A DNA stretch of 64,000 nucleotides from assembly GCF_000478585.1 (NCBI RefSeq), contig NZ_ARWI01000001.1:1364001-1428000 (forward strand). The letters run 5' to 3'. The notes under the pieces were generated by a model that was not told where the DNA came from, ran no database searches, and worked only from the letters and a program-made list of their open reading frames with translations. Origin of the DNA: Thiomicrorhabdus sp. Kp2 (GTDB taxonomy: Bacteria; Pseudomonadota; Gammaproteobacteria; Thiomicrospirales; Thiomicrospiraceae). Positions 1-64,000 of the stretch are shown here, in pieces. Positions within the stretch are counted from its first letter, which is position 1, and each line of letters starts with the position of its first letter. A program made the position numbers and the translations under genes.

Positions 1-405
1 GAGAAGTTACCAGGCCTGGTACATATTGCCAATCGAACCGCCAAAAGAGCTCAAATATTGGGGGAACGTTTTGAAACTTCTGTGCCAATCAGCTCAAGTG
101 GGTGGGAGGATATTCCTACACAGACTTTTGATATTATCATCAATGGCACTTCTGCTAGCTTAGAAGGTAAGTTACCGCCTATCTCAAATACATTAATTGG
201 TGAAGACAGCTTGGTTTACGACATGATGTATGGTGCCAAGCCGACTGTATTTATGAACTGGGCAAAACAAGCTCAACCGAATTGCCAAACCATGGATGGT
301 TTAGGCATGTTAGTGGGTCAAGCGGCTGAAGCGTTTTACATTTGGCGTGGCGTTCGTCCTGAAACGGCTAACGTAATTAAAGAAGTGAGAGAAACAATCT
401 CCTAA
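1..405 (+). CDS. aroE: Shikimate dehydrogenase, C-terminal part (5' end outside window)
   Basis: Shikimate dehydrogenase makes shikimate from 3-dehydroshikimate with NADPH in the cytosolic aromatic amino acid pathway. The window opens inside the gene, and 134 codons are visible. Near the start is the NADP-binding motif NRTAKRA, followed by INGTS, the YDMMYGAKPT strand typical of the family, and the C-terminal helix motif DGLGMLVGQAA. The reading frame is open to base 1, so the true start lies upstream. Codons 3-7 (LPGLV) are encoded by a copy of the dispersed palindrome TACCAGGCCTGGTA. The gene is convergent with the carbonic anhydrase gene, and two more palindrome copies lie between them. 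Confidence 0.93.
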   Translation, partial: EKLPGLVHIANRTAKRAQILGERFETSVPISSSGWEDIPTQTFDIIINGTSASLEGKLPPISNTLIGEDSLVYDMMYGAKPTVFMNWAKQAQPNCQTMDGLGMLVGQAAEAFYIWRGVRPETANVIKEVRETIS

Positions 406-410
406 TCACT

Positions 411-461
411 TACCAGGCCTGGATGTTTAACCAACAACCTTTTAACCTACCAGGCCTGGTT
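411..461. repeat. Two copies of the ACCAGGCCTGGT palindrome between convergent genes
   Basis: A partial copy (TACCAGGCCTGGA, from 411) and a nearly full copy (448-461) of the dispersed palindrome fill the 62-bp gap between the 3' ends of aroE and the carbonic anhydrase gene. Confidence 0.85.
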
Positions 462-467
462 ATCTCG

Positions 468-1004
468 CTAATCTACTTCTTGTGCTTGATATTCATTCTT
501 TAGTTTCACATAGTGTGCCGCAGAATATTTAAAAAAGGCAATCTCTTTATCGGTTAATGGGCGTGCCTGTTTCACAGGCGAACCCACGTAAAGATAACCG
601 CTTTCCAAAACTTTACCAGGCGGCACTAAACTGTTTGCCCCTACCAAAACATGCTTTTGAACTACCGCATTATCTAAAACAACTGCCCCCATACCAATCA
701 AACATTCATCCTCAATAATACAGCCATGTAAAACAGCGTTATGCCCTACGGTCACATCTTTACCAACTATACATTTTGAACCCTTTGATATATCGCTCTC
801 ATGCGTAGTATGCACCACTGCACCATCTTGAATATTAGACCGTGCACCAATCACAATGTCGTTTACATCACCCCGTAAAGTCGCATTAGGCCAAATTCCA
901 ACCTCTTCACTTAAAACCGTTCTACCAATGACAACGGCACACTCATCCACCCAGGCCGTTTGCGCAACTTGCGGTATAAATGACTTGTATCTTCTAATTG
1001 CCAT
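468..1004 (-). CDS. yrdA: Gamma-carbonic anhydrase family protein (YrdA-like)
   Basis: This 178-aa protein has the left-handed beta-helix built from hexapeptide repeats (for example IVGKDVTVGHNAVLHG) that defines the gamma-class carbonic anhydrase / YrdA / PaaY family. Histidines in VVHTTHE and VGHNAVLH sit where the family binds its metal. Length is normal. Members may hydrate CO2 or have no known activity; the sequence alone does not decide which. The start ATG follows a weak GGAGA-like site. The gene stands alone, convergent with aroE. Confidence 0.9.
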   Translation of the reverse strand: MAIRRYKSFIPQVAQTAWVDECAVVIGRTVLSEEVGIWPNATLRGDVNDIVIGARSNIQDGAVVHTTHESDISKGSKCIVGKDVTVGHNAVLHGCIIEDECLIGMGAVVLDNAVVQKHVLVGANSLVPPGKVLESGYLYVGSPVKQARPLTDKEIAFFKYSAAHYVKLKNEYQAQEVD

Positions 1005-1210
1005 TCATTTTCTCCATGATTAATTTGATATTTACCCATTAATTATAGCGCAGTAAACAGACTGTAAATACGTTTAGATAATAGAAACATTATGGTCAAG
1101 AAGTACTACCTAAAAACTTTTATAATGGCCAAAAAGCCTTTATTAGCCCTCCAGTGAAATAAGTCTATAATAAAACTCAAATACGATTTTTTACCACCCA
1201 GAGGCTTTAC

Positions 1211-1549
1211 ATGACAACAACAAACTCTGAAAAACGCCGACATGTGCGATTCCCATCAAGCCGACCTGTTTTAATGATTGTCAATAACAAAAGCATCTAT
1301 GCGGTTATGACCGACTTTTCACGCCACGGGATTGGATTTACCACAATTGAAAAACCCGATATTCATAGTCGAATAGAAGTTCACTTTGATATCCCAAATA
1401 CTGACCTACCCAACGCCATAAAACCCTTTCAATTTAAGGCCGAAGTAAAACACTGTATAAATTGTGGTCAAGAAAGTCATATTGGGGTGCGTTTAGAACT
1501 ACCTAGTGAAGAGTACTTGAGATTATTTGATGCATTGTCTGCAGCGTAG
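1211..1549 (+). CDS. PilZ-domain protein
   Basis: This single-domain 112-aa protein carries the PilZ cyclic-di-GMP-binding signature: RxxxR at residues 9-13 (RRHVR) and DxSxxG at residues 35-40 (DFSRHG). Proteins of this kind act as stand-alone cyclic-di-GMP receptors affecting motility, pili or adhesion. The partner cannot be told from the sequence. The start is supported by an AGAGG site seven bases upstream. A second PilZ gene follows on the same strand after 120 bp, and the window also encodes two GGDEF proteins that could make the ligand. Confidence 0.9.
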   Translation: MTTTNSEKRRHVRFPSSRPVLMIVNNKSIYAVMTDFSRHGIGFTTIEKPDIHSRIEVHFDIPNTDLPNAIKPFQFKAEVKHCINCGQESHIGVRLELPSEEYLRLFDALSAA

Positions 1550-1669
1550 CACAACAAGTGATTGACACTTAATCGGTCAATTTAAGCATTTCAAGCACCC
1601 ATTATGATTCATTTTAATTTACAATAGTCTTGTTAAACTGAATCGACAATTGCTGAGCAAGGTAGCCTA

Positions 1670-2056
1670 ATGAAAAGCACTAATAAAAGCTTATTACAAC
1701 CTAGAAAAAAGCCCTCTCAAGATTATATAGACCGCCGTCGAGAAGCCAGACTGCCAGCGCACCTCCCCTCTATTCTTATTCAACAAGGTCAAACAATATA
1801 TACAACCATTATCAACCTATCTTCAACGGGGATTGGTTTTCTTTCTGCCGTGCCGCTTGGTACCGATGAACAAGTGGAAATTAATTTTGAACGAAAAACG
1901 GTGAACACCATGGTTCCTGTTAACTTAAAAGTTCACGTTCACTCTTGTAAAGAGGTCGATTTCGAATATTACATTGGTGGGAGCATCACAAAAAACTCAT
2001 TGGAATATAAAAAGTTTTTTGAAACGGTTGACGAATCATCCATAGAAGCAGAATAG
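1670..2056 (+). CDS. PilZ-domain protein
   Basis: This 128-aa protein has an RxxxR motif (R23-R27 in RRREAR) and NxSxxG (N48-S50-G53), the two ligand-contacting motifs of PilZ domains, so cyclic-di-GMP binding is likely. About 20 polar residues precede the domain. It probably arose by duplication with the upstream PilZ gene, though the two are clearly diverged. An AAGG ribosome site precedes the ATG. A strong hairpin terminator lies about 80 bp downstream. Confidence 0.88.
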   Translation: MKSTNKSLLQPRKKPSQDYIDRRREARLPAHLPSILIQQGQTIYTTIINLSSTGIGFLSAVPLGTDEQVEINFERKTVNTMVPVNLKVHVHSCKEVDFEYYIGGSITKNSLEYKKFFETVDESSIEAE

Positions 2057-2133
2057 AAAAAACTGAGTTTTCCGCTAAGTAAACATCAATAAGCATTAAT
2101 AAGCGTTAATAAAAAATACACCATATTGAATAG

Positions 2134-2162
2134 AAAAAGGCCGTTTTAAAAACGGCCTTTTT
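2134..2162. terminator. Bidirectional intrinsic terminator
   Basis: The inverted repeat AAAAAGGCCGTTT / AAACGGCCTTTTT with a short loop has A-runs on the left and T-runs on the right, so it can terminate both the PilZ gene from the left and the glutathione reductase gene from the right. Confidence 0.85.
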
Positions 2163-2191
2163 AGTTTCTAAAAACAACATCGTTATTAGAG

Positions 2192-3547
2192 TTAACGCAT
2201 AGTCACCAACTCTTCTGAGCTCGATGGGTGTATTGCAATCGTGGCATCTAAATCGGCTTTCGTTGCGCCCATTTGTACAGCGACAGCAAAGCCTTGTAAC
2301 ATTTCGTCTGCACCATCACCCACAATGTGAATACCCACCACTTTTTCATCTTCACCCGCTACCACCAACTTTAATGCGGTTTTAATCTGGTGCTGAGTAA
2401 AAGCGTAACGCATTGGCGTAAATGAAGAGGTATAGACTTTTACATTATCATGCCCATATTCTGTTCTGGCATCGTGCTCAGCCAAACCAACGGTACCCAC
2501 TGGCGGATGCGAAAAAATCACCGTAGGCACAGAGCTTAAATCTAACTTTAGGTGCGGTTTATTATTATATAAACGTTCTGCTAAATAACGACCTGCACGA
2601 ATCGCTACTGGCGTTAATTGCGGTTGACCTGTTACATCACCAATCGCATAGATATTATCAACCGCCGTTTTGTGATTTTCATCCACATCAATAAAGCCTT
2701 TACCATTTGCAGAAAGGCCTGCGTTTTCTAATGCTAAAGGCTCAATTAAAGTGGTACGACCAACGGCCCAAACAACCTGATCAAAACCTTCAATCTTTTG
2801 GCCATCTGTACTGTAAATTGTTAAGGTGCCGTCTTCAGCACGTTCAAGCTTTTTAACAGCAAAGTGGTACTCTTTAGTGATTCCACTTTCTAACATGGCA
2901 TCGGTAAGTGTTTCACGAATCATGTCATCAAAGCCACGTAATACTAAATCTTTACGGCTAATCAATGTGGTGTCTGTGCCTAATGCTTGAAACACACCAG
3001 CAAGTTCAACGGCAATGTAACCACTGCCCACAACGGCTACTTTTTTAGGCTGTTCTTTTAAGGCAAAAAAACCATCAGAATTAATGCCTAAATTGGCATT
3101 TTCTGTTTCTTGAGGAATTAATGGTGTGCCACCAGGTGCAATCACAATGGTTTCTGCGGTATAGGTTTTGCCATCAACCAAAACGGTATTTTTATCAACC
3201 AAACTTCCCCAGCCAGTTAATACATCCACCCCTTTATCAGACATATAACCACCATACCAAGTGGTGATATTGCTAATGTACTGTTCACGTTTTTCCACTA
3301 GCGTTGCCCAATCAAAACCTTTTTGCTCAACATCAAACCCAAAGTCTGGAGCGTCACGCAAAGCTTCGGCAATGTGTGCACCAAACCACATCACTTTTTT
3401 AGGTACACAACCAATATTGACACAAGTTCCGCCTAACTTTTTGGCTTCAACCACCGCACATTTTTTACCGTATTCTGCGGCACGTTCTACAATTGATAAA
3501 CCGCCACTTCCTGCGCCAATTGCAATTACATCATAATCAAAACTCAT
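2192..3547 (-). CDS. gor: Glutathione-disulfide reductase
   Basis: This cytosolic FAD enzyme reduces glutathione disulfide with NADPH. The 451-aa protein shows the N-terminal FAD-binding GxGxxG motif (GAGSGG, residues 11-16) and the redox pair C42-VNIG-C47. It also has the second nucleotide-binding GSGYIAVE motif, the FAD motif YAIGDV, and the C-terminal catalytic HPSSSEE (H440, E445). The length matches bacterial Gor. It lies downstream of a peroxiredoxin-glutaredoxin fusion gene on the same strand, which would use the glutathione it regenerates. A terminator separates the two, so they are probably transcribed independently. Confidence 0.93.
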
Positions 3548-3583
3548 GGTTAATCCTTTGCTCTAAAGAGACTTAATACCAAT

Positions 3584-3616
3584 AAAAAAGCCGATAGTAA
3601 TGAATTATTATCGGCT
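3584..3616 (-). terminator. Intrinsic terminator after the peroxiredoxin gene
   Basis: On the minus strand GCCGATA and TATCGGC form a stem around a 12-nt loop, followed by TTTTTTATT. It lies downstream of the peroxiredoxin-glutaredoxin gene and upstream of gor. Confidence 0.75.
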
Positions 3617-3635
3617 CTTTAAGAATCTACTTTTT

Positions 3636-3659
3636 AAATTTACCAGGCCTGGTAAATTT
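3636..3659. repeat. Extended ACCAGGCCTGGT palindrome, gene 3' end
   Basis: A perfect 24-bp palindrome (the 14-bp core TACCAGGCCTGGTA with AAATT/AATTT arms) lies just after the 3' end of the peroxiredoxin-glutaredoxin gene. An identical 24-bp unit occurs at 39202-39225. Confidence 0.9.
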
Positions 3660-3695
3660 AAAATTATCACAGTTTATCGCTTTTAGCTTTAATCA

Positions 3696-4433
3696 TTACT
3701 TAGCTAAAAACACTTCTAAATCATCAGAACCACCAATGTGTTCACCTTCGATGAATACTTGTGGCACTGTGCTTGCCTGAGCAACCGCACGTAATGTTTT
3801 AGAACTTGGACCGTGGTTAGAAATGGTAATTTCTTCATAAGAAATCCCATTTTCTGTCAACATCGCTTTCGCTTTTTTACAGAATGGGCAACCAGGCTTA
3901 GTAAAGATTGTTGCAACGCGTGGTGGCTTGGCTTCTGGGTTAATATAAGCAAGCATGGTATCCGCATCAGATACTTCAAATGGGTCGCCTTCTACTTCTG
4001 GCTCGATAAACATTTTATCGATTACGCCATCTTTAACCACCATTGAATAACGCCATGAACGCATACCAAAACCAATATCTGTTTTGTCTACTAACATGCC
4101 CATACCATCAGAAAACTCACCGTTACCATCGGGGATAAGCATCACGTTATCACACTCTTGGTCTTCAGCCCAAGCGTTCATAACGAAAGTGTCATTCACT
4201 GACATACAAACAATACTATCAACTCCGTTTGCTTTAAACACAGCCGCTAGCTCGTTAAAACGCGGTAAATGGCTAGATGAGCACGTAGGGGTAAATGCAC
4301 CTGGAAGCGAAAATACTGCAACGGTTTTACCTGCAAATAAGTCATCAGAAGTTACGTTTACCCATTCGTCGTTTTGACGAGTACGGAATGTGACTGCTGG
4401 TACTTTTTGACCTTCTTTATTTACTAATGCCAT
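3696..4433 (-). CDS. Peroxiredoxin-glutaredoxin fusion (hybrid Prx5)
   Basis: This glutathione-dependent peroxidase reduces hydrogen peroxide and alkyl hydroperoxides. The N-terminal Prx5 domain (about 1-165) has the peroxidatic cysteine C51 in [12 protein letters not shown]. The C-terminal glutaredoxin domain (about 172-245) has C182-PFC-185 and the glutathione-site TVPQVFI. The same fusion is known from Haemophilus, Vibrio and purple bacteria. I chose the ATG at 4433 because AAGGAG lies directly upstream; an in-frame start 27 bp earlier has no such site. gor is next on the same strand, giving a complete peroxide-glutathione cycle. Confidence 0.93.
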
Positions 4434-4700
4434 TCTACTTCTCCTTAAGTTAAACACCATACGTGCTCTAAAAATGCTTTAAATTGTTTCTTATAAATTA
4501 TTTTGTTAACGAGCTTTCTCGATAACTTGAAGCCAGTTTAGCGAACAACTATTCATTTATAAAGTTAATTATATTAACCATATCAATAGCTATTGACTAT
4601 CATTAAAAACCAGCCTTATAAACAAGAGGCTTGAGCGATTTAGACTACTTAATTTTACTAAATTCTTTTATTTTTTTAACAAAACGACAAAAAAGAAAAG

Positions 4701-5162
4701 TTACTGCAAGGTTGAACCTTGAAGTGAACGCATAAAAGGCTCTAAAGCCTCTTTTTCTTGAGCGTATTTCATTAACAAAGCTAACACCGCTTGATCTTCA
4801 TGCGAAGAGGCAATTCTGGCGGCTAACTGAAACTCTCTGTCCACCACACTGCCTTTAAACCCATCTAACTCAAGTAAGGCCGCAACCAAGCCTACATTTT
4901 GTAACAAACAAGCCGCTTGTAGAGCTTTAACAGGTTCACCAGCAGCATCTTTAGCCACTTCTAACTGAGGTGAGACAAAATAGTCTTGCATTAACACCAT
5001 ACTCATCCAATAGTTCATTTCTGGTTCCGCTTCACTTTCTAAAGCGTGCATAAACATCTCTTTAGGATCTGTGTTATGTTTTTGCACCAACGTTTTCACT
5101 ATCTGCGTAAAAGAGTCGCGATTTTTTTCATCTAAATTCAGTAAGTTCATTTCAAATTTCAA
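4701..5162 (-). CDS. Hypothetical protein, 153 aa
   Basis: I do not recognise this protein. It is acidic and helix-rich, with no signal peptide or membrane segment and no obvious metal or catalytic motif. The body (residues about 60-140) looks like paired alpha-helical hairpins with alanine/leucine-rich stretches, as in TPR- or ankyrin-like scaffolds. A second possible start is the ATG at 5150, giving MNLLNLDEK. It stands alone, with large intergenic gaps on both sides. Confidence 0.65.
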   Translation of the reverse strand: MKFEMNLLNLDEKNRDSFTQIVKTLVQKHNTDPKEMFMHALESEAEPEMNYWMSMVLMQDYFVSPQLEVAKDAAGEPVKALQAACLLQNVGLVAALLELDGFKGSVVDREFQLAARIASSHEDQAVLALLMKYAQEKEALEPFMRSLQGSTLQ

Positions 5163-5536
5163 CTTTTTCTTTCTATTTTAACAAGCCGTTTTTTTGCAAA
5201 TTATACACCAAACCTGCTTTAGCTATTTTGCTTTGTCTACAATACCTTTACTGACCGATTGTTTTGTTTTATTTGATAATTTCAATCAATTTTTTCTGTT
5301 TTTTATTTGGTATAAATCGACTAAATCCTCTGCACTAGCCAACGAATAAATCGTTTTTTAAATGTAGTTACATTCGTGCAAAGGTCTCTTTTAATCAAAT
5401 GCGCTCTTGTGCAAAGTATCTCTTGCTAGGCAAACGCTCTATTTTATGAATACAATCCAAAATATACTCGCATTATCGGTTTTCTTTTCTTTATTAACCG
5501 TTTATTAACACCCACTACTCTATACTTAATTAAAAG
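5163..5536. other. Intergenic region with two MITE-end-like motifs
   Basis: This gene-free stretch lies between two divergent genes. TGCAAAGGTCTC (5377-5388) is identical to the terminal repeat of the MITE at 57952-58130, and a degraded copy (TGCAAAGTATCTC) follows at 5410-5422 in the same orientation. I found no partner repeat in inverse orientation, so these look like solo ends or remnants. The promoter of the downstream two-component operon must also lie here. Confidence 0.5.
5491..5509 (+). promoter_or_regulatory. Direct repeat likely bound by the downstream OmpR-type regulator
   Basis: TTATTAAC occurs twice (5491-5498 and 5502-5509) with an 11-bp period, one helical turn. OmpR/PhoP-family dimers bind tandem half-sites with this spacing. 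It lies about 50 bp upstream of the regulator's start codon, so autoregulation is a reasonable inference. Confidence 0.45.
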
Positions 5537-5557
5537 ATGGCTAAAAGGTCAATCAAC

Positions 5558-6244
5558 ATGCAGTTAAATATACTATTAGTAGAAGACAATTTAGACTTAG
5601 CCAATACCTTAATCGATTTCTTTGAGCTAGAGTCCATTATTTGCGACCACGCATTTAATGGCAAGATTGGTCAACATTTGGCCTTAATCAATCAATACGA
5701 CGTGATTCTATTAGATATAAACCTACCTGGAATGAATGGCTTAGAGGTTTGCCAATCACTTCGTTTAAGTGGCATAGAAATCCCAATTTTAATGCTCACG
5801 GCGCAGAATGGTCTTTCTGACAAACTCATTGGTTTTGAAAAAGGGGCGGATGATTATCTGATTAAACCCTTTGAAATATTAGAACTGATTGCAAGAGTAC
5901 GAGTACTGGCTAAACGTCGTAGTGGCGCAACACAAAAATTGACGATTGGTGCTTTAGAAATGGACATAGCAAGCCACCAAGTTTCTATGAATTCACAGAT
6001 TTTAAAAATCTCACCTACGGAATGGATTATCTTAGAAAAGCTCATGCGAGCTAGCCCGCAAGCGGTTTCAAAACAAGAATTAATTAGAGCTGTCTGGGGA
6101 GAAGAGTCACCGCCAACGGACAATCTTAAAGTACATATACATCATTTACGCAAAGAGATTGAACAACAATCGGCCTTACCTATAATACAAACTGTAGCAG
6201 GGTATGGTTTTCTTATTCCAGCACCACAAGAGAAAAACGCATGA
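5558..6244 (+). CDS. OmpR/PhoB-family response regulator
   Basis: This 228-aa two-component regulator has a receiver domain (residues 1-115) with the acidic pair E9-D10, phospho-acceptor D53 in LLDINLPG and the conserved lysine in LIKPF. A C-terminal winged-helix DNA-binding domain ends in the TVAGYGF wing motif. I chose the ATG at 5558 rather than 5537 because AAAAGG lies at the right distance before it and the protein then begins directly with the receiver fold (MQLNILLVEDN). It overlaps the kinase gene by 4 bp (ATGA) and heads a six-gene operon ending in a MacAB-type efflux pump, which it presumably controls. Confidence 0.92.
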   Translation: MQLNILLVEDNLDLANTLIDFFELESIICDHAFNGKIGQHLALINQYDVILLDINLPGMNGLEVCQSLRLSGIEIPILMLTAQNGLSDKLIGFEKGADDYLIKPFEILELIARVRVLAKRRSGATQKLTIGALEMDIASHQVSMNSQILKISPTEWIILEKLMRASPQAVSKQELIRAVWGEESPPTDNLKVHIHHLRKEIEQQSALPIIQTVAGYGFLIPAPQEKNA

Positions 6245-7554
6245 AATTTAGTGCCAGCCTAAAATTTTACTTTATTGGCATAATGGTTGTTATTGGTATA
6301 TCCCTTTTATTAGGTTACTTTGTATTGGGAAATCGTCTTTTTATGCAAGGCATGGATACGGTGATGCTTAGCAATATGCAAAAAGCCGTAGAAGCATACC
6401 AAAAAGGCGCTGATGCCAATAACCAACCATGGTCTTTAAATAATGATTTTGTGATTGAAAAACACTGGGAAGACTTACCCCAAAACTACCAACAGACTTT
6501 TCAAAAACCTGAAAAAACAAACACACTTTATAAAATAAAAATCACACCAAAAAATGAATCCCGTGCTAGCGAAGTCTATTTTATGGTGCACGTGGATTAC
6601 GCTGACCTTCCCAATGTATTTGTTGGTCGTAAACTTAAACTTTCTCAAGCACCAAGGCTTGGGATAGATTATGCCGATCGCTCTCGAACCATCTTAAACT
6701 TAACACTGGCTTTTTTAGCTGTGGCATTGGCATTTTTACTGTTTTTTATTTTAAAAAGCATTGGTCGTCCCGTTGAAGAACTGGGTTTATGGGCCAAAAA
6801 GTTAGATCCCTACTCTCTTAAAAAACCCGCACCATCTTTTCGCTATAAAGAACTTAATCAACTGGCTGAATTAATACAAAATAGTTTAAACAACACCCTT
6901 GAAACCATTGAGCGGGAAGAAAGGTTTTTAAAACACGCCAGTCATGAACTGCGTACACCTATTGCCGTTATTCGCAATAATGTTGAATTATTACAACGTT
7001 TACACCCAACTCCTTCTCAAGCCGAACAAGCGGTTTTAAACCGTTTGTACCGTGCAGGTTTGACCATGACGGATTTAACCAATACCTTATTATGGATGAG
7101 CCATGAAAAAGATCACGAAATTCCACAAAGCCAATTTAGACTTGATCTTCTTATCACTGATTTAAATGAATCTTTAACGTATTTAGTTGCGAATAAATCC
7201 ATTAAGATTCTTTCAGATGTTCATGACTTTGAAATAAAACTAGCTCAAATACCTTGTCAAATTGTCATTAGCAACTTACTAAGAAACGCTTTTGAACACA
7301 CTTGGTCAGGTGTAATATCGATTGAACAAAAAGCCAATCAATTAACCATTAAAAACCCTATTGATTCACTTAATGCAGAAAACAAATTGGGCTTTGGATT
7401 AGGTACTGCTTTGGTAAAACAGCTATGTGACCAATTTAATTGGCAACTCTCTTTTGTAAAAACCGAAAACCAACATTTTGTTCGTGTTATTTTTAATTCA
7501 GCCTCTTCAATTTCTAGCAGGCCTGGTAAACAGGATGGAAAAAACCATGTTTAA
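6241..7554 (+). CDS. Membrane sensor histidine kinase
   Basis: The protein is 437 aa: TM1 at about 8-30, a periplasmic sensing region of about 120 residues with no family I recognise, TM2 at about 151-171, then the dimerisation/phosphotransfer domain with H235 in HASHELRTP. The ATPase domain has an N-box (NLLRNAFEH) and a reduced glycine box (FGLGTALV), making it compact. It is cotranslated with the response regulator and its last 8 bp overlap the outer-membrane protein gene. A CAGGCCTG palindrome lies in its last codons (SRPGKQ). Confidence 0.9.
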   Translation: MKFSASLKFYFIGIMVVIGISLLLGYFVLGNRLFMQGMDTVMLSNMQKAVEAYQKGADANNQPWSLNNDFVIEKHWEDLPQNYQQTFQKPEKTNTLYKIKITPKNESRASEVYFMVHVDYADLPNVFVGRKLKLSQAPRLGIDYADRSRTILNLTLAFLAVALAFLLFFILKSIGRPVEELGLWAKKLDPYSLKKPAPSFRYKELNQLAELIQNSLNNTLETIEREERFLKHASHELRTPIAVIRNNVELLQRLHPTPSQAEQAVLNRLYRAGLTMTDLTNTLLWMSHEKDHEIPQSQFRLDLLITDLNESLTYLVANKSIKILSDVHDFEIKLAQIPCQIVISNLLRNAFEHTWSGVISIEQKANQLTIKNPIDSLNAENKLGFGLGTALVKQLCDQFNWQLSFVKTENQHFVRVIFNSASSISSRPGKQDGKNHV

Positions 7555-9055
7555 ACGATTAATTCTTGTTACAGTTTTAGGCTTACCATTTGCGGGTTTA
7601 GCCTCGCTAAGTGGTTGCAGCACCCCCACCAGAGAAGCCCCTATTATTCAAGATATACCCTCACAATGGGATACCCAAAACAAACAAAAACAAGCTTCAA
7701 CGTCTGAAGCTTCTCAACAAACCACAAAGTGGTGGTTAAGCTTAAATGACCCTATTCTTAATGATTTGATAGAACAAGCCTTAAAAGCAAATCCAGACTT
7801 ATTAAGTGCACTTTCTAGCATTAAAGAGGCACGTGCTTACCGTATTCAAACAGAAGGTGCTTTGTATCCCAGCTTAACCATTGGTGCCAATGGCAGCCGA
7901 ACCTACAGCAATAGAACCGATATCACCAGCGATAACTTTTCACTTGGGTTAGATGCTTCTTGGGAACCAGATATTTTTGGGCAAAACTCCAAAACATACA
8001 GCTCTTCACAGGCCTTAGCAAAAGCCTCTCAAATGGACTATGCCGACATGGCGGTTAGCTTAACCACCGAAGTGGCTAACACCTATATTGCATTACGTAA
8101 TGCTCAAGCCCAAAAACAACTCACCCAAAAAACCTTGAGCAGCTGGCAAGAAACCATCGAATTAACCAGTTGGCAAGCTAAAGCAGGGTTAGTAAGTGAA
8201 CTGGATGTGGTACAAGCTAACCGAAGTTATGAACAAACCAAATCGACTATTCCTAGTTTTGACGCCACTATTCAACAATCACAATACGAACTGGCTTTGC
8301 TTTTAGGTAAAACACCCACTATTTTACAGTCCACATTAAAGAATCCTGGCGTATTGCCTAAAATCCCTAATATAAGTGATATTCCTATTCCTGCGAATGT
8401 GCTTTTGCAACGACCTGACGTAAAAGCCGATGAACAGCGCGTATTATCGGCTATGGCGTTAACCGATTCGGCGAAAGCCAACCAATTACCAGGATTTACG
8501 CTTGGGGGTAATATTGGTTTGGATGGCAATACCCTTGCCAAACTCTTTTCAATAGACTCTTGGGTTAGCGGGTTAAGTGCTGGCATTGTACAAACCTTGT
8601 TTGATCACGGACAACTGCAAGCGCAAGTCGATATTAAACATGAACAAGAAGTTCAGGCAATTTTAACCTTACGCTCAACCATTTTAAGTGCGTTAAAAGA
8701 GACTCAAGAGGCTTTAAGCAATGTTCAGCTTAATAAAAGAACACTGGCATCACTTAACAAGGCATTGCTGGCCTCTGAAGAGGAAGTTAAGTTATCCACC
8801 CTGCTTTATGAATCAGGGCAAGCAGATTTCTTTACGGTACTAACCGCACAAAGAACGTTGCTGTCTTTACGCCAACAATATTTAACAGCTGAAACAAACT
8901 CCTTAAACAATATTACCACCTTAACCCAATCAATCATGGGCGGCTGGGCAATACAACAATCACAACAAGTCATCGATAAAGCAAACAACCCATCTAATAA
9001 TGAACCAGACGCTAATTCAGACCACGTTAGCACACAACAAGGAATGCAAAAATGA
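7547..9055 (+). CDS. Outer-membrane efflux lipoprotein, NodT/OprM family
   Basis: TolC-like outer-membrane channel of a tripartite efflux pump. The 502-aa product has a lipoprotein signal ending in LSGC (lipidation at C24) and then two OEP repeats, as in the OprM/NodT group (motifs such as WWLSLNDP, SWEPDIFG, LLQRPDV). I chose ATG 7547, which gives a proper lipoprotein signal and has AGGA upstream. ATG 7535 would add four residues, and earlier starts would put the signal internally. The polar C-terminal tail (about 30 residues, N/Q/S-rich) is longer than usual. It overlaps the adaptor gene by 4 bp. Confidence 0.9.
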   Translation: MFKRLILVTVLGLPFAGLASLSGCSTPTREAPIIQDIPSQWDTQNKQKQASTSEASQQTTKWWLSLNDPILNDLIEQALKANPDLLSALSSIKEARAYRIQTEGALYPSLTIGANGSRTYSNRTDITSDNFSLGLDASWEPDIFGQNSKTYSSSQALAKASQMDYADMAVSLTTEVANTYIALRNAQAQKQLTQKTLSSWQETIELTSWQAKAGLVSELDVVQANRSYEQTKSTIPSFDATIQQSQYELALLLGKTPTILQSTLKNPGVLPKIPNISDIPIPANVLLQRPDVKADEQRVLSAMALTDSAKANQLPGFTLGGNIGLDGNTLAKLFSIDSWVSGLSAGIVQTLFDHGQLQAQVDIKHEQEVQAILTLRSTILSALKETQEALSNVQLNKRTLASLNKALLASEEEVKLSTLLYESGQADFFTVLTAQRTLLSLRQQYLTAETNSLNNITTLTQSIMGGWAIQQSQQVIDKANNPSNNEPDANSDHVSTQQGMQK

Positions 9056-10326
9056 GTCAAACACCCGAATCCTTAAAAGAACAGCTAGGGCTTGATGTTA
9101 AACCAACCCGCTCATCGTTGATTTTAAAAATTGTGGCCTTTGTTATTTTATTTGCCCTTTTTGCTTGGGGCGTAAACACCTTTTACCCTAAAGAGGATTT
9201 AGCGCCAATTTATAAAATGGGCAATGTTTCACGTGGAGACATTAGAGCAACGGTTTCAACCACAGGCACTATTCAGCCAACCAATGAGGTTGAAGTGGGT
9301 AGTGAACTTTCTGGAACCGTTGATGAGGTACTGGTAGATTACAATAGTCCCGTTAAAAAAGGACAGCTTTTAGCCCGTTTAAATACCGACAAACTTAAAG
9401 CTCAAGTTCTACAAACCCGAGCCGCCTTAAAAGTGGCCAAAGCGGGTGTAATCGAAGCTGAAGCATCCTTACAAGAAGCAAACGCAGAATATGAAAGACT
9501 GGTAGAAGTTCGCAAACTTTCAGGCGGTAAATTACCCTCTAAAGCAGATTTTATTTCGGCTAATGCTGCCAAAGAACGAGCGCAAGCCACCAAAACAACC
9601 GCCGAAGCTCAAGTTGAACAGGCTCAAGCCAACTTAGATCAAAACCTAACCGATTTATCTAAGGCCAATATCGTGTCTCCTATTAATGGTATTGTGCTAG
9701 AACGCTCTATTGAACCAGGACAAACTGTGGCCGCAACCATGTCTGCACCCGTTTTATTTACACTCGCCGAAGACCTAACAAAAATGGAACTCGAAGCCGA
9801 CGTGGATGAAGCCGATGTTGGCCAAGTGGCTGAAGGGCAAACGGCCACTTTTACGGTTGATGCTTATCCTAATCAAGAATTTCCAGCGATTATCAAGCAA
9901 GTTCGTTATGGCTCTGAAACCACCGATGGCGTAGTGACATACACCTCTTTATTAGAAGTCTCTAACCAAGATTTAAAACTGCGTCCTGGCATGACCGCAA
10001 CTGCAAATATTTTGGTTAAAGAGAAAAAGGATGTTTTGAAAATACCCATAGGGGCTTTACGCTTTACCCCAGAATTAATTGGCCAAGCCAAAGAGAGTAA
10101 AAGCATTATTGAATCGCTCTCGTTTCGCCCTCCTTCTAGTAAAGGTGAAATCATTAAAGTAGAAGTAGAGAATGGATATAAAAAAGTCTGGCAGTTGGTT
10201 AACGGTAAACTCGAATCCATTAAAATCAAAGTGGGCGATTCTGATGGCGGCTTAATCGAAGTGACTGAAGGCGACTTAAAAGAGGGCGAAGAGATTATTA
10301 CAGGCGTTGAGGTACCCACCAAATGA
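9052..10326 (+). CDS. macA: MacA-like periplasmic adaptor (HlyD family)
   Basis: Membrane-fusion protein linking the inner-membrane MacB-type ABC transporter to the outer-membrane channel. The 424-aa protein has a cytoplasmic N-terminus, one membrane anchor (about 24-44) and a split lipoyl domain (around NEVEVGSELSGTV and SPINGIVLERSIEPGQ). Between these lies a long alpha-helical hairpin rich in Ala/Glu/Gln (about 120-200), followed by a beta-barrel domain. It overlaps both neighbours by 4 bp, so it is translated with the channel and ATPase. Confidence 0.9.
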   Translation: MSQTPESLKEQLGLDVKPTRSSLILKIVAFVILFALFAWGVNTFYPKEDLAPIYKMGNVSRGDIRATVSTTGTIQPTNEVEVGSELSGTVDEVLVDYNSPVKKGQLLARLNTDKLKAQVLQTRAALKVAKAGVIEAEASLQEANAEYERLVEVRKLSGGKLPSKADFISANAAKERAQATKTTAEAQVEQAQANLDQNLTDLSKANIVSPINGIVLERSIEPGQTVAATMSAPVLFTLAEDLTKMELEADVDEADVGQVAEGQTATFTVDAYPNQEFPAIIKQVRYGSETTDGVVTYTSLLEVSNQDLKLRPGMTATANILVKEKKDVLKIPIGALRFTPELIGQAKESKSIIESLSFRPPSSKGEIIKVEVENGYKKVWQLVNGKLESIKIKVGDSDGGLIEVTEGDLKEGEEIITGVEVPTK

Positions 10327-11051
10327 AGCCGTCACCAGACTTAGAACCAGTGATTGAGTTTAAACAAATCACCAAACGTTTTGGGCAAGGAGAGTCTGCG
10401 TTTGATGCGTTAAAAGGCGTAAACTTTAAAATTTATAATGGTGAATTTGTGGCCATTATGGGGCCGAGTGGTTCGGGTAAATCGACCGTCATGAATTTGC
10501 TCGGTTGTCTAGATACCCCGACCAATGGTCACTATCTTTTTAAAGGTTTACCCATTGAAACGCTAAACCGTGACGAACGGGCTTTATTACGACGTAATCA
10601 CCTTGGATTTGTCTTTCAAGGTTTTAACCTACTTGGACGAACTTCGGCCATTGAAAACGTTGAATTACCCTTAATTTACCGTGGTGTACCCAGTAAACAA
10701 CGACGCTTATTGGCTGAAAAATCATTAGAACGTGTTGGCCTAAAAGGCTGGGAAGACCATTCGCCAGGGCAACTTTCTGGCGGACAACAACAACGTGTAG
10801 CCATTGCCCGTGCTTTAGTGACCGATCCACAAATTTTACTGGCTGATGAACCCACGGGTAACCTAGATACCGAACGAAGCCATGAAATTATGAAATTACT
10901 AAGCGAACTCAACAGTGAAACAGGTATCACCGTATTAATGGTCACCCATGAACCTGATATGGCCGAATACGCTAGTCGTTTAATTCACTTTGTCGATGGA
11001 GATGTAGAAAGTGATCAGCAACAAGCGGCTAAACTAGGAGAATCACAATGA
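10323..11051 (+). CDS. MacB/LolD-like ABC transporter ATPase
   Basis: This 242-aa ATPase has Walker A at 47-55 (GPSGSGKST), signature LSGGQQQRVAIARAL and Walker B ILLADEPTGNLD. The D-loop and a switch histidine in VTHEPD follow. It belongs to the MacB/LolD/FtsE group that works with a separate permease. In classical E. coli MacB the ATPase and permease are one polypeptide; here they are split into two overlapping genes, as in YknYZ-type systems. The substrate is unknown; macrolides, peptides or lipoproteins are all possible for the family. Confidence 0.93.
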   Translation: MKPSPDLEPVIEFKQITKRFGQGESAFDALKGVNFKIYNGEFVAIMGPSGSGKSTVMNLLGCLDTPTNGHYLFKGLPIETLNRDERALLRRNHLGFVFQGFNLLGRTSAIENVELPLIYRGVPSKQRRLLAEKSLERVGLKGWEDHSPGQLSGGQQQRVAIARALVTDPQILLADEPTGNLDTERSHEIMKLLSELNSETGITVLMVTHEPDMAEYASRLIHFVDGDVESDQQQAAKLGESQ

Positions 11052-12256
11052 TTTGGAATGCATTTTTACTCGCCATAAAAGAGATTCGCCGTAACCTAAT
11101 GCGTTCCGCCTTAACCATGCTCGGTATTATTATTGGTGTGGCCGCCGTGATAACCATGGTCACCCTTGGTAACGGCGCAACTGCTAAAGTAACTGAACAA
11201 ATCTCTAGTTTAGGGAGCAATTTACTAATGGTAATGCCAGGTCAAAGAATGGGGCCAGGTAGCGGGTCTTCAGGTGCCAAAATGTTTAAACTAGAAGACG
11301 CCGAAGCCATACAACAACAAATCACCTCCTTAGTCGCTGTTGCCCCTAGCGTGAGAAGTAGCATGACCGTTATCTACGGCAACGATAACTGGTCAACCAC
11401 CATTACTGGCACCAATAATGACTACTTTACTACGGGCAGTTGGACAATCGCTCAAGGCCGAAACTTCACCAGCAATGAACTTAAAGCAGGTAAAACCAGT
11501 TGTGTGGTTGGCAATACCATTATTAAGGAGCTTATGCCCAATACTGAACCTCTTGGCAAAGAGCTTCGTCTACAAAACTTCACCTGCAAAATTATTGGCG
11601 TACTCGACTCTAAAGGCCAGTCCATGATGGGTAATGACCAAGATGACACCATTATAATGCCTTTAAAAACAGTGCAACGACGCATTACTGGTAATAATGA
11701 TATCAGCATGATGCGTATCTCGGTCAAACCCAATGTCGATAGTGATGTTGTCAACCGAGCCATTACTATGCTTTTAAGAGATAGACGCCATTTAAGTGAT
11801 AGTGAAAAAAATGACTTCTCTGTTATGGATACCACCGAAATTACCGCCACAATGACGGGTACCACCAAAGTCATGACCATGCTACTGGGCGCGGTAGCTG
11901 CGGTAAGTTTAGTGGTTGGTGGCATTGGCATTATGAATATTATGCTGGTTTCGGTGATAGAACGTACCCACGAAATTGGTATAAGAATGGCGATTGGTGC
12001 CATGGAACGTGAAGTGTTGTGGCAATTTTTAGTTGAGGCCGTGGTACTCTCAACCTTAGGCGGCGTGATTGGCATAATACTCGCCATTGGCGCTTCAGCC
12101 ATTGTGAGCGATATTATGTCCATACCCTATATATTAGATTTTAGTATTATCTTTTTGGCATTTGTATTCTCTGCCGCAGTGGGCGTCGTGTTTGGCTACT
12201 TTCCTGCCAGAAACGCCGCACGTTTAAATCCAATTGATGCATTACGACATGAATAA
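11048..12256 (+). CDS. MacB-like ABC transporter permease
   Basis: The 402-aa permease has one N-terminal TM (about 15-40), a large periplasmic MacB_PCD domain (about 45-270) and three C-terminal TMs in the FtsX fold. Conserved motifs include TMLGIIIGVAAVI at the N-terminus and the ERTHEIGIRMAIGA coupling helix. It ends ARLNPIDALRHE, the usual C-terminus of the family. It is last in the six-gene operon and overlaps the ATPase gene by 4 bp. Before the transposon inserted, this gene would have been convergent with the YhiN-like flavoprotein gene. Confidence 0.93.
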   Translation: MIWNAFLLAIKEIRRNLMRSALTMLGIIIGVAAVITMVTLGNGATAKVTEQISSLGSNLLMVMPGQRMGPGSGSSGAKMFKLEDAEAIQQQITSLVAVAPSVRSSMTVIYGNDNWSTTITGTNNDYFTTGSWTIAQGRNFTSNELKAGKTSCVVGNTIIKELMPNTEPLGKELRLQNFTCKIIGVLDSKGQSMMGNDQDDTIIMPLKTVQRRITGNNDISMMRISVKPNVDSDVVNRAITMLLRDRRHLSDSEKNDFSVMDTTEITATMTGTTKVMTMLLGAVAAVSLVVGGIGIMNIMLVSVIERTHEIGIRMAIGAMEREVLWQFLVEAVVLSTLGGVIGIILAIGASAIVSDIMSIPYILDFSIIFLAFVFSAAVGVVFGYFPARNAARLNPIDALRHE

Positions 12257-12366
12257 AGAGATTTTAACTGCAAAGATTATTTGACCACGAAGACACGAAG
12301 TTTTTTAAGGTAAAAGAAGGATTGAACCTATTGAATAGAAGCCACAACCCTAATTATTAACTGTCC

Positions 12367-12435
12367 GTCATTATCGGGCTTGACCTGATAATCTCACGTC
12401 TTAAAGGAGATTTCCGTGTCAAGCACGGGAATGAC
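12367..12435. repeat. REP-like palindrome, GTCATTCCCG family
   Basis: Two 27-bp arms (GTCATTatCGgGCTTGAC... and its imperfect complement ending in GGGAATGAC) flank a short loop. This could form a long hairpin downstream of the MacB-like permease gene. Confidence 0.65.
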
Positions 12436-12453
12436 TATGGAAGTTTATGAATC

Positions 12454-12595
12454 GTCATTGCGAGATGAAGGCGTGGCAATCTATGGCGTACAATGCGATT
12501 TCTGCCATGAATTATTCGCGTTGCTCACCCTACGGGTCGCCTTAAAAGGCGTTCTTCGCTCTAAAGAGCTTGTGCTTCACTGCGTTCGCAATGAC
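12454..12595. repeat. REP-like repeat, GTCATTGCGAG family
   Basis: GTCATTGCGAG at the left and CGCAATGAC at the right form the ends of an imperfect inverted repeat. A better-preserved copy lies at 57775-57862. A short open frame crosses it but is almost certainly spurious. Confidence 0.6.
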
Positions 12596-12649
12596 CGTGT
12601 TGGATTAAAATTTACCCACTGCTCGCAAAATTTAGTTTGCCATAGCGCG

Positions 12650-12663
12650 TACCAGGCCTGGTA
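12650..12663. repeat. ACCAGGCCTGGT palindrome copy
   Basis: A full 14-bp copy (TACCAGGCCTGGTA). Removing the transposon places it between the 3' ends of the permease gene and the YhiN-like gene, matching the rule that intergenic copies lie beyond gene ends. Confidence 0.9.
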
Positions 12664-12742
12664 AAACGGTAATTTTTTTTATTTCAAACCCTTCGTGCCT
12701 TCGTGGTTAACTCTTAAAAACCTTCGCGGTTAATCCTCAAAA

Positions 12743-12747
12743 ACATC
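12743..12747. repeat. Target-site duplication of the Tn7-like element, left
   Basis: ACATC directly precedes the terminal TGTG of the left end. The same five bases follow the right end at 33382-33386. Five-base duplications are the rule for Tn7-family transposition. Confidence 0.93.
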
Positions 12748-12806
12748 TGTGAAAAAACAATAAAGTTTGTCCTTTATATTAAAAAATACAATAAAGTTTG
12801 TCCTTT
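12748..12806 (+). repeat. Transposon left end with two TnsB-type sites
   Basis: Terminal TGTGAAAAAACAATAAAG is followed by ACAATAAAGTTTGTCCTTT at 12757-12775 and again at 12788-12806. About 50 bp further in lies a broken start of tnsA, so this end is organised like the right end in mirror image. Confidence 0.9.
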
Positions 12807-12857
12807 TATGTTCCACAGTATAGGATTTTGGCCATTCCTACTTTAAAGGCGAACTCT

Positions 12858-12964
12858 ATGTCTCCAAGAAAACTTCAATCAAATAAAGACTTTGCTCCAG
12901 CATTAGAAAATTGAGATAGAAAATAATATGGTCTTTAAAACTATCGAGGTGTAGATACCATGTC
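12858..12964 (+). pseudogene. Relic of the 5' end of a second tnsA, inverted
   Basis: The frame from ATG 12858 reads MSPRKLQSNKDFAPALEN then stops. It matches the start of the intact TnsA at the other end (MARRKLQSNKDFDRALKN), including nine identical residues in a row. Degenerate similarity continues to about 12964 (remnants of YGL and of the VQDVPS segment), broken by stops. It points inward from the left end exactly as the intact tnsA points inward from the right end. Similarity stops where the IS110-type element begins, so the IS probably inserted into it. Confidence 0.8.
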
Positions 12965-12976
12965 TTAACCAAGCAT

Positions 12977-13960
12977 TCAAATAATATTTTGAGGAGTGTA
13001 AGGGGTTTGTGACTTTATGACACCAAAACAGATTTGAACTAATTTGCGCATAGCCGCACCCAGAGCTTGCATCTTAGTTTTCCCAGCTTTTAGAAGGCGT
13101 TCCTTTTGAGATTTTATATCAGGATTATGGGTAAATGCCTTAACGGCGGCCAAGTAAAGTTTTGCCCTGATTCTGGAAGGCCCGTTTTTACTTAACGATG
13201 TACGACCTTTAAAGATTCCTGATTCATTAATTTGGGGGATCAAGCCTAAATATGCCGCTAATTGTTTAGCATTTTTAAAATCTTTATATGCGAATAATGA
13301 AACTAATTCTCTTGCCATGACTGGCCCGATGCCTTTTATGCTCATAAGCAATTTTTTGTTATTTCTAAGCACCACATTGCTTTCTATAAGCGCGTCAATA
13401 TCAGCCTTACATATGGAGATTTCTTGGAAAAGATATTGAATCATTCGGTTGATTGAATCAATTGTCAATTGAGATTGATTGCCGATAGTTGCAGCTTCAA
13501 GACGATTATTTTCACGCAAAAAGTCTTTTTCTAAAGCGGATAACCTGTGATTCATTGCTTTTAAATCTTGTGCCATAGGATTCATTGGCATCCATAATTT
13601 AGGGATTTCCTCATGAGATGCCCCAAATCGAGCAAGCATCAAAGAATCACCTTTATCTGTTTTATGAATTGAACCAACAGACAAAGCAAACTTTTTTGCC
13701 TTCCCCGGATTTGCAATAAAAACCATAAATTCTGAAGCATATAAAAATGAGGCTAGTCTTTCATGATAAACCCCAGTAGCTTCTAGGGTAACTAAAATAT
13801 CATTAGGATTGCTGCTACTTGTAACTAATACCCAATCGAGTAAATGTTGAAAGCCCTCGCTACAGTTGGTGAATTTCTTGAAAATTGGTTTTTGGTTTTG
13901 TTTGAAAATGCATACATCGATATTACTTTTACCGACATCCATCCCTATGTTTTGTCGCAT
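12977..13960 (-). CDS. IS110-family transposase (DEDD)
   Basis: This 327-aa recombinase has an N-terminal RuvC-like DEDD domain with D8 (GMDVGKSNID), E60 (TLEATG) and D102/D105 (KTDKGDS). The C-terminal Tnp_20 domain has the helix-hairpin-helix SIKGIGPVMA and the serine-containing segment GRTSLSKNGPSRIRA. The length is typical, and the gene looks intact. The element's outer limits are not certain: one lies near 12965, inside the tnsA relic, and the other somewhere in 14150-14290. In the IS110 group a bridge RNA is made from the region 5' of the transposase; structured sequence is present there. Confidence 0.93.
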   Translation of the reverse strand: MRQNIGMDVGKSNIDVCIFKQNQKPIFKKFTNCSEGFQHLLDWVLVTSSSNPNDILVTLEATGVYHERLASFLYASEFMVFIANPGKAKKFALSVGSIHKTDKGDSLMLARFGASHEEIPKLWMPMNPMAQDLKAMNHRLSALEKDFLRENNRLEAATIGNQSQLTIDSINRMIQYLFQEISICKADIDALIESNVVLRNNKKLLMSIKGIGPVMARELVSLFAYKDFKNAKQLAAYLGLIPQINESGIFKGRTSLSKNGPSRIRAKLYLAAVKAFTHNPDIKSQKERLLKAGKTKMQALGAAMRKLVQICFGVIKSQTPYTPQNII

Positions 13961-14042
13961 AATTTAACCCTCTCCACTTGTATTTACAGCATCATCTTTT
14001 TTCAAAGAGCACTTGGATACCATTCAGTTTTAATTAAATGAG

Positions 14043-14140
14043 TGAAGTCAGGGCATAATCTACAGCGCATTGTTAAACAATTGGTGGTCAAACATGCTCA
14101 CTGACTTCAAGCGAAAATGATAGCTAATCATTCCTCGCTT
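14043..14140 (-). ncRNA. Candidate IS110 bridge RNA segment
   Basis: Upstream of the IS110-type transposase, two adjacent stem-loops are visible. One has arms AAGCGA / TCGCTT with an inner AATGAT / ATCATT (14108-14140). The other is GAAGTCAG / CTGACTTC (14043-14050 and 14101-14108) enclosing a 50-nt loop. Read on the transposase strand, this is a 5' hairpin followed by a large internal loop, resembling described bridge RNAs. I could not fold the RNA or match the loop to the flanks. Confidence 0.35.
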
Positions 14141-14193
14141 CAAGATACAAGTGGTCAAGTAAAAGTGGTCACATCTCTAGGATTTGAATAAGT

Positions 14194-14240
14194 CTTGAAT
14201 TCGCATAACAAGTGCAATTAACTTGTAATGCGAATTCAAG
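14194..14240. repeat. 47-bp dyad (CTTGAATTCGCAT...)
   Basis: Two 20-bp arms, differing at one position, flank a 7-nt loop and are bounded by CTTGAATTCGCAT and its complement. The left arm recurs almost exactly at 17944-17963. No T-run follows, so a terminator is unlikely. It could be an operator or a recombination site. Confidence 0.7.
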
Positions 14241-14296
14241 AAGTATTTTATTGTGATATAGTATATAAATTTACTTACCATTAGATGTGTGCACTG

Positions 14297-14402
14297 TGAA
14301 AATATTAATCACTGGTTCTGCTGGATTTATTGGTTCGGCGTTAACCCTTGCTTTGCTTCATAATGAAAAACTCACCATGATGGTCTTGGGCAATCGCAGG
14401 TA
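14297..14402 (+). pseudogene. Fragment of a nucleotide-sugar epimerase/dehydratase
   Basis: From GTG 14297 the frame reads MKILITGSAGFIGSALTLAL, the unmistakable N-terminal Rossmann motif (TGxxGFIG) of NAD-dependent sugar epimerases. Similarity ends after about 16-20 codons, where the sequence becomes the opposite-strand C39-like fragment. Only a scrap of the roughly 330-aa family remains. Confidence 0.7.
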
Positions 14403-14598
14403 AAGGGGATTTAAGGATTTTCTCTGCTGAACTTTTTATTTGACGGGATTTTAAGCCTAACGACTTAATCATTCGAACCACATCCATCGAAGATGCTTTT
14501 TCAGTCGGCTTTACATACTGTCGCTGCAACTGCATTGCATCAGCGGCTACGCCATAAAAACGCGAAATTAATTGTACGCAACCGATTCCAGAATCCAC
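14341..14598 (-). pseudogene. Fragment of a type I secretion ABC transporter (C39-like domain)
   Basis: The 85-residue frame (MDSGIGCVQLISRFYGVAAD..., then FFIMKQSKG) resembles the N-terminal C39-peptidase-like domain of LapB/HlyB-type type I secretion ABC transporters, which normally run about 700 aa. The aspartate and glycine-rich start and the R-x-Y/H-G-V-A-A-D segment are characteristic. The membrane and ATPase domains are absent, so it cannot work as a transporter. It abuts the epimerase fragment, marking an old deletion or recombination junction. Confidence 0.65.
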
Positions 14599-14739
14599 AA
14601 AAAGCCCAAATCATTTATTATTGTTTTTTAATAATAAACAAAGCACTAGGATAAGTAAATAGGAGCATGCGCTTTTTTACTTAAGCAAATTCTAATATCT
14701 AACCTTAATTTGAATAATTTACACCACAGGAAACTGTAA
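14599..14739. other. Intergenic, AT-rich hairpin only
   Basis: I see no gene here. A short AT hairpin (TTTATTATT / AATAATAAA, about 14614-14638) is the only structure. Confidence 0.5.
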
Positions 14740-15876
14740 TGGTCTAATAAACATGATGTTTTTAATCGAAATCTAAAGAATGGTTCAACCGCATTACTTT
14801 GCCAAAGCTGTTATGGAAGAACTGAACAGGTTGCTTGTTCGTTATGCACTAGACGCCAACATGAGTTTTTTTATGACTTATCTAGAAAACATATCTACAA
14901 GAACTGTTTAACACTGCCTCCTAGATACTGTAAATATCGCTCTGTAGAAATACCTGCTGGCGCAGGACATATTTGTCGTGATTGCAGTTACAGCCGAACT
15001 TTAAAACGAAGAATGGATTATTTGAGTCTACTTTTAAATGAAGAGTTTCAAAGAATATTTAATGAATTTAGCCAATGGTTAGTTGCTCGAAAAGGCATGG
15101 ATTATGCGGCCATAAAGATTGGATATTATTTTAAATTCCTTCACGAGCTAAATAACCTTGCTAACAGACTAAATGCATTTCCAGGCTACTACGACATAGT
15201 AAATAACCTTACCGTGGCTACAACACGCCAATATTTGCTTGTAACGGTATTTTTATCTGAGACTAAAGCAATCAAGATTGATTCCAAAATTAAAGATGAA
15301 TTTTCCAACCTTGATATGATTGATCGGTACCTAAACCATTTTGAGCAAAATTCAATATTTAGCCAAATGATGAATAGCTACTATGGCAAACTCGAATTTA
15401 AACTAGAAGATGGCAAAACAAGCGTTCGTTCAATAAGACTAGCCTTGACGCCTGCCATAAATTTTCTGAAAAATTGTATCTATTTTGGATTTAGCCAACC
15501 TTCACAGCAAGTACTTCAAGGCTTTCTTTGGGCTTCACCCGGCCAAAGAGCTGCAATCACTGGGTTTATTAATTTCTTAAGAAATTCTTACGGAACCAAT
15601 ATTACCTTAGACTCAATACCTAAAATCGTTGCTTTAGAACGGCCTTATTTGAGCACAAAGATGCTAAAACAACGTTTTATTGACATACTAAGAGAATCAA
15701 AAGAACGTGAAATACCCGATGAAAAATTGCTTAGAACTTCCATTGCATATTTACATGGAGTTGAAATACCTGAATTCGTAAGGCTTTGTCGTGATGATAT
15801 TTTGAAGAATAAGGCCGGAGAATATTATTTACGACTTGCGAATGAAAACTTCTATATTATCCAATCACTTAAATAG
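14740..15876 (+). pseudogene. Recombinase-like protein, probably N-terminally truncated
   Basis: The frame is open from 14740, but the first ATG is at 15013, which would give a 287-aa protein. The 5' part without an ATG looks coding: it has a cysteine-rich zinc-ribbon-like stretch (CQSC, CSLC, C, CRDC). The remainder is helical, with FLWASPGQRAAITGFINFL resembling the core-binding region of some tyrosine recombinases. The C-terminal catalytic R-H-R-Y domain is absent. I do not recognise the family firmly. A diverged second copy of its 3' half lies at 17546-17940, so at least one duplication has occurred. Confidence 0.5.
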
Positions 15877-15983
15877 AAAATTTTCTCTAAAGTTAGATTG
15901 ATTAATTAAAAAGTTCAATTTTGGAAAGCAATCTGGCCATAAACATCAAAAACCGCTAAAGTTTTAAATGGTGAAGGGGCAAC

Positions 15984-16349
15984 CTATTTATGGTTACTAA
16001 AATGATTGTAGACTATAGTTGCCGCGACACCGAAAGAAAAAGAAAAACCAGCAGAAATCCAACCTTCTATCTTATTCTGAAGAATATCAGTGCTTAATGA
16101 ATGAAGAATAAATCCATAAGAAATTAAAACCGAAAAAACAATAACAGCTACAATTAATGGGAAGAAATAGACAGCTCCAACTTTTATATTATTGATATGA
16201 TTGTTAAGCTTTGACTTTCCTATTATATGGTTAGTTTCAGCTTCCTGTTTTGCACCTAAAATATTCGGGTTTTGTTGTTCAATTTTATTATTAGCATCTT
16301 CTGGTTCAATAGAATTGATGCTATTTATTGAAATTTCATTATCAGTCAT
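15984..16349 (-). CDS. Small two-TM protein, putative Panacea-system toxin
   Basis: The 121-aa protein has a polar N-terminus (about 55 residues, Asn/Ile/Glu-rich) and two membrane segments at about 58-82 and 96-114. It overlaps the upstream Panacea-domain gene by 4 bp (TCAT on the plus strand), so the two are translationally coupled. Panacea-domain antitoxins are known to pair with very diverse toxins, including small membrane proteins. Assigning this as the toxin rests on that context; the protein itself has no family I recognise. Confidence 0.7.
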   Translation of the reverse strand: MTDNEISINSINSIEPEDANNKIEQQNPNILGAKQEAETNHIIGKSKLNNHINNIKVGAVYFFPLIVAVIVFSVLISYGFILHSLSTDILQNKIEGWISAGFSFSFGVAATIVYNHFSNHK

Positions 16350-16843
16350 ACAAGAAGGGTTTTAATAAATTCTTTATAGTATTCTTTAATGTCATCAGTT
16401 GGTATTTCTTTACCTAAAACGCCTTCTGAATAGTTCTTACTCCATGGAGTACCATCCTTATGAGTAAGTTGACGAAGCCCCCAACCAGAATAAGGTTTAT
16501 AAATCTCCCAAACCTTACTTAGGATAACCTGTGCATCGAAGTCATCTTGATCTACTTCAGGATGAGATGCTGAAGATGATAAATCGTCCCAAGCTATTGA
16601 CCGATTAGTGATAGGCGACTTTCGAAAGTGCTTAAACTCATGGTATAACGATGGAATCACTGGGCCATGTTGCCAAGCTTCAATCTTTTCATTAAATAAA
16701 GGCTCATTTTTTATAGCCAAGTACCAACCTTGAGCTATATAGACAAGCTTATTGAGCTTTAACTGCGTAACTTCTACTTTAGCCTCCAAGGCTTCTGAAA
16801 GAAAGTAGTTAGCCACATGTGACGCTGTATATTTTGAATTCAT
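16346..16843 (-). CDS. Panacea (DUF4065/SocA-like) domain protein, putative antitoxin
   Basis: This 165-aa protein has the family landmarks KLNKLVYIAQGWYLAI near the N-terminus and EAWQHGPVIPSLYHEF in the middle. A C-terminal WGLRQLTHKDGTPW segment follows, all typical of the Panacea domain found in SocA, GepA and many toxin-antitoxin antitoxins. It is the first gene of a two-gene operon with a small membrane protein. In such systems the Panacea protein neutralises its partner directly. Defence or stabilisation of the transposon is the likely role. Confidence 0.85.
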   Translation of the reverse strand: MNSKYTASHVANYFLSEALEAKVEVTQLKLNKLVYIAQGWYLAIKNEPLFNEKIEAWQHGPVIPSLYHEFKHFRKSPITNRSIAWDDLSSSASHPEVDQDDFDAQVILSKVWEIYKPYSGWGLRQLTHKDGTPWSKNYSEGVLGKEIPTDDIKEYYKEFIKTLLV

Positions 16844-17118
16844 AGTTAAATTATACCTGTATCAATCCTATTTCGCTACAATCCTCTAAAGCAAGACCAA
16901 CAATAATTTATTATTTGTATAATGAGATTTTGCTCAGGGTTCATTAGTTTCTTTCTTTTTTAATTAAACTTGAGTTTAAAAACACAGAATATACAACGAT
17001 GTACTATCACGGTTAGTTTATGACTAAATCAGCTTAATCCCCCCCTGATTCAATTCATAAAACCTTTACACAACAAAAATTAACGGCTCAGGATAATCAT
17101 TTTCGTTCTGAACCAAAA

Positions 17119-17535
17119 ATGGAGTTTAAATTAGTGGGCGACGAAGTTACCAAAAGTTCAGAGAAAAGTGATCCAAATAAAGAATTTGCTAATGCACTTG
17201 TAGAAGCGGCATCAGAGCCTCTTAAAGACATCGTTGGTCAGTTCTTTCCAACCAAAGAAGAGCGTCAGTCTGACCGGGATCACAGAGCAGATCTTCTGCG
17301 TTTTGAACGAGATAAACATTCATCAGAGGTTTCTCGATTTGAGAAAGAGCACAATGAAAATATTAAAAATAACTCCTTTTTTCGATGGGTTGGAGGGATA
17401 GGTTTAATAATTGCAGCCATAGGAGGCTTTGCACTTATCATTATAAACAAAGAGTGTTTGGGTACAGGGATATTGACTACCGCTTTGGGAACGGGCCTTG
17501 GCTTTATGGCAGGACGACAACCAAAATCCGATTAA
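17119..17535 (+). CDS. Hypothetical two-TM protein with charged coiled-coil region
   Basis: This 138-aa protein has a charged, helical, probably coiled-coil region (about 45-85, rich in Arg/Glu/Asp/His) followed by membrane segments at about 88-109 and 113-131. No family is recognised. No good ribosome site precedes ATG 17119. The frame is open upstream to 17038 without another ATG, so the start is uncertain. Confidence 0.55.
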   Translation: MEFKLVGDEVTKSSEKSDPNKEFANALVEAASEPLKDIVGQFFPTKEERQSDRDHRADLLRFERDKHSSEVSRFEKEHNENIKNNSFFRWVGGIGLIIAAIGGFALIIINKECLGTGILTTALGTGLGFMAGRQPKSD

Positions 17536-17545
17536 CCGATTTGTA

Positions 17546-17940
17546 AGATTAGTCAACCTACACTGGAAGTTCTACAAGGATTTCTTTAGGCTTCACCTTG
17601 CATAAGACCAGCAATCACTGGATTTATTAATTTCTTAAAATGTGCTTACGACATTAACATCACATTAGATTCGATACCTAAAACGATTACTTTTGAACGT
17701 CCTTATTTGAGCACAAAAATGCTAAAAAACGCTTTATTGATATTCTAAAGAAATGTAAAGAGCTTGAAGTGCCAGATGAAGAATTACTTAGAATTGCTAT
17801 TTCATACTTACATGGACTTGAAGTTCCTGAGTTCGTAAAACTTTCTCTTGACGACATTTTAAAGAATAAGGCTGGTGAATATTATTTACGACTTGCGAAT
17901 GAAAAGTTTCATTTTATTATAGAATTTAAAGGCGAATATA
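17546..17940 (+). pseudogene. Broken second copy of the 3' half of the recombinase-like gene
   Basis: Roughly 390 bp closely resembles the end of the gene at 14740-15876, with matching segments such as AITGFINFL, ERPYLSTKML and NKAGEYYLRLANE. It carries in-frame stops and frameshifts (for example a stop shortly after the PSQ/TLEVLQG segment and a frame change near 17730). The 5' half is missing. Confidence 0.8.
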
Positions 17941-17943
17941 TGT

Positions 17944-17973
17944 CTTGAATTCGCATAATAAGTCAAAAACTTA
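17944..17973 (+). repeat. Second, half copy of the CTTGAATTCGCAT repeat
   Basis: CTTGAATTCGCATAATAAGT matches the left arm of the dyad at 14194 with one change, but the right arm is reduced to ACTTA. It follows the broken recombinase-like copy directly. Confidence 0.6.
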
Positions 17974-18253
17974 ACTTTATTACCTCTGTCACTAGTTGAA
18001 ATTGAAATACATTATTTTGAGAAGTTAAAAGGTGTCTAAGTTTTCAGGACCTTACCAGTACCCTAGAAGCTTCTTTAAACGGTAAACTCAACTCAAAAAG
18101 TAAGCTCAATAAAAAGACCAGCGTAAACGCCCTTCCTGCGTACATTATTTTTAATATACTTACATGAATGGTTCGTAAAATTAAAATGTGGCGTACTTGA
18201 TTCATTTGAAAACAGGAACAGCTTAATTATTTAAAGGCTAAGCATAAAAAAAT
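17974..18253. other. Intergenic, no recognised feature
   Basis: I see no open frame, repeat or structure that I can support in these 280 bp. Confidence 0.4.
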
Positions 18254-18589
18254 ATGGACCTAATAATTCAAGACTCAAAAAAAATAATTGCGACCCTTGC
18301 CAATCTCTGCAAAAAGGGTAATTTACAAGTTGAGTTTGAGGTTTTATCTCAAGGAACATCGACTATTGAAGTTTCAGGTTATGATAATTGGAACGGAGGA
18401 ACTACCTCCTACAGTATTTACATTCAAGTTCCGTTGGAGCTATACGCTGATACTGAATCAGAGCTCAAAACAATAGAACAAAATATAGCCGATAAAGCAA
18501 AATTACTGTTTCGAACTTACGGTCAAGTTTGGTTCGAGGAGGTTGTGATTGCGCCTCAATTAAGTATAGAGGTACAAGGAAAGGCTTAA
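18254..18589 (+). CDS. Hypothetical protein, 111 aa
   Basis: A soluble alpha/beta protein of no family I recognise. The second half is acidic (ELYADTESELKTIEQN), and the end has alternating hydrophobic strands (VWFEEVVIAPQLSIEV). No ribosome site is obvious before ATG 18254. Its 3' end overlaps the frame of the WYL regulator. It might be a genuine small gene of the same module, with codon use similar to its neighbours. Confidence 0.5.
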   Translation: MDLIIQDSKKIIATLANLCKKGNLQVEFEVLSQGTSTIEVSGYDNWNGGTTSYSIYIQVPLELYADTESELKTIEQNIADKAKLLFRTYGQVWFEEVVIAPQLSIEVQGKA

Positions 18590-19370
18590 GTTCATCGACT
18601 TATGCGCTTATGTACTGGGCTATGTTAATAGAAGTCTACTTACATCCAGATTCAGCATTGAGTCTGCGTATGCATCACGTGATATTAAAAAATATCAAGA
18701 AGAGACCTTTGAAAAACTCTCTTACAACACTTCTCTAAAGGCTTATGTACCTGTTGGTTGGTTTGAACCAACATTCAAACACACCTTTGAAGACGCTTTT
18801 TTATTGATTAGTGAAGGAGCACAAAAAATCCGTTTCATACCGAAGCTAGCCGAAACTCAGGTTGTTACTTCTATACCAGGAGTTGAACCTGATTTAAAAA
18901 TCATTGCACCGGTGTTGAGAACATTAAGTCGTGGGTTAAAAGTTGAGATAGAGTACATTTCTACTTCTTCAGGAGTGTCAACTAGACTGATTGCACCCCA
19001 TTCATTGATCGCGGCAGGTAACTTTAAATACGTCAGAGCCTTTGACCATAAAACTGCTGAATTCAGAGCCTTCAAACTGAATAGAATCGTTAATGCAAGA
19101 CCTACCTCTTGGAAAATTGGGAAAGAAATGAATAAAGATTCAGATCAGGAATGGAATAAAAAAGTGATCTTGAAACTTACTGCAAATAGGAACTTGAAGC
19201 ACAAAGAATCTATCGAATTCGATTTCGGGCTAATTAATGGCTATAAGGAGGTCAAAATTCGAAAGGCTCTAATCCCGTTCTTCCTTATGGATTGGAACAT
19301 TGCACCTCAAGAACATGAACACTTGCCAGCTACATTGTTCCCTCTCGAAGTTAAAAAAATAATACAATAA
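18570..19370 (+). pseudogene. CapW/BrxR-like WYL-domain regulator lacking a clear start codon
   Basis: From 18570 the open frame reads RYKERLKFIDLCAYVLGYVNRS then SRFSIESAYASRDIKKYQE, a winged-helix DNA-binding domain as in BrxR/CapW. A WYL domain follows (KVEIEYIS..., LIAPHSLI, KYVRAFD), then a C-terminal WCX-like part. These regulators repress CBASS, BREX and related defence operons. About 266 residues are present against a usual 280-300. No ATG, GTG or TTG lies in frame before the conserved helix, and a stop sits at 18567-18569. It is therefore 5'-truncated, or it uses an unusual start. The first conventional start in frame (TTG 18804) would delete the DNA-binding domain. Confidence 0.65.
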
Positions 19371-19447
19371 GTTGTTTTACCCATAAAGGGAAAGTTAATT
19401 TATTACAGCTATACCTGTAATCTAATCAAAACCTATAAGGAAAAAAT

Positions 19448-19651
19448 ATGACACAAGAAGCGATATTCTCAGTTGGCGATTTGGTTAAACTAAAATCAGG
19501 TGGGCCAGTCATGACCGTACACAAAGTAAACACCGGAATGCAAGATCTTCTTTCAGGATCATATATTTGCCAGTGGTTTGCAGGCAAGAAACTGGATCAG
19601 GGAACTTTCAAACAAGAATCTCTTGAAACAGTTGAGTTGTCCGCGCAATGA
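19448..19651 (+). CDS. YodC-family (DUF2158) small protein
   Basis: This 67-aa protein has the family pattern: FSVGDLVKLKSGGPVMTV at the start and a cysteine-tryptophan segment (YICQWFAG) in the middle, as in DUF2158/YodC. It has a clear ribosome site (AAGGAAAAA) before the ATG. The function of the family is unknown. It overlaps the next gene by 4 bp (ATGA), so the two are coupled. Confidence 0.8.
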   Translation: MTQEAIFSVGDLVKLKSGGPVMTVHKVNTGMQDLLSGSYICQWFAGKKLDQGTFKQESLETVELSAQ

Positions 19652-19914
19652 ACGAAATCCAAATAGCCACCTGGATGCAGCAGCAGCTCAATAAAGATGG
19701 CTGTCTATATCAAGATGACGTTGTCGATTACATCGTCAAACAAAGACAAGAATCATTGTTAAGGGAAAATGCGGAAGGAAACCTTGCCTTAGGTCTGAAA
19801 GTTCTTAACGCGTTTAAATCCCTTAATGAGCATGACGTGGTTTGGGTTATTCCAGATAAATATTGGAGATTCCGAGTTCCAGAGGATGATGTTGGACGAA
19901 ATGCATCCGGATAA
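19648..19914 (+). CDS. Small conserved protein (DUF6953-like)
   Basis: This 88-aa protein has the layout WMxxxL..G.LYQxDxVDYI near the N-terminus and VVWVIPDKYWRFRVPED near the end. I associate this with an uncharacterised small-protein family (DUF6953, from memory). There is no signal peptide or membrane segment. It is translationally coupled to the DUF2158 gene; such pairs are often seen in mobile DNA. The function is unknown. Confidence 0.65.
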   Translation: MNEIQIATWMQQQLNKDGCLYQDDVVDYIVKQRQESLLRENAEGNLALGLKVLNAFKSLNEHDVVWVIPDKYWRFRVPEDDVGRNASG

Positions 19915-20009
19915 AAAAATCGTAATTAATTTTAATTCGACTTCTTGTGAGCTTCTATGCTTCATAAATATTAAGCTTAATTGAGTTCATCAATAGGATA
20001 AAGTAACTT

Positions 20010-20999
20010 ATGGATTGGTTTAAAACCGCTCTTTGGCAACCAATAAAAAATCATATCGCCATTTCAATGATGCTATTTGGTATTTCTTTAATAGCTCTTG
20101 GAGTAATCGTCACGTACGAAAAGCTTGACTGGTTATCAAAACTTCTTCTTCACTCGGGAAGTGCCGCTCTCGGTGGTGGGGTATTTGCTGTCATCCTAAA
20201 ATCTGCCCAGTTTACTGAAATATTCCAAAAACATATTGCGACGGTTTTTTATGACCCGTTAAAAATTGATGATGAGATGCTGTTAGAACATCGTTGGATG
20301 GTCTTATCAGAGTCTTTATTACGCGGTACGCTACCAATTTCATATGAATCTGCCTCAGAGCGTATTTACAAACAGTTTTTTAATAAAGAACGCGACTATC
20401 ACTTTGAAAATTACCGTGCAGTTTTTGATATTGAGGTCGATGACGATGGAAACATGACAATTCATCAACTTACAAAAACTAATCTAATTATTTCTCCCCA
20501 TGCCGAAGATCCTATCTTAGTTCAAGATTTTTCTTTAAGTCAGGCTGAAAGTGCATCTATTGGCCATTTATACATTAATGGATCAGATACTGATGCATCT
20601 GGAAAGCCTCTTACAGAATATTACGAGCAAAGCTGCGATGATACTGATGAGACGTTCTTTAAGCTTAAATTGCCATTAAAAAATTGTTTAAAATCAGGAA
20701 GCAACCATCAAGATGCTTGCCTCGAGTTCGAGCGTAAGGTAATCACTCGTCAAAAAATTGATTCAGAGCCATATATGTTTGTAAATATCAGTCGATATAT
20801 AAAAGGAGCTCGTATTAGAGCGAGAGTTAGTTCTGGATTTGATGTTAAATTTAATCATTCACATATTGGGCGACAAGAGGAAAAAAGTGGTAAGATTGAT
20901 TCTGAAAACTTTAAAAGATGGACGTTGGCAGAAAAAGATGAGTTGATATTGCCTGGACAGGCTTATATAATTTTCGCGGTACCTGCTTCAGAAGCATAA
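20010..20999 (+). CDS. Hypothetical membrane protein with large soluble domain
   Basis: The 329-aa protein has two membrane segments (about 16-35 and 44-64) with a short loop. A soluble domain of about 260 residues, probably cytoplasmic, follows; it is rich in beta strands toward the end. No family is recognised. The 2-TM plus sensor/effector layout recalls membrane-anchored defence effectors, but no catalytic motif is evident. It has a weak ribosome site (AGGATAAAG) and is followed by a terminator about 100 bp downstream. Confidence 0.7.
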   Translation: MDWFKTALWQPIKNHIAISMMLFGISLIALGVIVTYEKLDWLSKLLLHSGSAALGGGVFAVILKSAQFTEIFQKHIATVFYDPLKIDDEMLLEHRWMVLSESLLRGTLPISYESASERIYKQFFNKERDYHFENYRAVFDIEVDDDGNMTIHQLTKTNLIISPHAEDPILVQDFSLSQAESASIGHLYINGSDTDASGKPLTEYYEQSCDDTDETFFKLKLPLKNCLKSGSNHQDACLEFERKVITRQKIDSEPYMFVNISRYIKGARIRARVSSGFDVKFNHSHIGRQEEKSGKIDSENFKRWTLAEKDELILPGQAYIIFAVPASEA

Positions 21000-21035
21000 G
21001 AAATCTTAGTACAAATAACTTTAGGAGTAAATTTT

Positions 21036-21062
21036 ATGAAACGCTCTACAGAGACTTTCTAA
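21036..21062 (+). other. Eight-codon mini-ORF with good ribosome site
   Basis: TTAGGAG lies nine bases before an ATG that opens MKRSTETF and then stops. It sits between the membrane-protein gene and the terminator. It may be the remnant start of a deleted gene; I have no functional claim. Confidence 0.3.
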
Positions 21063-21095
21063 TAATACATGTCTGCTTCATAAATCAAACTTAAT

Positions 21096-21123
21096 AAAAA
21101 CCCTGCTTTCCGCAGGGTTTTTA
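21096..21123 (+). terminator. Intrinsic terminator
   Basis: AAAACCCTGC and GCAGGGTTTTT form a perfect stem with a 4-nt loop, followed by a T-rich tract. It ends the plus-strand transcription unit that includes the 329-aa membrane protein. Confidence 0.88.
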
Positions 21124-21183
21124 TTATCCATTTACTGCCCTCTGAGCAGCTTAACCAGCGAAGCGATCGTTGCTAAGCGTTTT

Positions 21184-21474
21184 CTACATACTCATACCGA
21201 CCTCTACTTCAGATTGAGATTCATGTTCTTTACTGATTAGTGCGTTTAGTGTTGAGGTCACCTCATCAAGACTTAAGGATTTCATAACAACGACCCCAGC
21301 TGGATCTAAAAGCGTAAAAAAGCACCCAAGCACCTCTCCTGTATCAGGTTCGATTTCTAGTGAAACTGTAATGCAATACCCTTTAGTACAATAGATGTGC
21401 ACTTTTTCGTTTTTGACCTTATTATTTAGTTTGGAATTAGTGTTTATTTGAATTTTATTTCCAATCATTTTCAT
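21184..21474 (-). CDS. Hypothetical protein, 96 aa
   Basis: A small protein of no recognised family. It begins with a basic, asparagine-rich stretch, then a beta-rich core (VHIYCTKGYCITVSLEIE, LGCFFTLLDPAGVVVM) and an acidic helical tail. A ribosome site (TAGGAGAT) precedes the ATG, supporting real expression. It is transcribed away from the OGG gene and convergent with the membrane-protein unit. Confidence 0.6.
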   Translation of the reverse strand: MKMIGNKIQINTNSKLNNKVKNEKVHIYCTKGYCITVSLEIEPDTGEVLGCFFTLLDPAGVVVMKSLSLDEVTSTLNALISKEHESQSEVEVGMSM

Positions 21475-22035
21475 ATCTCCTAATTTTATTGAGTACAGCC
21501 AAAATTGGCCCCTCTTGCATGAGATTACTAATGCCTCATGGCTTAATCAATAGAGTTTTATATTTTTAACCTTAGAAATAAAATAGGCTATGGTAAGTTC
21601 CTATACTTAGCTATATCTATTATCGTTTCACAATTATGAATGAAAACAAGATTAATAAATTAAGTATTTTTAAGGTGAGATAATAAAAAATAAGAGTAGA
21701 AATGTTTCATGGTTTAGCAGTCCTATCAATGCAACAATTAATTTTTACATCTCCTCCATATTGAACAGCATGTATTGGGAGTGCAACAGGTTCCTCGCCT
21801 TGCTCAACTCGCTTAACATGCTCTTCCTGCAAATCAATATTTAAACGGTAAAAGCTCCATCACACCCCCTCAAAGCCTGGAGAAATCATAAAAAAACACT
21901 GAAAAACTTCTCAAGCTCTTGAAATATATTTTTTTTATAACTAATATATAATAAATTATATATTAGTTATAAACTTTAATATAAATTTATAATTACTTTC
22001 AATCTATCCTGGTTTTAACTTTAAAGATAATTTAT
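21475..22035. other. Long intergenic region before the OGG gene
   Basis: No gene is visible in 561 bp. It is AT-rich and contains the perfect palindrome described separately near its right end. The promoters of both the 96-aa gene and the OGG gene must lie here. Confidence 0.5.
21935..21972. promoter_or_regulatory. Perfect 38-bp AT palindrome upstream of the OGG gene
   Basis: Two 18-bp arms (TTATAACTAATATATAAT and its complement) flank AA. It ends 63 bp before the OGG start codon. The length and perfection suggest an operator for a dimeric regulator rather than chance in AT-rich DNA. It has no T-run typical of terminators, and its function is inferred from position only. Confidence 0.5.
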
Positions 22036-22893
22036 ATGCAGCAAACAGTATTTATAAAACAGCAAAACGCATCATATTTGAAATTAGACTTGCCTTTTGA
22101 GACGCAAGAAATCATCCCAAATGTAAGCTGGGGAAGTGTTCTTGAGTTTCCAAGCATTGCTTATTGGGTATATAAAGTAATTGAAAGAAGAACCACTAAA
22201 ACTCAAATCAATTACAAATTAGGCAATTCATTACTAGAAGAAACTGGTGCCTGCCTATTAGGGGGGCATGGTATACCAGCAGAGATTGGGTTAGCCGCCT
22301 TTGAACATATAAAAGCCAACAAGGTTTTTAATGGACAAAATTATGATAGAGAGCATCTAACAAATCTTCTATCACGCCCTCTCCAGTTAAAAAATGGTCG
22401 AAGCGTGAAATACCGATTTGCCAAACAAAAAGCACAATACTTAGAAGATGCCATCAGAAAAATAAATTCATCAAAAGCTCCTGAAACCTCAGGTAAAGAA
22501 TTAAGAAATTGGCTTTTAGATATTAAAGGCATTGGCCCTAAAACTGCATCATGGATTGCAAGAAACTGGCTCAATGCCAACGATGTCGCGATACTAGATA
22601 TTCACATATTAAGAGCTGGAATATTAGCGGGCTTTTTCCCTGAAGACCTGAACGTTGAAAAAAACTATTTTGAGTTGGAAGAAATTTTTTTAAATGTTGC
22701 AAAAGCAATTAAAATAGATGCTTCAGAGCTAGATGCGGTCATTTGGTATGAAATGCAACGTTCAAAAACTGCATTACAACTATTGAATTCAAGGAAAATC
22801 AGGCAACCGAAAAAAGCAAAACGGGATATTGAAATGTCATTTTCGTTCACCTACCAGAGCAGCGCCGACCCCTATAAAGTCGCGATCATTTGA
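22036..22893 (+). CDS. OGG-type HhH-GPD DNA glycosylase-like protein
   Basis: The 285-aa protein has the helix-hairpin-helix LDIKGIGPKTASWIARN, with K169 aligned to the catalytic lysine of OGG1. D188 in AILDIHI aligns to the catalytic aspartate, so base excision with beta-lyase chemistry is plausible. The N-terminal domain differs from housekeeping Ogg/MutY. OGG-fold proteins of this type are known accessories of type IV CBASS next to QueC-like proteins. Its 3' end overlaps the SagB-like gene by 57 bp on the other strand, so it is convergent with, not cotranscribed with, the QueC operon. Confidence 0.85.
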   Translation: MQQTVFIKQQNASYLKLDLPFETQEIIPNVSWGSVLEFPSIAYWVYKVIERRTTKTQINYKLGNSLLEETGACLLGGHGIPAEIGLAAFEHIKANKVFNGQNYDREHLTNLLSRPLQLKNGRSVKYRFAKQKAQYLEDAIRKINSSKAPETSGKELRNWLLDIKGIGPKTASWIARNWLNANDVAILDIHILRAGILAGFFPEDLNVEKNYFELEEIFLNVAKAIKIDASELDAVIWYEMQRSKTALQLLNSRKIRQPKKAKRDIEMSFSFTYQSSADPYKVAII

Positions 22894-23493
22894 AATTTCA
22901 CAAGCCTGACTTCCTCCTAAACTACCTAAAGGGCAATACGACAAATCTAAATATTCTGCAACCAACGACTGTGTTGCTAAGATTGCCCCACTATCCCTGT
23001 ACGCCAGCTCCAACGGTGACTTATATTTAACCGCCAGCCTTGATAAATCACATACAAACCAAATGAGGGCAGCAGAATTTGCATCTATAACCATCTGGTA
23101 AGATTCTTGGATAAACTGATTAATACTCTCTGAGTTCAGCGAAATTAGCTCAGCAGAGTTTTCAATAGGATTATAGTGAAACCAGCTCTTATGCTGTGGC
23201 AACCAAAACACTATTTCAACTGAATGTAACCCGCCTGCTGAAATAACTGGTCTGTGCTGAACCTCATGCCCTAACTCTGATAAGCCAACAGTTAATGTTC
23301 TATTCGATAAGTAAAAAAGGTGTCCAATTCTCTGTAGATCAATACAGTCAAACCTGCGGTGAGTCTCTCTTGATTCTAGAACTTCAATAAAACCAGCATG
23401 ATTTCTTACCGGACTAGACAATGGATAAGAAACTGGTGAATTAAATTTATAAAACCGCCCAAAAAAGTCATCCAAAGCTTTATCTTCTCTCAT
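22837..23493 (-). CDS. SagB/nitroreductase-like FMN oxidoreductase
   Basis: This 218-aa protein fits the SagB/ThcOx branch of the nitroreductase fold: ESRETHRRF near the N-terminus (FMN phosphate), HRPVISAGGLHSVEIVFWL, then the helix AYRDSGAILATQSLVAEYL and LGSLGG. SagB enzymes oxidise azolines in peptide natural products; nitroreductase relatives reduce varied substrates. It overlaps the QueC-like gene by 14 bp, so it is the last gene of a four-gene operon. Its role with QueC and PfkB partners is unknown to me and is the most unusual part of the cassette. Confidence 0.78.
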   Translation of the reverse strand: MREDKALDDFFGRFYKFNSPVSYPLSSPVRNHAGFIEVLESRETHRRFDCIDLQRIGHLFYLSNRTLTVGLSELGHEVQHRPVISAGGLHSVEIVFWLPQHKSWFHYNPIENSAELISLNSESINQFIQESYQMVIDANSAALIWFVCDLSRLAVKYKSPLELAYRDSGAILATQSLVAEYLDLSYCPLGSLGGSQACEISNDRDFIGVGAALVGERK

Positions 23494-24082
23494 TTTTTAG
23501 TAAATACTGCATAGTCGATGAATGCTTATAACAACCTCTACATTGACTACAAGGAATATTCGATTTATGACACGAGTGAGCAATACCTAAAAGGCTTGCA
23601 GGAGCTCCGGCATTATCCAACAATTCAAACGCTGTTAAATCTATGGCTGGTACCGAAACCCTTAACCCACCTTCCTGATATTCAAGCAACTCACTTATTA
23701 AATTATAAAATTCTATGGTTCCATCACTATGATACTGATCAGACTTTACCGAACCTAGGATAATCTCTTGAACTCCCAATTCAAGAGCCTTTGATGCAGC
23801 CAACGTGATCAACAATTGATTTCTAAATGGCCACCAATCAGACTCCGGTGCAAAACGTGAAGACTCAGCATTCAGCAAATCACCACTACCAATTGCAGAA
23901 CAGTTTATAGAAATAACATGATGTTCAATACCTAATTCATCACATACTTTTCTGGCTGCACTAACTTCAGCCTCAGCACAAACCTGTCCATAATTAAGTG
24001 TTATTGCAGCATCAGGCCTAAGCCAATAAGCAAGAGCAATAGAATCTAAACCTCCCGAAAGCAATAAACATTTTTTTATCAT
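23480..24082 (-). CDS. QueC-like 7-deazaguanine synthase homologue
   Basis: QueC converts 7-carboxy-7-deazaguanine to preQ0 using ATP. This 200-aa homologue keeps the PP-loop S9-GGLDS14, the PFRNQLL motif and the four zinc cysteines C171, C178, C181 and C184. The substrate-loop region (GSVKSDQYHSDGT) differs from housekeeping QueC. No queD, queE or queF is nearby, so it is not the queuosine operon. QueC-like Cap9 of type IV CBASS is reported to attach a deazaguanine to a protein terminus, and this copy may do similar chemistry. The gap to the upstream gene is only 4 bp. Confidence 0.88.
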   Translation of the reverse strand: MIKKCLLLSGGLDSIALAYWLRPDAAITLNYGQVCAEAEVSAARKVCDELGIEHHVISINCSAIGSGDLLNAESSRFAPESDWWPFRNQLLITLAASKALELGVQEIILGSVKSDQYHSDGTIEFYNLISELLEYQEGGLRVSVPAIDLTAFELLDNAGAPASLLGIAHSCHKSNIPCSQCRGCYKHSSTMQYLLKNERR

Positions 24083-24086
24083 CTAC

Positions 24087-25331
24087 TCAGACCCATGACA
24101 CAGCATAAATAGAGGATGTAAAATCTTTATAAATAAAGCATCCGGTTCCCTCATACATTTTTAACTCTTCACTTGTAGAGTCTTCTGCAAAAATTACTAC
24201 TTTTTTACCAGCTTTAATTGCATATCCAACTTCAAACAAAGTTCCCGGATCTCTACCATCAAAAATGGCGTATAAAACATCACATTCTTCAATTCCTTGA
24301 ATATCTTTTTCAACCACCTTTTCTGCAGAGCCTATTCCAACATCATGGTAGGGAGAAAACACATCAAATCCGGCGTTTTGTAAATGAATCCTGGTTTCAT
24401 TAATCATCCACATCTGACTCAAGCTAAAAAAAGGACCCGCTAGGTAAACATTTAACGGCTCTGTAGATTGTTGCAAACACGGTAAACTGCTATATTGCTT
24501 CACATCCATTCGCATTGGATAAGCTGATGAGTCACAATAAAACGCTGTTGATGCAGATGCATTAACAACCGCCTCAATTAAAGACAACTCTTTACAAGCC
24601 CAAAAATATGTAAAAGATGATGAAAATATATCTCCTGAACCTATGGGGAAGACATTTTTCGTAATAAACGGGGAAATCCACTTCGAGATTTTGTCAATCG
24701 AAGAATAACAAAAAGCTCCTTTTGTTCCGCTTTTAATAACTACCGCATAAGCGCCCTCTTCATTTAGTAGCCATTCAGCCAAAATCCTAACATCTACTTC
24801 TTTTTTCCCTTCTACGCGCTCGTACAACAACTTCGCTTCATTAGAATTAAGGATAATAACCAAAGAGCCAAAATTGCCTTTAAGCTCTTTATAGAGTTTT
24901 GGATTTTTTGAATCCTGAGGGTCATATACAACTTTTCCATGCCCTGTAACAACTGGATTAGCTTCAATCATGCCAAAAACAAGCGCATGAACACTGGGGC
25001 TATCAGCATCCACACAGAAATCACCACTCTTCAGAATATTTGGATAAATCTCGGGCTTTGATAATGGATGAAAATAATAAAATGCATAAGTGTTCTCAGC
25101 GGGAGTAAACTCACACGAAATCTCATCCATGAAAAAAGTTGATTTAACGGGGTCGATATCAGATTCATTTAGAAGAGAATGAAGACATACTTCTAACGTT
25201 ACACCGCCTTCATCCGACCTCTTTAAACTGGACAAAACCTTACAAGCTCTACCTGCTGAGCCTAACGTTTGATTATGAGAAGGCCAATCACACAACTCTT
25301 TATAACAACCTCCTACAACATTAATTTGCAT
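24087..25331 (-). CDS. PfkB-family kinase fused to nucleoside deoxyribosyltransferase domain
   Basis: The 414-aa protein has two domains. Residues 1-285 form a ribokinase/PfkB-like domain, with GSAGRAC near the start and the catalytic GSGD (D234) in PIGSGDIFSSSF. Residues 293-414 form a nucleoside 2-deoxyribosyltransferase-like domain: NVYLAGPFF, VFSPYHDVG, CDVLYAIFDGRDPGT and FEVGYA with the nucleophile E367. This suggests phosphorylation of a (deoxy)ribonucleoside and cleavage or exchange of its base. The fusion sits between a QueC-like gene and a 125-aa unknown with gaps of 4 and 10 bp, so a joint nucleobase pathway is likely. Confidence 0.85.
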   Translation of the reverse strand: MQINVVGGCYKELCDWPSHNQTLGSAGRACKVLSSLKRSDEGGVTLEVCLHSLLNESDIDPVKSTFFMDEISCEFTPAENTYAFYYFHPLSKPEIYPNILKSGDFCVDADSPSVHALVFGMIEANPVVTGHGKVVYDPQDSKNPKLYKELKGNFGSLVIILNSNEAKLLYERVEGKKEVDVRILAEWLLNEEGAYAVVIKSGTKGAFCYSSIDKISKWISPFITKNVFPIGSGDIFSSSFTYFWACKELSLIEAVVNASASTAFYCDSSAYPMRMDVKQYSSLPCLQQSTEPLNVYLAGPFFSLSQMWMINETRIHLQNAGFDVFSPYHDVGIGSAEKVVEKDIQGIEECDVLYAIFDGRDPGTLFEVGYAIKAGKKVVIFAEDSTSEELKMYEGTGCFIYKDFTSSIYAVSWV

Positions 25332-25341
25332 AAAATTAATC

Positions 25342-25719
25342 CTATATTGATTTAACTAATATTTTTATTAATGATCCAGAGATTTGAAGCACTATTGCCT
25401 GATACATGGTATTTTTTTTCATAATGCATTGAGTTATAAACTCAACTTCTGCTGAAGGCGTTAAACCTCCAATACGTTGCTTACTGCTATTTGTTAGCTG
25501 AACTACTGCAAATCCAGGCACAGACTGAATTAAATCCACAGTAAATACATCTCCAGCTGAAATAGAGCTCAACATACTCGGGTCAGGACTTCCAACCGTT
25601 GTCTCATATTCGAATGAAGAACAGGAATCATCATTTACATCTCCCTCTGAAATTCCACGTCCAACCCTTGTGTTTCCTGTACCTGTTGAGACAAAACCAT
25701 CGCTTCCACTTCCAGACAT
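25342..25719 (-). CDS. Unknown 125-aa protein with Gly/Ser-rich N-terminus
   Basis: First gene of the QueC-like operon, 10 bp ahead of the kinase fusion. The N-terminal 35 residues are flexible and glycine/serine-rich (MSGSGSDGFVSTGTGNTRV). The rest (about 50-125) is beta-rich with repeated isoleucine/valine strands ending KILVKSI, perhaps an OB- or SH3-like barrel. No catalytic motif and no known family. ATG 25719 is preceded by AAGGATAGGA. Because QueC-like enzymes can modify protein N-termini, this exposed terminus is a candidate substrate, but that is speculation. Confidence 0.7.
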   Translation of the reverse strand: MSGSGSDGFVSTGTGNTRVGRGISEGDVNDDSCSSFEYETTVGSPDPSMLSSISAGDVFTVDLIQSVPGFAVVQLTNSSKQRIGGLTPSAEVEFITQCIMKKNTMYQAIVLQISGSLIKILVKSI

Positions 25720-26268
25720 ATCCTATCCTTACATTTTAACTAAACAAATTTGGTACATTATTACACTTAATTAAGTATAAATACATTTAACTTGAAATTG
25801 AAACTAAAAGCGGGAGGTTTACACCTTGAAACAAACGAAAAATAATGGCAGCAATGATAATTAAAAGAAAAAGATTTAAAAAACTCATAGGAAAACATTC
25901 TCTAAAAATAGATAAGTAATGTTACACACTTAATACAATTACAACAAATAAAAGAAGTCCTAGTGTAATCCCCCTGAGAAAGAGCGATTAAAATGTTAAC
26001 AATTGAAAACTCTAGACAATAATTATCTAACTAAAAATATCGTTCGGGATTTGTTGACCACTACAAATTTACCCCTGGAAATCTAGGCTGCCCATTTCTC
26101 TTAAAATGAATTCAAGAACTTAATATCAAAGCCCACTTATTCGGTCATATTCATGGAGTTACGGAAAAGATGATTCTAATGGATATTATGCAAACAGCTC
26201 AGTATTAAATGAACGCTATTACATGACAAGCTTACCTCAATTATTAAATCTAAACACTTCAGTTTGAA
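25720..26268. other. Intergenic with a metallophosphoesterase relic
   Basis: 549 bp without an intact gene between the QueC-like operon and the second tniQ. Apart from the relic at 26053-26267 I see only AT-rich sequence. There is no CRISPR-like repeat array here, the place where CRISPR-associated Tn7 elements often carry one. Confidence 0.5.
26053..26267 (+). pseudogene. Metallophosphoesterase C-terminal relic
   Basis: The frame reads VDHYKFTPGNLGCPFLLK, stop, IQELNIKAHLFGHIHG, then after a one-base shift SYGKDDSNGYYANSSVLNE and so on to a stop at 26267. The GHIHG motif is the metal-binding end of calcineurin-like phosphoesterases. One in-frame stop and one frameshift show it is dead, and the N-terminal two thirds are missing. 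Confidence 0.7.
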
Positions 26269-27186
26269 TCAATTAACATGTCGATATTCGTAGTAACCTG
26301 GATTAGCTATACATTCATCATATATACAGGTGCGGCAGCTAGCTTGTGAAAACTTAATCAACTTCATAGACAATGACGATTTATCTAACACACCACATGC
26401 CACCTCTATCTCTTTATGATATTTTGGCCAATATTTTTGAAATAGCCTTTTTTCATTTTTCTTCAAATGCTCATAGACATGGTTTAATAAATATCTCTGT
26501 CGCATTTCCCAACGTGAACTGTAATTTTTCCCAAGAATTTTTTTTGCATGTTTTGCCTGAGACACATAAATGATGAAATCACTAAATGCATTAAAAAAAC
26601 ATGGTGCATAAATAGGGTAGTCAAACGTATGGTCTTTTAAATAATGACTGAGATAAGATTCAGCAGGCTGTTTTGCCGACTTGGGAAGTTTTCCTCTTAA
26701 AACCAACATTAATTGTTGGGTTGTTTTCGATCTGTTTTCTGCATGCAAGTAGTAAAGAGGCTTACCATGCTTTTGACAACTATCACTATTAAACCAAGAT
26801 TCTTCTATTAACCCATAACCAAGTTCTTTAATGTGCTCTTTTATACAAATATCACAAAAACTAACTCTAACTGTTTTTTGCAGTCTATTCATTGACCAAT
26901 AAAAATGGTCTTTCACATTGAAAAAGTACTTAATATCATTTCTAAAACTTAAATCATAAGAAAACATTTTTGTAGCGGTAGAAATAACACCAATATTGAC
27001 CAACTTATCAAAAACAATTCTCTCCTCAAGAGAAGAATATAAATTCAAATCTGACGAGATTATTGTTGGATTTGACTTCCACCCTCCTTTTACAGTCAAA
27101 ATATTTGAATAATCAGAAATCCCATTTACAGACTGGCTCCGAAATAAATAACTATGAATCAACTCATTTTCTTGTATCTTTAACAT
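26269..27186 (-). CDS. Second, short TniQ-like targeting protein
   Basis: The 305-aa protein opens like TniQ (ENELIHSYLFRSQSVNG) and has the family zinc finger: FCDICIKEHIKELGYG followed by WFNSDSCQKHGKPLYYL. A second cysteine cluster (CRTCIYDEC) lies at the C-terminus. It is shorter than the adjacent TnsD-like protein and clearly diverged from it. In Tn7-like elements an extra TniQ protein usually serves another targeting route; here it may replace TnsE. It is separated from tnsD by 282 bp without an evident gene. Confidence 0.8.
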   Translation of the reverse strand: MLKIQENELIHSYLFRSQSVNGISDYSNILTVKGGWKSNPTIISSDLNLYSSLEERIVFDKLVNIGVISTATKMFSYDLSFRNDIKYFFNVKDHFYWSMNRLQKTVRVSFCDICIKEHIKELGYGLIEESWFNSDSCQKHGKPLYYLHAENRSKTTQQLMLVLRGKLPKSAKQPAESYLSHYLKDHTFDYPIYAPCFFNAFSDFIIYVSQAKHAKKILGKNYSSRWEMRQRYLLNHVYEHLKKNEKRLFQKYWPKYHKEIEVACGVLDKSSLSMKLIKFSQASCRTCIYDECIANPGYYEYRHVN

Positions 27187-27468
27187 AGAGGTTTAAAGGT
27201 TTAATCGTTGTATATATTTAAGAGAATAAAATGGCGGCACCTTCAAATTCTGGACTTCTTCGCCTATTCTTGGTTCCAGACTTTTTAGGCCTATGATTTT
27301 ATAAAATTAGTGTTGCTATTTACTACCCAATATATTCAATGAATTAAAGCTTACTCCCTCCTAGAAAGGAGCTAAAATCGAAAAAAAACATGTCAAATAT
27401 TGTTTGAAGATTAGAGTCTTAAAACTATCTGCTACTTTGCGTATATAATCCAACATCCCAATGATAGC

Positions 27469-28875
27469 CTAACTTAATCGCGACCGTTTCCAGCTGTCTT
27501 TAGCGGGTATTTTGGGTTTTAAAGCTTTGGGAAGTACACCATCTAACCATAATCTTTCGTATCTGTATAACCAAAAAAATGCTGCACTATGCCTCTCTTT
27601 TATTTGCTGACGAATCCAGCTTGGATGATTATTCACTGCTCTTAGAATTTCAACTTTATACCATCTGCGTTTTGATTCAAATTTACATTTTTTTCTATAC
27701 TCAACCAATCCTTTCTCCGATGAAATGAGCATTTCAATAGTACCTATTGAAACCCCAAAACAATTTGCAATAATTCGCCGATGAAAGCCTTTCCATGCCA
27801 TCATTAATGCAGACGCTTTATCCAATTTTGTTATACTTATTGACTCTTTTAAAACATCAATATCATTTAATCCTGCTAGGCGCTTTAAATAAGAAACACT
27901 TTTTCCTGTATCTCTACTAGCCTCCGCCAAAGTTACTCCTTTTTTAAGGATTTCAATGCAAACCTTTTCAGAAGATGCTGAGCTCTCAGTTAACGTCTGT
28001 AACTTATCAAAATCTAGAGATTTCTGAGGGTGGTGTTCTAAGAAAAAGCTAAACAAAAGATACTTAAAGGGGTGTTGTGCAGAGCCTGGTATAAGCAGAT
28101 TGGTTAAATAACGATAATCCTCTTCACTTTTAGGCAAAAGGTCTTGATGATTGAAGTCAATTGTTTGGACAAAATCAAAAAAATCCTTACATAATAACTT
28201 TCTTCTTACTTGACCATATCTCGTAATATATCCAGTACAAATCATCTTCTGTTTAAGTTTATCTAAATCAAATTGAATTTGTTTATCTGTTAGATTTTGT
28301 AAAAAAGTGAAACAGAACTGTGAAAACTCTCCATGTTTTTCATTACAAAACGACGATTCTGATGGCTCAGGCAAAAAACCTTTTTTTATATGAGGCCGCT
28401 CAGGTAAATTAACTTCGATTAATCGAACTCTATGCGCCGGACAGCATTCCATCCCCGGTAGTTGATGGATTCTATGCCAATAGGTAACCCCAAAATTATG
28501 AGCATCTTCATAAGCACATGCTGGACAAAAATTAATTGTTACCTTTTTAGTTTCTCTAAAATTAGATAAACAACTATGCCTGAATGCGAGAGCACCGTCA
28601 TTTTTCAATAAGGATTGATATATTTTTAAGCCTGAATCGGGCTTAAAATACATGAAAAGAGAGCCCAAGGTTTGATACCTAAACAATTCATAAGGCTCAT
28701 CCCCTGAAATGTTCGCAATTTCAGTTAATCCAACAGTTATAAAGGGGTGAATACTAAGCCGAGGGTTATTAAAAAACTGTTTTAAGTACTCTTTTTCATT
28801 CAGCCCTAGAATCGCTTGATGGCGTATCAACCTACTATATAAAGTTTCATCGGTAAGCTGCTTAGGAAAAGACAC
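27469..28875 (-). CDS. tnsD: TnsD/TniQ site-specific targeting protein
   Basis: The 468-aa protein begins PKQLTDETLYSRLIRHQAILG, the TniQ entry helix, and has the zinc motif FCPACAYED...YWHRIHQLPG...CCPAH. C-terminal helix-turn-helix regions (TLAEASRDTGKSVSYLKRLAG and a following repeat) are typical of TnsD, which binds the attachment site in the host gene and recruits TnsC. Its length is close to TnsD of Tn7. From the insertion point it should recognise the 3' end of the YhiN-like gene. It lies 15 bp after tnsC. Confidence 0.9.
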   Translation of the reverse strand: MSFPKQLTDETLYSRLIRHQAILGLNEKEYLKQFFNNPRLSIHPFITVGLTEIANISGDEPYELFRYQTLGSLFMYFKPDSGLKIYQSLLKNDGALAFRHSCLSNFRETKKVTINFCPACAYEDAHNFGVTYWHRIHQLPGMECCPAHRVRLIEVNLPERPHIKKGFLPEPSESSFCNEKHGEFSQFCFTFLQNLTDKQIQFDLDKLKQKMICTGYITRYGQVRRKLLCKDFFDFVQTIDFNHQDLLPKSEEDYRYLTNLLIPGSAQHPFKYLLFSFFLEHHPQKSLDFDKLQTLTESSASSEKVCIEILKKGVTLAEASRDTGKSVSYLKRLAGLNDIDVLKESISITKLDKASALMMAWKGFHRRIIANCFGVSIGTIEMLISSEKGLVEYRKKCKFESKRRWYKVEILRAVNNHPSWIRQQIKERHSAAFFWLYRYERLWLDGVLPKALKPKIPAKDSWKRSRLS

Positions 28876-28890
28876 TCGTACTTCTGCCTT

Positions 28891-30321
28891 TTAGCCAAAC
28901 TTATCAAGAGGGTCATCAAGAAGTAAATCATTCTGACGCAGATAATCAAGAGAGTCTTCTTGATCAACTGCTTTCCTTAAACTATCAGGATCTTTGACTC
29001 GTTCTATCAATGCTATATCTTCTATTAACTCCCTGAGTTTAGTTTCAAATTCAGGATGTTGCACTCTAGTAATATCTGCGATAAATTTCTTTTTTTCTTT
29101 TGATGCTTCTTGTTTAACTTCTGCTTGTCTATTAATAGCTGATTTTTTGTTTCGTCTTGGTAATAAGTTTTGTTGTCTAAGCTCTATAACTTCCGCCGTT
29201 TTTGATGACAATCCACAAGAAGTAGCATAAGCTTGTTCCAAAACAGCTTCAGTAATTCTTTCATCACCTGAACCAATTACAAGCCTCTGAGCGTCTCTAT
29301 ATATTCTGTGTGCCAAATCTAAGTTACCAACAGATAACTCAAACAATTTATTATTTAAGTCATCAGTCAAATCAGTTGTTACATTTGTCCAATGTAAGTC
29401 CCACAACTCATGAACAAAATAATCCCATCCTTGACTATCTCTCTTCAAAGGTTCCATTTCGAAATAACCACCACTTTCAGCTCTTCTTGCAGCCTTCAAA
29501 GTTTTAGCAAGTGTTTTGTCAAAAGGAGGATTCGCGCAAAACAAAAGAGGCACTCCTAGTTTATTAACTAAGCTATGTAGAAAGTTTAATAAATTATTTT
29601 CACCACCTGTTCGTTTAAACACGAGTCTTTGCATTTCATCAATGACCAACAACCCTAAAAAACTTGACTTAATTTTTTGCTCAATTTGCCTCATCAACTT
29701 AGGAATGGTTGGCTCAGGTTTTGTAACCTCACCTAAAGCTGAATCAATCATCGATAAGATTTCTTCACACAGCTCTCTTACACTTGAGTTATTTGGACAA
29801 TCAACTTTTATCCAAACAACTTGGTGTGTAAATTCCATTTTCTGCCCTTGGTAGATATCGTGTTCGATGATTTGAGGAAAGTAGTTCAGCAGTTGTTCCA
29901 ACATGGAAGTTTTTCCAACTCCACTTTCTCCCTTTAAAGTGATGCTATCTGCTTTAGGCTCAAAAAAACCCGTCCGAGGTTCTATTTCAGGCCGTTCATC
30001 CACTGGATAATGTAAAAACTGAGCTGTCGTCGGTGTGAATGGGTTCTTACTTGAATAACCTGCTTTTATAGCCGTTTCAATTGCTCTAAAGCAATCATAA
30101 TAAATAGGAAGTGGCTGTCGTAATGATTTAAGTCTCTGAGTATATTCTTCCCTGACAAGAGGATCAGAGTGATACCTAATTTCTTCATCAACTTCAGGAT
30201 AGTAGGCAAAGAATTCCATTAAATCTTTCGCACTTTGCTTTTGTGGCAAGCCTTCAATAAAAGGGTTACCTTGATGCTCAGGAAGTATCGCTTTTGTATA
30301 TAGTGCCTTAACCTTTTTCAT
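28891..30321 (-). CDS. tnsC: TnsC AAA+ regulator of transposition
   Basis: TnsC forms ATP-dependent rings on DNA that connect the targeting protein to the TnsAB transposase. The 476-aa protein has Walker A GESGVGKT (131-138), Walker B LLVIDEMQRLV and a long charged C-terminal tail of about 100 residues. I chose ATG 30321, preceded by GAGGTG, over a start 57 bp upstream that lies inside tnsB. It begins 10 bp after the tnsB stop. Confidence 0.93.
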   Translation of the reverse strand: MKKVKALYTKAILPEHQGNPFIEGLPQKQSAKDLMEFFAYYPEVDEEIRYHSDPLVREEYTQRLKSLRQPLPIYYDCFRAIETAIKAGYSSKNPFTPTTAQFLHYPVDERPEIEPRTGFFEPKADSITLKGESGVGKTSMLEQLLNYFPQIIEHDIYQGQKMEFTHQVVWIKVDCPNNSSVRELCEEILSMIDSALGEVTKPEPTIPKLMRQIEQKIKSSFLGLLVIDEMQRLVFKRTGGENNLLNFLHSLVNKLGVPLLFCANPPFDKTLAKTLKAARRAESGGYFEMEPLKRDSQGWDYFVHELWDLHWTNVTTDLTDDLNNKLFELSVGNLDLAHRIYRDAQRLVIGSGDERITEAVLEQAYATSCGLSSKTAEVIELRQQNLLPRRNKKSAINRQAEVKQEASKEKKKFIADITRVQHPEFETKLRELIEDIALIERVKDPDSLRKAVDQEDSLDYLRQNDLLLDDPLDKFG

Positions 30322-30331
30322 ATAAAGCACC

Positions 30332-32446
30332 TCACTTTTTCTTCCTACGTGGCAGATAAATAACTCGGTCATTATCACGACTTGTGTCTATTGGACCTTT
30401 AGATACCTGGCTATCATTAACTTCAGATACTTGATGAACCGTTTTTAACAACTCTTCTTTACGGTTTTGTTTGATACCAGATGAGTCAACTGATTTTCGT
30501 TTACCAATCTTTTTTAGTCTATTTTTACCAATAGATTCTTGTCGGGTTCTATTCGAATCAAAATCCGAATCGACATTTTCAGAAATATTCTTTACTTTTT
30601 TGTCCTGTAACCAATCTTGAACAAAATCAACGTCGGTCATTGAGCTACCTTCATATATGGAACTTCTGTTCGTCAAATCACACCTAATAAAATTAGATGT
30701 TTTATCAAATCGAACATAAATAAAATCTGAGGTGTTTTCATTTATCCTTGCTTCAAGCTTCCATCGGCCATGAACTCTCGCAACACTAGCAAGATTTTCA
30801 CTAATCAATTTATCGTTGCTATAGTACATGTCATTGTAAAAAATACCGTTTCTAGTAAGACTAGCGGTATCTTCTGGATAAATTTGTCCAATTACATCAT
30901 CACTATTTGCTTGCTTTAGCGCATGTTGATGATTATTTATATGAATTTTCCAAAAGTTTAACGGTGTTGGAGCTAGATCATTTTTAATTAATAAGTCATC
31001 TACCGTTGCCAAACTGTCATAAATGGTTTTGTTTATCTCCAATACTGCGAGGATTAATTCCTTAGTGAATTCATTGAGAGTATAAACGGCTCGACTTTTA
31101 GGATTTGCTTCCCCTCTGACCGTCTGCCTACCTCTAGTCGTTCCAAGTAAATCATGGATTACTTTGCCATTTAATAATCCAAAACGCCTTTCCACCATCG
31201 ATTTGAAATCTCCTCTGTATGGAGGAGCAAATTGAAGCTCAGTAAAGGGAACTACGGTTTGTTGAGGCTTAAGACCAATCATTTCTCCGTTATCACACAT
31301 CAACCTAAGCGGAATGTGATGACAAGGCCATTCAGCATCTACGATATCAACACCATAACTTCTGCAATATTCAATTTTAGGTAAAAAAGCATTTGCCAAA
31401 GCAAGCCTTGCAGCTCTCCAAGAGGCATAAAAGAGTGACACATTTAACCCCACTATCATGCCACTGGCTCTATCAACAATGGAATAAATCGTAGGTCGAC
31501 CGAGAACAGAATCCGAACGGAATTTTGAAACTATATGCACATCTGCCACTGTTGCATCCAATTCAAAACAACTACCTGGAACTTTCCACCCATCTTTAAC
31601 ACTACCAATCACTGCTCTATTTTTTAAATTCTCAGTGTGCTTTGAATTTCTTTTTTTAGTAATTTCGTCTTTAGTGAACAGTTGTCTTGTCCAGTAACTG
31701 AACTGCCGGAAACTTGGCACACATGGAGCTCTATTCTTTAACTTTGCGGACTTTTTTTCTTCATAAAAGTGCTTTGTTAAAAAGTCGCTGTAAACTCTCT
31801 TTAAAGCAGGTCCATTATCAATTAAGTAGCGTTTTTTGAGGAAAGATTTTATGTGCTGCTTATCTATTTCTTTAAGAACATATTTTTCCGATGGCGCAAT
31901 TGCGAGAGTTCTAGGTTGTTTAGGGGCGCCTAAAGAAGAGTCTTTCGCTACTCGAGTTTTTCCTGGAGCTCCACTATTTTGGTAGAATGGAAGCAGTGCA
32001 TTTGATGACTGACCAAACCTCCAATAACGAGTCAGTAAACGAGCTAGTCTTTTACGGTCAGTTCCAACTTGCTTTACATGCTCTACAATTCTTGAAGACT
32101 TCTTGTTTTTGGCATATTCATAAACAAACGAATGATCTTCAATTAAGTCTTTAATCAAAGAAAAATTCTTTTCTTTAGTCTTCAGTTCTTCAGCTGAAAT
32201 TTCAGACTCCACCTTCTGCATGAAGTTTGGTAGTTCGAAGTTAGATTTAACAATGGTCCTATCTGAGACAGCTATTTGAAACACATCTAATGAGAAGCAT
32301 AAAGGCTTAACCTCCGTCCTATCATTAACGATTGGAAATAACACTACTTCATTCGTCTGTGGAATAATATCGAGCACCCGATACAAACCTTCGCCCAAAC
32401 CCAGAACACCTTTAACTTTCCATACACTATTTCCAAGAATTGGCAT
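30332..32446 (-). CDS. tnsB: TnsB transposase (DDE)
   Basis: TnsB binds the transposon ends and cuts and joins the 3' ends. The 704-aa protein has an N-terminal DNA-binding region and a retroviral-type integrase core: D297 (FELDATVADVH), D385 (LMCDNGEM) and E419 (SMVERRFG), a spacing of 34. The C-terminal basic tail (RRKKK) is the expected TnsC contact. It overlaps tnsA by 20 bp. The length agrees with Tn7 TnsB (702 aa). Confidence 0.95.
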   Translation of the reverse strand: MPILGNSVWKVKGVLGLGEGLYRVLDIIPQTNEVVLFPIVNDRTEVKPLCFSLDVFQIAVSDRTIVKSNFELPNFMQKVESEISAEELKTKEKNFSLIKDLIEDHSFVYEYAKNKKSSRIVEHVKQVGTDRKRLARLLTRYWRFGQSSNALLPFYQNSGAPGKTRVAKDSSLGAPKQPRTLAIAPSEKYVLKEIDKQHIKSFLKKRYLIDNGPALKRVYSDFLTKHFYEEKKSAKLKNRAPCVPSFRQFSYWTRQLFTKDEITKKRNSKHTENLKNRAVIGSVKDGWKVPGSCFELDATVADVHIVSKFRSDSVLGRPTIYSIVDRASGMIVGLNVSLFYASWRAARLALANAFLPKIEYCRSYGVDIVDAEWPCHHIPLRLMCDNGEMIGLKPQQTVVPFTELQFAPPYRGDFKSMVERRFGLLNGKVIHDLLGTTRGRQTVRGEANPKSRAVYTLNEFTKELILAVLEINKTIYDSLATVDDLLIKNDLAPTPLNFWKIHINNHQHALKQANSDDVIGQIYPEDTASLTRNGIFYNDMYYSNDKLISENLASVARVHGRWKLEARINENTSDFIYVRFDKTSNFIRCDLTNRSSIYEGSSMTDVDFVQDWLQDKKVKNISENVDSDFDSNRTRQESIGKNRLKKIGKRKSVDSSGIKQNRKEELLKTVHQVSEVNDSQVSKGPIDTSRDNDRVIYLPRRKKK

Positions 32447-33248
32447 ATTTTACCTCCGCTAGAGAAACAAGAGATTGAATTTCAATTATTACAGAACTCT
32501 CGATTTCATAGTCCAATCGTATTAATACCATCTTTTGTGCAATTAAAGTTCTTAACAACTCCAGACCTTGTCCACATTCAATGTTTAATAACCGTTCAAA
32601 CTTATCAACCAAGTCTTTTTTCAAAAATCGACCTGTATTTAGAATCCCAATTGCGTCTCTCAGAATCGAATCATCAAAGACTTCCTGTTGCCTAATTGAA
32701 TGCGTGGCCCAATTGATATTTTTGCTCTGTATTTTTGCTCTTTTATTACTAGTAAACACCCAAAACTTAATACCTTGTAACTCCCACCAAACCCTTTCTA
32801 TCTCTATCTTTTCAAGATTACGCTGACTAAGCATATCTTCTGGCTTTACAGACACCGCTTCATAAACGGTTTCATTATTAATCCGTCTAGTAATCAAAAA
32901 ATCAGTAGTTAAAACAATTGGGTCTTTAGAGAGTGGATTTTTTGGATGCTCAATACCTAGTATTGAAGAAATATGTAGAGAAAAGGGTAAGGGGATTAAC
33001 GGAAACTGCTCACGGATATCTATTACTGAATCACTGAACTCCAATAAATAGAATAGGTCAGTTTCGAGAGAGGATAGAGTATGGTGAACACGCTTAGTTT
33101 TTAACCCCCAAATTTCAGACCTAATACCTGTAGACGGGACATCTTGCACCCTTAGCCAGGGCTTGTAATCCTTGCCCGATCCTAGCCCATACTTATTTTT
33201 CAATGCACGATCAAAATCTTTATTTGATTGAAGTTTTCTGCGAGCCAT
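32427..33248 (-). CDS. tnsA: TnsA endonuclease
   Basis: TnsA cuts the 5' ends, making transposition cut-and-paste. The 273-aa protein has the restriction-endonuclease-like catalytic set E62 (SLETDLFY), D116 (LTTDFLIT) and K135 in EAVSVKP, matching E63, D114 and K132 of Tn7 TnsA. ATG 33248 has AGGTG upstream; the GTG at 33257 lies inside that site. Transcription of tnsABCD starts near the right end, and the three right-end TnsB sites could let TnsB repress its own operon, as in Tn7. Confidence 0.95.
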   Translation of the reverse strand: MARRKLQSNKDFDRALKNKYGLGSGKDYKPWLRVQDVPSTGIRSEIWGLKTKRVHHTLSSLETDLFYLLEFSDSVIDIREQFPLIPLPFSLHISSILGIEHPKNPLSKDPIVLTTDFLITRRINNETVYEAVSVKPEDMLSQRNLEKIEIERVWWELQGIKFWVFTSNKRAKIQSKNINWATHSIRQQEVFDDSILRDAIGILNTGRFLKKDLVDKFERLLNIECGQGLELLRTLIAQKMVLIRLDYEIESSVIIEIQSLVSLAEVKYANSWK

Positions 33249-33299
33249 AGGATTCACCTATTAAGGATGAGAGTTATATAACTTTACCTCGTGCAGAGT

Positions 33300-33381
33300 A
33301 AAAGGACAAACTTTATTGTTTTTTTTGACGGGAAAAGGACAAACTTTATTTTAAAGGGACAAACTTTATTGTTTTTTCACA
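33300..33381 (-). repeat. Transposon right end with three TnsB-type sites
   Basis: Reading inward from 33381: TGTGAAAAAACAATAAAG, then three copies of (A/C)AATAAAGTTTGTCC at 33353-33372, 33333-33352 and 33300-33319. The first two directly abut and the third is about 13 bp away, a closer packing than at the left end, as in Tn7 right ends. Confidence 0.93.
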
Positions 33382-33386
33382 ACATC
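33382..33386. repeat. Target-site duplication, right
   Basis: ACATC, identical to 12743-12747. It overlaps the TGA stop codon of the flavoprotein gene (33385-33387 on the minus strand), so insertion left that reading frame whole. Confidence 0.93.
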
Positions 33387-34572
33387 AAACAGCCAAACCA
33401 CAGGCCACGCCAGACGCCCATGCCCACTGGAAGTTGTAGCCACCTAAATGCCCTGTTACGTCTAATACTTCGCCAATAAAATACAGGCCTGGTTGTTTAT
33501 TGCTTTCAAAGGTTTTAGAAGAGATTTCATCGGTATCTACCCCGCCTAAAGTTACTTCTGCTTTATCATAACCTGCTGTGTCACTTGGGTAAATTGTCCA
33601 ATTCTCAAGGTTCTCTGTATATTCAATCAATGCGTCATCGGTTAGGTTTGAGAGTTGATTTTCAATCGGAAACCATTCTAACCAGGCCTGGGTAAATCGT
33701 TTTGGCCAATACAAGTTCAGCCATTTAGAAATACTTTCGCCCGATTGCTTAAGTTGTTTTAACTCATCCAAAATAACCAGGCCTGGTAACAGGTTGATAT
33801 GGATGGGTTTACCTATTTGCCAGTAATTAGAAACCTGCAAAATACCTGGGCCACTTAAACCATTATGGGTAAATAAAATCGCTTCTTGAAACGATTGTTT
33901 ACCTGCCGATACCGTTACATCTAACGCCAAACCACTTAACGCTGAAATGCGTTGCAACCATTTATCTTCAAACACCAAAGGTACCAGGCCTGGTGAAGTG
34001 TTAATAACATTTAAGCCAAACTGCTGAGCAATCTCATAACCCAAACCTGTGGCTTTGAGTTTTGGAAAAGACAAAGCACCCGTAGCCACCACTAATTTTG
34101 CTGTGGTAAACACACCCTCAGAGGTTTGGACTTGATACATTTCATTAATATAATCCAGCTTAATCATTGAGCAGTTGGTTTTAACCTCTACTCCAGCCCA
34201 ATCGGCCTCTGTGCGTAAAATCTGAATTAAATCGGAGGCTCGTTCAGCACAAAATAGTTTACCGAGCTCTCTCTGTTCAAACGCTAAGCCATGACGCTCG
34301 ACCAACTCAATAAAAGCACTCGAAGGGTAACGAGAAAGCGCTGATTTTACAAAGTGCGGGTTTTGGCAAATGTAGTTATTCGGTGAAACATCTAGATTGG
34401 TAAAGTTGCATTTACCGCCCCCAGAAATACGAATTTTAGCGGCCGCTTTAGGTGCGTGATCTATCACTAAAACCGATTTACCCTGATAACCTGCGGTGGC
34501 AGCACACATTAGCCCTGAAGCCCCTGCTCCGAGAATAATGACATCATACTGTGTTGGCTTATTTTGAGACAT
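33385..34572 (-). CDS. HI0933/YhiN-family FAD-dependent oxidoreductase; transposon target gene
   Basis: The 395-aa flavoprotein has the FAD-binding GAGASGLM near the N-terminus, the family motif GGGKCNFTN, and the C-terminal GEVLDVTGHLGGYNFQWAW. It belongs to the BaiN/YhiN/HI0933 family of poorly defined oxidoreductases. ATG 34572 is preferred over an upstream TTG. The Tn7-like element sits 3 bp past its stop codon, so the coding sequence is intact but its original terminator region has been displaced 20 kb away. Four CAGGCCTG palindromes lie inside the gene, one of the highest densities in the window. Confidence 0.92.
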   Translation of the reverse strand: MSQNKPTQYDVIILGAGASGLMCAATAGYQGKSVLVIDHAPKAAAKIRISGGGKCNFTNLDVSPNNYICQNPHFVKSALSRYPSSAFIELVERHGLAFEQRELGKLFCAERASDLIQILRTEADWAGVEVKTNCSMIKLDYINEMYQVQTSEGVFTTAKLVVATGALSFPKLKATGLGYEIAQQFGLNVINTSPGLVPLVFEDKWLQRISALSGLALDVTVSAGKQSFQEAILFTHNGLSGPGILQVSNYWQIGKPIHINLLPGLVILDELKQLKQSGESISKWLNLYWPKRFTQAWLEWFPIENQLSNLTDDALIEYTENLENWTIYPSDTAGYDKAEVTLGGVDTDEISSKTFESNKQPGLYFIGEVLDVTGHLGGYNFQWAWASGVACGLAV

Positions 34573-34642
34573 AGAGAAATGGGCTTTTACTAACTTGATC
34601 AAATAAAACGTTTAATGAAGGGGGTTCAATATCGTCAGGCCA

Positions 34643-36343
34643 TTATTTTGCATCGCCTGACTGAGAGAGCTGATTAAAACAACGCACATCATTTCGGCCA
34701 GTTGTCTTCACATCATAAAGCGCGATATCTGCATTATGTAGTAATTCTTTATGGGTTGTGCCGTCCATTGGGAAACAAGAAGCACCAATACTGAGCGTAA
34801 TCTGGATTGGCCCGCTATCTGTTAAAATCGGCTTAGCAAATTGGTCTTTTAACTTCTGCAAGATAGGAAAGATATCCGTTTGATTATGAAGCGCCTCCAA
34901 TATCAACGTAAATTCATCCCCTCCCATTCTGGCAACGGTATCACAGCTACGAATAATTTTCTGCAACTGTTGTGATACCTCTTTTAAGACTTCATCTCCC
35001 GCTTGGTGACCTAAACTATCGTTAATATCTTTAAATTTATCGACATCCACAAATACGGTAGCCACTAAGGACGACAATCTTTCAGCACGTTTTAATGACA
35101 ATTCAAGCCGATCTAAGAAAAGTCGTCTATTTGGCAGGCCTGTTAAACTGTCATGTGTGGCTTGAAAGTTAAGCTCACTTGCCTCTTCTTTTAATTTCTT
35201 TTGCAAGAGCATTAATTCGGTTATATCGTGAACAGACTCAACAATGCCTGAGACATTTCCAATAGCATCATGCAGAGGGTTTGCCAAAATCTCCACATAC
35301 CTTGGTTTACCCTGATACTCTTGCAAGTGCATCACCGAAACCTGGTGATTAGATTCTATTGCTTTTTTTAATGGGCAAGGACGATCCGAACCATGACAAG
35401 GCGCATCTTGTTGGTAGAGCATCTCGTAACATTTTGGGTTTTCTAAATTCATGTACTTTGAATTGAATAACTTCTTACGAGCCGCTCTGTTCGCCAGTTT
35501 TAATGTGTAATCACTGTTAATAACCATCACACTGTCTGCAACACCATCAATGACCTCTTGAACAAACTCGTTTTCTCTTTCTTTCTCTGCAAGTAGTTCT
35601 AAATGTTCGGTAATATCGCGCACGACGGTAACAAACTGTAAACGCCCATCCACCTCCATGGTTTTGATTTTAACCTCTCCAGGGTATACCGAGTCGTCCT
35701 TACGTTTCATCGTGGCTTCAAAGGTAATGGTATTGGTTGGATCAAACTCATCTAGAAGGCGCCCCAACTCATGGCTAAAGATAGCATTATCTAAATCGGT
35801 TTTAATATCAAACGGTGTGAGCTCTCTAGCCTCTTCCATGGTAAAGCCAATATTATCTAAAGCGGCCAAATTTAAATAAGTAAATTTAAGTGAACCGCGC
35901 TCAAAAATATAGACCTCTTCACTGCTTTCATTCACCACATTACCTAACAAGCTATTATATTCTTCAGCCTGTTTTTGCTCGGTAATATCAATGATTGTAC
36001 CTATATAATGCGTTGACTCACCCATGGCGTTACGTTCAATAACAGTACGGTCATCAATCCAATGAGAAGCTCCATCCGCATCCATCAAACGATAGACCTG
36101 ACGAAATTCATTTTTCTGCATTTTGGTATAGGTTTTTATTTCTTCGGCAACACGCTGAATATCGTCTGGGTGAACAATATCGGAATAAGCAAGTTTTCCA
36201 GATAAAAAGTCATTGGTCTGATAGCCAAACATCGTGATATTTTCAGAAACGTATTCAACAGGCCAACCCTCTTGCGCTTTCCAAGAGAAAAAAACCGCCT
36301 GGCTACTCTTTAATATGGTTTTAATACGTTCAATTTCATTCAT
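34643..36343 (-). CDS. PAS-GGDEF diguanylate cyclase
   Basis: This predicted cytoplasmic protein of 566 aa has three PAS-type sensory domains (about 10-125, 130-245, 255-370) and a C-terminal GGDEF domain with the intact catalytic RMGGDEF. It should make cyclic-di-GMP from GTP in response to ligands bound by the PAS domains. A CxxxxCHGSDRPCP-type cysteine cluster in the third PAS could bind a metal or act as a redox switch. ATG 36343 has AGAAG upstream; the earlier TTG does not. No EAL domain follows. Confidence 0.9.
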   Translation of the reverse strand: MNEIERIKTILKSSQAVFFSWKAQEGWPVEYVSENITMFGYQTNDFLSGKLAYSDIVHPDDIQRVAEEIKTYTKMQKNEFRQVYRLMDADGASHWIDDRTVIERNAMGESTHYIGTIIDITEQKQAEEYNSLLGNVVNESSEEVYIFERGSLKFTYLNLAALDNIGFTMEEARELTPFDIKTDLDNAIFSHELGRLLDEFDPTNTITFEATMKRKDDSVYPGEVKIKTMEVDGRLQFVTVVRDITEHLELLAEKERENEFVQEVIDGVADSVMVINSDYTLKLANRAARKKLFNSKYMNLENPKCYEMLYQQDAPCHGSDRPCPLKKAIESNHQVSVMHLQEYQGKPRYVEILANPLHDAIGNVSGIVESVHDITELMLLQKKLKEEASELNFQATHDSLTGLPNRRLFLDRLELSLKRAERLSSLVATVFVDVDKFKDINDSLGHQAGDEVLKEVSQQLQKIIRSCDTVARMGGDEFTLILEALHNQTDIFPILQKLKDQFAKPILTDSGPIQITLSIGASCFPMDGTTHKELLHNADIALYDVKTTGRNDVRCFNQLSQSGDAK

Positions 36344-36444
36344 AATTTCTTCTGAAAACAGAGAATTCAAAGCTGACTTTAAAATAGTTTAAAAAACTTA
36401 CACTTAAATGATAAATTTTATCATTAAAGGCCCTTAAAACCTAT

Positions 36445-37200
36445 TTATAATGGTTGCCAATTGGCTTTTCTGTGATTTGCTTCATTAACAATCACCTCAT
36501 AACCTCTTAATACATCAGGCTCTAATCCCTCAACCCCTAAATCAATGGTTCTGGATTCATCGGCACGAATACTCGGTAAACTAAACAATCTAAGTTGCGG
36601 AAACTGCTTTTCAAACTGCTCCATAAAAACAACCCATTCTGATTCCTGGCCGTTAAATATTTTAATGCCTTTTTCAATCGTTGGATTTTGGTAAAAAGCG
36701 GAATAGTAATGGTTAAGCACCCATTCCATCATTGGCTTTGCCATCATTGGAAAGCCAGGCATAAAATAATGATTTTGAATGGAAAAGCCTGGAACACGAT
36801 TATAGAAATTAGGAATAATATCAGCCCCTTTAGGGTACTCAGCCATATGAATACGCTGTGGGTAAGCGTCGTCGCCAAATTTCGCTTCAATCTCCGCTAC
36901 CGCTTCTGGATGTCGCTCTATCGGCAAACCTAAAGCCAAAGCAGCACTTTGACGAGTTCGGTCATCGGGTGTTGCACCAATGCCGCCAAAACTAAACACC
37001 ACGTTGTCGGTTGCAAAACTCTCCTGCAGCGTTTTGACTAAAAAATCGGGTTCATCGCCCACAATTTTAACCCAACTCAAACACAAACCACGTGGCTGCA
37101 ATAGCGCATTTGCCTGAGCTAAATGTTTATCTTGCCGTTTGCCCGATAGCACCTCATCACCAATAATCAATAATCCAATTTTTAATGTGTTTGTTTGCAT
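36445..37200 (-). CDS. CinA-like molybdopterin-binding domain protein
   Basis: The 251-aa protein starts with the MoCF/CinA N-terminal domain (GLLIIGDEVLSGKRQDKH, then FSFGGIGATPDDRTRQ). It lacks the C-terminal CinA nicotinamide deamidase domain. Such single-domain members are common in proteobacteria and are of uncertain function, perhaps related to ADP-ribose pyrophosphatase activity. It is divergent from thiD, with 158 bp between them. Confidence 0.85.
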   Translation of the reverse strand: MQTNTLKIGLLIIGDEVLSGKRQDKHLAQANALLQPRGLCLSWVKIVGDEPDFLVKTLQESFATDNVVFSFGGIGATPDDRTRQSAALALGLPIERHPEAVAEIEAKFGDDAYPQRIHMAEYPKGADIIPNFYNRVPGFSIQNHYFMPGFPMMAKPMMEWVLNHYYSAFYQNPTIEKGIKIFNGQESEWVVFMEQFEKQFPQLRLFSLPSIRADESRTIDLGVEGLEPDVLRGYEVIVNEANHRKANWQPL

Positions 37201-37358
37201 AGTGACTTACCCCACCCTTTCAATTCCTGACTGTAAACCGTAAGATAATCTATCTTAATTTTCAATTCACTCCATATATGCCAAATTGTCTCATGTTTAA
37301 AATTGAACATCAGTAATCTCGTAGCACATTAACCAGGCTTTTATCCAACACCTTAATT

Positions 37359-38252
37359 ATGACAACAGCAAACACTCAACCACCTTTACCAACCATTTTA
37401 ACCATTGCAGGGTCAGACAGTTCTGCTGGGGCTGGTATTCAAGCCGATTTAAAAACCATTCACGCATTAGGTGGCTATGCGTTAACCGCCATTACCGCTA
37501 TTACCGCCCAAAACAGCCAAGGGGTTCAACAGGTTTTTCCAGTCAGCGCCCAACAGTTGCAAGCCCAGCTAAAGGCCATACAAGCCGACTACCAAATTGA
37601 TGCCATTAAAATTGGCATGCTCGCCAATAAAGAATTAATTAAAGTTGTGGTGGCTTTTTTGCAAATACACAAAGGCGTACCAGTGGTTCTGGACCCCATT
37701 ATTCAAAGTAGCAGCGGTAAAGCCTTGTTAAATGAAGACGCTACAACTTATTTACTGCAAAAACTTATGCCGCTTAGCCGTTTAATAACCCCAAACCTTC
37801 CTGAGCTTAATCACTTATTAAGCCGTCAATTTTTGGGGCGTTCAGAAGAGCTGTGCGAAATCTTGGCACAGCTCAAAGCCAATCACTGGCCTAACACCTT
37901 AGTAAAAGGTGGACACAGCGCGGAAGCACTCTCCACCGACTACCTACTCTTAACTCAAGCTGAATACGGTGTAAAGGAAGAGCTGTATGCCTTTCCTGCA
38001 ACTCGTATAAACACACAAAACAGTCATGGAACAGGCTGCACCCTCTCCTCAGCCATTGCCACCCAACTCGCTTTTAAACGCTCACTACCTGAAGCTGTTA
38101 AGCTCGCAAAAAACTATTTACAAAATGCGCTTGCTACCGCTGACTATGCTCAACCCAGCTATCAGGAAGCAGTTAACCTTAAAAAAGCCAGACACGGAGG
38201 TTTAAATCATTTTGGACAAAAAGCCGTAAGCGTTTTGGATGAGGAAGAGTAA
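37359..38252 (+). CDS. thiD: Hydroxymethylpyrimidine/phosphomethylpyrimidine kinase
   Basis: ThiD phosphorylates HMP twice for thiamine synthesis. The 297-aa ribokinase-fold protein has TIAGSDSSAGAGIQADLKT near the N-terminus, DPIIQSSSGKALL and the anion-hole/catalytic GTGCTLSSAIA. It is about 30 residues longer than E. coli ThiD at the C-terminus. The beta-lactamase gene starts 5 bp after it, so they probably share a transcript. Confidence 0.92.
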   Translation: MTTANTQPPLPTILTIAGSDSSAGAGIQADLKTIHALGGYALTAITAITAQNSQGVQQVFPVSAQQLQAQLKAIQADYQIDAIKIGMLANKELIKVVVAFLQIHKGVPVVLDPIIQSSSGKALLNEDATTYLLQKLMPLSRLITPNLPELNHLLSRQFLGRSEELCEILAQLKANHWPNTLVKGGHSAEALSTDYLLLTQAEYGVKEELYAFPATRINTQNSHGTGCTLSSAIATQLAFKRSLPEAVKLAKNYLQNALATADYAQPSYQEAVNLKKARHGGLNHFGQKAVSVLDEEE

Positions 38253-38257
38253 TACAG

Positions 38258-39160
38258 ATGAAAAATATTGTTCTGTTTTTCGGCTTACTTTCTTTTTTTG
38301 CCGATGCTAATGCGGCCGCACCATCACTTAAAAACACCATTATAAGTATAGAAAAACAGAGCCACGGTAAAATTGGTGTTGCGGTACTAAGCACGCAAAC
38401 CCAACAATACTGGAGTTACCGTGGTAATGAACGTTTTGCGCTAATGAGTACCTTTAAAACCCTTGCCTGCGCCAAAATGCTGGCTGATTCTGACCACAAT
38501 ATCCTAAACAAACAACAAACCGCTTTAGTGGATAAAACCAAAATGATTCCTTGGTCACCTATTACCGAACAGTATATTGGTAAACAAATGACACTTGAAA
38601 AGTTGTGTGAAGCCGCCATGCTCAACAGCGACAATACGGCAATTAATCTTGTTTTATCTCATATTGGCGGCCCTGCAGCGGTAACAAAGTATTTACAACA
38701 AAATGGCGACTCTGTTACCCGCATTGATAGAATTGAACCTGAATTAAATACCGCTTTTCTGAATGACCCAAGAGATACATCCACACCTTTAAGCATGGTA
38801 AATACACTGCATAAACTCCTTTATGGCAGCTTGCTATCTAATGCGTCTAAAGAGCAATTAAAAAATTGGATGATGAATAACCAAGTATCTGACGCTTTAT
38901 TACGTTCAATCCTACCCAGCAACCTTTTTATTGCCGACCGAACGGGAGCCGGCAATAACGGTTCAAGAGGTATTACGGCAGTCATTTGGGGAAAAGAAAA
39001 ACAACCACTGATAATAAGTATTTACCTAACGCAAACTACGTTATCCATACAAGAGCGAGATAAAGTGATTGTTAAAATTGGTGAGAGGATTTTGCAGAAA
39101 TATGGTTTTATACAGACCAAAGACGAATTTAATGCCCTTAATTTGCAAAAAGCGCATTAA
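38258..39160 (+). CDS. Class A beta-lactamase with RTG motif
   Basis: This periplasmic serine beta-lactamase (300 aa) has a signal peptide (1-19, ANA cleavage) and the class A motifs S64-TF-K67, S124-DN126 and EPELN (E160 for the deacylating glutamate). R228-TG230 stands in place of the usual KTG. RTG is the pattern of CARB/PSE carbenicillinases, so penicillinase activity is the likely inference. It lies in the chromosomal backbone 5 bp after thiD, not in the transposon, so it seems a resident gene. Confidence 0.92.
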   Translation: MKNIVLFFGLLSFFADANAAAPSLKNTIISIEKQSHGKIGVAVLSTQTQQYWSYRGNERFALMSTFKTLACAKMLADSDHNILNKQQTALVDKTKMIPWSPITEQYIGKQMTLEKLCEAAMLNSDNTAINLVLSHIGGPAAVTKYLQQNGDSVTRIDRIEPELNTAFLNDPRDTSTPLSMVNTLHKLLYGSLLSNASKEQLKNWMMNNQVSDALLRSILPSNLFIADRTGAGNNGSRGITAVIWGKEKQPLIISIYLTQTTLSIQERDKVIVKIGERILQKYGFIQTKDEFNALNLQKAH

Positions 39161-39201
39161 AAACTCTTTATCGATTTTTAAAAATTAACTGACTTTATCT
39201 T

Positions 39202-39225
39202 AAATTTACCAGGCCTGGTAAATTT
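39202..39225. repeat. Extended ACCAGGCCTGGT palindrome between convergent genes
   Basis: Identical 24-bp palindrome to that at 3636-3659, placed between the 3' ends of the beta-lactamase gene and the 77-aa gene. Its AT arms would give an RNA hairpin followed by T-rich sequence on both strands. Confidence 0.9.
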
Positions 39226-39260
39226 GACGATTGCTCTTATGTTAAAGAGAGCTAACTCGG

Positions 39261-39494
39261 TTATTCAGCGGCTTTTTCTCTAATCTCTTCACGGGCTGGC
39301 TCAGTGCTTTCACTCACGACCTCTATGGCATCTTGTACGTGGTCGCCTGTTTCAGAAAGCTTTTCTACGGCCGTTTGACTCGAGTCTAAAAGATTAACAG
39401 CAATTTCTCGGCTACCAAACCAATCAAACATAATCGCTGCCGCTATAAAGATAATTATCCAAATTAAGATGCTGATTTTTCCAAACAAATTCAT
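39261..39494 (-). CDS. Small single-TM protein, 77 aa
   Basis: One membrane segment (about 7-27) is followed by an acidic helical tail of 50 residues. No family is recognised. A TAGGAAAA site precedes the ATG. It lies 23 bp after the 291-aa membrane-anchored protein gene on the same strand, so the two probably form an operon. Confidence 0.65.
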   Translation of the reverse strand: MNLFGKISILIWIIIFIAAAIMFDWFGSREIAVNLLDSSQTAVEKLSETGDHVQDAIEVVSESTEPAREEIREKAAE

Positions 39495-39517
39495 GCTGTT
39501 TTCCTAAAAATTTACAG

Positions 39518-40393
39518 TTATTTTTCAACAGAGTGTATTAAAAACTCTTTTAGCTGGTTTGTCACTAACTTTGCCAGCTCATGAACCGATTGAACCTGCG
39601 CTGTTTCACGGGTTTGCGATGATTGAGTTAATTGTTCATTTACCGTCACAATCGGCATTTCATATCGGTTTAATAGCTCAATTTTTGCATAAAACGTCCA
39701 CAACCCTTTGGCATCTTTTCCATTAGGTTGTAAATAATAATTTAAGATAAAATCTGGAGGCCTGGCAGAAAATACAACCCCATTACTCGCCATCGCTTTA
39801 AGCAAATCTGGTTCATAATCTCGGCGCTCTCGCACTAAGGTTTTCATATTAAAAACCAAGCCATTCGCTAAACGTGAAATGCGTCTATCCAATAACCCGA
39901 GTAGGCGACTATTTCTTAATCTTGGGATTGGTTCTCCCTGATTTTTAAGAAATTGCTCAATCAATTTACGCTCTTCAATATTATAAAGCGCTGGCATAAG
40001 CTGCCTTAACTGATCAAAGCGGGTACTTGATTCACTCACACGAATATATTGAAACAAGGCTTTATCTAATACCTGAAGGCGGGCATTTAATTCGGGTAGC
40101 GAGTCACTTAAAGAAGCCGTGATATTGGGTAAGACCAGCTTTTGTTGCACAGTTTGGCGTAAATGACGGTTAAAGATGCCTGAAGCATGTGGCAAGGTGT
40201 TTACAACATTTTGCCATATAGGCTCTTGAATGGAAGTGTCAGCGAACGCTCGGTTAAAATTCGACTGAAGCATGAATAATGCACAAAATAACAACGCAAA
40301 AAACCAAGCGTTAAAAGAGCCTGTAAAAATTTGCAGAACGTCTCTAGTATTCGCTCGCTCTAAATCCGACTTGTCTGTTTTACTGGATAACAC
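39518..40393 (-). CDS. Hypothetical membrane-anchored protein, 291 aa
   Basis: A polar 25-residue N-terminus and one membrane segment (about 28-50) precede a mostly helical domain with charged repeats, expected to be periplasmic. No family is recognised. The first gene of a pair with the small TM protein. Nothing in the sequence points to an enzyme. Confidence 0.7.
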   Translation of the reverse strand: MLSSKTDKSDLERANTRDVLQIFTGSFNAWFFALLFCALFMLQSNFNRAFADTSIQEPIWQNVVNTLPHASGIFNRHLRQTVQQKLVLPNITASLSDSLPELNARLQVLDKALFQYIRVSESSTRFDQLRQLMPALYNIEERKLIEQFLKNQGEPIPRLRNSRLLGLLDRRISRLANGLVFNMKTLVRERRDYEPDLLKAMASNGVVFSARPPDFILNYYLQPNGKDAKGLWTFYAKIELLNRYEMPIVTVNEQLTQSSQTRETAQVQSVHELAKLVTNQLKEFLIHSVEK

Positions 40394-40640
40394 CCAGTCT
40401 CCTTACTTTACCAATTTCACAAAAAAGGCATATTAAAACGCCCAATCGTTCTGTGTTTTATTGTTTAAGAAAGCGACTTAACACCTCTAAACTTGTGATT
40501 GGACACCACGTTTAAACATCATACTCGATTCTCTCTTACCATGGAGGTTTAACCATTTAATTGTACGGGTTATTTTACGTTTTAGCACACATAAAAGAAA
40601 TAGTAACAACAGCTGTTTCCTATCTATTTTTTGCACACCT

Positions 40641-42656
40641 TTAACTTTTACCTGCACTGCGCCAGTGACGTATTTGAAAACGCGCAGGATGGCTCGCATA
40701 ATATAAATTTAGGGGCTGGGGCAGTGCTTTACCTGAAATATCCGCCATTAAACTTTCTGCTGCAAGAAATACCGACATCAACCCTCTTGGCCCATGACCA
40801 TTTGAAACATACAGGCCTGGTTGATATTTTTGTTTAGGGTAACGATACACCGCATGCGTATGAGATTGTGACAGATACGCTTCTTGCAACCAATCAATAT
40901 CGGCAATGGCTCCAATAATAGGCAAATGATCTGGCGTGGTTGGCCTAAATGCAATACGACCACTCAGTTCTTTAGCCTCAACATCTAACCAATCTGGCAA
41001 AGCATTTTTAGTCATATCAAGATTAACTTGGTGGCTTTCTATGCAAAGGGTTTCACTCATATCGGGCGCTTCAAACGTTGCCCCTGTCACCGCATTACCA
41101 TTTCCACAAGCGGTTGAATAACCTTCATGGGTCACGGCGATTTTTAAGGCTTGTTTTTGCTGTGAAGCCTGAAGATGGCTTACTTGACCTTTTACTGGGC
41201 GAATGGGTAAGCCTAATTTTTGGTTTAAATCATTATCTAAACTGCCCGTGGCAACAATCACAATGTCCGCTTTTAGCTGTTGGTTGGATGTTGTCACTTG
41301 CCACGTCAAATCCGCTAACTGTGCAATTTCTGTGACTTTTTGAGCTGTTTGCACATCGACATTATCATAATCAAAACAGCGTTCAATCACCGCTTTAGGA
41401 TAGAGCCAACCCCCTAATGGAAACAAAACACCAGAGGTGGACGCTTGAGTACCAATCAGCTCAGTGGCTTGTTGCTGGGTGAGCGATTGAATAAAATCTT
41501 GCGGCAAACCAACACGCTCAAATGCTTCTGCTACACGTTGTGCACTGGTTTGCGAAACCGCCAATTGTACCAGGCCTGTTAAATCACCCAGCGGTGATTT
41601 TTCGATACTCTCTGTCTCTTGTAGCCAAGGCAAAACCGCACGCAAAGTAGCTTCAAAACCTTGTAAATACCACTGGCTTCTTAAATTCCAATCAGCCGTC
41701 ACCAGCGGGTGAACCGCCCCCGCCAAATTGCCCGAGGCTTGAGTGGCAATTTCATCCTCGGCTTCTAAAACCGTGACGCACCAACCTGCTTGAGCCAGTT
41801 GGTTTGCGACAGCACCACCCGCTAAACCTGCACCAATCACGATTGCCTTGCCAGTTTGTTTTACAACGGGCTCTGGGCGACTAAACCACGGCGCTTTTAA
41901 ACTGTAGGGGCGTTCTTGGGCAAGCTGACCAAAACAGATTTCGCGCTTTTTTCCATAACCTGAGGCCTTTTTAACCTCAAAGCCCGTTTTGTCAAGCGCA
42001 CGACGTACATCACCTGCTGCGGTAAAGGTAGCGAAAGTGGTCTCCAAGTGACTCAATCTTGCCATTTGTTGGTACAAGCCAGGTTGCCACATATCAGGAT
42101 TTTTAGCTGGGGCAAAACCATCTAAAAACCAAGCATCCACTTTTGAACCCTCAGAGGCATCACACTCGGGCAATCCTTTCAAAACATCGCCAAACCATAG
42201 GGTTAAACGCACTTGTTTATCAAACAGCCATACATCATGCCAGCCAGGCAGTAAAAATGGGTAGGCTTTTTGCAAGGCTTTAGCCTCATCTACCAGGCCT
42301 GGTAAAGCCAAATGTGCTTTGCTTAAATCCTCAATATGTAAAGGATATTTTTCAAATGAAATAAAGTGTAAGGTAGCGGTTTTTGGGGCGGTTTTTAACC
42401 ACAGCTCGCAAACCATTAAAAAGTTTAAGCCTGAACCAAAGCCTGTTTCCGCAATCCTAAACTCACCGTTTTCTGGCAGCGTTGCAAAACGTTGCGGAAG
42501 CGCATTGGGTAAGATAAAGGTATGTTCAACTTCAGCCATACCGCCATCGGTTGAAAAATAAAAATCGTCAAACTGTTCCGATTTAGGAACCGCTTCATTT
42601 GTCCAGCTAACTTGTGCTAAAGTGAGTTTATGAGATGGCTTTTTAGTGGATGACAT
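40641..42656 (-). CDS. mnmC: Bifunctional tRNA mnm5s2U34 synthesis enzyme MnmC
   Basis: MnmC completes the mnm5s2U modification at the wobble base of several tRNAs. The 671-aa protein has an N-terminal SAM methyltransferase domain (about 1-245, FGSGLNFL and DAWFLDGFAPAKNPDMW). It also has a C-terminal FAD-dependent demodification domain (about 270-650, IGAGLAGGAVANQLAQAG). Both functions look intact. Three CAGGCCTG palindromes lie within it. It is divergent from msrB with about 100 bp between. Confidence 0.95.
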   Translation of the reverse strand: MSSTKKPSHKLTLAQVSWTNEAVPKSEQFDDFYFSTDGGMAEVEHTFILPNALPQRFATLPENGEFRIAETGFGSGLNFLMVCELWLKTAPKTATLHFISFEKYPLHIEDLSKAHLALPGLVDEAKALQKAYPFLLPGWHDVWLFDKQVRLTLWFGDVLKGLPECDASEGSKVDAWFLDGFAPAKNPDMWQPGLYQQMARLSHLETTFATFTAAGDVRRALDKTGFEVKKASGYGKKREICFGQLAQERPYSLKAPWFSRPEPVVKQTGKAIVIGAGLAGGAVANQLAQAGWCVTVLEAEDEIATQASGNLAGAVHPLVTADWNLRSQWYLQGFEATLRAVLPWLQETESIEKSPLGDLTGLVQLAVSQTSAQRVAEAFERVGLPQDFIQSLTQQQATELIGTQASTSGVLFPLGGWLYPKAVIERCFDYDNVDVQTAQKVTEIAQLADLTWQVTTSNQQLKADIVIVATGSLDNDLNQKLGLPIRPVKGQVSHLQASQQKQALKIAVTHEGYSTACGNGNAVTGATFEAPDMSETLCIESHQVNLDMTKNALPDWLDVEAKELSGRIAFRPTTPDHLPIIGAIADIDWLQEAYLSQSHTHAVYRYPKQKYQPGLYVSNGHGPRGLMSVFLAAESLMADISGKALPQPLNLYYASHPARFQIRHWRSAGKS

Positions 42657-42759
42657 AATATTTAGTAGTTTAAGGTATTTAGTAGTTTAAGTTTTTTAGA
42701 CCGAGTTTAAGAGTGTAAATCAATAAATACCGCTATTATACGCGTGACTGGAGTGTTCT

Positions 42760-43194
42760 ATGATAGAAGATGATTTAGCAAAAACTGCATCAAAAACAGA
42801 ACCTAAAATACAAGATTCTAATGATGACTTTTGGAAAGAAAAACTGACTCCTGAACAGTATGAAGTATGCCGTTGCGGCGGTACTGAAAGAGCCTTTACA
42901 GGTAAATATTGGGATTTAAAAACACCTGGCATTTATTCTTGTGCTTGCTGTAACGCCCCGCTGTTTTCGTCAACCGAAAAATACGATTCGGGTTCAGGTT
43001 GGCCGAGTTATTGGCAACCTATCAATAAAGAAGCCGTTTTAGAACGCATTGATAACTCACACGGCATGACCAGAACCGAGGTGTTATGTGCCGCTTGTCA
43101 TAGTCATTTAGGCCATGTATTTACCGATGGTCCGCAACCAACAGGCTTGCGTTTTTGCATTAACTCGGCCAGTTTAGAGTTTAAAGCGACTTAA
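42760..43194 (+). CDS. msrB: Peptide-methionine (R)-S-oxide reductase
   Basis: MsrB repairs the R-epimer of methionine sulfoxide. The 144-aa protein has zinc-site cysteines (CACCNAPLF and [12 protein letters not shown]), the substrate motif GSGWPSYW and the catalytic cysteine in RFCINSASL. The N-terminal 25 residues are polar with no signal, so it is cytoplasmic. No msrA is adjacent. Confidence 0.95.
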
Positions 43195-43290
43195 ATAATA
43201 GTAAACATTATGGAAACTTTACCTCTATTTTTACTATAGAATCAATGAGTACGACTCACTTTAATCATTAACCATAATAAAAACTTATTC

Positions 43291-45507
43291 ATGTCTGATT
43301 TAATTTCTTTACGAAAACAGTTACACAAGCAAATGCACCGACAACTGGTTATATTAAGCGGTTCTGAGTCGTGGCAAAAAAACCAATTAGAGGCACTTTA
43401 TCAAAGTGATGAATGCGTTTTTTGGGTCTCTTCAAAAGTCGAGGTTGCATACGATTCACAGTCGAAGATTCCTCATCCATTTTCTGATTTGAATTATGAG
43501 TTTATTGAGGCTAAGCGCCTACCTTACTTCCTAGGGCAAGAGATATCAGGTGCGGTTATTGATGTAAAACAAGGCATGAGTGCCGATTCTTTAGGCATTG
43601 TTTCAGGGATGATTAAAGCAGGTGGTCTGTTAATTTTACTCACCCCTGATGTTGATGAATGGAAAAATCTCGTTAACCCTGAAAACAGTCGATTTTTAAA
43701 TACACCACTTACGATTGAGCAAGCAAACTCAGGTTTTACACACCATCTAATTGCTCGCTGGCAACAGAGCAATGCCATCTGGCTTGAAGAGAATCATCCT
43801 CAACCTGTTTTTTGTGATTCACAAGACAATACGACTGAAAAAACCGTCATTGAGCTGCCAACCCATGATCAACAAGAGGCAATTAAAAGTATTCAAAATG
43901 TGGCATTTGGTCACCGTAAACGTCCATTAGTGATTACCGCAGATAGAGGCCGAGGTAAAAGCAGTGTGTTAGGCATGGCGGCCGTCGAGTGTTTAGTTAA
44001 GGGTAAAACACAGATTGCAATTACGGCGAATCGTCTTGATCAAGCAAAAGCAGCCTTTAAACACGCCATTCAATCACTTGAGATTTTAGTTAAAGAGGGT
44101 GTTGAGCTTGAGATTGTGACCAACAAACCAGGCCTGGTAGAATTTAATTACCAAAATCAACTCAAAAGTATTCAATTTTTTGCACCAGATGCGTTAATCC
44201 TTAACCCAAGTTCGGCAGATCTGCTGTTTGTAGATGAAGCCGCACACTTACCCACCCCCGTATTAATCGAACTCTTACTGCGCCATCATAGAATGGTTTT
44301 TGCGACCACATCACATGGCTACGAAGGTTCTGGCAGGGGCTTTGAACTCCGCTTTAAAAAACAATTAAACGTGCATACGCCCGACTGGAAAAGCTGTTGT
44401 TTGCTTCAACCCATTAGGTGGGCAGCAAACGACCCTTTAGAAGAAGCGATGAATGACGCCTTACTGCTTGATGCTGAAATCACAACCATTGAAGAAGAAA
44501 TGGCTGAAAAGCTAAATACTGACAAGCTCATCTATGAACAAGTTAGTGCTCAGCAACTTCTTGAAAACCCCGATTTAATGCGTTCTCTGTTTGGCTTACT
44601 CGTTCAAGCACATTATCAAACCAGTCCAAATGATCTTCAGCAACTCTTAAATGCCCCCAATATCAAAATCTTTGCCGCTAGCAGGGCTAACAATCAACTG
44701 ACCGAAATACTTGGAGCAGTATTATGCATTGAAGAGGGTAAAATCAATCCAGGAGTTAATAGAGTTCACGGTCATTTAGTACCTCAATTACTCACAAAAC
44801 ACTATGCTCAAAAAGACTTTTTAATGCTTTCTACCCTGCGTATTATGCGTATCGCTGTACATCCAAAATGCCAACGCAGGGGTATGGGTAAACAGCTAAT
44901 AGAGCATATTGAACGTACCGCCATTTTGAATCGAATTGACTATCTCAGCAGTAGTTTTGGCTCGAGTGATGAATTATTACCATTTTGGTTTGAACAACAA
45001 TTCTGGCCGCTTCACGTAGGCGTTAAACGAGATAAAGCCAGCGGCTCTCATAATTTGGTGGTTGCCAAACCGCTAACCGCGATGGCAAGGCAAGCGCTTT
45101 CACTTGTTCAGAATCGTTTTCAAGAACAGTTCCCACATCTATTGCTCGAATCGCTACCCCACTTACCTGCCACACAAGTTTGGCCAATCGTGCAAACTTT
45201 CCGTTTTAAGAAACGAAACCTGGGGTGTGAAAAAGCGCTGGCTCATTACCAAAATGGCTCAAGACCTTATGAATCAATTAGCCATAAATTATGGGAATGG
45301 AGCTTACAGTGTGCCGCTAAGGTACAGCAATCTTCAACGACTGAACAAGCCATCTGGTGCGACAAAATCCTTAAGAAACAGAGTTGGCAAGACGTGGCTC
45401 ACCAACACCATTTGGCTGGTCGAAAAGGCGTTGAAGACAAGCTAAAAAATACGATTAATGATTGGATAACCTCATCACCGACCGTTCCTTTTAAACGCCA
45501 TTTATAA
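43291..45507 (+). CDS. tmcA: tRNA(Met) cytidine acetyltransferase TmcA
   Basis: TmcA makes ac4C at position 34 of elongator tRNA-Met, using ATP and acetyl-CoA. The 738-aa protein has an N-terminal DUF1726 region, a helicase-like ATPase with TADRGRGKSS (Walker A) and FVDEAAHLP, and a GNAT acetyltransferase domain with RIAVHPKCQRRGMGKQL. A C-terminal tRNA-binding part follows. A CAGGCCTG palindrome encodes KPGLVE between Walker A and Walker B. It is convergent with purU. Confidence 0.95.
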   Translation: MSDLISLRKQLHKQMHRQLVILSGSESWQKNQLEALYQSDECVFWVSSKVEVAYDSQSKIPHPFSDLNYEFIEAKRLPYFLGQEISGAVIDVKQGMSADSLGIVSGMIKAGGLLILLTPDVDEWKNLVNPENSRFLNTPLTIEQANSGFTHHLIARWQQSNAIWLEENHPQPVFCDSQDNTTEKTVIELPTHDQQEAIKSIQNVAFGHRKRPLVITADRGRGKSSVLGMAAVECLVKGKTQIAITANRLDQAKAAFKHAIQSLEILVKEGVELEIVTNKPGLVEFNYQNQLKSIQFFAPDALILNPSSADLLFVDEAAHLPTPVLIELLLRHHRMVFATTSHGYEGSGRGFELRFKKQLNVHTPDWKSCCLLQPIRWAANDPLEEAMNDALLLDAEITTIEEEMAEKLNTDKLIYEQVSAQQLLENPDLMRSLFGLLVQAHYQTSPNDLQQLLNAPNIKIFAASRANNQLTEILGAVLCIEEGKINPGVNRVHGHLVPQLLTKHYAQKDFLMLSTLRIMRIAVHPKCQRRGMGKQLIEHIERTAILNRIDYLSSSFGSSDELLPFWFEQQFWPLHVGVKRDKASGSHNLVVAKPLTAMARQALSLVQNRFQEQFPHLLLESLPHLPATQVWPIVQTFRFKKRNLGCEKALAHYQNGSRPYESISHKLWEWSLQCAAKVQQSSTTEQAIWCDKILKKQSWQDVAHQHHLAGRKGVEDKLKNTINDWITSSPTVPFKRHL

Positions 45508-45540
45508 AAAAACCGATGTCATTCATCTACATCGGTTCTC
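45508..45540 (-). terminator. Intrinsic terminator of purU
   Basis: AACCGATGT and ACATCGGTT form a stem, followed on the minus strand by a run of seven T. It may also stop tmcA transcripts, though the T-run on that side is poor. Confidence 0.8.
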
Positions 45541-45562
45541 ATCCTTAAAGCCTTCCCTGCCA

Positions 45563-45582
45563 AGTTACCAGGCCTGGTAACT
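45563..45582. repeat. ACCAGGCCTGGT palindrome between convergent genes
   Basis: A 20-bp perfect palindrome (AGTT/AACT arms around ACCAGGCCTGGT) between the 3' ends of tmcA and purU. Confidence 0.9.
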
Positions 45583-45600
45583 CGTAAGCTCTCTCAAGCT

Positions 45601-46458
45601 TTAGGCGTCAAATACCACTGTTTTATTGCCGTGAATTAACACTCGGTCTTCTAAGTGGTAACGTAAACCACGAGCCAATACCGTTTTTTCTACGTCACGT
45701 CCTAAACGTTTCATATCATCAATGGTTTGTGAGTGGCTAATACGAATCACGTCTTGTTCAATAATTGGCCCTTCATCTAAATCTTGGGTCACGTAGTGAC
45801 AAGTCGCACCAATCAACTTAACCCCACGTTCATTCGCTTGATGGTAGGGTTTTGCACCCACAAATGACGGTAAAAAGCTGTGGTGAATATTAATAACCTG
45901 ACCCGCATAATCGGCACACATTTGTGGTGGTAAAATTTGCATATAACGTGCCAGCACAATCATGTCCGCACCATATTGTTGAACTAGGGCTTCTGTTTCT
46001 GCAAAGGCTTGTGGCTTAGTGTCTGGGGTCACTGGTACATGGTGAAAGGGAACTTTGTACCATTCAACCATTGAGCGCAAATCATCGTGATTAGCGATGA
46101 CACAAACCACCTCCCCTGGGAGTTCACTCTCATGCCATCTATGCAGTAAATCCGCTAAACAGTGTGACTCTTTGGAAGCAAATAAGGCAATCTTTTTAGG
46201 TTTGTTTGAATCAGAGATATACCACTCCATCTCAAATTCATTTGCCACGGTTTGAAAACCCGCTTCAAACTCATTGAGCGAGACCTTTAACGAGCTAGCT
46301 CGAATCTCATGGCGCATAAAGAACCAGCCATTATTTGCATCTGTATGGTGATTGGCTTCTACAATTGAACCGCCCTGCTGGGCAATATATTCCGCAACTT
46401 TGGCAACAATCCCAACTTGATCAGGACACGAAATAACTAACCGATATACATGACTCAT
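45601..46458 (-). CDS. purU: Formyltetrahydrofolate deformylase
   Basis: PurU releases formate from 10-formyl-THF. The 285-aa protein has an N-terminal ACT domain (about 5-85, CPDQVGIVAKVAEYI) and a formyltransferase-fold domain with VINIHHSFLPSFVGAKPYHQA and GATCHYVTQDLDEGP, including the conserved His and Asp. Standard length. It stands alone, with a ribosome site AAGGAATT before the ATG. Confidence 0.95.
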   Translation of the reverse strand: MSHVYRLVISCPDQVGIVAKVAEYIAQQGGSIVEANHHTDANNGWFFMRHEIRASSLKVSLNEFEAGFQTVANEFEMEWYISDSNKPKKIALFASKESHCLADLLHRWHESELPGEVVCVIANHDDLRSMVEWYKVPFHHVPVTPDTKPQAFAETEALVQQYGADMIVLARYMQILPPQMCADYAGQVINIHHSFLPSFVGAKPYHQANERGVKLIGATCHYVTQDLDEGPIIEQDVIRISHSQTIDDMKRLGRDVEKTVLARGLRYHLEDRVLIHGNKTVVFDA

Positions 46459-46703
46459 ACTGCTTGAATTCCTTAAATATTCATTTGATTAAGACTGTGA
46501 CTAATAATACCAAACTGTTTAAATAAAAAGTATCTATCTATTATTGAGATGATATAGATAAAAAACCACTGCAACATCGATATTTATAAAGATTCTCTTC
46601 CGTTTACACTGTTCAAATTCGTTATAATTTCATAATCCTATTAAAGCGGTATTTACACCGTATTGAAATACATTAAACTCTTTATACCAAGGTTCTTCAT
46701 TTT

Positions 46704-47525
46704 ATGAAAATCGTCTCATTTAATACCAACAGCGTGCGCTTACGCCTGCACCAACTTCAAGCACTGACCGAGCAAATTTCACCCGATATTATTGGTTTAC
46801 AAGAAACCAAGGTACAAGATCATGAGTTTCCAATGGCGGATATTGAAGCCATGGGTTACAACGCTATTTTTGCTGGGCAAAAAACTCACTATGGTGTGGC
46901 ACTGCTTTACCGTAAAGGCATTGAACTTGTTGACTCACAACTCGGCTGGAAAACCGACGATGAAACCGCTCAAAAACGAATGGTTATTGGTGATTTTAAA
47001 CTTGAAAATGGTGAAACCGTAAGGGTCGTGAATGGCTATTTCCCCCAGGGAGAAAGTCGTGACCATCCTGTTAAATTTCCTGCTAAAGAGAAGTTTTATC
47101 AGGATTTAATGAGCTATTTACATGAAGAGTGTGATCCAAATCAGCATTTAGCGGTAATTGGTGATTTTAATATTTCACCAACCGATTTAGACATTGGTAT
47201 TGGTGAACCGAATCGAAAACGTTGGTTGCGTGATGGTAAAACCAGCTTTTTACCAGAAGAGCGCGAATGGTGGCAAACGCTTTTAAACTGGGGATTGGTT
47301 GATACATTTAGAACCGTGCACCCAGAAAAGGATGATGTTTTTAGCTGGTTTGATTATCGCTCAAAAGGCTTTGATAGAGAACCAAGAAGAGGTCTACGAA
47401 TTGATACCGTTCTTGCGACACCTTCTCTTAATGAGAAAGCGGTTGATAGCCGTGTTAGTTATGAGGTTCGTGCTATGGAAAAACCTTCTGACCATGCACC
47501 CGTTTGGACTGAATTTAAATTTTAA
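46704..47525 (+). CDS. xthA: Exodeoxyribonuclease III
   Basis: This AP endonuclease / 3'-5' exonuclease of base-excision repair has 273 aa. It carries FNTNSVRLRLHQL, the catalytic glutamate in LQETKVQ, GDFNISPTDLD (metal/catalytic D and N) and the terminal SDHAPVW. Standard length. A flavin reductase gene follows after 51 bp on the same strand. Confidence 0.92.
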   Translation: MKIVSFNTNSVRLRLHQLQALTEQISPDIIGLQETKVQDHEFPMADIEAMGYNAIFAGQKTHYGVALLYRKGIELVDSQLGWKTDDETAQKRMVIGDFKLENGETVRVVNGYFPQGESRDHPVKFPAKEKFYQDLMSYLHEECDPNQHLAVIGDFNISPTDLDIGIGEPNRKRWLRDGKTSFLPEEREWWQTLLNWGLVDTFRTVHPEKDDVFSWFDYRSKGFDREPRRGLRIDTVLATPSLNEKAVDSRVSYEVRAMEKPSDHAPVWTEFKF

Positions 47526-47576
47526 ATTGAGACTTTTAAATAAAAAGCTTCTCAAAATACAACTTTTGGAAACCCC

Positions 47577-48263
47577 ATGTCTTCACTTGAAAACACCCAT
47601 GTATTAAAAGTCGTGCAAACGAATCAACTTGCACCGCAAATTATTCAACTTTTACTAAAGCCTGAACATCCTATTCAATACACATCTGGTGATTACATTA
47701 TGCTCGGGTTTGATACAGAAGAGCTCAAACCTTTCTCAATTGCAGATGCTCCACGTGAAGACGGATTGATTGAATGCCATATTCGTAATCAGCTTAATAA
47801 TGATTGGATGGAAAAACTGTGTTCTGTTTCGGCGGGTGACACACTGGTTATGCAGGGTCCTAAGGCACAAATGAGCCTGCACCCAGCCCATGAAGCGATT
47901 ATTTTTGTGGCTGGCGGTACTGGGTTTGCACCCATGCGTGCTTTATTAGTAGAAGCTTTACGTCAACATGTTGCAGTGCCAATCACTTTTTACTGGGGCG
48001 CACGTTCCCCTGATGAACTTTACATGCACGAATGGATGGTTGATTTAGTCCAAAAACATGGCAATATTGATTACATTCCCGTTATTTCAGACAATACCGA
48101 AGGATGGCAAGGTCAAACTGGGCTCGTTCACAATACGGTCTTAAAAGACCATCCTTCTTTAGATAAAACCACACTTTATATGTGCGGCCCATGGCCAATG
48201 ATTCAAACTGCTAAAGAAGCTTTTCTTGCCGTTGGGCTGCATGAAAACAAGTTAATTCACTAA
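47577..48263 (+). CDS. NAD(P)H-flavin reductase (Fre/LuxG-like)
   Basis: This 228-aa ferredoxin-reductase-fold protein has KPFSIADAP (RxYS-type flavin site, with an altered first residue), the NAD-binding FVAGGTGFAPMRALL and the C-terminal YMCGPWPM. It lacks the C-terminal 2Fe-2S domain, so it resembles Fre/UbiB-type flavin reductases supplying reduced flavin to other enzymes. It may be cotranscribed with the exonuclease gene. Confidence 0.87.
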   Translation: MSSLENTHVLKVVQTNQLAPQIIQLLLKPEHPIQYTSGDYIMLGFDTEELKPFSIADAPREDGLIECHIRNQLNNDWMEKLCSVSAGDTLVMQGPKAQMSLHPAHEAIIFVAGGTGFAPMRALLVEALRQHVAVPITFYWGARSPDELYMHEWMVDLVQKHGNIDYIPVISDNTEGWQGQTGLVHNTVLKDHPSLDKTTLYMCGPWPMIQTAKEAFLAVGLHENKLIH

Positions 48264-48412
48264 ATAAATTCAGGCCGTTTTAAAATAGGCTTGCTATGAT
48301 TTTAGACCTCAAGAATACGTTAATACCCTTATTAATTTATTGATTACCAATAGATAAATTTCCCGCTACGGGCTAGTCTATAATGCAAAGGTGAAAAAAC
48401 TAAAAGACGATC

Positions 48413-49768
48413 ATGGCAAAAGTAAACTTTAAACAATACACATTTAAATCTGTACTTCTAAACCAGCTATTTATTGCAATTGCTGTTGCTTTTGCAATTA
48501 GTTTACCGCTCACAGGTATCCCCGCCTATTTTGCACTTAATCACACCATAAACTCAGACATAGAGACCCTAGAAAAAGAGAGTTACGACTCTGTTAACGA
48601 GCATCTAAATACGGGCTGGCAGCCTTATAATATTGATAAAGTTTATCAACAATTGCGTGAAAGAATGCCTGGTGCCGCTCTATTTCTTCAAAAAGCGCCG
48701 CAATTTTTAGACCCTGATGAAGATGACATTGTTGACCCATCGACACCAACAACAGCCACCTTTAAACGTTTAATAGAAGACGTACAACGTAACGAGCGCC
48801 TCATTGTTGAAACAAATATTCTCAACAGTACCATCAACGCAGCTATTCCTATTAAGTTTCAAAACCAATGCTTGGTATGCCACTCACAAGAAGTTAAAAC
48901 GGGTGCAATCTATGCTGGGGCTTTAGCTGGAACAATGGTATTACAAGTGCCCATGTCGATAAACCAAATTTCTGCTACTTCAACAATTGGGTTTTTTCTA
49001 GCCTTTCTCTTGATCTTTATCGCGGTTGCCACAGTGATTACCAACAAATTGATACAAACCAATTTATTGGTTCCTCTAGCGGGCTTAAATGAACGTGTAA
49101 AACGCCTTCGATTAAGTAGCCACGAACAACACATTGACTGGCAAAGAACGCCTCAAATGATGGTTGAAATAGATCAAATTGATGAAAGCATTTCTCAACA
49201 TATTCAAACAATACATGGAATCTATGACAAATTAGATGCTTTAGTGGTCACTGAACATGAGACAGGTTTATTTCATAAAGAGCGCTTTAACGAAGTAATT
49301 CGCTATGAGCTTTTTAGAAGCCATCGCTACCAACACCCTTTCTCGTTACTGCTCATTAAACTCGTAAGCGTTAAAATACTGAACGCCACCGCTAAGAACA
49401 TTGAAGCAGAAGAGCCAGGTTCTAAATACATGGTATTTGGTCAAATTCTTCACAACGATACCCGTGAAACCGATATGGCATTCCGTTTAGAAGAGCATAT
49501 TTTTGCCATCGTAGCCCCTGAGACAGACGAGGCAGGCGCTGAGGTTGTCAAAAAAGATATTTATCACCGACTCATTAACAGTGAAATCCCTGCTGACATC
49601 CAACGCTCTATCGCCCGTCCAGAATACGAATTTACCATTCAAATGGGCCACTCAACCTACCAAGGTGATGACTCAACGGCTAAGGATCTTCTTAAAGCAG
49701 CAGTTGCCTCTATGAGAGAATCTGAAGAGCAAGTCGGACGTTACCCTCCCCTTACCGATAATGGCTAG
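48413..49768 (+). CDS. Membrane sensor with heme motif and degenerate GGDEF domain
   Basis: The 451-aa protein has TM1 (about 15-42), a periplasmic domain containing a c-type heme attachment motif C153-LVC-H157, TM2 (about 180-205) and a HAMP-like linker. A cytoplasmic domain follows, starting EHETGLFHKERFNEVI as GGDEF domains do. The GGDEF signature itself is replaced (RLEEH), so it is probably catalytically inactive and may bind or regulate partners. The DUF3365-like heme sensing module suggests redox or gas sensing. A terminator follows. Confidence 0.82.
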   Translation: MAKVNFKQYTFKSVLLNQLFIAIAVAFAISLPLTGIPAYFALNHTINSDIETLEKESYDSVNEHLNTGWQPYNIDKVYQQLRERMPGAALFLQKAPQFLDPDEDDIVDPSTPTTATFKRLIEDVQRNERLIVETNILNSTINAAIPIKFQNQCLVCHSQEVKTGAIYAGALAGTMVLQVPMSINQISATSTIGFFLAFLLIFIAVATVITNKLIQTNLLVPLAGLNERVKRLRLSSHEQHIDWQRTPQMMVEIDQIDESISQHIQTIHGIYDKLDALVVTEHETGLFHKERFNEVIRYELFRSHRYQHPFSLLLIKLVSVKILNATAKNIEAEEPGSKYMVFGQILHNDTRETDMAFRLEEHIFAIVAPETDEAGAEVVKKDIYHRLINSEIPADIQRSIARPEYEFTIQMGHSTYQGDDSTAKDLLKAAVASMRESEEQVGRYPPLTDNG

Positions 49769-49833
49769 ACAATCTGTCTTCTTAGGCTGAATCTTTCTAA
49801 GATGAATAGTCATTTCTAGCAAGAATCAATGCA

Positions 49834-49867
49834 AACCAACCCTATAAGATTATTAAGGTTGGTTTTT
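49834..49867 (+). terminator. Intrinsic terminator of the heme-motif sensor
   Basis: AACCAACC and GGTTGGTT pair across a 15-nt loop and are followed by TTTTA on the plus strand. Confidence 0.7.
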
Positions 49868-49920
49868 ATACTCTGGTCATTTCATTCTATATAACTTGGT
49901 TAAGAAGATAACATGGATTC

Positions 49921-49934
49921 TACCAGGCCTGGTA
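49921..49934. repeat. ACCAGGCCTGGT palindrome between convergent genes
   Basis: A full 14-bp copy between the sensor gene and hemY, which are convergent. Confidence 0.9.
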
Positions 49935-50005
49935 AATAGAGCATTTTTGACATTAGCGATAAAAAATGGGGAAGCAAATCTAAGCTTTCCCGTTAGTCTG
50001 GTAAG

Positions 50006-51181
50006 TTATTTATTTTCTAGCTGTAATATCGCTTCTTTATAGGTGAGCGCTGCTTGGTTATCTTTACCTTCGGCCTCATAGCATTGAGCAAGCGCATGAA
50101 AGGTTTCAACCTCTGCACGCAGCTGTAAACTCTGTTTTAAATAGCTCTGCCCTAAACCCCATAATTGACTTTTACAGGCTAATCGACCAAGGGTTAATAA
50201 CAGTATTGGATTATTATCCCCTTGCGCTGAACGCCACTTTTCCGCCACTTTTAAGCGCTCAAAAGCGGGGCCTAAGCTCAATCGTCCATACTGGTACACT
50301 AAACGATCATTCCATTGCTTATTAATGGCTTTTTCAAGTAAAGACTCTAATGTTACCTCTTGCCCCCAACCCATTCTCTGCTCTGCATATTCAGCTAATA
50401 ATTCCGCTGATAGGTGTTGTTTTTTTGTTAAAGATTTCCAAATCGTATCCAGCTCAATTTCATCACTCGCTGAGGCAAGCTTACCTGCCCAATAACTTTG
50501 TTCTAACGCAAAATAAGCCGCACTATCTAATGCACGGGTACTCTTAATTAAAGGCAAAATATCCGCCAAGGTTTCCCAATAACCCAACTTGCGCAGTCCT
50601 ACTGCGTATTCTGACAGGATCGTTGGATTTTTAGGCTGCTGCTCATGTAATGTCTGTAAAATGGCCAAAGCCATTTCTGGCTTATCTTCAGACAGCAATC
50701 TCGCCTCAACCAAACCTATAGTGATATATTCTTCTGGATAAATATCTCTTGCCTGTGACAAGTATTGATCACGGCGCTCATAAGCCTGTTGATTATGCGC
50801 CATCTTGGCCGCACTTAAATAATGAACCAGGCCTGCCTCACTGTTTTTGGCACTTTTAATCAACTGTTTTTCGGCTTTATGCCAATCACCATATTCAAGT
50901 GCAATCATTCCTTTGGCCATGGCTGTTTCAGCTTTACTGTATTGGCGTATTCTACGTCGTCGCTTCCAGAACATCGGTAAATGCCAAATATTCAGCATGA
51001 GCCTAATCACGCCATAAGCAGCCACAAAACCAATCAAAATAGCGGCTATTAAGAAGCTAACACTGGTCTCAACAACCCAGTCACCCCAAACCATAGCAAC
51101 TTGTCCGTTATCATATAAAAGCATCGTTGCCAAACTGGTCGTAAACAAAAACACAAATGCTAAAATGACGATGAGTCTCAT
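50006..51181 (-). CDS. hemY: HemY-like TPR membrane protein
   Basis: This 391-aa inner-membrane protein has two N-terminal TMs (about 5-25 and 40-62) and then TPR-like helical repeats that should face the cytoplasm, as in the proteobacterial HemY_N family. It is not the protoporphyrinogen oxidase of Gram-positives. It is thought to influence late heme synthesis, but its biochemical role is not settled. It follows hemX after 39 bp in the hemCDXY cluster. One CAGGCCTG palindrome occurs within it. Confidence 0.88.
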   Translation of the reverse strand: MRLIVILAFVFLFTTSLATMLLYDNGQVAMVWGDWVVETSVSFLIAAILIGFVAAYGVIRLMLNIWHLPMFWKRRRRIRQYSKAETAMAKGMIALEYGDWHKAEKQLIKSAKNSEAGLVHYLSAAKMAHNQQAYERRDQYLSQARDIYPEEYITIGLVEARLLSEDKPEMALAILQTLHEQQPKNPTILSEYAVGLRKLGYWETLADILPLIKSTRALDSAAYFALEQSYWAGKLASASDEIELDTIWKSLTKKQHLSAELLAEYAEQRMGWGQEVTLESLLEKAINKQWNDRLVYQYGRLSLGPAFERLKVAEKWRSAQGDNNPILLLTLGRLACKSQLWGLGQSYLKQSLQLRAEVETFHALAQCYEAEGKDNQAALTYKEAILQLENK

Positions 51182-51220
51182 AATGGGTAATGCTCTCTAT
51201 TTAAGATGAAGCCAAACGGT

Positions 51221-52708
51221 TTATTGTTTTTCAATGGCTTCGTCCAACTGCATAATGGATAAGGTTCTTTTGCTTGCAAATTCGATATTCTCAAATGGCT
51301 CTAATAACAGATTAAACTCTGAAAATTCTTTGGCGTAATGGCGCTGAATAAAGAGTTTGATATCATTGCTTGACTGTTTAACCGCTTTAACCGACTGGGT
51401 TTGCAACCCCCAATCTAAACGGTTGACTAAGAGTGCGAGTCGTTGGTTCAGTACGTCATTCATTAGTAAACCGTCCACATCAGTTGCGTCATCATCAGAA
51501 CGTTTTTTTACCGTAATCATTTGGCTAAAACGTTCTAATAGTGCATTTAGCCCTTCTGGCTCAGGTTTTGCATTTATATTAGCTGAATCGATTTGGGCAA
51601 TTTTGTCTGCGGTTAAACCATTTATGGCTGCTTTAAGAGCGTTTGTATCAGGCAACGGATTATTGAGTTGTGCGTCTTCTAGCTGTTTTAAATAACCTAA
51701 ATCTTGGCCAATCAATCTAGCAAGTTGGGTTGTGTACTTAAAATCACTCAAGCTGACCGCTTGTTCAAGCGCTAGCAGTTGTTGCGTTGTCTCATCGGTA
51801 CGGCCATTTAATATCCACTGTGTATTCACCTCCACAATCCATTGTTGAATTTGTAAGCTATCCAATGGCATATCAAGCTTTAATAACGGAGGTTGTTTGA
51901 TTAACACTTCTTGTTCCGATTTAAACGCAAATAACTCTTTCAGCTTATCGCCAAAGCCATTAATTTTCGCCTGTAGTTTAGCCTCAATGTTCTTAAGTGC
52001 TTCAATTTGCTCGTGGGTTGGCTCTAAATTATCCTGGGCATCATTGGCCATTTCATTCAGCTGCGACAACGCCTGACTTGCCTGACTGGCAGCATTGCCC
52101 GATAGAGAAGTGAGTTTTTCTTGAAGAAGCGCAATTTGTTGCTGAACTTGTTGTTCCAAGGCGCTTAAATCCGTTTGACTAATTGAGGATGAGCTGCTCT
52201 CTTTTGATTCTAAAGACAAATCGGCAACCGCTTTAGCAATCTGTGCATTGATGAGCTGTTCTACATCTGTTTCTTGCTTTTGAATACGAAGATTTAAATC
52301 AATATTATCTTGTTTTAACTGTGCCAGTTCAGATTGCAGGTCATTGATTTTTTGAACTTGCCAGTCCATATTTGGGCGTGTAAAAAACAGCACGGCAGCA
52401 ACCATTAAAAACAGTAACAGCCAAAGAACATAACCTCGGTATTTAGTAAAAAACTTGCTCGATTTAGGTAAGTCTTTAGTGTCTTCTTTCAAATCAATAC
52501 CCTCAGAGATAGGTGCTTGTGGATCAATTCCATCACCAATAATATTAACATCGTCGTCATTTAACAGGGAGTCATCACCAGAATTCATCTTCTGCTGTTT
52601 TTCTTGAGAATAGGCTTTACCACGCTCTATTTTCTCATCAATACTACCACTGATGATCTCACCATCGACAATACGATGTTCTGCATTTGGTTTTATACGT
52701 TTAGACAT
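51221..52708 (-). CDS. hemX: HemX-family membrane protein
   Basis: The 495-aa protein has an acidic cytoplasmic N-terminus (about 90 residues), one TM (about 92-110), a coiled coil (about 117-260, Gln/Glu/Leu-rich) and a helical periplasmic domain. Databases often call it uroporphyrinogen-III C-methyltransferase, but it has no SAM-binding domain, so that name is misleading. Its place between hemD and hemY is the usual gammaproteobacterial order. Length is somewhat above average because of the N-terminus. Confidence 0.87.
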   Translation of the reverse strand: MSKRIKPNAEHRIVDGEIISGSIDEKIERGKAYSQEKQQKMNSGDDSLLNDDDVNIIGDGIDPQAPISEGIDLKEDTKDLPKSSKFFTKYRGYVLWLLLFLMVAAVLFFTRPNMDWQVQKINDLQSELAQLKQDNIDLNLRIQKQETDVEQLINAQIAKAVADLSLESKESSSSSISQTDLSALEQQVQQQIALLQEKLTSLSGNAASQASQALSQLNEMANDAQDNLEPTHEQIEALKNIEAKLQAKINGFGDKLKELFAFKSEQEVLIKQPPLLKLDMPLDSLQIQQWIVEVNTQWILNGRTDETTQQLLALEQAVSLSDFKYTTQLARLIGQDLGYLKQLEDAQLNNPLPDTNALKAAINGLTADKIAQIDSANINAKPEPEGLNALLERFSQMITVKKRSDDDATDVDGLLMNDVLNQRLALLVNRLDWGLQTQSVKAVKQSSNDIKLFIQRHYAKEFSEFNLLLEPFENIEFASKRTLSIMQLDEAIEKQ

Positions 52709-52803
52709 CTTTTCACCTAAATAAAACGTTTTAACACGCTTTTTATCTATCGCTCTTTATCTATCTAAAGGTAGCCTCTGTAAAAGGCTTCTTTAACAGA
52801 AAA

Positions 52804-53574
52804 TTAAACATATTGCTGTATTGTCTTAACAATACCTTGATTACTTTGCGTTGTAACCACTTTAATAGCCGTAGAACAACCTAACTTCAAAACCTCATCT
52901 GCAATTCTTTGGCTCATCACCACAAAACCATACACCTGATTGACAGAATCGATTACTGCCACTGAATCATTCAATTCATCACTCAAACCTTTGAGTAAAT
53001 TCTGCCAGCTTTCAATACTGGTTATCAATAGAATTGGATTAGGTGAGGCTATAAAACATTGCCAGGCCTGCTTACAAAAAGGAATCGTCTTTCTCTGGTA
53101 AACATTTAATTGAGAAACGACGGCACCTCGTTCAGTTAAGGTATTCTCAATAAGTGTTCGACCACCTATCCCTTTGACCAATCCAATAGCCAAGCCTTTC
53201 ACTTCGTGCATCGTTGGGTGGGCTAAAAAATGCTCACTATCAAACTGAGTATCTGACAATGTCACAATATTTAAGCCTAATTCTAGACCTTTAATTTTTG
53301 TTGCTTTACCAATTGCATAGCATGTTAAACCTGACAATTCAGATTGGTTATTCTGCTGATTAAACCACCTAACCCAACCTTCAATCGCATTGGCACTGGT
53401 AAAAATTAGCTTATCAAAATCGCCAACCTTTTTAACATCCGTAACCAATAGTGCTCGCCATTCAACTTCAATCGTTGGACACGAGATTACCTTACCACCT
53501 GACTCAACCACTAAATCATTTAACTCTGTTGCTTGATGAGCAGGCCTGGTATTGAGCAAGGTAAAAGAGTGCAC
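52804..53574 (-). CDS. hemD: Uroporphyrinogen-III synthase
   Basis: HemD closes and inverts ring D of hydroxymethylbilane. The 256-aa protein is weakly conserved like the whole family, but keeps NTRPA at the start, FTSANAIEGW, the conserved tyrosine in QLNVYQRKTIP and the C-terminal half's LLITSIESW. It is separated by 30 bp from hemC and by 95 bp from hemX. Two palindrome copies occur in it, at the two ends of the gene. Confidence 0.88.
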   Translation of the reverse strand: MHSFTLLNTRPAHQATELNDLVVESGGKVISCPTIEVEWRALLVTDVKKVGDFDKLIFTSANAIEGWVRWFNQQNNQSELSGLTCYAIGKATKIKGLELGLNIVTLSDTQFDSEHFLAHPTMHEVKGLAIGLVKGIGGRTLIENTLTERGAVVSQLNVYQRKTIPFCKQAWQCFIASPNPILLITSIESWQNLLKGLSDELNDSVAVIDSVNQVYGFVVMSQRIADEVLKLGCSTAIKVVTTQSNQGIVKTIQQYV

Positions 53575-53604
53575 TTATAACCCCTTAAATCGCATCAGAT
53601 AACA

Positions 53605-54549
53605 CTAACCTTTGTGATGGTTATCATTGGCGTACACTTCATCCAAAATCGCTTTAGCGCCTTGATCAAGCAACTTTTCAGCTAAAGTTACACCCAAAGC
53701 TTTTGCATCCGCTGCAGAACCTTGAATGTCGGCTTTTAAAATTTGTGAGCCATCTAAAGCTCCTACTAAACCACGCATACTAATCTTATCACCATCTAAT
53801 TCAGCAAACACCCCAATTGGAACCTGACAACCGCCTTCTAAGCGATGGTTCATTGCACGTTCCGCCGTGGTGCGAATTTCGGTTTCTGTGTGATTTAACA
53901 CTTTAATAATATCTAAGGTTTCATTGTCTTTTTCAAAATACTCGATACCTAAGGTTCCTTGAGTTACCGCTGGCAAACAAACCTCAGGCGCGAGTTCATG
54001 GCGAATACGTTCATCTAACTCTAACCGCATTAGCCCAGAAGTGGCCAAAACGATGGCATCATATTCACCTGCGTCTAATTTTCCTAAACGAGTCCCCACA
54101 TTACCACGCAAATCGCGGACATCTAAATCTGGTCTAATGGCCATAAGTTGCGCTTTACGACGTAAACTTGAAGTCCCTAAAATAGCGCCTTGCGGTAAAG
54201 AATCAAAGGTTTCATATTTATTCGAAACAAAGGCATCGGTTGGTGCATGACGCTCTAAAATAGCACCCAAAGCAAAACCTTCAGGCAGTTCCATTGGCAC
54301 GTCTTTCATTGAATGCACAGCAATATCCGCATCACCATCCATCATGCGATCTTCAAGTTCTTTGGTGAATAAACCTTTACCACCGATTTTAGCTAAAGGC
54401 ACATCTAAAATTTTGTCACCTTTTGTGGACATTGGTAACAATATAATTTCCAGGCCTGGGTGCGCTTTTTCTAATTCGGCTTTAACAAATTCAGCTTGCC
54501 ACATAGCTAAAGGACTTTTACGAGTGGCAATTCTTAAGGTTTTTTTCAT
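53605..54549 (-). CDS. hemC: Hydroxymethylbilane synthase (porphobilinogen deaminase)
   Basis: HemC polymerises four porphobilinogens. The 314-aa protein has [46 protein letters not shown] and the dipyrromethane-binding cysteine in [14 protein letters not shown] 54549 is preferred: TGGAAG lies 7 nt before it. Standard length. It heads the hemCDXY gene set. Confidence 0.95.
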
Positions 54550-54730
54550 AACGGCTTCCATTCACTGCTTAGAGAAAATCAATTCAAACGGGTACTCAAA
54601 GTAGTGCTTTTTGATTTCTTTTCATAATGATTAATTGATTGAAACCATTTTACTGAAAAAGGCCATTAAGTTTTAGTTAAAATAAAGGATTAAGCTAGGC
54701 GTTATGTGATTAAGTAATAGAATATTCAAA

Positions 54731-55279
54731 ATGAGTCGATTTATTCGCTTTTATGCACTTATATTAATGGTATCAACTGAACCTATTTCAGCCAATAATC
54801 ATAGTGAATTTAAAGAGCTTGCCAACTTACAAACATTGGCTGAAAAATCAGAGCAATTACAGCTGCCCATTATGTTGATGTTTGGTGCGCAGTGGTGCGA
54901 GTATTGTGAGCTGCTCAATGAATCTGTTTTTAACCCAATGGCTCTGGGAAAACTCTACGAAGAACGCGTAGTGTTAATGCGCCACGTTGGCGTGGATGAA
55001 TCCGCACCTATTCCAGATTGGAATGGTCAGTTAATGAATAAAGCCAACTGGGCTTACAAACTAAATTCGGATTTAACACCTACCGTACTTTTTCTTGATT
55101 CAAAAGGCCAAGAAGTCGCACCTAGAATTGTGGGGGTTTCAGAAATCACCCTGTATGCAGGGTTAATCCATGAACGCTTAAACATCGCTTATAAAAATAT
55201 GGGATTAACCAAACAGATACCTGTTACCCCAGAAAAATTAGAGATTCAATACCGTAGCGAACAGAGTCGCTTACAATAA
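54731..55279 (+). CDS. Thioredoxin-like periplasmic protein
   Basis: The 182-aa protein has a signal sequence (about 1-21), a thioredoxin fold with the redox pair C56-EY-C59 in GAQWCEYCELL, and a cis-proline segment DLTPTVLFLD. This looks like the SoxW/DsbE-like or thioredoxin_7-type family that reduces periplasmic or secreted substrates. The exact partner is unknown. It lies 38 bp upstream of argH on the same strand and is divergent from hemC. Confidence 0.83.
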   Translation: MSRFIRFYALILMVSTEPISANNHSEFKELANLQTLAEKSEQLQLPIMLMFGAQWCEYCELLNESVFNPMALGKLYEERVVLMRHVGVDESAPIPDWNGQLMNKANWAYKLNSDLTPTVLFLDSKGQEVAPRIVGVSEITLYAGLIHERLNIAYKNMGLTKQIPVTPEKLEIQYRSEQSRLQ

Positions 55280-55317
55280 ACACATTCAAAAATTAAACCG
55301 ATAAGTTTGAGACAAAA

Positions 55318-56712
55318 ATGAGTAATAAACACAACCAAGAAAAACTTTCTAGCGCACGTTTTAGTGAATCGACAGACGCTTTTGTAGAAGCCTTTACGGC
55401 ATCCATTCAATTTGACAAGCGCATGTATAAGCAAGATATTCAAGGCTCGATTGCTCATGCCAAAATGCTAACTAAGGTGGGCATCTTAAATGAAGCGGAA
55501 CTAAACGATATCCTTTCAGGTTTGACACAAGTTCAGCAAGAAATTGAAGCGGGCGAGTTTAACTGGTCTATTCAACAAGAAGATATTCACATGAATATCG
55601 AAGCCCGTTTAACCAGCCTAATTGGTATTACAGGTAAAAAACTGCACACTGGTCGCTCACGCAATGACCAAGTCGCTACCGATATTCGCCTCTATATTCG
55701 TGATGAAATTGATGCTATTTTGCCTGAACTTAAACGATTACAAGCAGGCCTGGTAGAATTAGCCGAGCGTGAAGCGGACACGATTATGCCTGGTTTTACT
55801 CACTTACAAACCGCACAACCCGTTACCTTTGGCCACCATATGTTAGCGTGGTTTGAAATGATTAAACGTGATGTTGAACGCCTAGAAGATTGCCGCAAGC
55901 GTACCAATACTATGCCATTAGGTTCTGCGGCCTTAGCGGGAACCACTTACCCAATTGAGCGTGAATATACCGCTGAATTATTAGGGTTTGAGCGCATTAC
56001 CGAAAACTCGTTAGACGGAGTTTCTGATCGTGATTTTGCCATTGAGTTTACCCATTTTGCGGCCACCTTATTAATGCATATGTCACGCTTCTCTGAAGAG
56101 TTGGTTTTATGGTCTTCGGCACAGTTTCAATTCATTGATTTGCCTGACCGCTTTTGCACAGGCTCATCGATTATGCCGCAAAAGAAAAATCCTGATGTTC
56201 CTGAGTTAATTCGCGGTAAAACAGGGCGAGTTTATGGGCATTTAATGAGTTTATTAACACTGATGAAATCTCAACCATTGGCCTACAATAAAGATAACCA
56301 AGAAGACAAAGAGCCTTTATTTGATACCGTAGACACGGTTAAAGGTTCTCTGCGTGCGTTTGCCGATATGGTGCCTGCCATTCAAGTAAAACGCGAGGTC
56401 ACTTATGAAGCTGCCAAACGTGGTTTTTCTACCGCAACGGATTTAGCTGATTACTTGGTTGGTAAAGGGTTAGCATTCCGTGATTCACACGAGGTTGTGG
56501 GGTTAGCCGTAGCGCATGGTCTTAAAACGGGTGAAGATTTGTCTGAAATGTCTCTCGAAACACTGCAAGGTTTCTGCGACAAAATCAGCGATGATGTGTT
56601 TGAAGTATTGACTCTAGAAGGCTCTGTGGCAGCACGTGATCATTTAGGTGGTACCGCTCCAAACCAGGTTAGAGCCGCTGTTAAACGCGCTAAGTTATAT
56701 TTAGAAAATTAA
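55318..56712 (+). CDS. argH: Argininosuccinate lyase
   Basis: ArgH splits argininosuccinate into arginine and fumarate. The 464-aa protein has [27 protein letters not shown] and the fumarase-superfamily signature [12 protein letters not shown]. Standard length. A CAGGCCTG palindrome encodes QAGLVE. argH next to hemC is a common gammaproteobacterial arrangement. Confidence 0.96.
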
Positions 56713-56742
56713 TAACGCCCTTTTCTGCATAAGTTTAAACTT

Positions 56743-56773
56743 AAAGCCGCTTGCGATACCAGGCGGTTTTTTG
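56743..56773 (+). terminator. Intrinsic terminator of argH
   Basis: AAAGCCGC pairs with GCGGTTTT (one G-U pair) and is followed by T-rich sequence. Confidence 0.6.
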
Positions 56774-56778
56774 TTTTT

Positions 56779-56930
56779 AACCACGAAGTTATCAAGAACT
56801 TTAAAATTTCACACCTGTTTTATTTGAACGAATAATGCAGTTAATTGCAGACTACTTGCAAGTAGTTCAACAAAAACAAATGAATTTTTTGTCATTCTCA
56901 AATCTTCGTGCCTCTGTGCCTTCGCGGTTA
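56779..56930. repeat. CCACGAAG-type intergenic inverted repeat
   Basis: AACCACGAAG at the left and CTTCGTGCCTCTGTGCCTTCG at the right form a 150-bp inverted arrangement related to that at 12285-12710. Confidence 0.6.
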
Positions 56931-56965
56931 ATTATTTACAATACCGAATAATAAATGGAACAAGC

Positions 56966-57667
56966 ATGCAACTTGATCGATATTTGAGTAAATATGCTGG
57001 CCTAAGTCGTAAATCAATTTTGCGCTTACTCACTCTTGGAAAAATTTCAGTGAATGGGCAAATTGCTATTTCCCGATTTCAAGAGGTCAATGACTTTTCT
57101 AGCATCGCAATAGAAAACCAGCCAGTACACAGACACAAATCAGCACGCTATTTTATGATGAATAAACCCGCAGGTATTTTAAGCGCCACAACCGATAAAA
57201 CTCACAAAACAGCGCTTGAATTACTGCCTAAAAAAGAGGCAAAAGAGTTACACATTGCGGGTCGCTTAGATCGTGCGACCACAGGCCTGTTGATTTTAAC
57301 CAACGATGGAAAATGGTCTCGTTACATTACCGAACCACAACAAAAGATTCCCAAATGTTATTTGGTTGAAACCGTTTATCCTCTCTCTCCAGAAACCGAA
57401 TCACTGTTTGCAAAAGGCATCTATTTTGGCTATGAAAATATCACTACCTCTCCTGCCAGCATAGAAACTTTATCGCCAACACTCTGCCGATTAACCATCT
57501 ATGAAGGTAAGTATCATCAAGTTAAAAGAATGTTTGCGGCCGTAGGCAACCGCGTGCAATCCCTTCACAGAGAATCGATGGGAAAGGTCGTCTTAGACGA
57601 AAACTTAAAACCTGGAGAATACCGCGCTTTAACGGCAACTGAAATCACATCTATCTTATCTAACTAA
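56966..57667 (+). CDS. rsuA: 16S rRNA pseudouridine-516 synthase
   Basis: The 233-aa protein has an N-terminal S4 domain (MQLDRYLSKYAGLSRKSI) and a RluA/RsuA-type catalytic domain, with the nucleophile aspartate in HIAGRLDRATTGLLIL and YHQVKRMFAAVGN. Standard length. The palindrome core at 57281 encodes TTGLL directly after the catalytic loop. Confidence 0.93.
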   Translation: MQLDRYLSKYAGLSRKSILRLLTLGKISVNGQIAISRFQEVNDFSSIAIENQPVHRHKSARYFMMNKPAGILSATTDKTHKTALELLPKKEAKELHIAGRLDRATTGLLILTNDGKWSRYITEPQQKIPKCYLVETVYPLSPETESLFAKGIYFGYENITTSPASIETLSPTLCRLTIYEGKYHQVKRMFAAVGNRVQSLHRESMGKVVLDENLKPGEYRALTATEITSILSN

Positions 57668-57669
57668 AC

Positions 57670-57685
57670 TTACCAGGCCTGGTAA
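57670..57685. repeat. ACCAGGCCTGGT palindrome after rsuA
   Basis: A full copy three bases past the rsuA stop codon. Confidence 0.9.
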
Positions 57686-57774
57686 CTCAATGAGAGACCT
57701 TTGAATGCGTTAGGATTGAGATATAAATAACGGAAAAATTTGTTTATTTAGACAAAAATTCACGTCATTGCGAG

Positions 57775-57862
57775 CGTAGCGAAGCAATCCAGGGAAATCT
57801 TTAAATACGGAACTTGATTTTAATCATGGATTGCCACGGCCTTTGGCCTCGCAATGACCATC
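57775..57862. repeat. REP-like inverted repeat, GTCATTGCGAG family
   Basis: GTCATTGCGAG...GCAATCCA at the left and TGGATTGCC...CTCGCAATGAC at the right form a long imperfect hairpin of about 90 bp. A degraded copy is at 12454-12595. Confidence 0.75.
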
Positions 57863-57907
57863 TTTTCGAGTTTCAATGGTTTAAATAAATGAAAAACTTT
57901 TTAAACT

Positions 57908-57921
57908 TACCAGGCCTGGTA
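57908..57921. repeat. ACCAGGCCTGGT palindrome before the MITE
   Basis: A full copy in the convergent gap between rsuA and the GAF-GGDEF gene. Confidence 0.9.
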
Positions 57922-57951
57922 GGTACTTAATTACCTTAATGTTTAGATTGT

Positions 57952-58130
57952 GAGACCTTTGCATGAGTGAGGTGCGAGGAAATAATAGACGTAAGTACCC
58001 CCTGAGGGTATAAAATTTGGCTGATTGCAGCGGCAAATGTAGCTAATAGCCAGCTATTAGCAAGTTTTTCAACAAAAATCAGATAAATTTTAGCCATTTT
58101 TAACCGTGCCTTGACTCGTGCAAAGGTCTC
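57952..58130. mobile_element. 179-bp MITE with 12-bp terminal repeats
   Basis: The ends GAGACCTTTGCA and TGCAAAGGTCTC are perfect inverted repeats, and ATTGT is duplicated directly outside (57947-57951 and 58131-58135). It has no transposase; a 94-codon frame crossing it is not a gene. The termini resemble those of some IS5-family elements (from memory). It lies just past the stop codon of the GAF-GGDEF gene. A solo copy of the terminus occurs at 5377. Confidence 0.8.
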
Positions 58131-58137
58131 ATTGTAT

Positions 58138-59517
58138 TTAAGCTGACATTTGACCGTATTGAACGACTTTATTTCGACCAGTTTGTTTGGCTTGATATAG
58201 GGCTTGATCGGCTTTATCAATCAATTGAACCTCATCGATTACCTCTGCCTCTGGATAGGCACATACACCAATACTCACGGTCATTGGAATTTGCTGTTCA
58301 CCATCTTTAAATACGGTATCTTGCACTTGATGACGAATCCGTTCGCTAACATTGGCCGCATCTTTCGAGTTAGCCGCTTGTAAAATCATTAAAAATTCTT
58401 CGCCACCATAACGCACAACAATATCGCCATCTCTAAGAATATTTTTAAGAATCGAGGAGATTAAAATAATCGCTTTATCGCCCACTAAATGTCCGTAGTT
58501 ATCATTGATGTTTTTAAAGTGATCAATATCCACCATAACCACACTCAACGCTGATTTCTCGCGCAAGGCACGGCCAAAGTCTTCTTTTAAACGTGCCATA
58601 CCAAATCGACGGTTATACACATTGGTTAAGCCATCGTATGCAGCTAAACGCTGAAATTTAGAATGGATTAATGCGTTGTTAAACGCTAACCCCATACTTC
58701 TTGAGAACAGGTGAAGTGTATTAATGGTTCTCTCATCAGCATATTCAGAACCCGTTGCAGCGACCATGACCCCAAGATGAGTGCCTTTAAATTCAATCGG
58801 TTCAATAAAGACTTCTGATGGCGTGAACTGTGTAAGCACACCATCCATTTGAATATGTTTTGGTAAATTAATGTATTGCGCTTTACCTTTTTGAATCGAC
58901 TCTAAAACGGCTGGATGCTGGCTCAAACTTTCAGCATTTACAATGCCACGACTGGCTTCAACATTCACATCACCATTGTTAAACATCAAAATGGTAGCCG
59001 CTTCAATTTTGGTGGCTGAGATGATTAAATCAACCACATCAGAGGATAGGTTTTGAACTTCTAAGTTTTCAGACATGACCATTGAAAACTTATTGTATAC
59101 CTGTTCGTTTTCGTGAGCGGCTAATAACGCGGTTAATAGTTCATTGTAAGCTTTGGCACTCACCCCAATTTCATCATTGGAAACCACTTCCATTAAACAT
59201 AAATCATCATGGCATTTAGCCGAATAATCCAAAAAGTCTTTTTGATGCAGACCTGTGGCAATATCCTGCATTTTATTAGAGAGTTGTTTTAAATGCGGAC
59301 GAATGACCATGGATATTATCAAAAAACTCATTAACCCAACCATCTGACCCGCAATTTGTGTGACCAAATAAAAGCCCCAGGTTAAAACCTCTTCTGAAGG
59401 AAAACCGTATAAAACAAGAAAGTGTGGAAAAGCTAACCCAATCACAACACCAACGAGCTGCATATAGATAAACTGGTCTAAAAAAATACTTTTGGTCAAT
59501 CGAGGTATGTGCATCAA
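58138..59517 (-). CDS. GAF-GGDEF diguanylate cyclase
   Basis: The 459-aa protein has two N-terminal TMs (about 15-35 and 45-70) and a HAMP-like segment with a CHDDLCLMEV cysteine pair. A GAF domain (about 140-290) and a C-terminal GGDEF domain with intact RYGGEEF follow, so active cyclic-di-GMP synthesis is expected. It is separated by 21 bp from apt, whose downstream position suggests cotranscription. A MITE has landed at its 3' end. Confidence 0.9.
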   Translation of the reverse strand: MMHIPRLTKSIFLDQFIYMQLVGVVIGLAFPHFLVLYGFPSEEVLTWGFYLVTQIAGQMVGLMSFLIISMVIRPHLKQLSNKMQDIATGLHQKDFLDYSAKCHDDLCLMEVVSNDEIGVSAKAYNELLTALLAAHENEQVYNKFSMVMSENLEVQNLSSDVVDLIISATKIEAATILMFNNGDVNVEASRGIVNAESLSQHPAVLESIQKGKAQYINLPKHIQMDGVLTQFTPSEVFIEPIEFKGTHLGVMVAATGSEYADERTINTLHLFSRSMGLAFNNALIHSKFQRLAAYDGLTNVYNRRFGMARLKEDFGRALREKSALSVVMVDIDHFKNINDNYGHLVGDKAIILISSILKNILRDGDIVVRYGGEEFLMILQAANSKDAANVSERIRHQVQDTVFKDGEQQIPMTVSIGVCAYPEAEVIDEVQLIDKADQALYQAKQTGRNKVVQYGQMSA

Positions 59518-59538
59518 TGTTTCCTTTAGAAGCGCATG

Positions 59539-60057
59539 TTAGTCATTAAATTTAATCACCGAACGAACAGTCATCTCTTTGTAGGTAAAGCTGTTTAAGC
59601 TTGCTAAATCAATTAAACAAGCCATTCCTGCAACTTGGTAACCAACTTCTTCACACAGTGAAGCTGCCGCACCCATTGAGCCGCCTGTTGCAATTAAATC
59701 ATCTAATAACAGAATTTTGCTGCCGTCACCCTGTTGCATCTCAAGCTTATCTGCACCATACTCTAAACCATACTCAATGGAGGCAGCTACATTCGGTAAT
59801 TTGCCAGGCTTTCTCACTTTAATAAAGCCTTTATTGTGTTTATAGGCTAAAGCCGCAGCAAAAATAAAACCACGCGATTCAATGCCCGCTAAACAATCTA
59901 TATTAGCCCATTCGGCTTCGCTAAATAAGTCACTAATCGCATCAATCGTTTCTGAAAAATGGCGTTTTAAAAGCGGTGAAATATCACTAAAAATTATACC
60001 TGGTTTTGGAAAATCAGGAACCGCATCTAAATACTGCGCAAGAGGATGTTGGGCCAT
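59539..60057 (-). CDS. apt: Adenine phosphoribosyltransferase
   Basis: Apt salvages adenine to AMP with PRPP. The 172-aa protein has DFPKPGIIFSDISPLL, ESRGFIFAAALA and the PRPP-binding LLLDDLIATGGSM. Standard length. It precedes the GAF-GGDEF gene by 21 bp. Confidence 0.95.
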   Translation of the reverse strand: MAQHPLAQYLDAVPDFPKPGIIFSDISPLLKRHFSETIDAISDLFSEAEWANIDCLAGIESRGFIFAAALAYKHNKGFIKVRKPGKLPNVAASIEYGLEYGADKLEMQQGDGSKILLLDDLIATGGSMGAAASLCEEVGYQVAGMACLIDLASLNSFTYKEMTVRSVIKFND

Positions 60058-60247
60058 GAAAATGCCTTTATATTGAATTTGAGAATACAGGTTAATATGA
60101 AAATATAAGCGTTTACAAAAACTTTCATTTACTCTATTTGTATAAATGATTATTCTATCAATTCAGATGCCTTCAAGGTTTTTAAATGCTCTGCCTTAAA
60201 AACAAAATATATTTATAACACTATATTCAAATTATTATACAAAACTT

Positions 60248-60655
60248 ATGCATTTAATTGAAAACAAGTACGAAACAGCAGGCCTATTAAAACTGCCTCC
60301 GCATGCAAGAGATATTGGTGAGTATTTACTTACCATTATACCGCTGAATGAGCTGTTGATTCTCTGGCAAGCAAAGCAACCAAACAGGGAACTGTTACAC
60401 TTCTACAAAGTGCCTGAAGTTTATTGGGATGAAATCATTGACGCAACTTTATTGGCTAAAACAACCTATTTTTTACCCAATGATAATTTCACAAAAGAAG
60501 AACTTTTGTATCTAATGAAAGCGGCCTGTGAGAGCATTCATTTGCCTTTAAATGCTTATTCTGTGAAAGAAGTCATTAAAATGAGCCAAGATGAATACCC
60601 TATTTTCAGTGAATGGCTAACGCTGTTTGCAAGGCAATTGAAAGCAAAAACATAA
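60248..60655 (+). CDS. Hypothetical protein, 135 aa
   Basis: A soluble, helix-rich protein of no family I recognise, with segments such as RDIGEYLLTIIPLNELLILW and LLYLMKAACESIHLPL. It has no signal, TM or catalytic motif. It is convergent with the protein kinase gene, and a similar helical unknown elsewhere in the window (4701-5162) shows no clear relation. Confidence 0.65.
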   Translation: MHLIENKYETAGLLKLPPHARDIGEYLLTIIPLNELLILWQAKQPNRELLHFYKVPEVYWDEIIDATLLAKTTYFLPNDNFTKEELLYLMKAACESIHLPLNAYSVKEVIKMSQDEYPIFSEWLTLFARQLKAKT

Positions 60656-60676
60656 CTTACCAGGCCTGGTAAGTTA
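60653..60676. repeat. ACCAGGCCTGGT palindrome between convergent genes
   Basis: A perfect 24-bp palindrome (TAACTT/AAGTTA arms) overlapping the stop codon of the 135-aa gene and preceding the 3' end of the kinase gene. Confidence 0.9.
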
Positions 60677-60725
60677 TTCTGAAACAAACAAAAAACCTTT
60701 CTATTTAACCTTATACAAACACTTT

Positions 60726-62090
60726 TCACACGATAGCTTTTGACTCTTTGAGCAATGCTTTAATATTTACTTTGGCTTCTTTACTCCCATATTGAGCCGC
60801 TAAGCCAAACCAAGAACGGGCTTGAGCCATATTTTTTGCTGTACCTCTACCTTCTAAATACATCTCTGCCAAAGCGTTTTGCGCCATTACATGTCCACGC
60901 ATGGCCGAAAAACGGTATAACTTAAATGCATAGTCCAAATTGGCTGGCATTCCCTGACCTTTTTCAAACAATCTAGCCAAGTTATAGGCCGCAAATGGAT
61001 TACCTTTTTCAAAGGCTTGATGATACATATTGGCCGCCATTGCATAAGATTGCTTAACAGGCTCACCTTTTTCATACATTAAACCTAAGTTATTTTCGGC
61101 TCGTGAATAATCCCTAAAGGCACCATTTTCATATAGATTGAAAGCGGTATCCAAATCACCCGATTCTTCAAAAGCCAGAGCCTTTTTAAAAATCGGATAA
61201 AGATAATGCTCATCGGCCAATACCGTCATTGGATCTTCTGGATAGGATTTATCAACACGAACACTCATGTGACGAACCCACTCAGGCACCGTTTGATCTG
61301 CTAGCCATGCTTTTAACTCTGCCAGGCCTGGTCGTTTAGCAGGGTCTTTTTGAGTCATCCAAAAAATCAAATAACGCCAAAAAATCGGTAGCTTATTCAT
61401 TTTATGAACAGAGTGATGTGCGTGCGCCCATAGCTGCTTTTCAACCTCGTTGACTTTATCTAAACGATAAATATGCTTGCCTGTTAACGCATAGTAAAGC
61501 GTACAACCTAATGAATAAATATCGCTAGACTCTTCCAACTGGCCATTTAATCGCTCAGGGGGGCAATACTTTGTATCACAGAGTATTTCCTCTGAATCAT
61601 AAGAGCTCAGTGAGGGAACGGCATGACTCCAATCAATTAAATACGCACGTTTTTTACCAACAATCATGTTTTCAGGCTTAATATCCCCATGCACAAAGCC
61701 AAGCTTGTGAACTCGCTCTAAAATAGCCACCATATCCTGCAAAAGCTTTTTAGCCGCTTTGGCTGAATATGCGCCTGATTTTTCGACTGTTTTTTGTAAA
61801 TTACGCTTTCCAGCTAAATCAAAAAACTGAAGGTAGTAATAACCTACTTTACGTATCTCATTAAAATGAATAAATTCAGGGAATTGATTGAGATACTGTA
61901 ATAAATCTTTTTCACGCTTAATTGCATGGTGATTACCAATACTGTCTATCACCCTAATTAATTGCTTTCGCGAGCCACTATCCAGTGTCTGCTTGCCTTT
62001 ATATAGGAATGTGGTTTTAGAATCACCAAACGGCTTAACTTTACGTAAATCTGGTTGCTGTTCTAAAACAGCTAAAAGCGCATCAGACAT
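60726..62090 (-). CDS. Serine/threonine protein kinase with Sel1 repeats
   Basis: The 454-aa protein has an N-terminal Hanks-type kinase domain (about 20-270) with HGDIKPEN (D136) and DWSHA replacing DFG (D153), ending in a proline-rich linker. Its glycine-rich loop is weak, so activity is uncertain. C-terminal Sel1 repeats (about 320-450, motifs such as YEKGEPVKQSYAMAANMY) follow; these bind protein partners. It lies 76 bp from the adhesin's 3' end on the same strand. Confidence 0.88.
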   Translation of the reverse strand: MSDALLAVLEQQPDLRKVKPFGDSKTTFLYKGKQTLDSGSRKQLIRVIDSIGNHHAIKREKDLLQYLNQFPEFIHFNEIRKVGYYYLQFFDLAGKRNLQKTVEKSGAYSAKAAKKLLQDMVAILERVHKLGFVHGDIKPENMIVGKKRAYLIDWSHAVPSLSSYDSEEILCDTKYCPPERLNGQLEESSDIYSLGCTLYYALTGKHIYRLDKVNEVEKQLWAHAHHSVHKMNKLPIFWRYLIFWMTQKDPAKRPGLAELKAWLADQTVPEWVRHMSVRVDKSYPEDPMTVLADEHYLYPIFKKALAFEESGDLDTAFNLYENGAFRDYSRAENNLGLMYEKGEPVKQSYAMAANMYHQAFEKGNPFAAYNLARLFEKGQGMPANLDYAFKLYRFSAMRGHVMAQNALAEMYLEGRGTAKNMAQARSWFGLAAQYGSKEAKVNIKALLKESKAIV

Positions 62091-62126
62091 AATGCCTAAT
62101 CCCCATAAAATAAAAATCTAAAAAAA

Positions 62127-62152
62127 AGGGCACTTAATGAGTGCCCTTTTAC
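62127..62152 (-). terminator. Intrinsic terminator of the adhesin gene
   Basis: On the minus strand AAAGGGCACT and AGTGCCCTTT form a stem with a short loop, followed by a T-run. Confidence 0.85.
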
Positions 62153-62165
62153 CATACCTTAAAAG

Positions 62166-64000
62166 TTAGTCGTTTTGGAAGTCAATATTCATATCATTGA
62201 TATCATTTTCATCCAATAACTCTCCTTGAATGATTACCGAAGTAATATCATTGGTTGTCGCAGCGTCACCATCCGCATCAACATCAATAATTGTACTGTC
62301 AGCAGTACCATCATTATCACTATCAAGGCTTGTGAAGTTTAAGTAATCTCCTAAAGTGGCTTCCGTCACATCGGTATCAGTAATCACTTCACTTAAATCC
62401 AATACATCATTGGCTACATCAAAGTCAACGATTGTAACGTCTTCTTGTGAATTGATAATAAATGCTTCCGATTCAGAGTCATCACCATACAAGAACAATC
62501 CATTATCAGATGTTGTCGTAATTTCTAGGTTATCAACTTGTAATTCTTCATTATTACTATTTGTCACAACTTGAATACTAAGTTGTAAATCACCATTGCT
62601 ATCAGCCGTAGCATCAAATGAAACTTTATCGTTAAACTCACCATAGTGTCTTGCAACTTCAACGTCATTACCACCATCATCTTTTACATAAACAACAAAG
62701 TAGTCGCTACTTTCCCAACCACTTGTATTTGTTGTATCAAAGCTAACAGTCACGTTTTCACCTGGCTCTACTTGATAAGTTTTAGTCGCCGTTTCATTAC
62801 GGTCAATGAACAACGCATTATTTTCTCTACTATCAGTATCACCATTAACAGTCCAACCTTCTGCGGAAGCATTAAAGTCTTCACTTGCAATGACATTGAC
62901 ATCCTTAACATTCACAAAAACCTTCACATCAAAAGTAGTTGCATCTCCATCTGCATCTGAAGCGGTTACACTGAATGTTTTCAGAATATCGGCACTAAAC
63001 TCTGAAGCTTTTGCCGAGTAAGCATACTGACCCGTTGCAAAATCAAACAATAACTTACCTTGTCCACCAATCGCTATACCTGTTGCTGGGAAATCTGCAG
63101 CGGTATATACAGTGCCATCGACGGAAATACTGTCTATTGTTATTTGTCCATCACCACCAGAAACATTATCTAATGTGGTTCCAGAACCGATATTATCTAA
63201 CGCACCACCTGAAACGCTTAATTCAGGCTCCAATGCAGAATTCAGGTCATTTGGATCAACGACAACAGTCGTTTCCACGCCTGCTGCTGTTGCCAACTCA
63301 TCCAGATAGCTGGTATCTGTAATACCAGCACCTAGCGCCACAACATGCGCTGAATCTACATAGGTATTAACAAAGTTAGTCCATCCTGTAACATAGCTAT
63401 CATCTAGCCAACCCGCTTCAGAATCACCTGATGTGGTGGTGTTTTGAGTTCCATTAACATTTTCAGCCGTTGGTTCGCCATCAGAGATAAAGTAAGCTAC
63501 CGTTTTATCGGCTGCTGGTTCTGTGTAGTTATTGTAGGTCTCATAAACCGCATCTTCATAGTTTGTCATATTATTATCAGTCAAACCGTTAATAATATTG
63601 ATGGCTTCTTGCGGAGACATCCAGACTTCACCATTGGCATTTGTCATGACCAATCCTGTTGTCGCGAAGGTGACCAGCTTAACATTGACAGTACCCATCG
63701 AATCATAGGTATTAATCATATTTGCTAGTGCTTCTTTTGCTAATGTCAAACGATTCTCATTAGACATACTTCCAGAAGTATCAAGCGTAATAACGATATT
63801 GGTATCTTGCGCTAGATTTTCATTGGCAAAATCCATACCGCGAACTTCATCAATCGATTCTGGTTTTAAATCAACGTAAACAGCATTTCCGTTAATATCA
63901 ATCGTTAAAGTAGATGTGTGACTGTCACCGTCTTTATCTGTAATCGTATAATCAAAAGTCGCTTGTAAGTTTTGTCCATCAGTCAAGGCATCTTTTGTTT
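62166..64000 (-). CDS. Large VWA-containing type I-secreted adhesin, C-terminal part
   Basis: Only the last 610 codons are in the window; the frame is open to the right edge. It includes the end of a repeated Ig-like/T1SS-143 domain (TITDKDGDSHTSTL), a von Willebrand A domain with MIDAS motif DTSGSMS, another VCBS-like repeat, a jelly-roll-like segment, and a C-terminal acidic Asp-rich repeat of the type used as a type I secretion signal. This is the BapA/LapA-like adhesin design, regulated elsewhere by cyclic-di-GMP. A C39-like ABC transporter fragment in the transposon is unrelated in location. Confidence 0.9.
   Translation of the reverse strand, partial: TKDALTDGQNLQATFDYTITDKDGDSHTSTLTIDINGNAVYVDLKPESIDEVRGMDFANENLAQDTNIVITLDTSGSMSNENRLTLAKEALANMINTYDSMGTVNVKLVTFATTGLVMTNANGEVWMSPQEAINIINGLTDNNMTNYEDAVYETYNNYTEPAADKTVAYFISDGEPTAENVNGTQNTTTSGDSEAGWLDDSYVTGWTNFVNTYVDSAHVVALGAGITDTSYLDELATAAGVETTVVVDPNDLNSALEPELSVSGGALDNIGSGTTLDNVSGGDGQITIDSISVDGTVYTAADFPATGIAIGGQGKLLFDFATGQYAYSAKASEFSADILKTFSVTASDADGDATTFDVKVFVNVKDVNVIASEDFNASAEGWTVNGDTDSRENNALFIDRNETATKTYQVEPGENVTVSFDTTNTSGWESSDYFVVYVKDDGGNDVEVARHYGEFNDKVSFDATADSNGDLQLSIQVVTNSNNEELQVDNLEITTTSDNGLFLYGDDSESEAFIINSQEDVTIVDFDVANDVLDLSEVITDTDVTEATLGDYLNFTSLDSDNDGTADSTIIDVDADGDAATTNDITSVIIQGELLDENDINDMNIDFQND

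Follow-up and report, generated by a model that had tools for sequence, protein, structure and literature searches.

A mobile cassette of QueC-like and PfkB–deoxyribosyltransferase enzymes with a candidate role in protein–nucleobase conjugation

What would bring a QueC-like ligase, a nucleoside-handling fusion enzyme, a SagB-like oxidase, and an OGG-type glycosylase together on one transposon, and on what might they act? This question is raised by a compact cassette of Thiomicrorhabdus sp. Kp2, found in a 64,000-nucleotide stretch of DNA (the window). From sequence comparison, we regard it as likely that the cassette is a mobile, defence-type protein–nucleobase conjugation system, which would place a 7-deazaguanine-like base onto the N-terminus of a small protein.

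The cassette and its Tn7-like carrier

Four genes of the cassette lie on the minus strand: a small tail-bearing protein of 125 aa, the proposed substrate of the ligase (25342..25719); a 414-aa fusion of a PfkB-type kinase and a nucleoside 2-deoxyribosyltransferase (NDT; 24087..25331); a 200-aa QueC-like ATP-dependent ligase (23480..24082); and an optional 218-aa SagB-like flavin oxidase (22837..23493). The fifth, a 285-aa OGG-type HhH glycosylase/lyase (22036..22893), is convergent on the plus strand. The ORF coordinates placed the genes, their strands, the gaps of 10 and 4 bp, and the 14-bp overlap of QueC and SagB exactly as in the original prediction; the 3' ends of SagB and OGG overlap by 57 bp. 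Pfam families were matched by QueC (PF06508, 2e-23), NDT (PF05014, 1e-16), OGG (PF22175 Ogg-HhH, 1.5e-16), and PfkB (PF00294, 2e-7; C-terminal half only). The SagB-like protein matched TIGR03605 at 2e-16, yet its 60 bits fell under the cut-off of 78.4. The catalytic residues named beforehand are kept in the families: the kinase Asp D234 of GxGD and the NDT Glu E367 each in 36 of 37 PfkB-NDT proteins when the TIR lineage described below is set aside, K169 in all 39 OGG proteins, together with D188 and H190, and C171 of QueC inside the Zn motif. The NDT motif as a whole is intact in 35 of these 37 proteins. Second PfkB-NDT copies occur in two loci; the copy in L048 alone has lost the kinase Asp, and that in L026 keeps it.

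The position beside tns genes proved to reflect a 20.6-kb Tn7-like element that carries the cassette (12748..33381). Its terminal inverted repeat is perfect over 25 bp, and it has internal repeats and a 5-bp target duplication, ACATC. Its transposition genes (26269..33257, all minus strand) include TnsA (32427-33257), TnsC/TniB (28891-30378), and TnsD/TniQ (27469-28875), all recognised by Pfam, and a second TniQ (26269-27186) with a weak match. The ORF at 30332-32446, which had no Pfam match, was placed as TnsB by its position. From this setting the cassette had been taken for defence cargo, which holds in part. Gabija, dGTPase, ThsB-type TIR, Mrr, and Dam genes accompany some related loci; among three Escherichia coli elements that were opened, that of KMi029 carries the cassette with GajA (1.5e-256), GajB (3e-151), and dGTPase (3e-146). 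In the window, however, PADLOC run on ten proteins matched only QueC, TniQ, and WYL-type models, and QueC alone among the five cassette proteins. Two near-identical plasmid copies of the cassette (L013 and L020) adjoin Vut_1-type transporters, annotated as queuosine salvage.

The expected co-occurrence of the enzymes was borne out. The small protein, PfkB-NDT, and cluster-4 QueC are kept together in 35 loci of distant genomes, and their association is therefore not due to chance; OGG is present in 27 of these main loci and SagB in 21. The five genes thus constitute a conserved mobile module. Its carriers are scattered bacteria and some archaea, the small proteins coming from Pseudomonadota, a cyanobacterium, and haloarchaea among others, and at least 10 of 5,426 E. 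coli genomes contain the cassette. A PfkB-NDT profile built from two sequences detected no relative in IMG/VR; wider profiles found 8 loci with PfkB-NDT, 7 with QueC, and 10 with OGG. Among phage records, none covered 80% of PfkB-NDT and 10 had partial NDT matches. QueC was matched by 51 phage records, and ten among the matches listed were 27–28% identical and mostly annotated as QueC-like or amidotransferases. Mirror-tree rank correlations among the five families, computed after removal of contigs seen more than once and of the near-duplicates L018, L020, and L052, were all positive (0.29–0.65); we give them no weight, since no unrelated control gene was included in the comparison. The OGG family also occurs without a visible cassette, on the OGG-only contigs L063, L064, and L066.

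Tagged partner proteins in two lineages

The small protein consists of an N-terminal tag, a Gly/Ser-rich segment of variable sequence, and a conserved core that contains Cys. In the window the tag is MSGSGS (25702..25719, minus strand), and its Ser-Gly is expected to be exposed once Met is removed. The start M[SGTC][GS], usually MSG, was found in 37 of 38 homologues with start codons picked motif-first, and wherever a plasmid record carries an annotation of the gene (12 of 12), its start agrees with the one chosen here; the exception is a single small protein of L026 (5594-5995). For comparison, 14 of 390 other ORFs begin in this way when the first ATG is taken as the start. Entropy is 0.83 and 0.35 bits at positions 2 and 3 and 2.9–3.3 bits at positions 8–16, and the core residues C33, G84, and C98 are invariant in all 41 core matches. 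The sequence that begins at residue 2 and runs up to the core Cys averages 46% Gly and Ser (35 proteins), the tag residue itself being mostly Ser, not Gly. A PDB search up to E=5 found no match for the protein, and none of the Pfam families was matched by two or more of 25 members. The conserved tag provides strong sequence evidence that a base may be attached to the small protein, and the earlier idea of a protein-bound base gains from it.

A second lineage, comprising six loci, is missing the small protein and has a TIR protein directly after QueC, which begins MGGG or MGGS in all six. A partner with a small-residue N-terminal tag accordingly adjoins QueC in 37 of 38 cases for small proteins and in 6 of 6 for TIR proteins; the tails of these partners are predicted to be flexible from their composition and length. 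The same six loci all contain a TIR-TGT fusion, recognised by our own profile, and in all six the NDT motif is lost. Of the two fusions compared with Pfam TGT, that of L023 scored above the cut-off (1.6e-9) and that of L028 below it (6e-5); the PADLOC TGT model, run on the L023 fusion, matched it at 9e-21. In the main lineage, the TIR-TGT profile recognised no TGT-family gene.

The PDB relatives of the SagB-like protein include the oxidases CyaGox and BmdC. Wherever SagB was found, residue 2 of the small protein was Ser or Thr (21/21 vs 9/14 without SagB; Fisher p=0.006), in a count that kept related loci, including the near-duplicates L018, L020, and L052, and scored L047, whose contig ends inside QueC, as SagB-negative. 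This link and the NDT/TGT pattern both rest on few independent events.

The QueC-like ligase and its known relatives

Among 42 QueC rows, SGGxDS is present in 39, PxRN in 40, and the Zn motif in 41, and the window protein has the ATP and Zn motifs. Of 36 main-family rows, 35 retain the base-reading Asp, as do all six TIR-lineage rows. In place of the base-stacking Tyr of canonical QueC and Cap9, 35 of 36 main rows have His, with HxD for YxD; the other row is truncated. All six TIR-lineage rows have FPD. The QueC profile matched the solved structure of the type IV CBASS protein Cap9 (9nto) at 5e-20, which supports the kinship originally proposed, and canonical QueC (2pg3) at 3e-22. A GSG(D/E)L(A/V)G-type stretch is common to the profile and Cap9, and is unmatched in 5 of 36 main rows and in the TIR lineage.

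Canonical queuosine QueC shares the fold family and ATP motifs, but its YPD motif is replaced in the cassette enzyme, and the host has a separate canonical copy besides a queD and a QueE-like protein. Matches to queD and queE-like genes, some of them weak, were found in 6 of 8 carrier genomes; neither gene is among the cassette neighbours scanned. The other two, G545 with the main cassette and G428 of the TIR lineage, are both rated 100% complete and had no queD, queE, or canonical QueC at E<=0.001, so that in these the presumed substrate, 7-carboxy-7-deazaguanine (CDG), would be imported, or the base is another one.

For one immune system, a 2025 report described the conjugation of a base to a protein (PMC11996544); for a second, Qat, it has been proposed (PMC13279940). 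According to the latter source, QueC-type defence partners carry N-terminal tags, MGGS on the CD-NTase and MGTS on the disordered tail of QatB, and the QatB substitution G2D kills defence. Type IV CBASS (Cap9, the TGT-like Cap10, and a CD-NTase) resembles the cassette in the size of its QueC-like ligase (about 200 aa), in that enzyme's SGGxDS, PxRN, and Zn motifs, and in a partner with a Gly/Ser N-terminal tag. Unlike it, the cassette has PfkB-NDT instead of TGT, a small Cys-containing tagged partner, an optional SagB, and a QueC that reads the base by HxD, not YxD. As the original prediction had noted, an OGG-type glycosylase is a partner in type IV CBASS, as in the cassette, yet no CD-NTase, cyclic-nucleotide effector, or TGT (Cap10) was found among the ten window proteins scanned, and membership in type IV CBASS was rejected. 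The qatABCD system likewise combines a QueC-family enzyme with a tail-bearing, N-terminally tagged protein; as described in PMC13279940, however, QatC is larger (about 400 aa, extensions included) and lacks both the Tyr and the Asp of base recognition, with Thr/Thr at the base site instead. QatB is all-helical, and the system has no PfkB-NDT, OGG, or SagB gene. With a 200-aa QueC and neither a QatA KAP ATPase nor a QatD TatD nuclease among the ten proteins, membership in qatABCD was also rejected.

Proposed mechanism and alternative readings

Conjugation would proceed in four steps. Removal of Met would leave Ser-Gly (elsewhere Thr, Cys, or Gly) exposed on the tail of the small protein. The QueC-like enzyme would use ATP to activate a guanine-like base, most likely CDG, at its carboxylate, and by analogy with Cap9, which acts on the CD-NTase, would join it to the N-terminus of the small protein. 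The NDT domain, in place of the TGT-family protein of type IV CBASS, might then bind the base on the tail and add or exchange a (deoxy)ribose, which the PfkB domain might phosphorylate. Finally, SagB, where present, might mature a Ser/Thr-linked adduct, and the OGG, Dam, dGTPase, Mrr, or TIR proteins may be nucleic-acid-facing partners or effectors. The whole may serve in phage defence. Against this reading stand the His that replaces the base-stacking Tyr, the rows in which the Cap9-like GSG stretch is unmatched, the predominance of Ser over Gly as tag residue, and the two carrier genomes in which no queD, queE, or canonical QueC was found.

We think it doubtful that the chemistry goes further, to a protein-nucleotide. 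QueC would place the base on the N-terminal Ser, and a second, amide-activating turn of QueC (normally the amide-to-nitrile half-reaction) would close an oxazoline with the Ser hydroxyl, which SagB would oxidise to an oxazole; NDT would move deoxyribose from a nucleoside onto the base and PfkB would phosphorylate it. The dGMP-like head of the resulting protein would jam phage DNA synthesis, dGTPase would lower the competing dGTP, and OGG would cut the adduct from host DNA.

The cassette corresponds to QueC cluster 4 of PMC13329287 (July 2026), as judged by the motif CH(x)5CxxCxGCxK and the PfkB-NDT neighbour rather than from the network of that paper. There, the cluster is paired with PF00294-PF05014 proteins (neighbours in about 89% of it), has HTH neighbours as our loci do, and is assigned to purine salvage; the available portions of the paper say nothing of the small protein, of the TIR-TGT lineage, or of any protein that cluster 4 might modify, and neither "ogg" nor "sagb" occurs in its text. 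The candidate system of the original claim is therefore not wholly new, the QueC/PfkB-NDT pairing having already been published. We consider salvage unlikely. QueC and PfkB-NDT would make or recover a free modified nucleoside, with the small protein as chaperone or sensor; NDT and PfkB are classic salvage enzyme families, and the Vut_1-type transporters of the plasmid copies fit. Salvage would not, however, predict the conserved tag at the extreme N-terminus, a lineage whose TIR protein is tagged as well, the defence genes that lie near some copies, or patchy mobile spread, and the host of the window already owns a separate QueC.

In a system directed at DNA, the enzymes would make a modified deoxynucleotide to be put into or cut from DNA, with OGG cutting and the small protein binding DNA. 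The catalytic Lys and Asp, conserved throughout the OGG family of the cassette, would suit this, as would the neighbouring genes: Dam adjoins OGG at 9 loci (counting one OGG/SagB fragment), and dGTPase and Mrr occur at 5 and 3. This reading appears quite improbable, since OGG was not found in 8 of 35 main loci (one truncated), the TIR-TGT profile recognised no TGT-family gene in the main lineage, and the tag would be left without a role. Clusters of the TOMM/RiPP type with SagB are defined by a YcaO cyclodehydratase and a precursor with a conserved leader. Maturation of this kind, with the Ser/Gly-rich tail as precursor and SagB and QueC forming azoles to yield a toxin or signal, would suit the oxidase relatives of SagB, its restriction to Ser/Thr, and the tail composition, but is very improbable, as the conservation is reversed (first residues and C-terminal core conserved, Ser/Gly stretch freely varying), SagB was not found in 14 of 35 main loci (one truncated), and no YcaO or exporter was found among the ten window proteins.

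Read as a conjugation system, the cassette would be a further example of a recently discovered bacterial immune chemistry. This reading contributes two lineages, one with a small Cys-containing protein and the other with a TIR protein as candidate substrate, and reinterprets a published QueC cluster that had been filed under purine salvage. The alternation of NDT and TGT offers a natural experiment on the fate of the base after attachment, which bears on CBASS and Qat, and since the cassette occurs in E. coli, standard phages, knock-outs, and mass spectrometry would suffice to put the idea to the test.

The five genes, their element and their spread

All five genes of the original prediction are present in the window. 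The small protein (125 aa; 25342-25719), the fusion of a PfkB kinase with a nucleoside 2-deoxyribosyltransferase (PfkB-NDT; 24087-25331), the QueC-like protein (23480-24082) and the SagB-like protein (22837-23493) are encoded on the minus strand, and the convergent OGG-like gene (22036-22893) on the plus strand. The described gaps of 10 and 4 bp and the 14-bp overlap were confirmed, and the SagB and OGG genes also overlap tail to tail by 57 bp. The cassette lies inside a complete Tn7-like element (12748-33381), which ends in a perfect 25-bp terminal inverted repeat, holds extra copies of the repeat internally and has the 5-bp sequence ACATC duplicated just outside it. An HI0933-like gene (33385-34602) adjoins the element, its 3′ end being 3 bp away. 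Pfam recognised TnsA, TnsC and TnsD/TniQ, while the ORF in the TnsB position gave no Pfam match; a second TniQ, a weak match, adjoins the cassette. PADLOC, applied to ten window proteins, reported QueC, TniQ and WYL-type models only.

The element also encodes a SocA/Panacea-type antitoxin-like protein (16346-16843), a WYL-domain protein (18804-19370) and a 329-aa protein (20010-20999) that had no Pfam match, whose start looks hydrophobic and membrane-like by eye, and which may be further cargo. A beta-lactamase-family enzyme (PF13354; 38258-39160) is located beyond the element.

The cassette is a real, scattered mobile module, and the conserved neighbourhood on which the prediction depended was found in other genomes. 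A Kiloniella contig carries all five genes in the order and orientation of the window, at 35-57% identity. A tblastn search with PfkB-NDT matched 74 of 72,556 plasmid records. Query coverage was at least 80% in 37; 23 of these were opened, and most of the remaining ones were apparent duplicates. PfkB-NDT was present in 3 of 369 genomes of the class sample and 7 of 398 of the phylum sample, the window's own genome counted in each, and one of the seven belongs to the TIR lineage discussed below. Additional cassette loci came from IMG/VR. After removal of repeat views of contigs, the small protein, PfkB-NDT and QueC stood together in 35 main-lineage loci, a co-occurrence that is partly selection because loci were found via PfkB-NDT, QueC or OGG and “main” was defined as having all three core genes; near-duplicates (L013/L020, L015/L018 and L050/L052) are among those counted. 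Within the stretches covered, OGG was found in 27 and SagB in 21 of the 35. Every PfkB-NDT locus lacking the small protein belonged to the TIR lineage.

In two loci, L026 and L048, the small protein and PfkB-NDT each occur a second time, as a pair (434-2070 and 7781-9330, small-protein starts MSGIKL.. and MSGMNP.., respectively). The NDT motif is altered in both second copies; the kinase Asp is lost in the L048 copy and retained in that of L026. The haloarchaeal small proteins of L012 (5363-5998), L021 (4910-5998) and L022 (5339-5998) have two core domains per chain, with a very long acidic linker in L021.

The N-terminal tag and the QueC chemistry

The small protein begins with a strongly conserved tag, M[SGTC][GS], in 37 of 38 sequences, the exception being L026 5594-5995, compared with 14 of 390 other ORFs (≥200 aa, taken from the first ATG). 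At position 2, 32 of the 38 sequences have Ser, four Gly, one Cys and one Thr; at position 3, 36 have Gly. Start codons were picked motif-first, and this choice agreed with the annotated start wherever the opened plasmid records annotate the gene (12 of 12), as well as in E. coli KMi029; the gene was absent from the annotation of three further records (L013, L018 and L020). The start that matches in Kiloniella is a TTG codon preceded by a GGAGG stretch. The stretch that starts at residue 2 and runs up to the core Cys is 15-43 residues long and averages 46% Gly+Ser (35 proteins); the core behind it has C33, G84 and C98 in 41 of 41 matches.

In type IV CBASS, the QueC-like enzyme Cap9 modifies Gly2 of the CD-NTase, whose first residues are MGGS (PMC13279940, PMC11996544). 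QatB of the qatABCD system starts with MGTS on a disordered tail, which was modelled within QatC, and a G2D change abolished defence (PMC13279940). The small protein resembles these proteins in its tag but not in its fold.

Of the 42 rows in the QueC alignment, 39 contain SGGxDS, 40 contain PxRN and 41 have the Zn cysteines. The profile matched the QueC structure 2pg3 at 3e-22 and the Cap9 structure 9nto at 5e-20. A GSG(D/E)L(A/V)G-type stretch is common to the cassette QueC and Cap9, although a pattern search left it unmatched in five main rows and in the TIR lineage. In Cap9, an Asp reads the guanine edge and a Tyr stacks (PMC13279940); the cassette QueC retains this Asp, and in place of the Tyr 35 of 36 main rows have His and all six TIR rows Phe.

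7-Carboxy-7-deazaguanine is the leading candidate substrate, but not a proven one, because queD and queE-like matches, some weak, were present in six of eight carrier genomes, and neither these nor a canonical QueC was found in the other two (G545, with the main cassette, and G428, with the TIR lineage). The latter two hint that the base may be a different one. The window genome (one contig, 2.73 Mb) encodes its own canonical QueC, QueD and a QueE-like protein outside the cassette region, the last scoring under the family cut-off. Ser or Thr occupied position 2 of the small protein in 21 of 21 loci with SagB versus 9 of 14 without it (Fisher p=0.006, related loci included), an association that would be compatible with a reaction at a side-chain hydroxyl.

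The TIR lineage

If QueC acts on the tag, QueC systems that lack the small protein would be expected to bear the tag on another protein. Six loci (L023, L024, L027, L028, L046 and L053) lack the small protein and encode a more distant PfkB-NDT and QueC. In all six, the gene directly after QueC encodes a TIR protein starting with MGGG or MGGS; the annotated start agrees with this in L023, L024, L027 and L028. Among seven translated ORFs of L023, the TIR protein alone has such a start.

Our own profiles detected a TIR-TGT fusion, a SLATT protein and OGG in all six loci. The fusion of L024 is split over two frames and hence broken. The Pfam TGT model, run on two fusions, scored above the cut-off for L023 and below it for L028. 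The NDT motif is gone from all six PfkB-NDT proteins of this lineage and intact in 35 of the 37 others. The NDT site is therefore retained where no TGT was seen and has been lost in the loci with a TGT-family protein, a pattern that suggests related jobs on the base for the two enzymes and that, coming from one lineage, represents one or few events.

In L023 (7252-11830), L028 (7195-10358), L046 (3184-7744) and L053 (7229-11833), the spans cover the degenerate-NDT PfkB, TIR-TGT fusion, OGG, QueC and MGGG/MGGS TIR protein, with SLATT nearby. The TIR lineage looks like a candidate defence system of its own.

Defence neighbours and the reading of the cassette

According to profiles seeded from annotated neighbours, OGG has Dam as a neighbour in 9 loci, counting one OGG/SagB fragment. 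These profiles also detected an HTH regulator in 12 loci, dGTPase in 5, Mrr in 3 and Vut_1 transporters in two. A neighbour in the L009 locus matches ThsB (2e-163). In a search able to detect close relatives only, the cassette was present in at least 10 of the 5,426 complete genomes of E. coli, with 97.6-100% identity to the copy on a Citrobacter plasmid. Three of these genomes were opened. In KMi029, the cassette lies in a three-recombinase element adjoining ssb1, with GajA, GajB, Dam and dGTPase. The annotation of isolate AJ1 and ABWA45 shows no Gabija pair, and response-regulator genes occupy that position; in ABWA45 the cassette adjoins ssb, among phage-type genes. This is genomic association counted with no baseline and falls short of proving defence. 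A defence function is predicted for the cassette and considered likely.

The E. coli elements (L080 2564-21011, L081 and L082) have three recombinase-type genes beside ssb, and their cargo is strain-dependent: Gabija in one strain, a large protein and response regulators in two others.

Among the matches listed by our searches of the open-licence PMC library, none dealt with the small protein, the TIR-TGT lineage, or this context of SagB and OGG. QueC cluster 4 has been described with the Zn motif seen here; about 89% have a PF00294-PF05014 neighbour, and the role proposed is purine salvage (PMC13329287). The most probable reading of the cassette is a system that, in the manner of type IV CBASS and Qat, conjugates a base to a protein, and whose substrate and processing enzymes are new.
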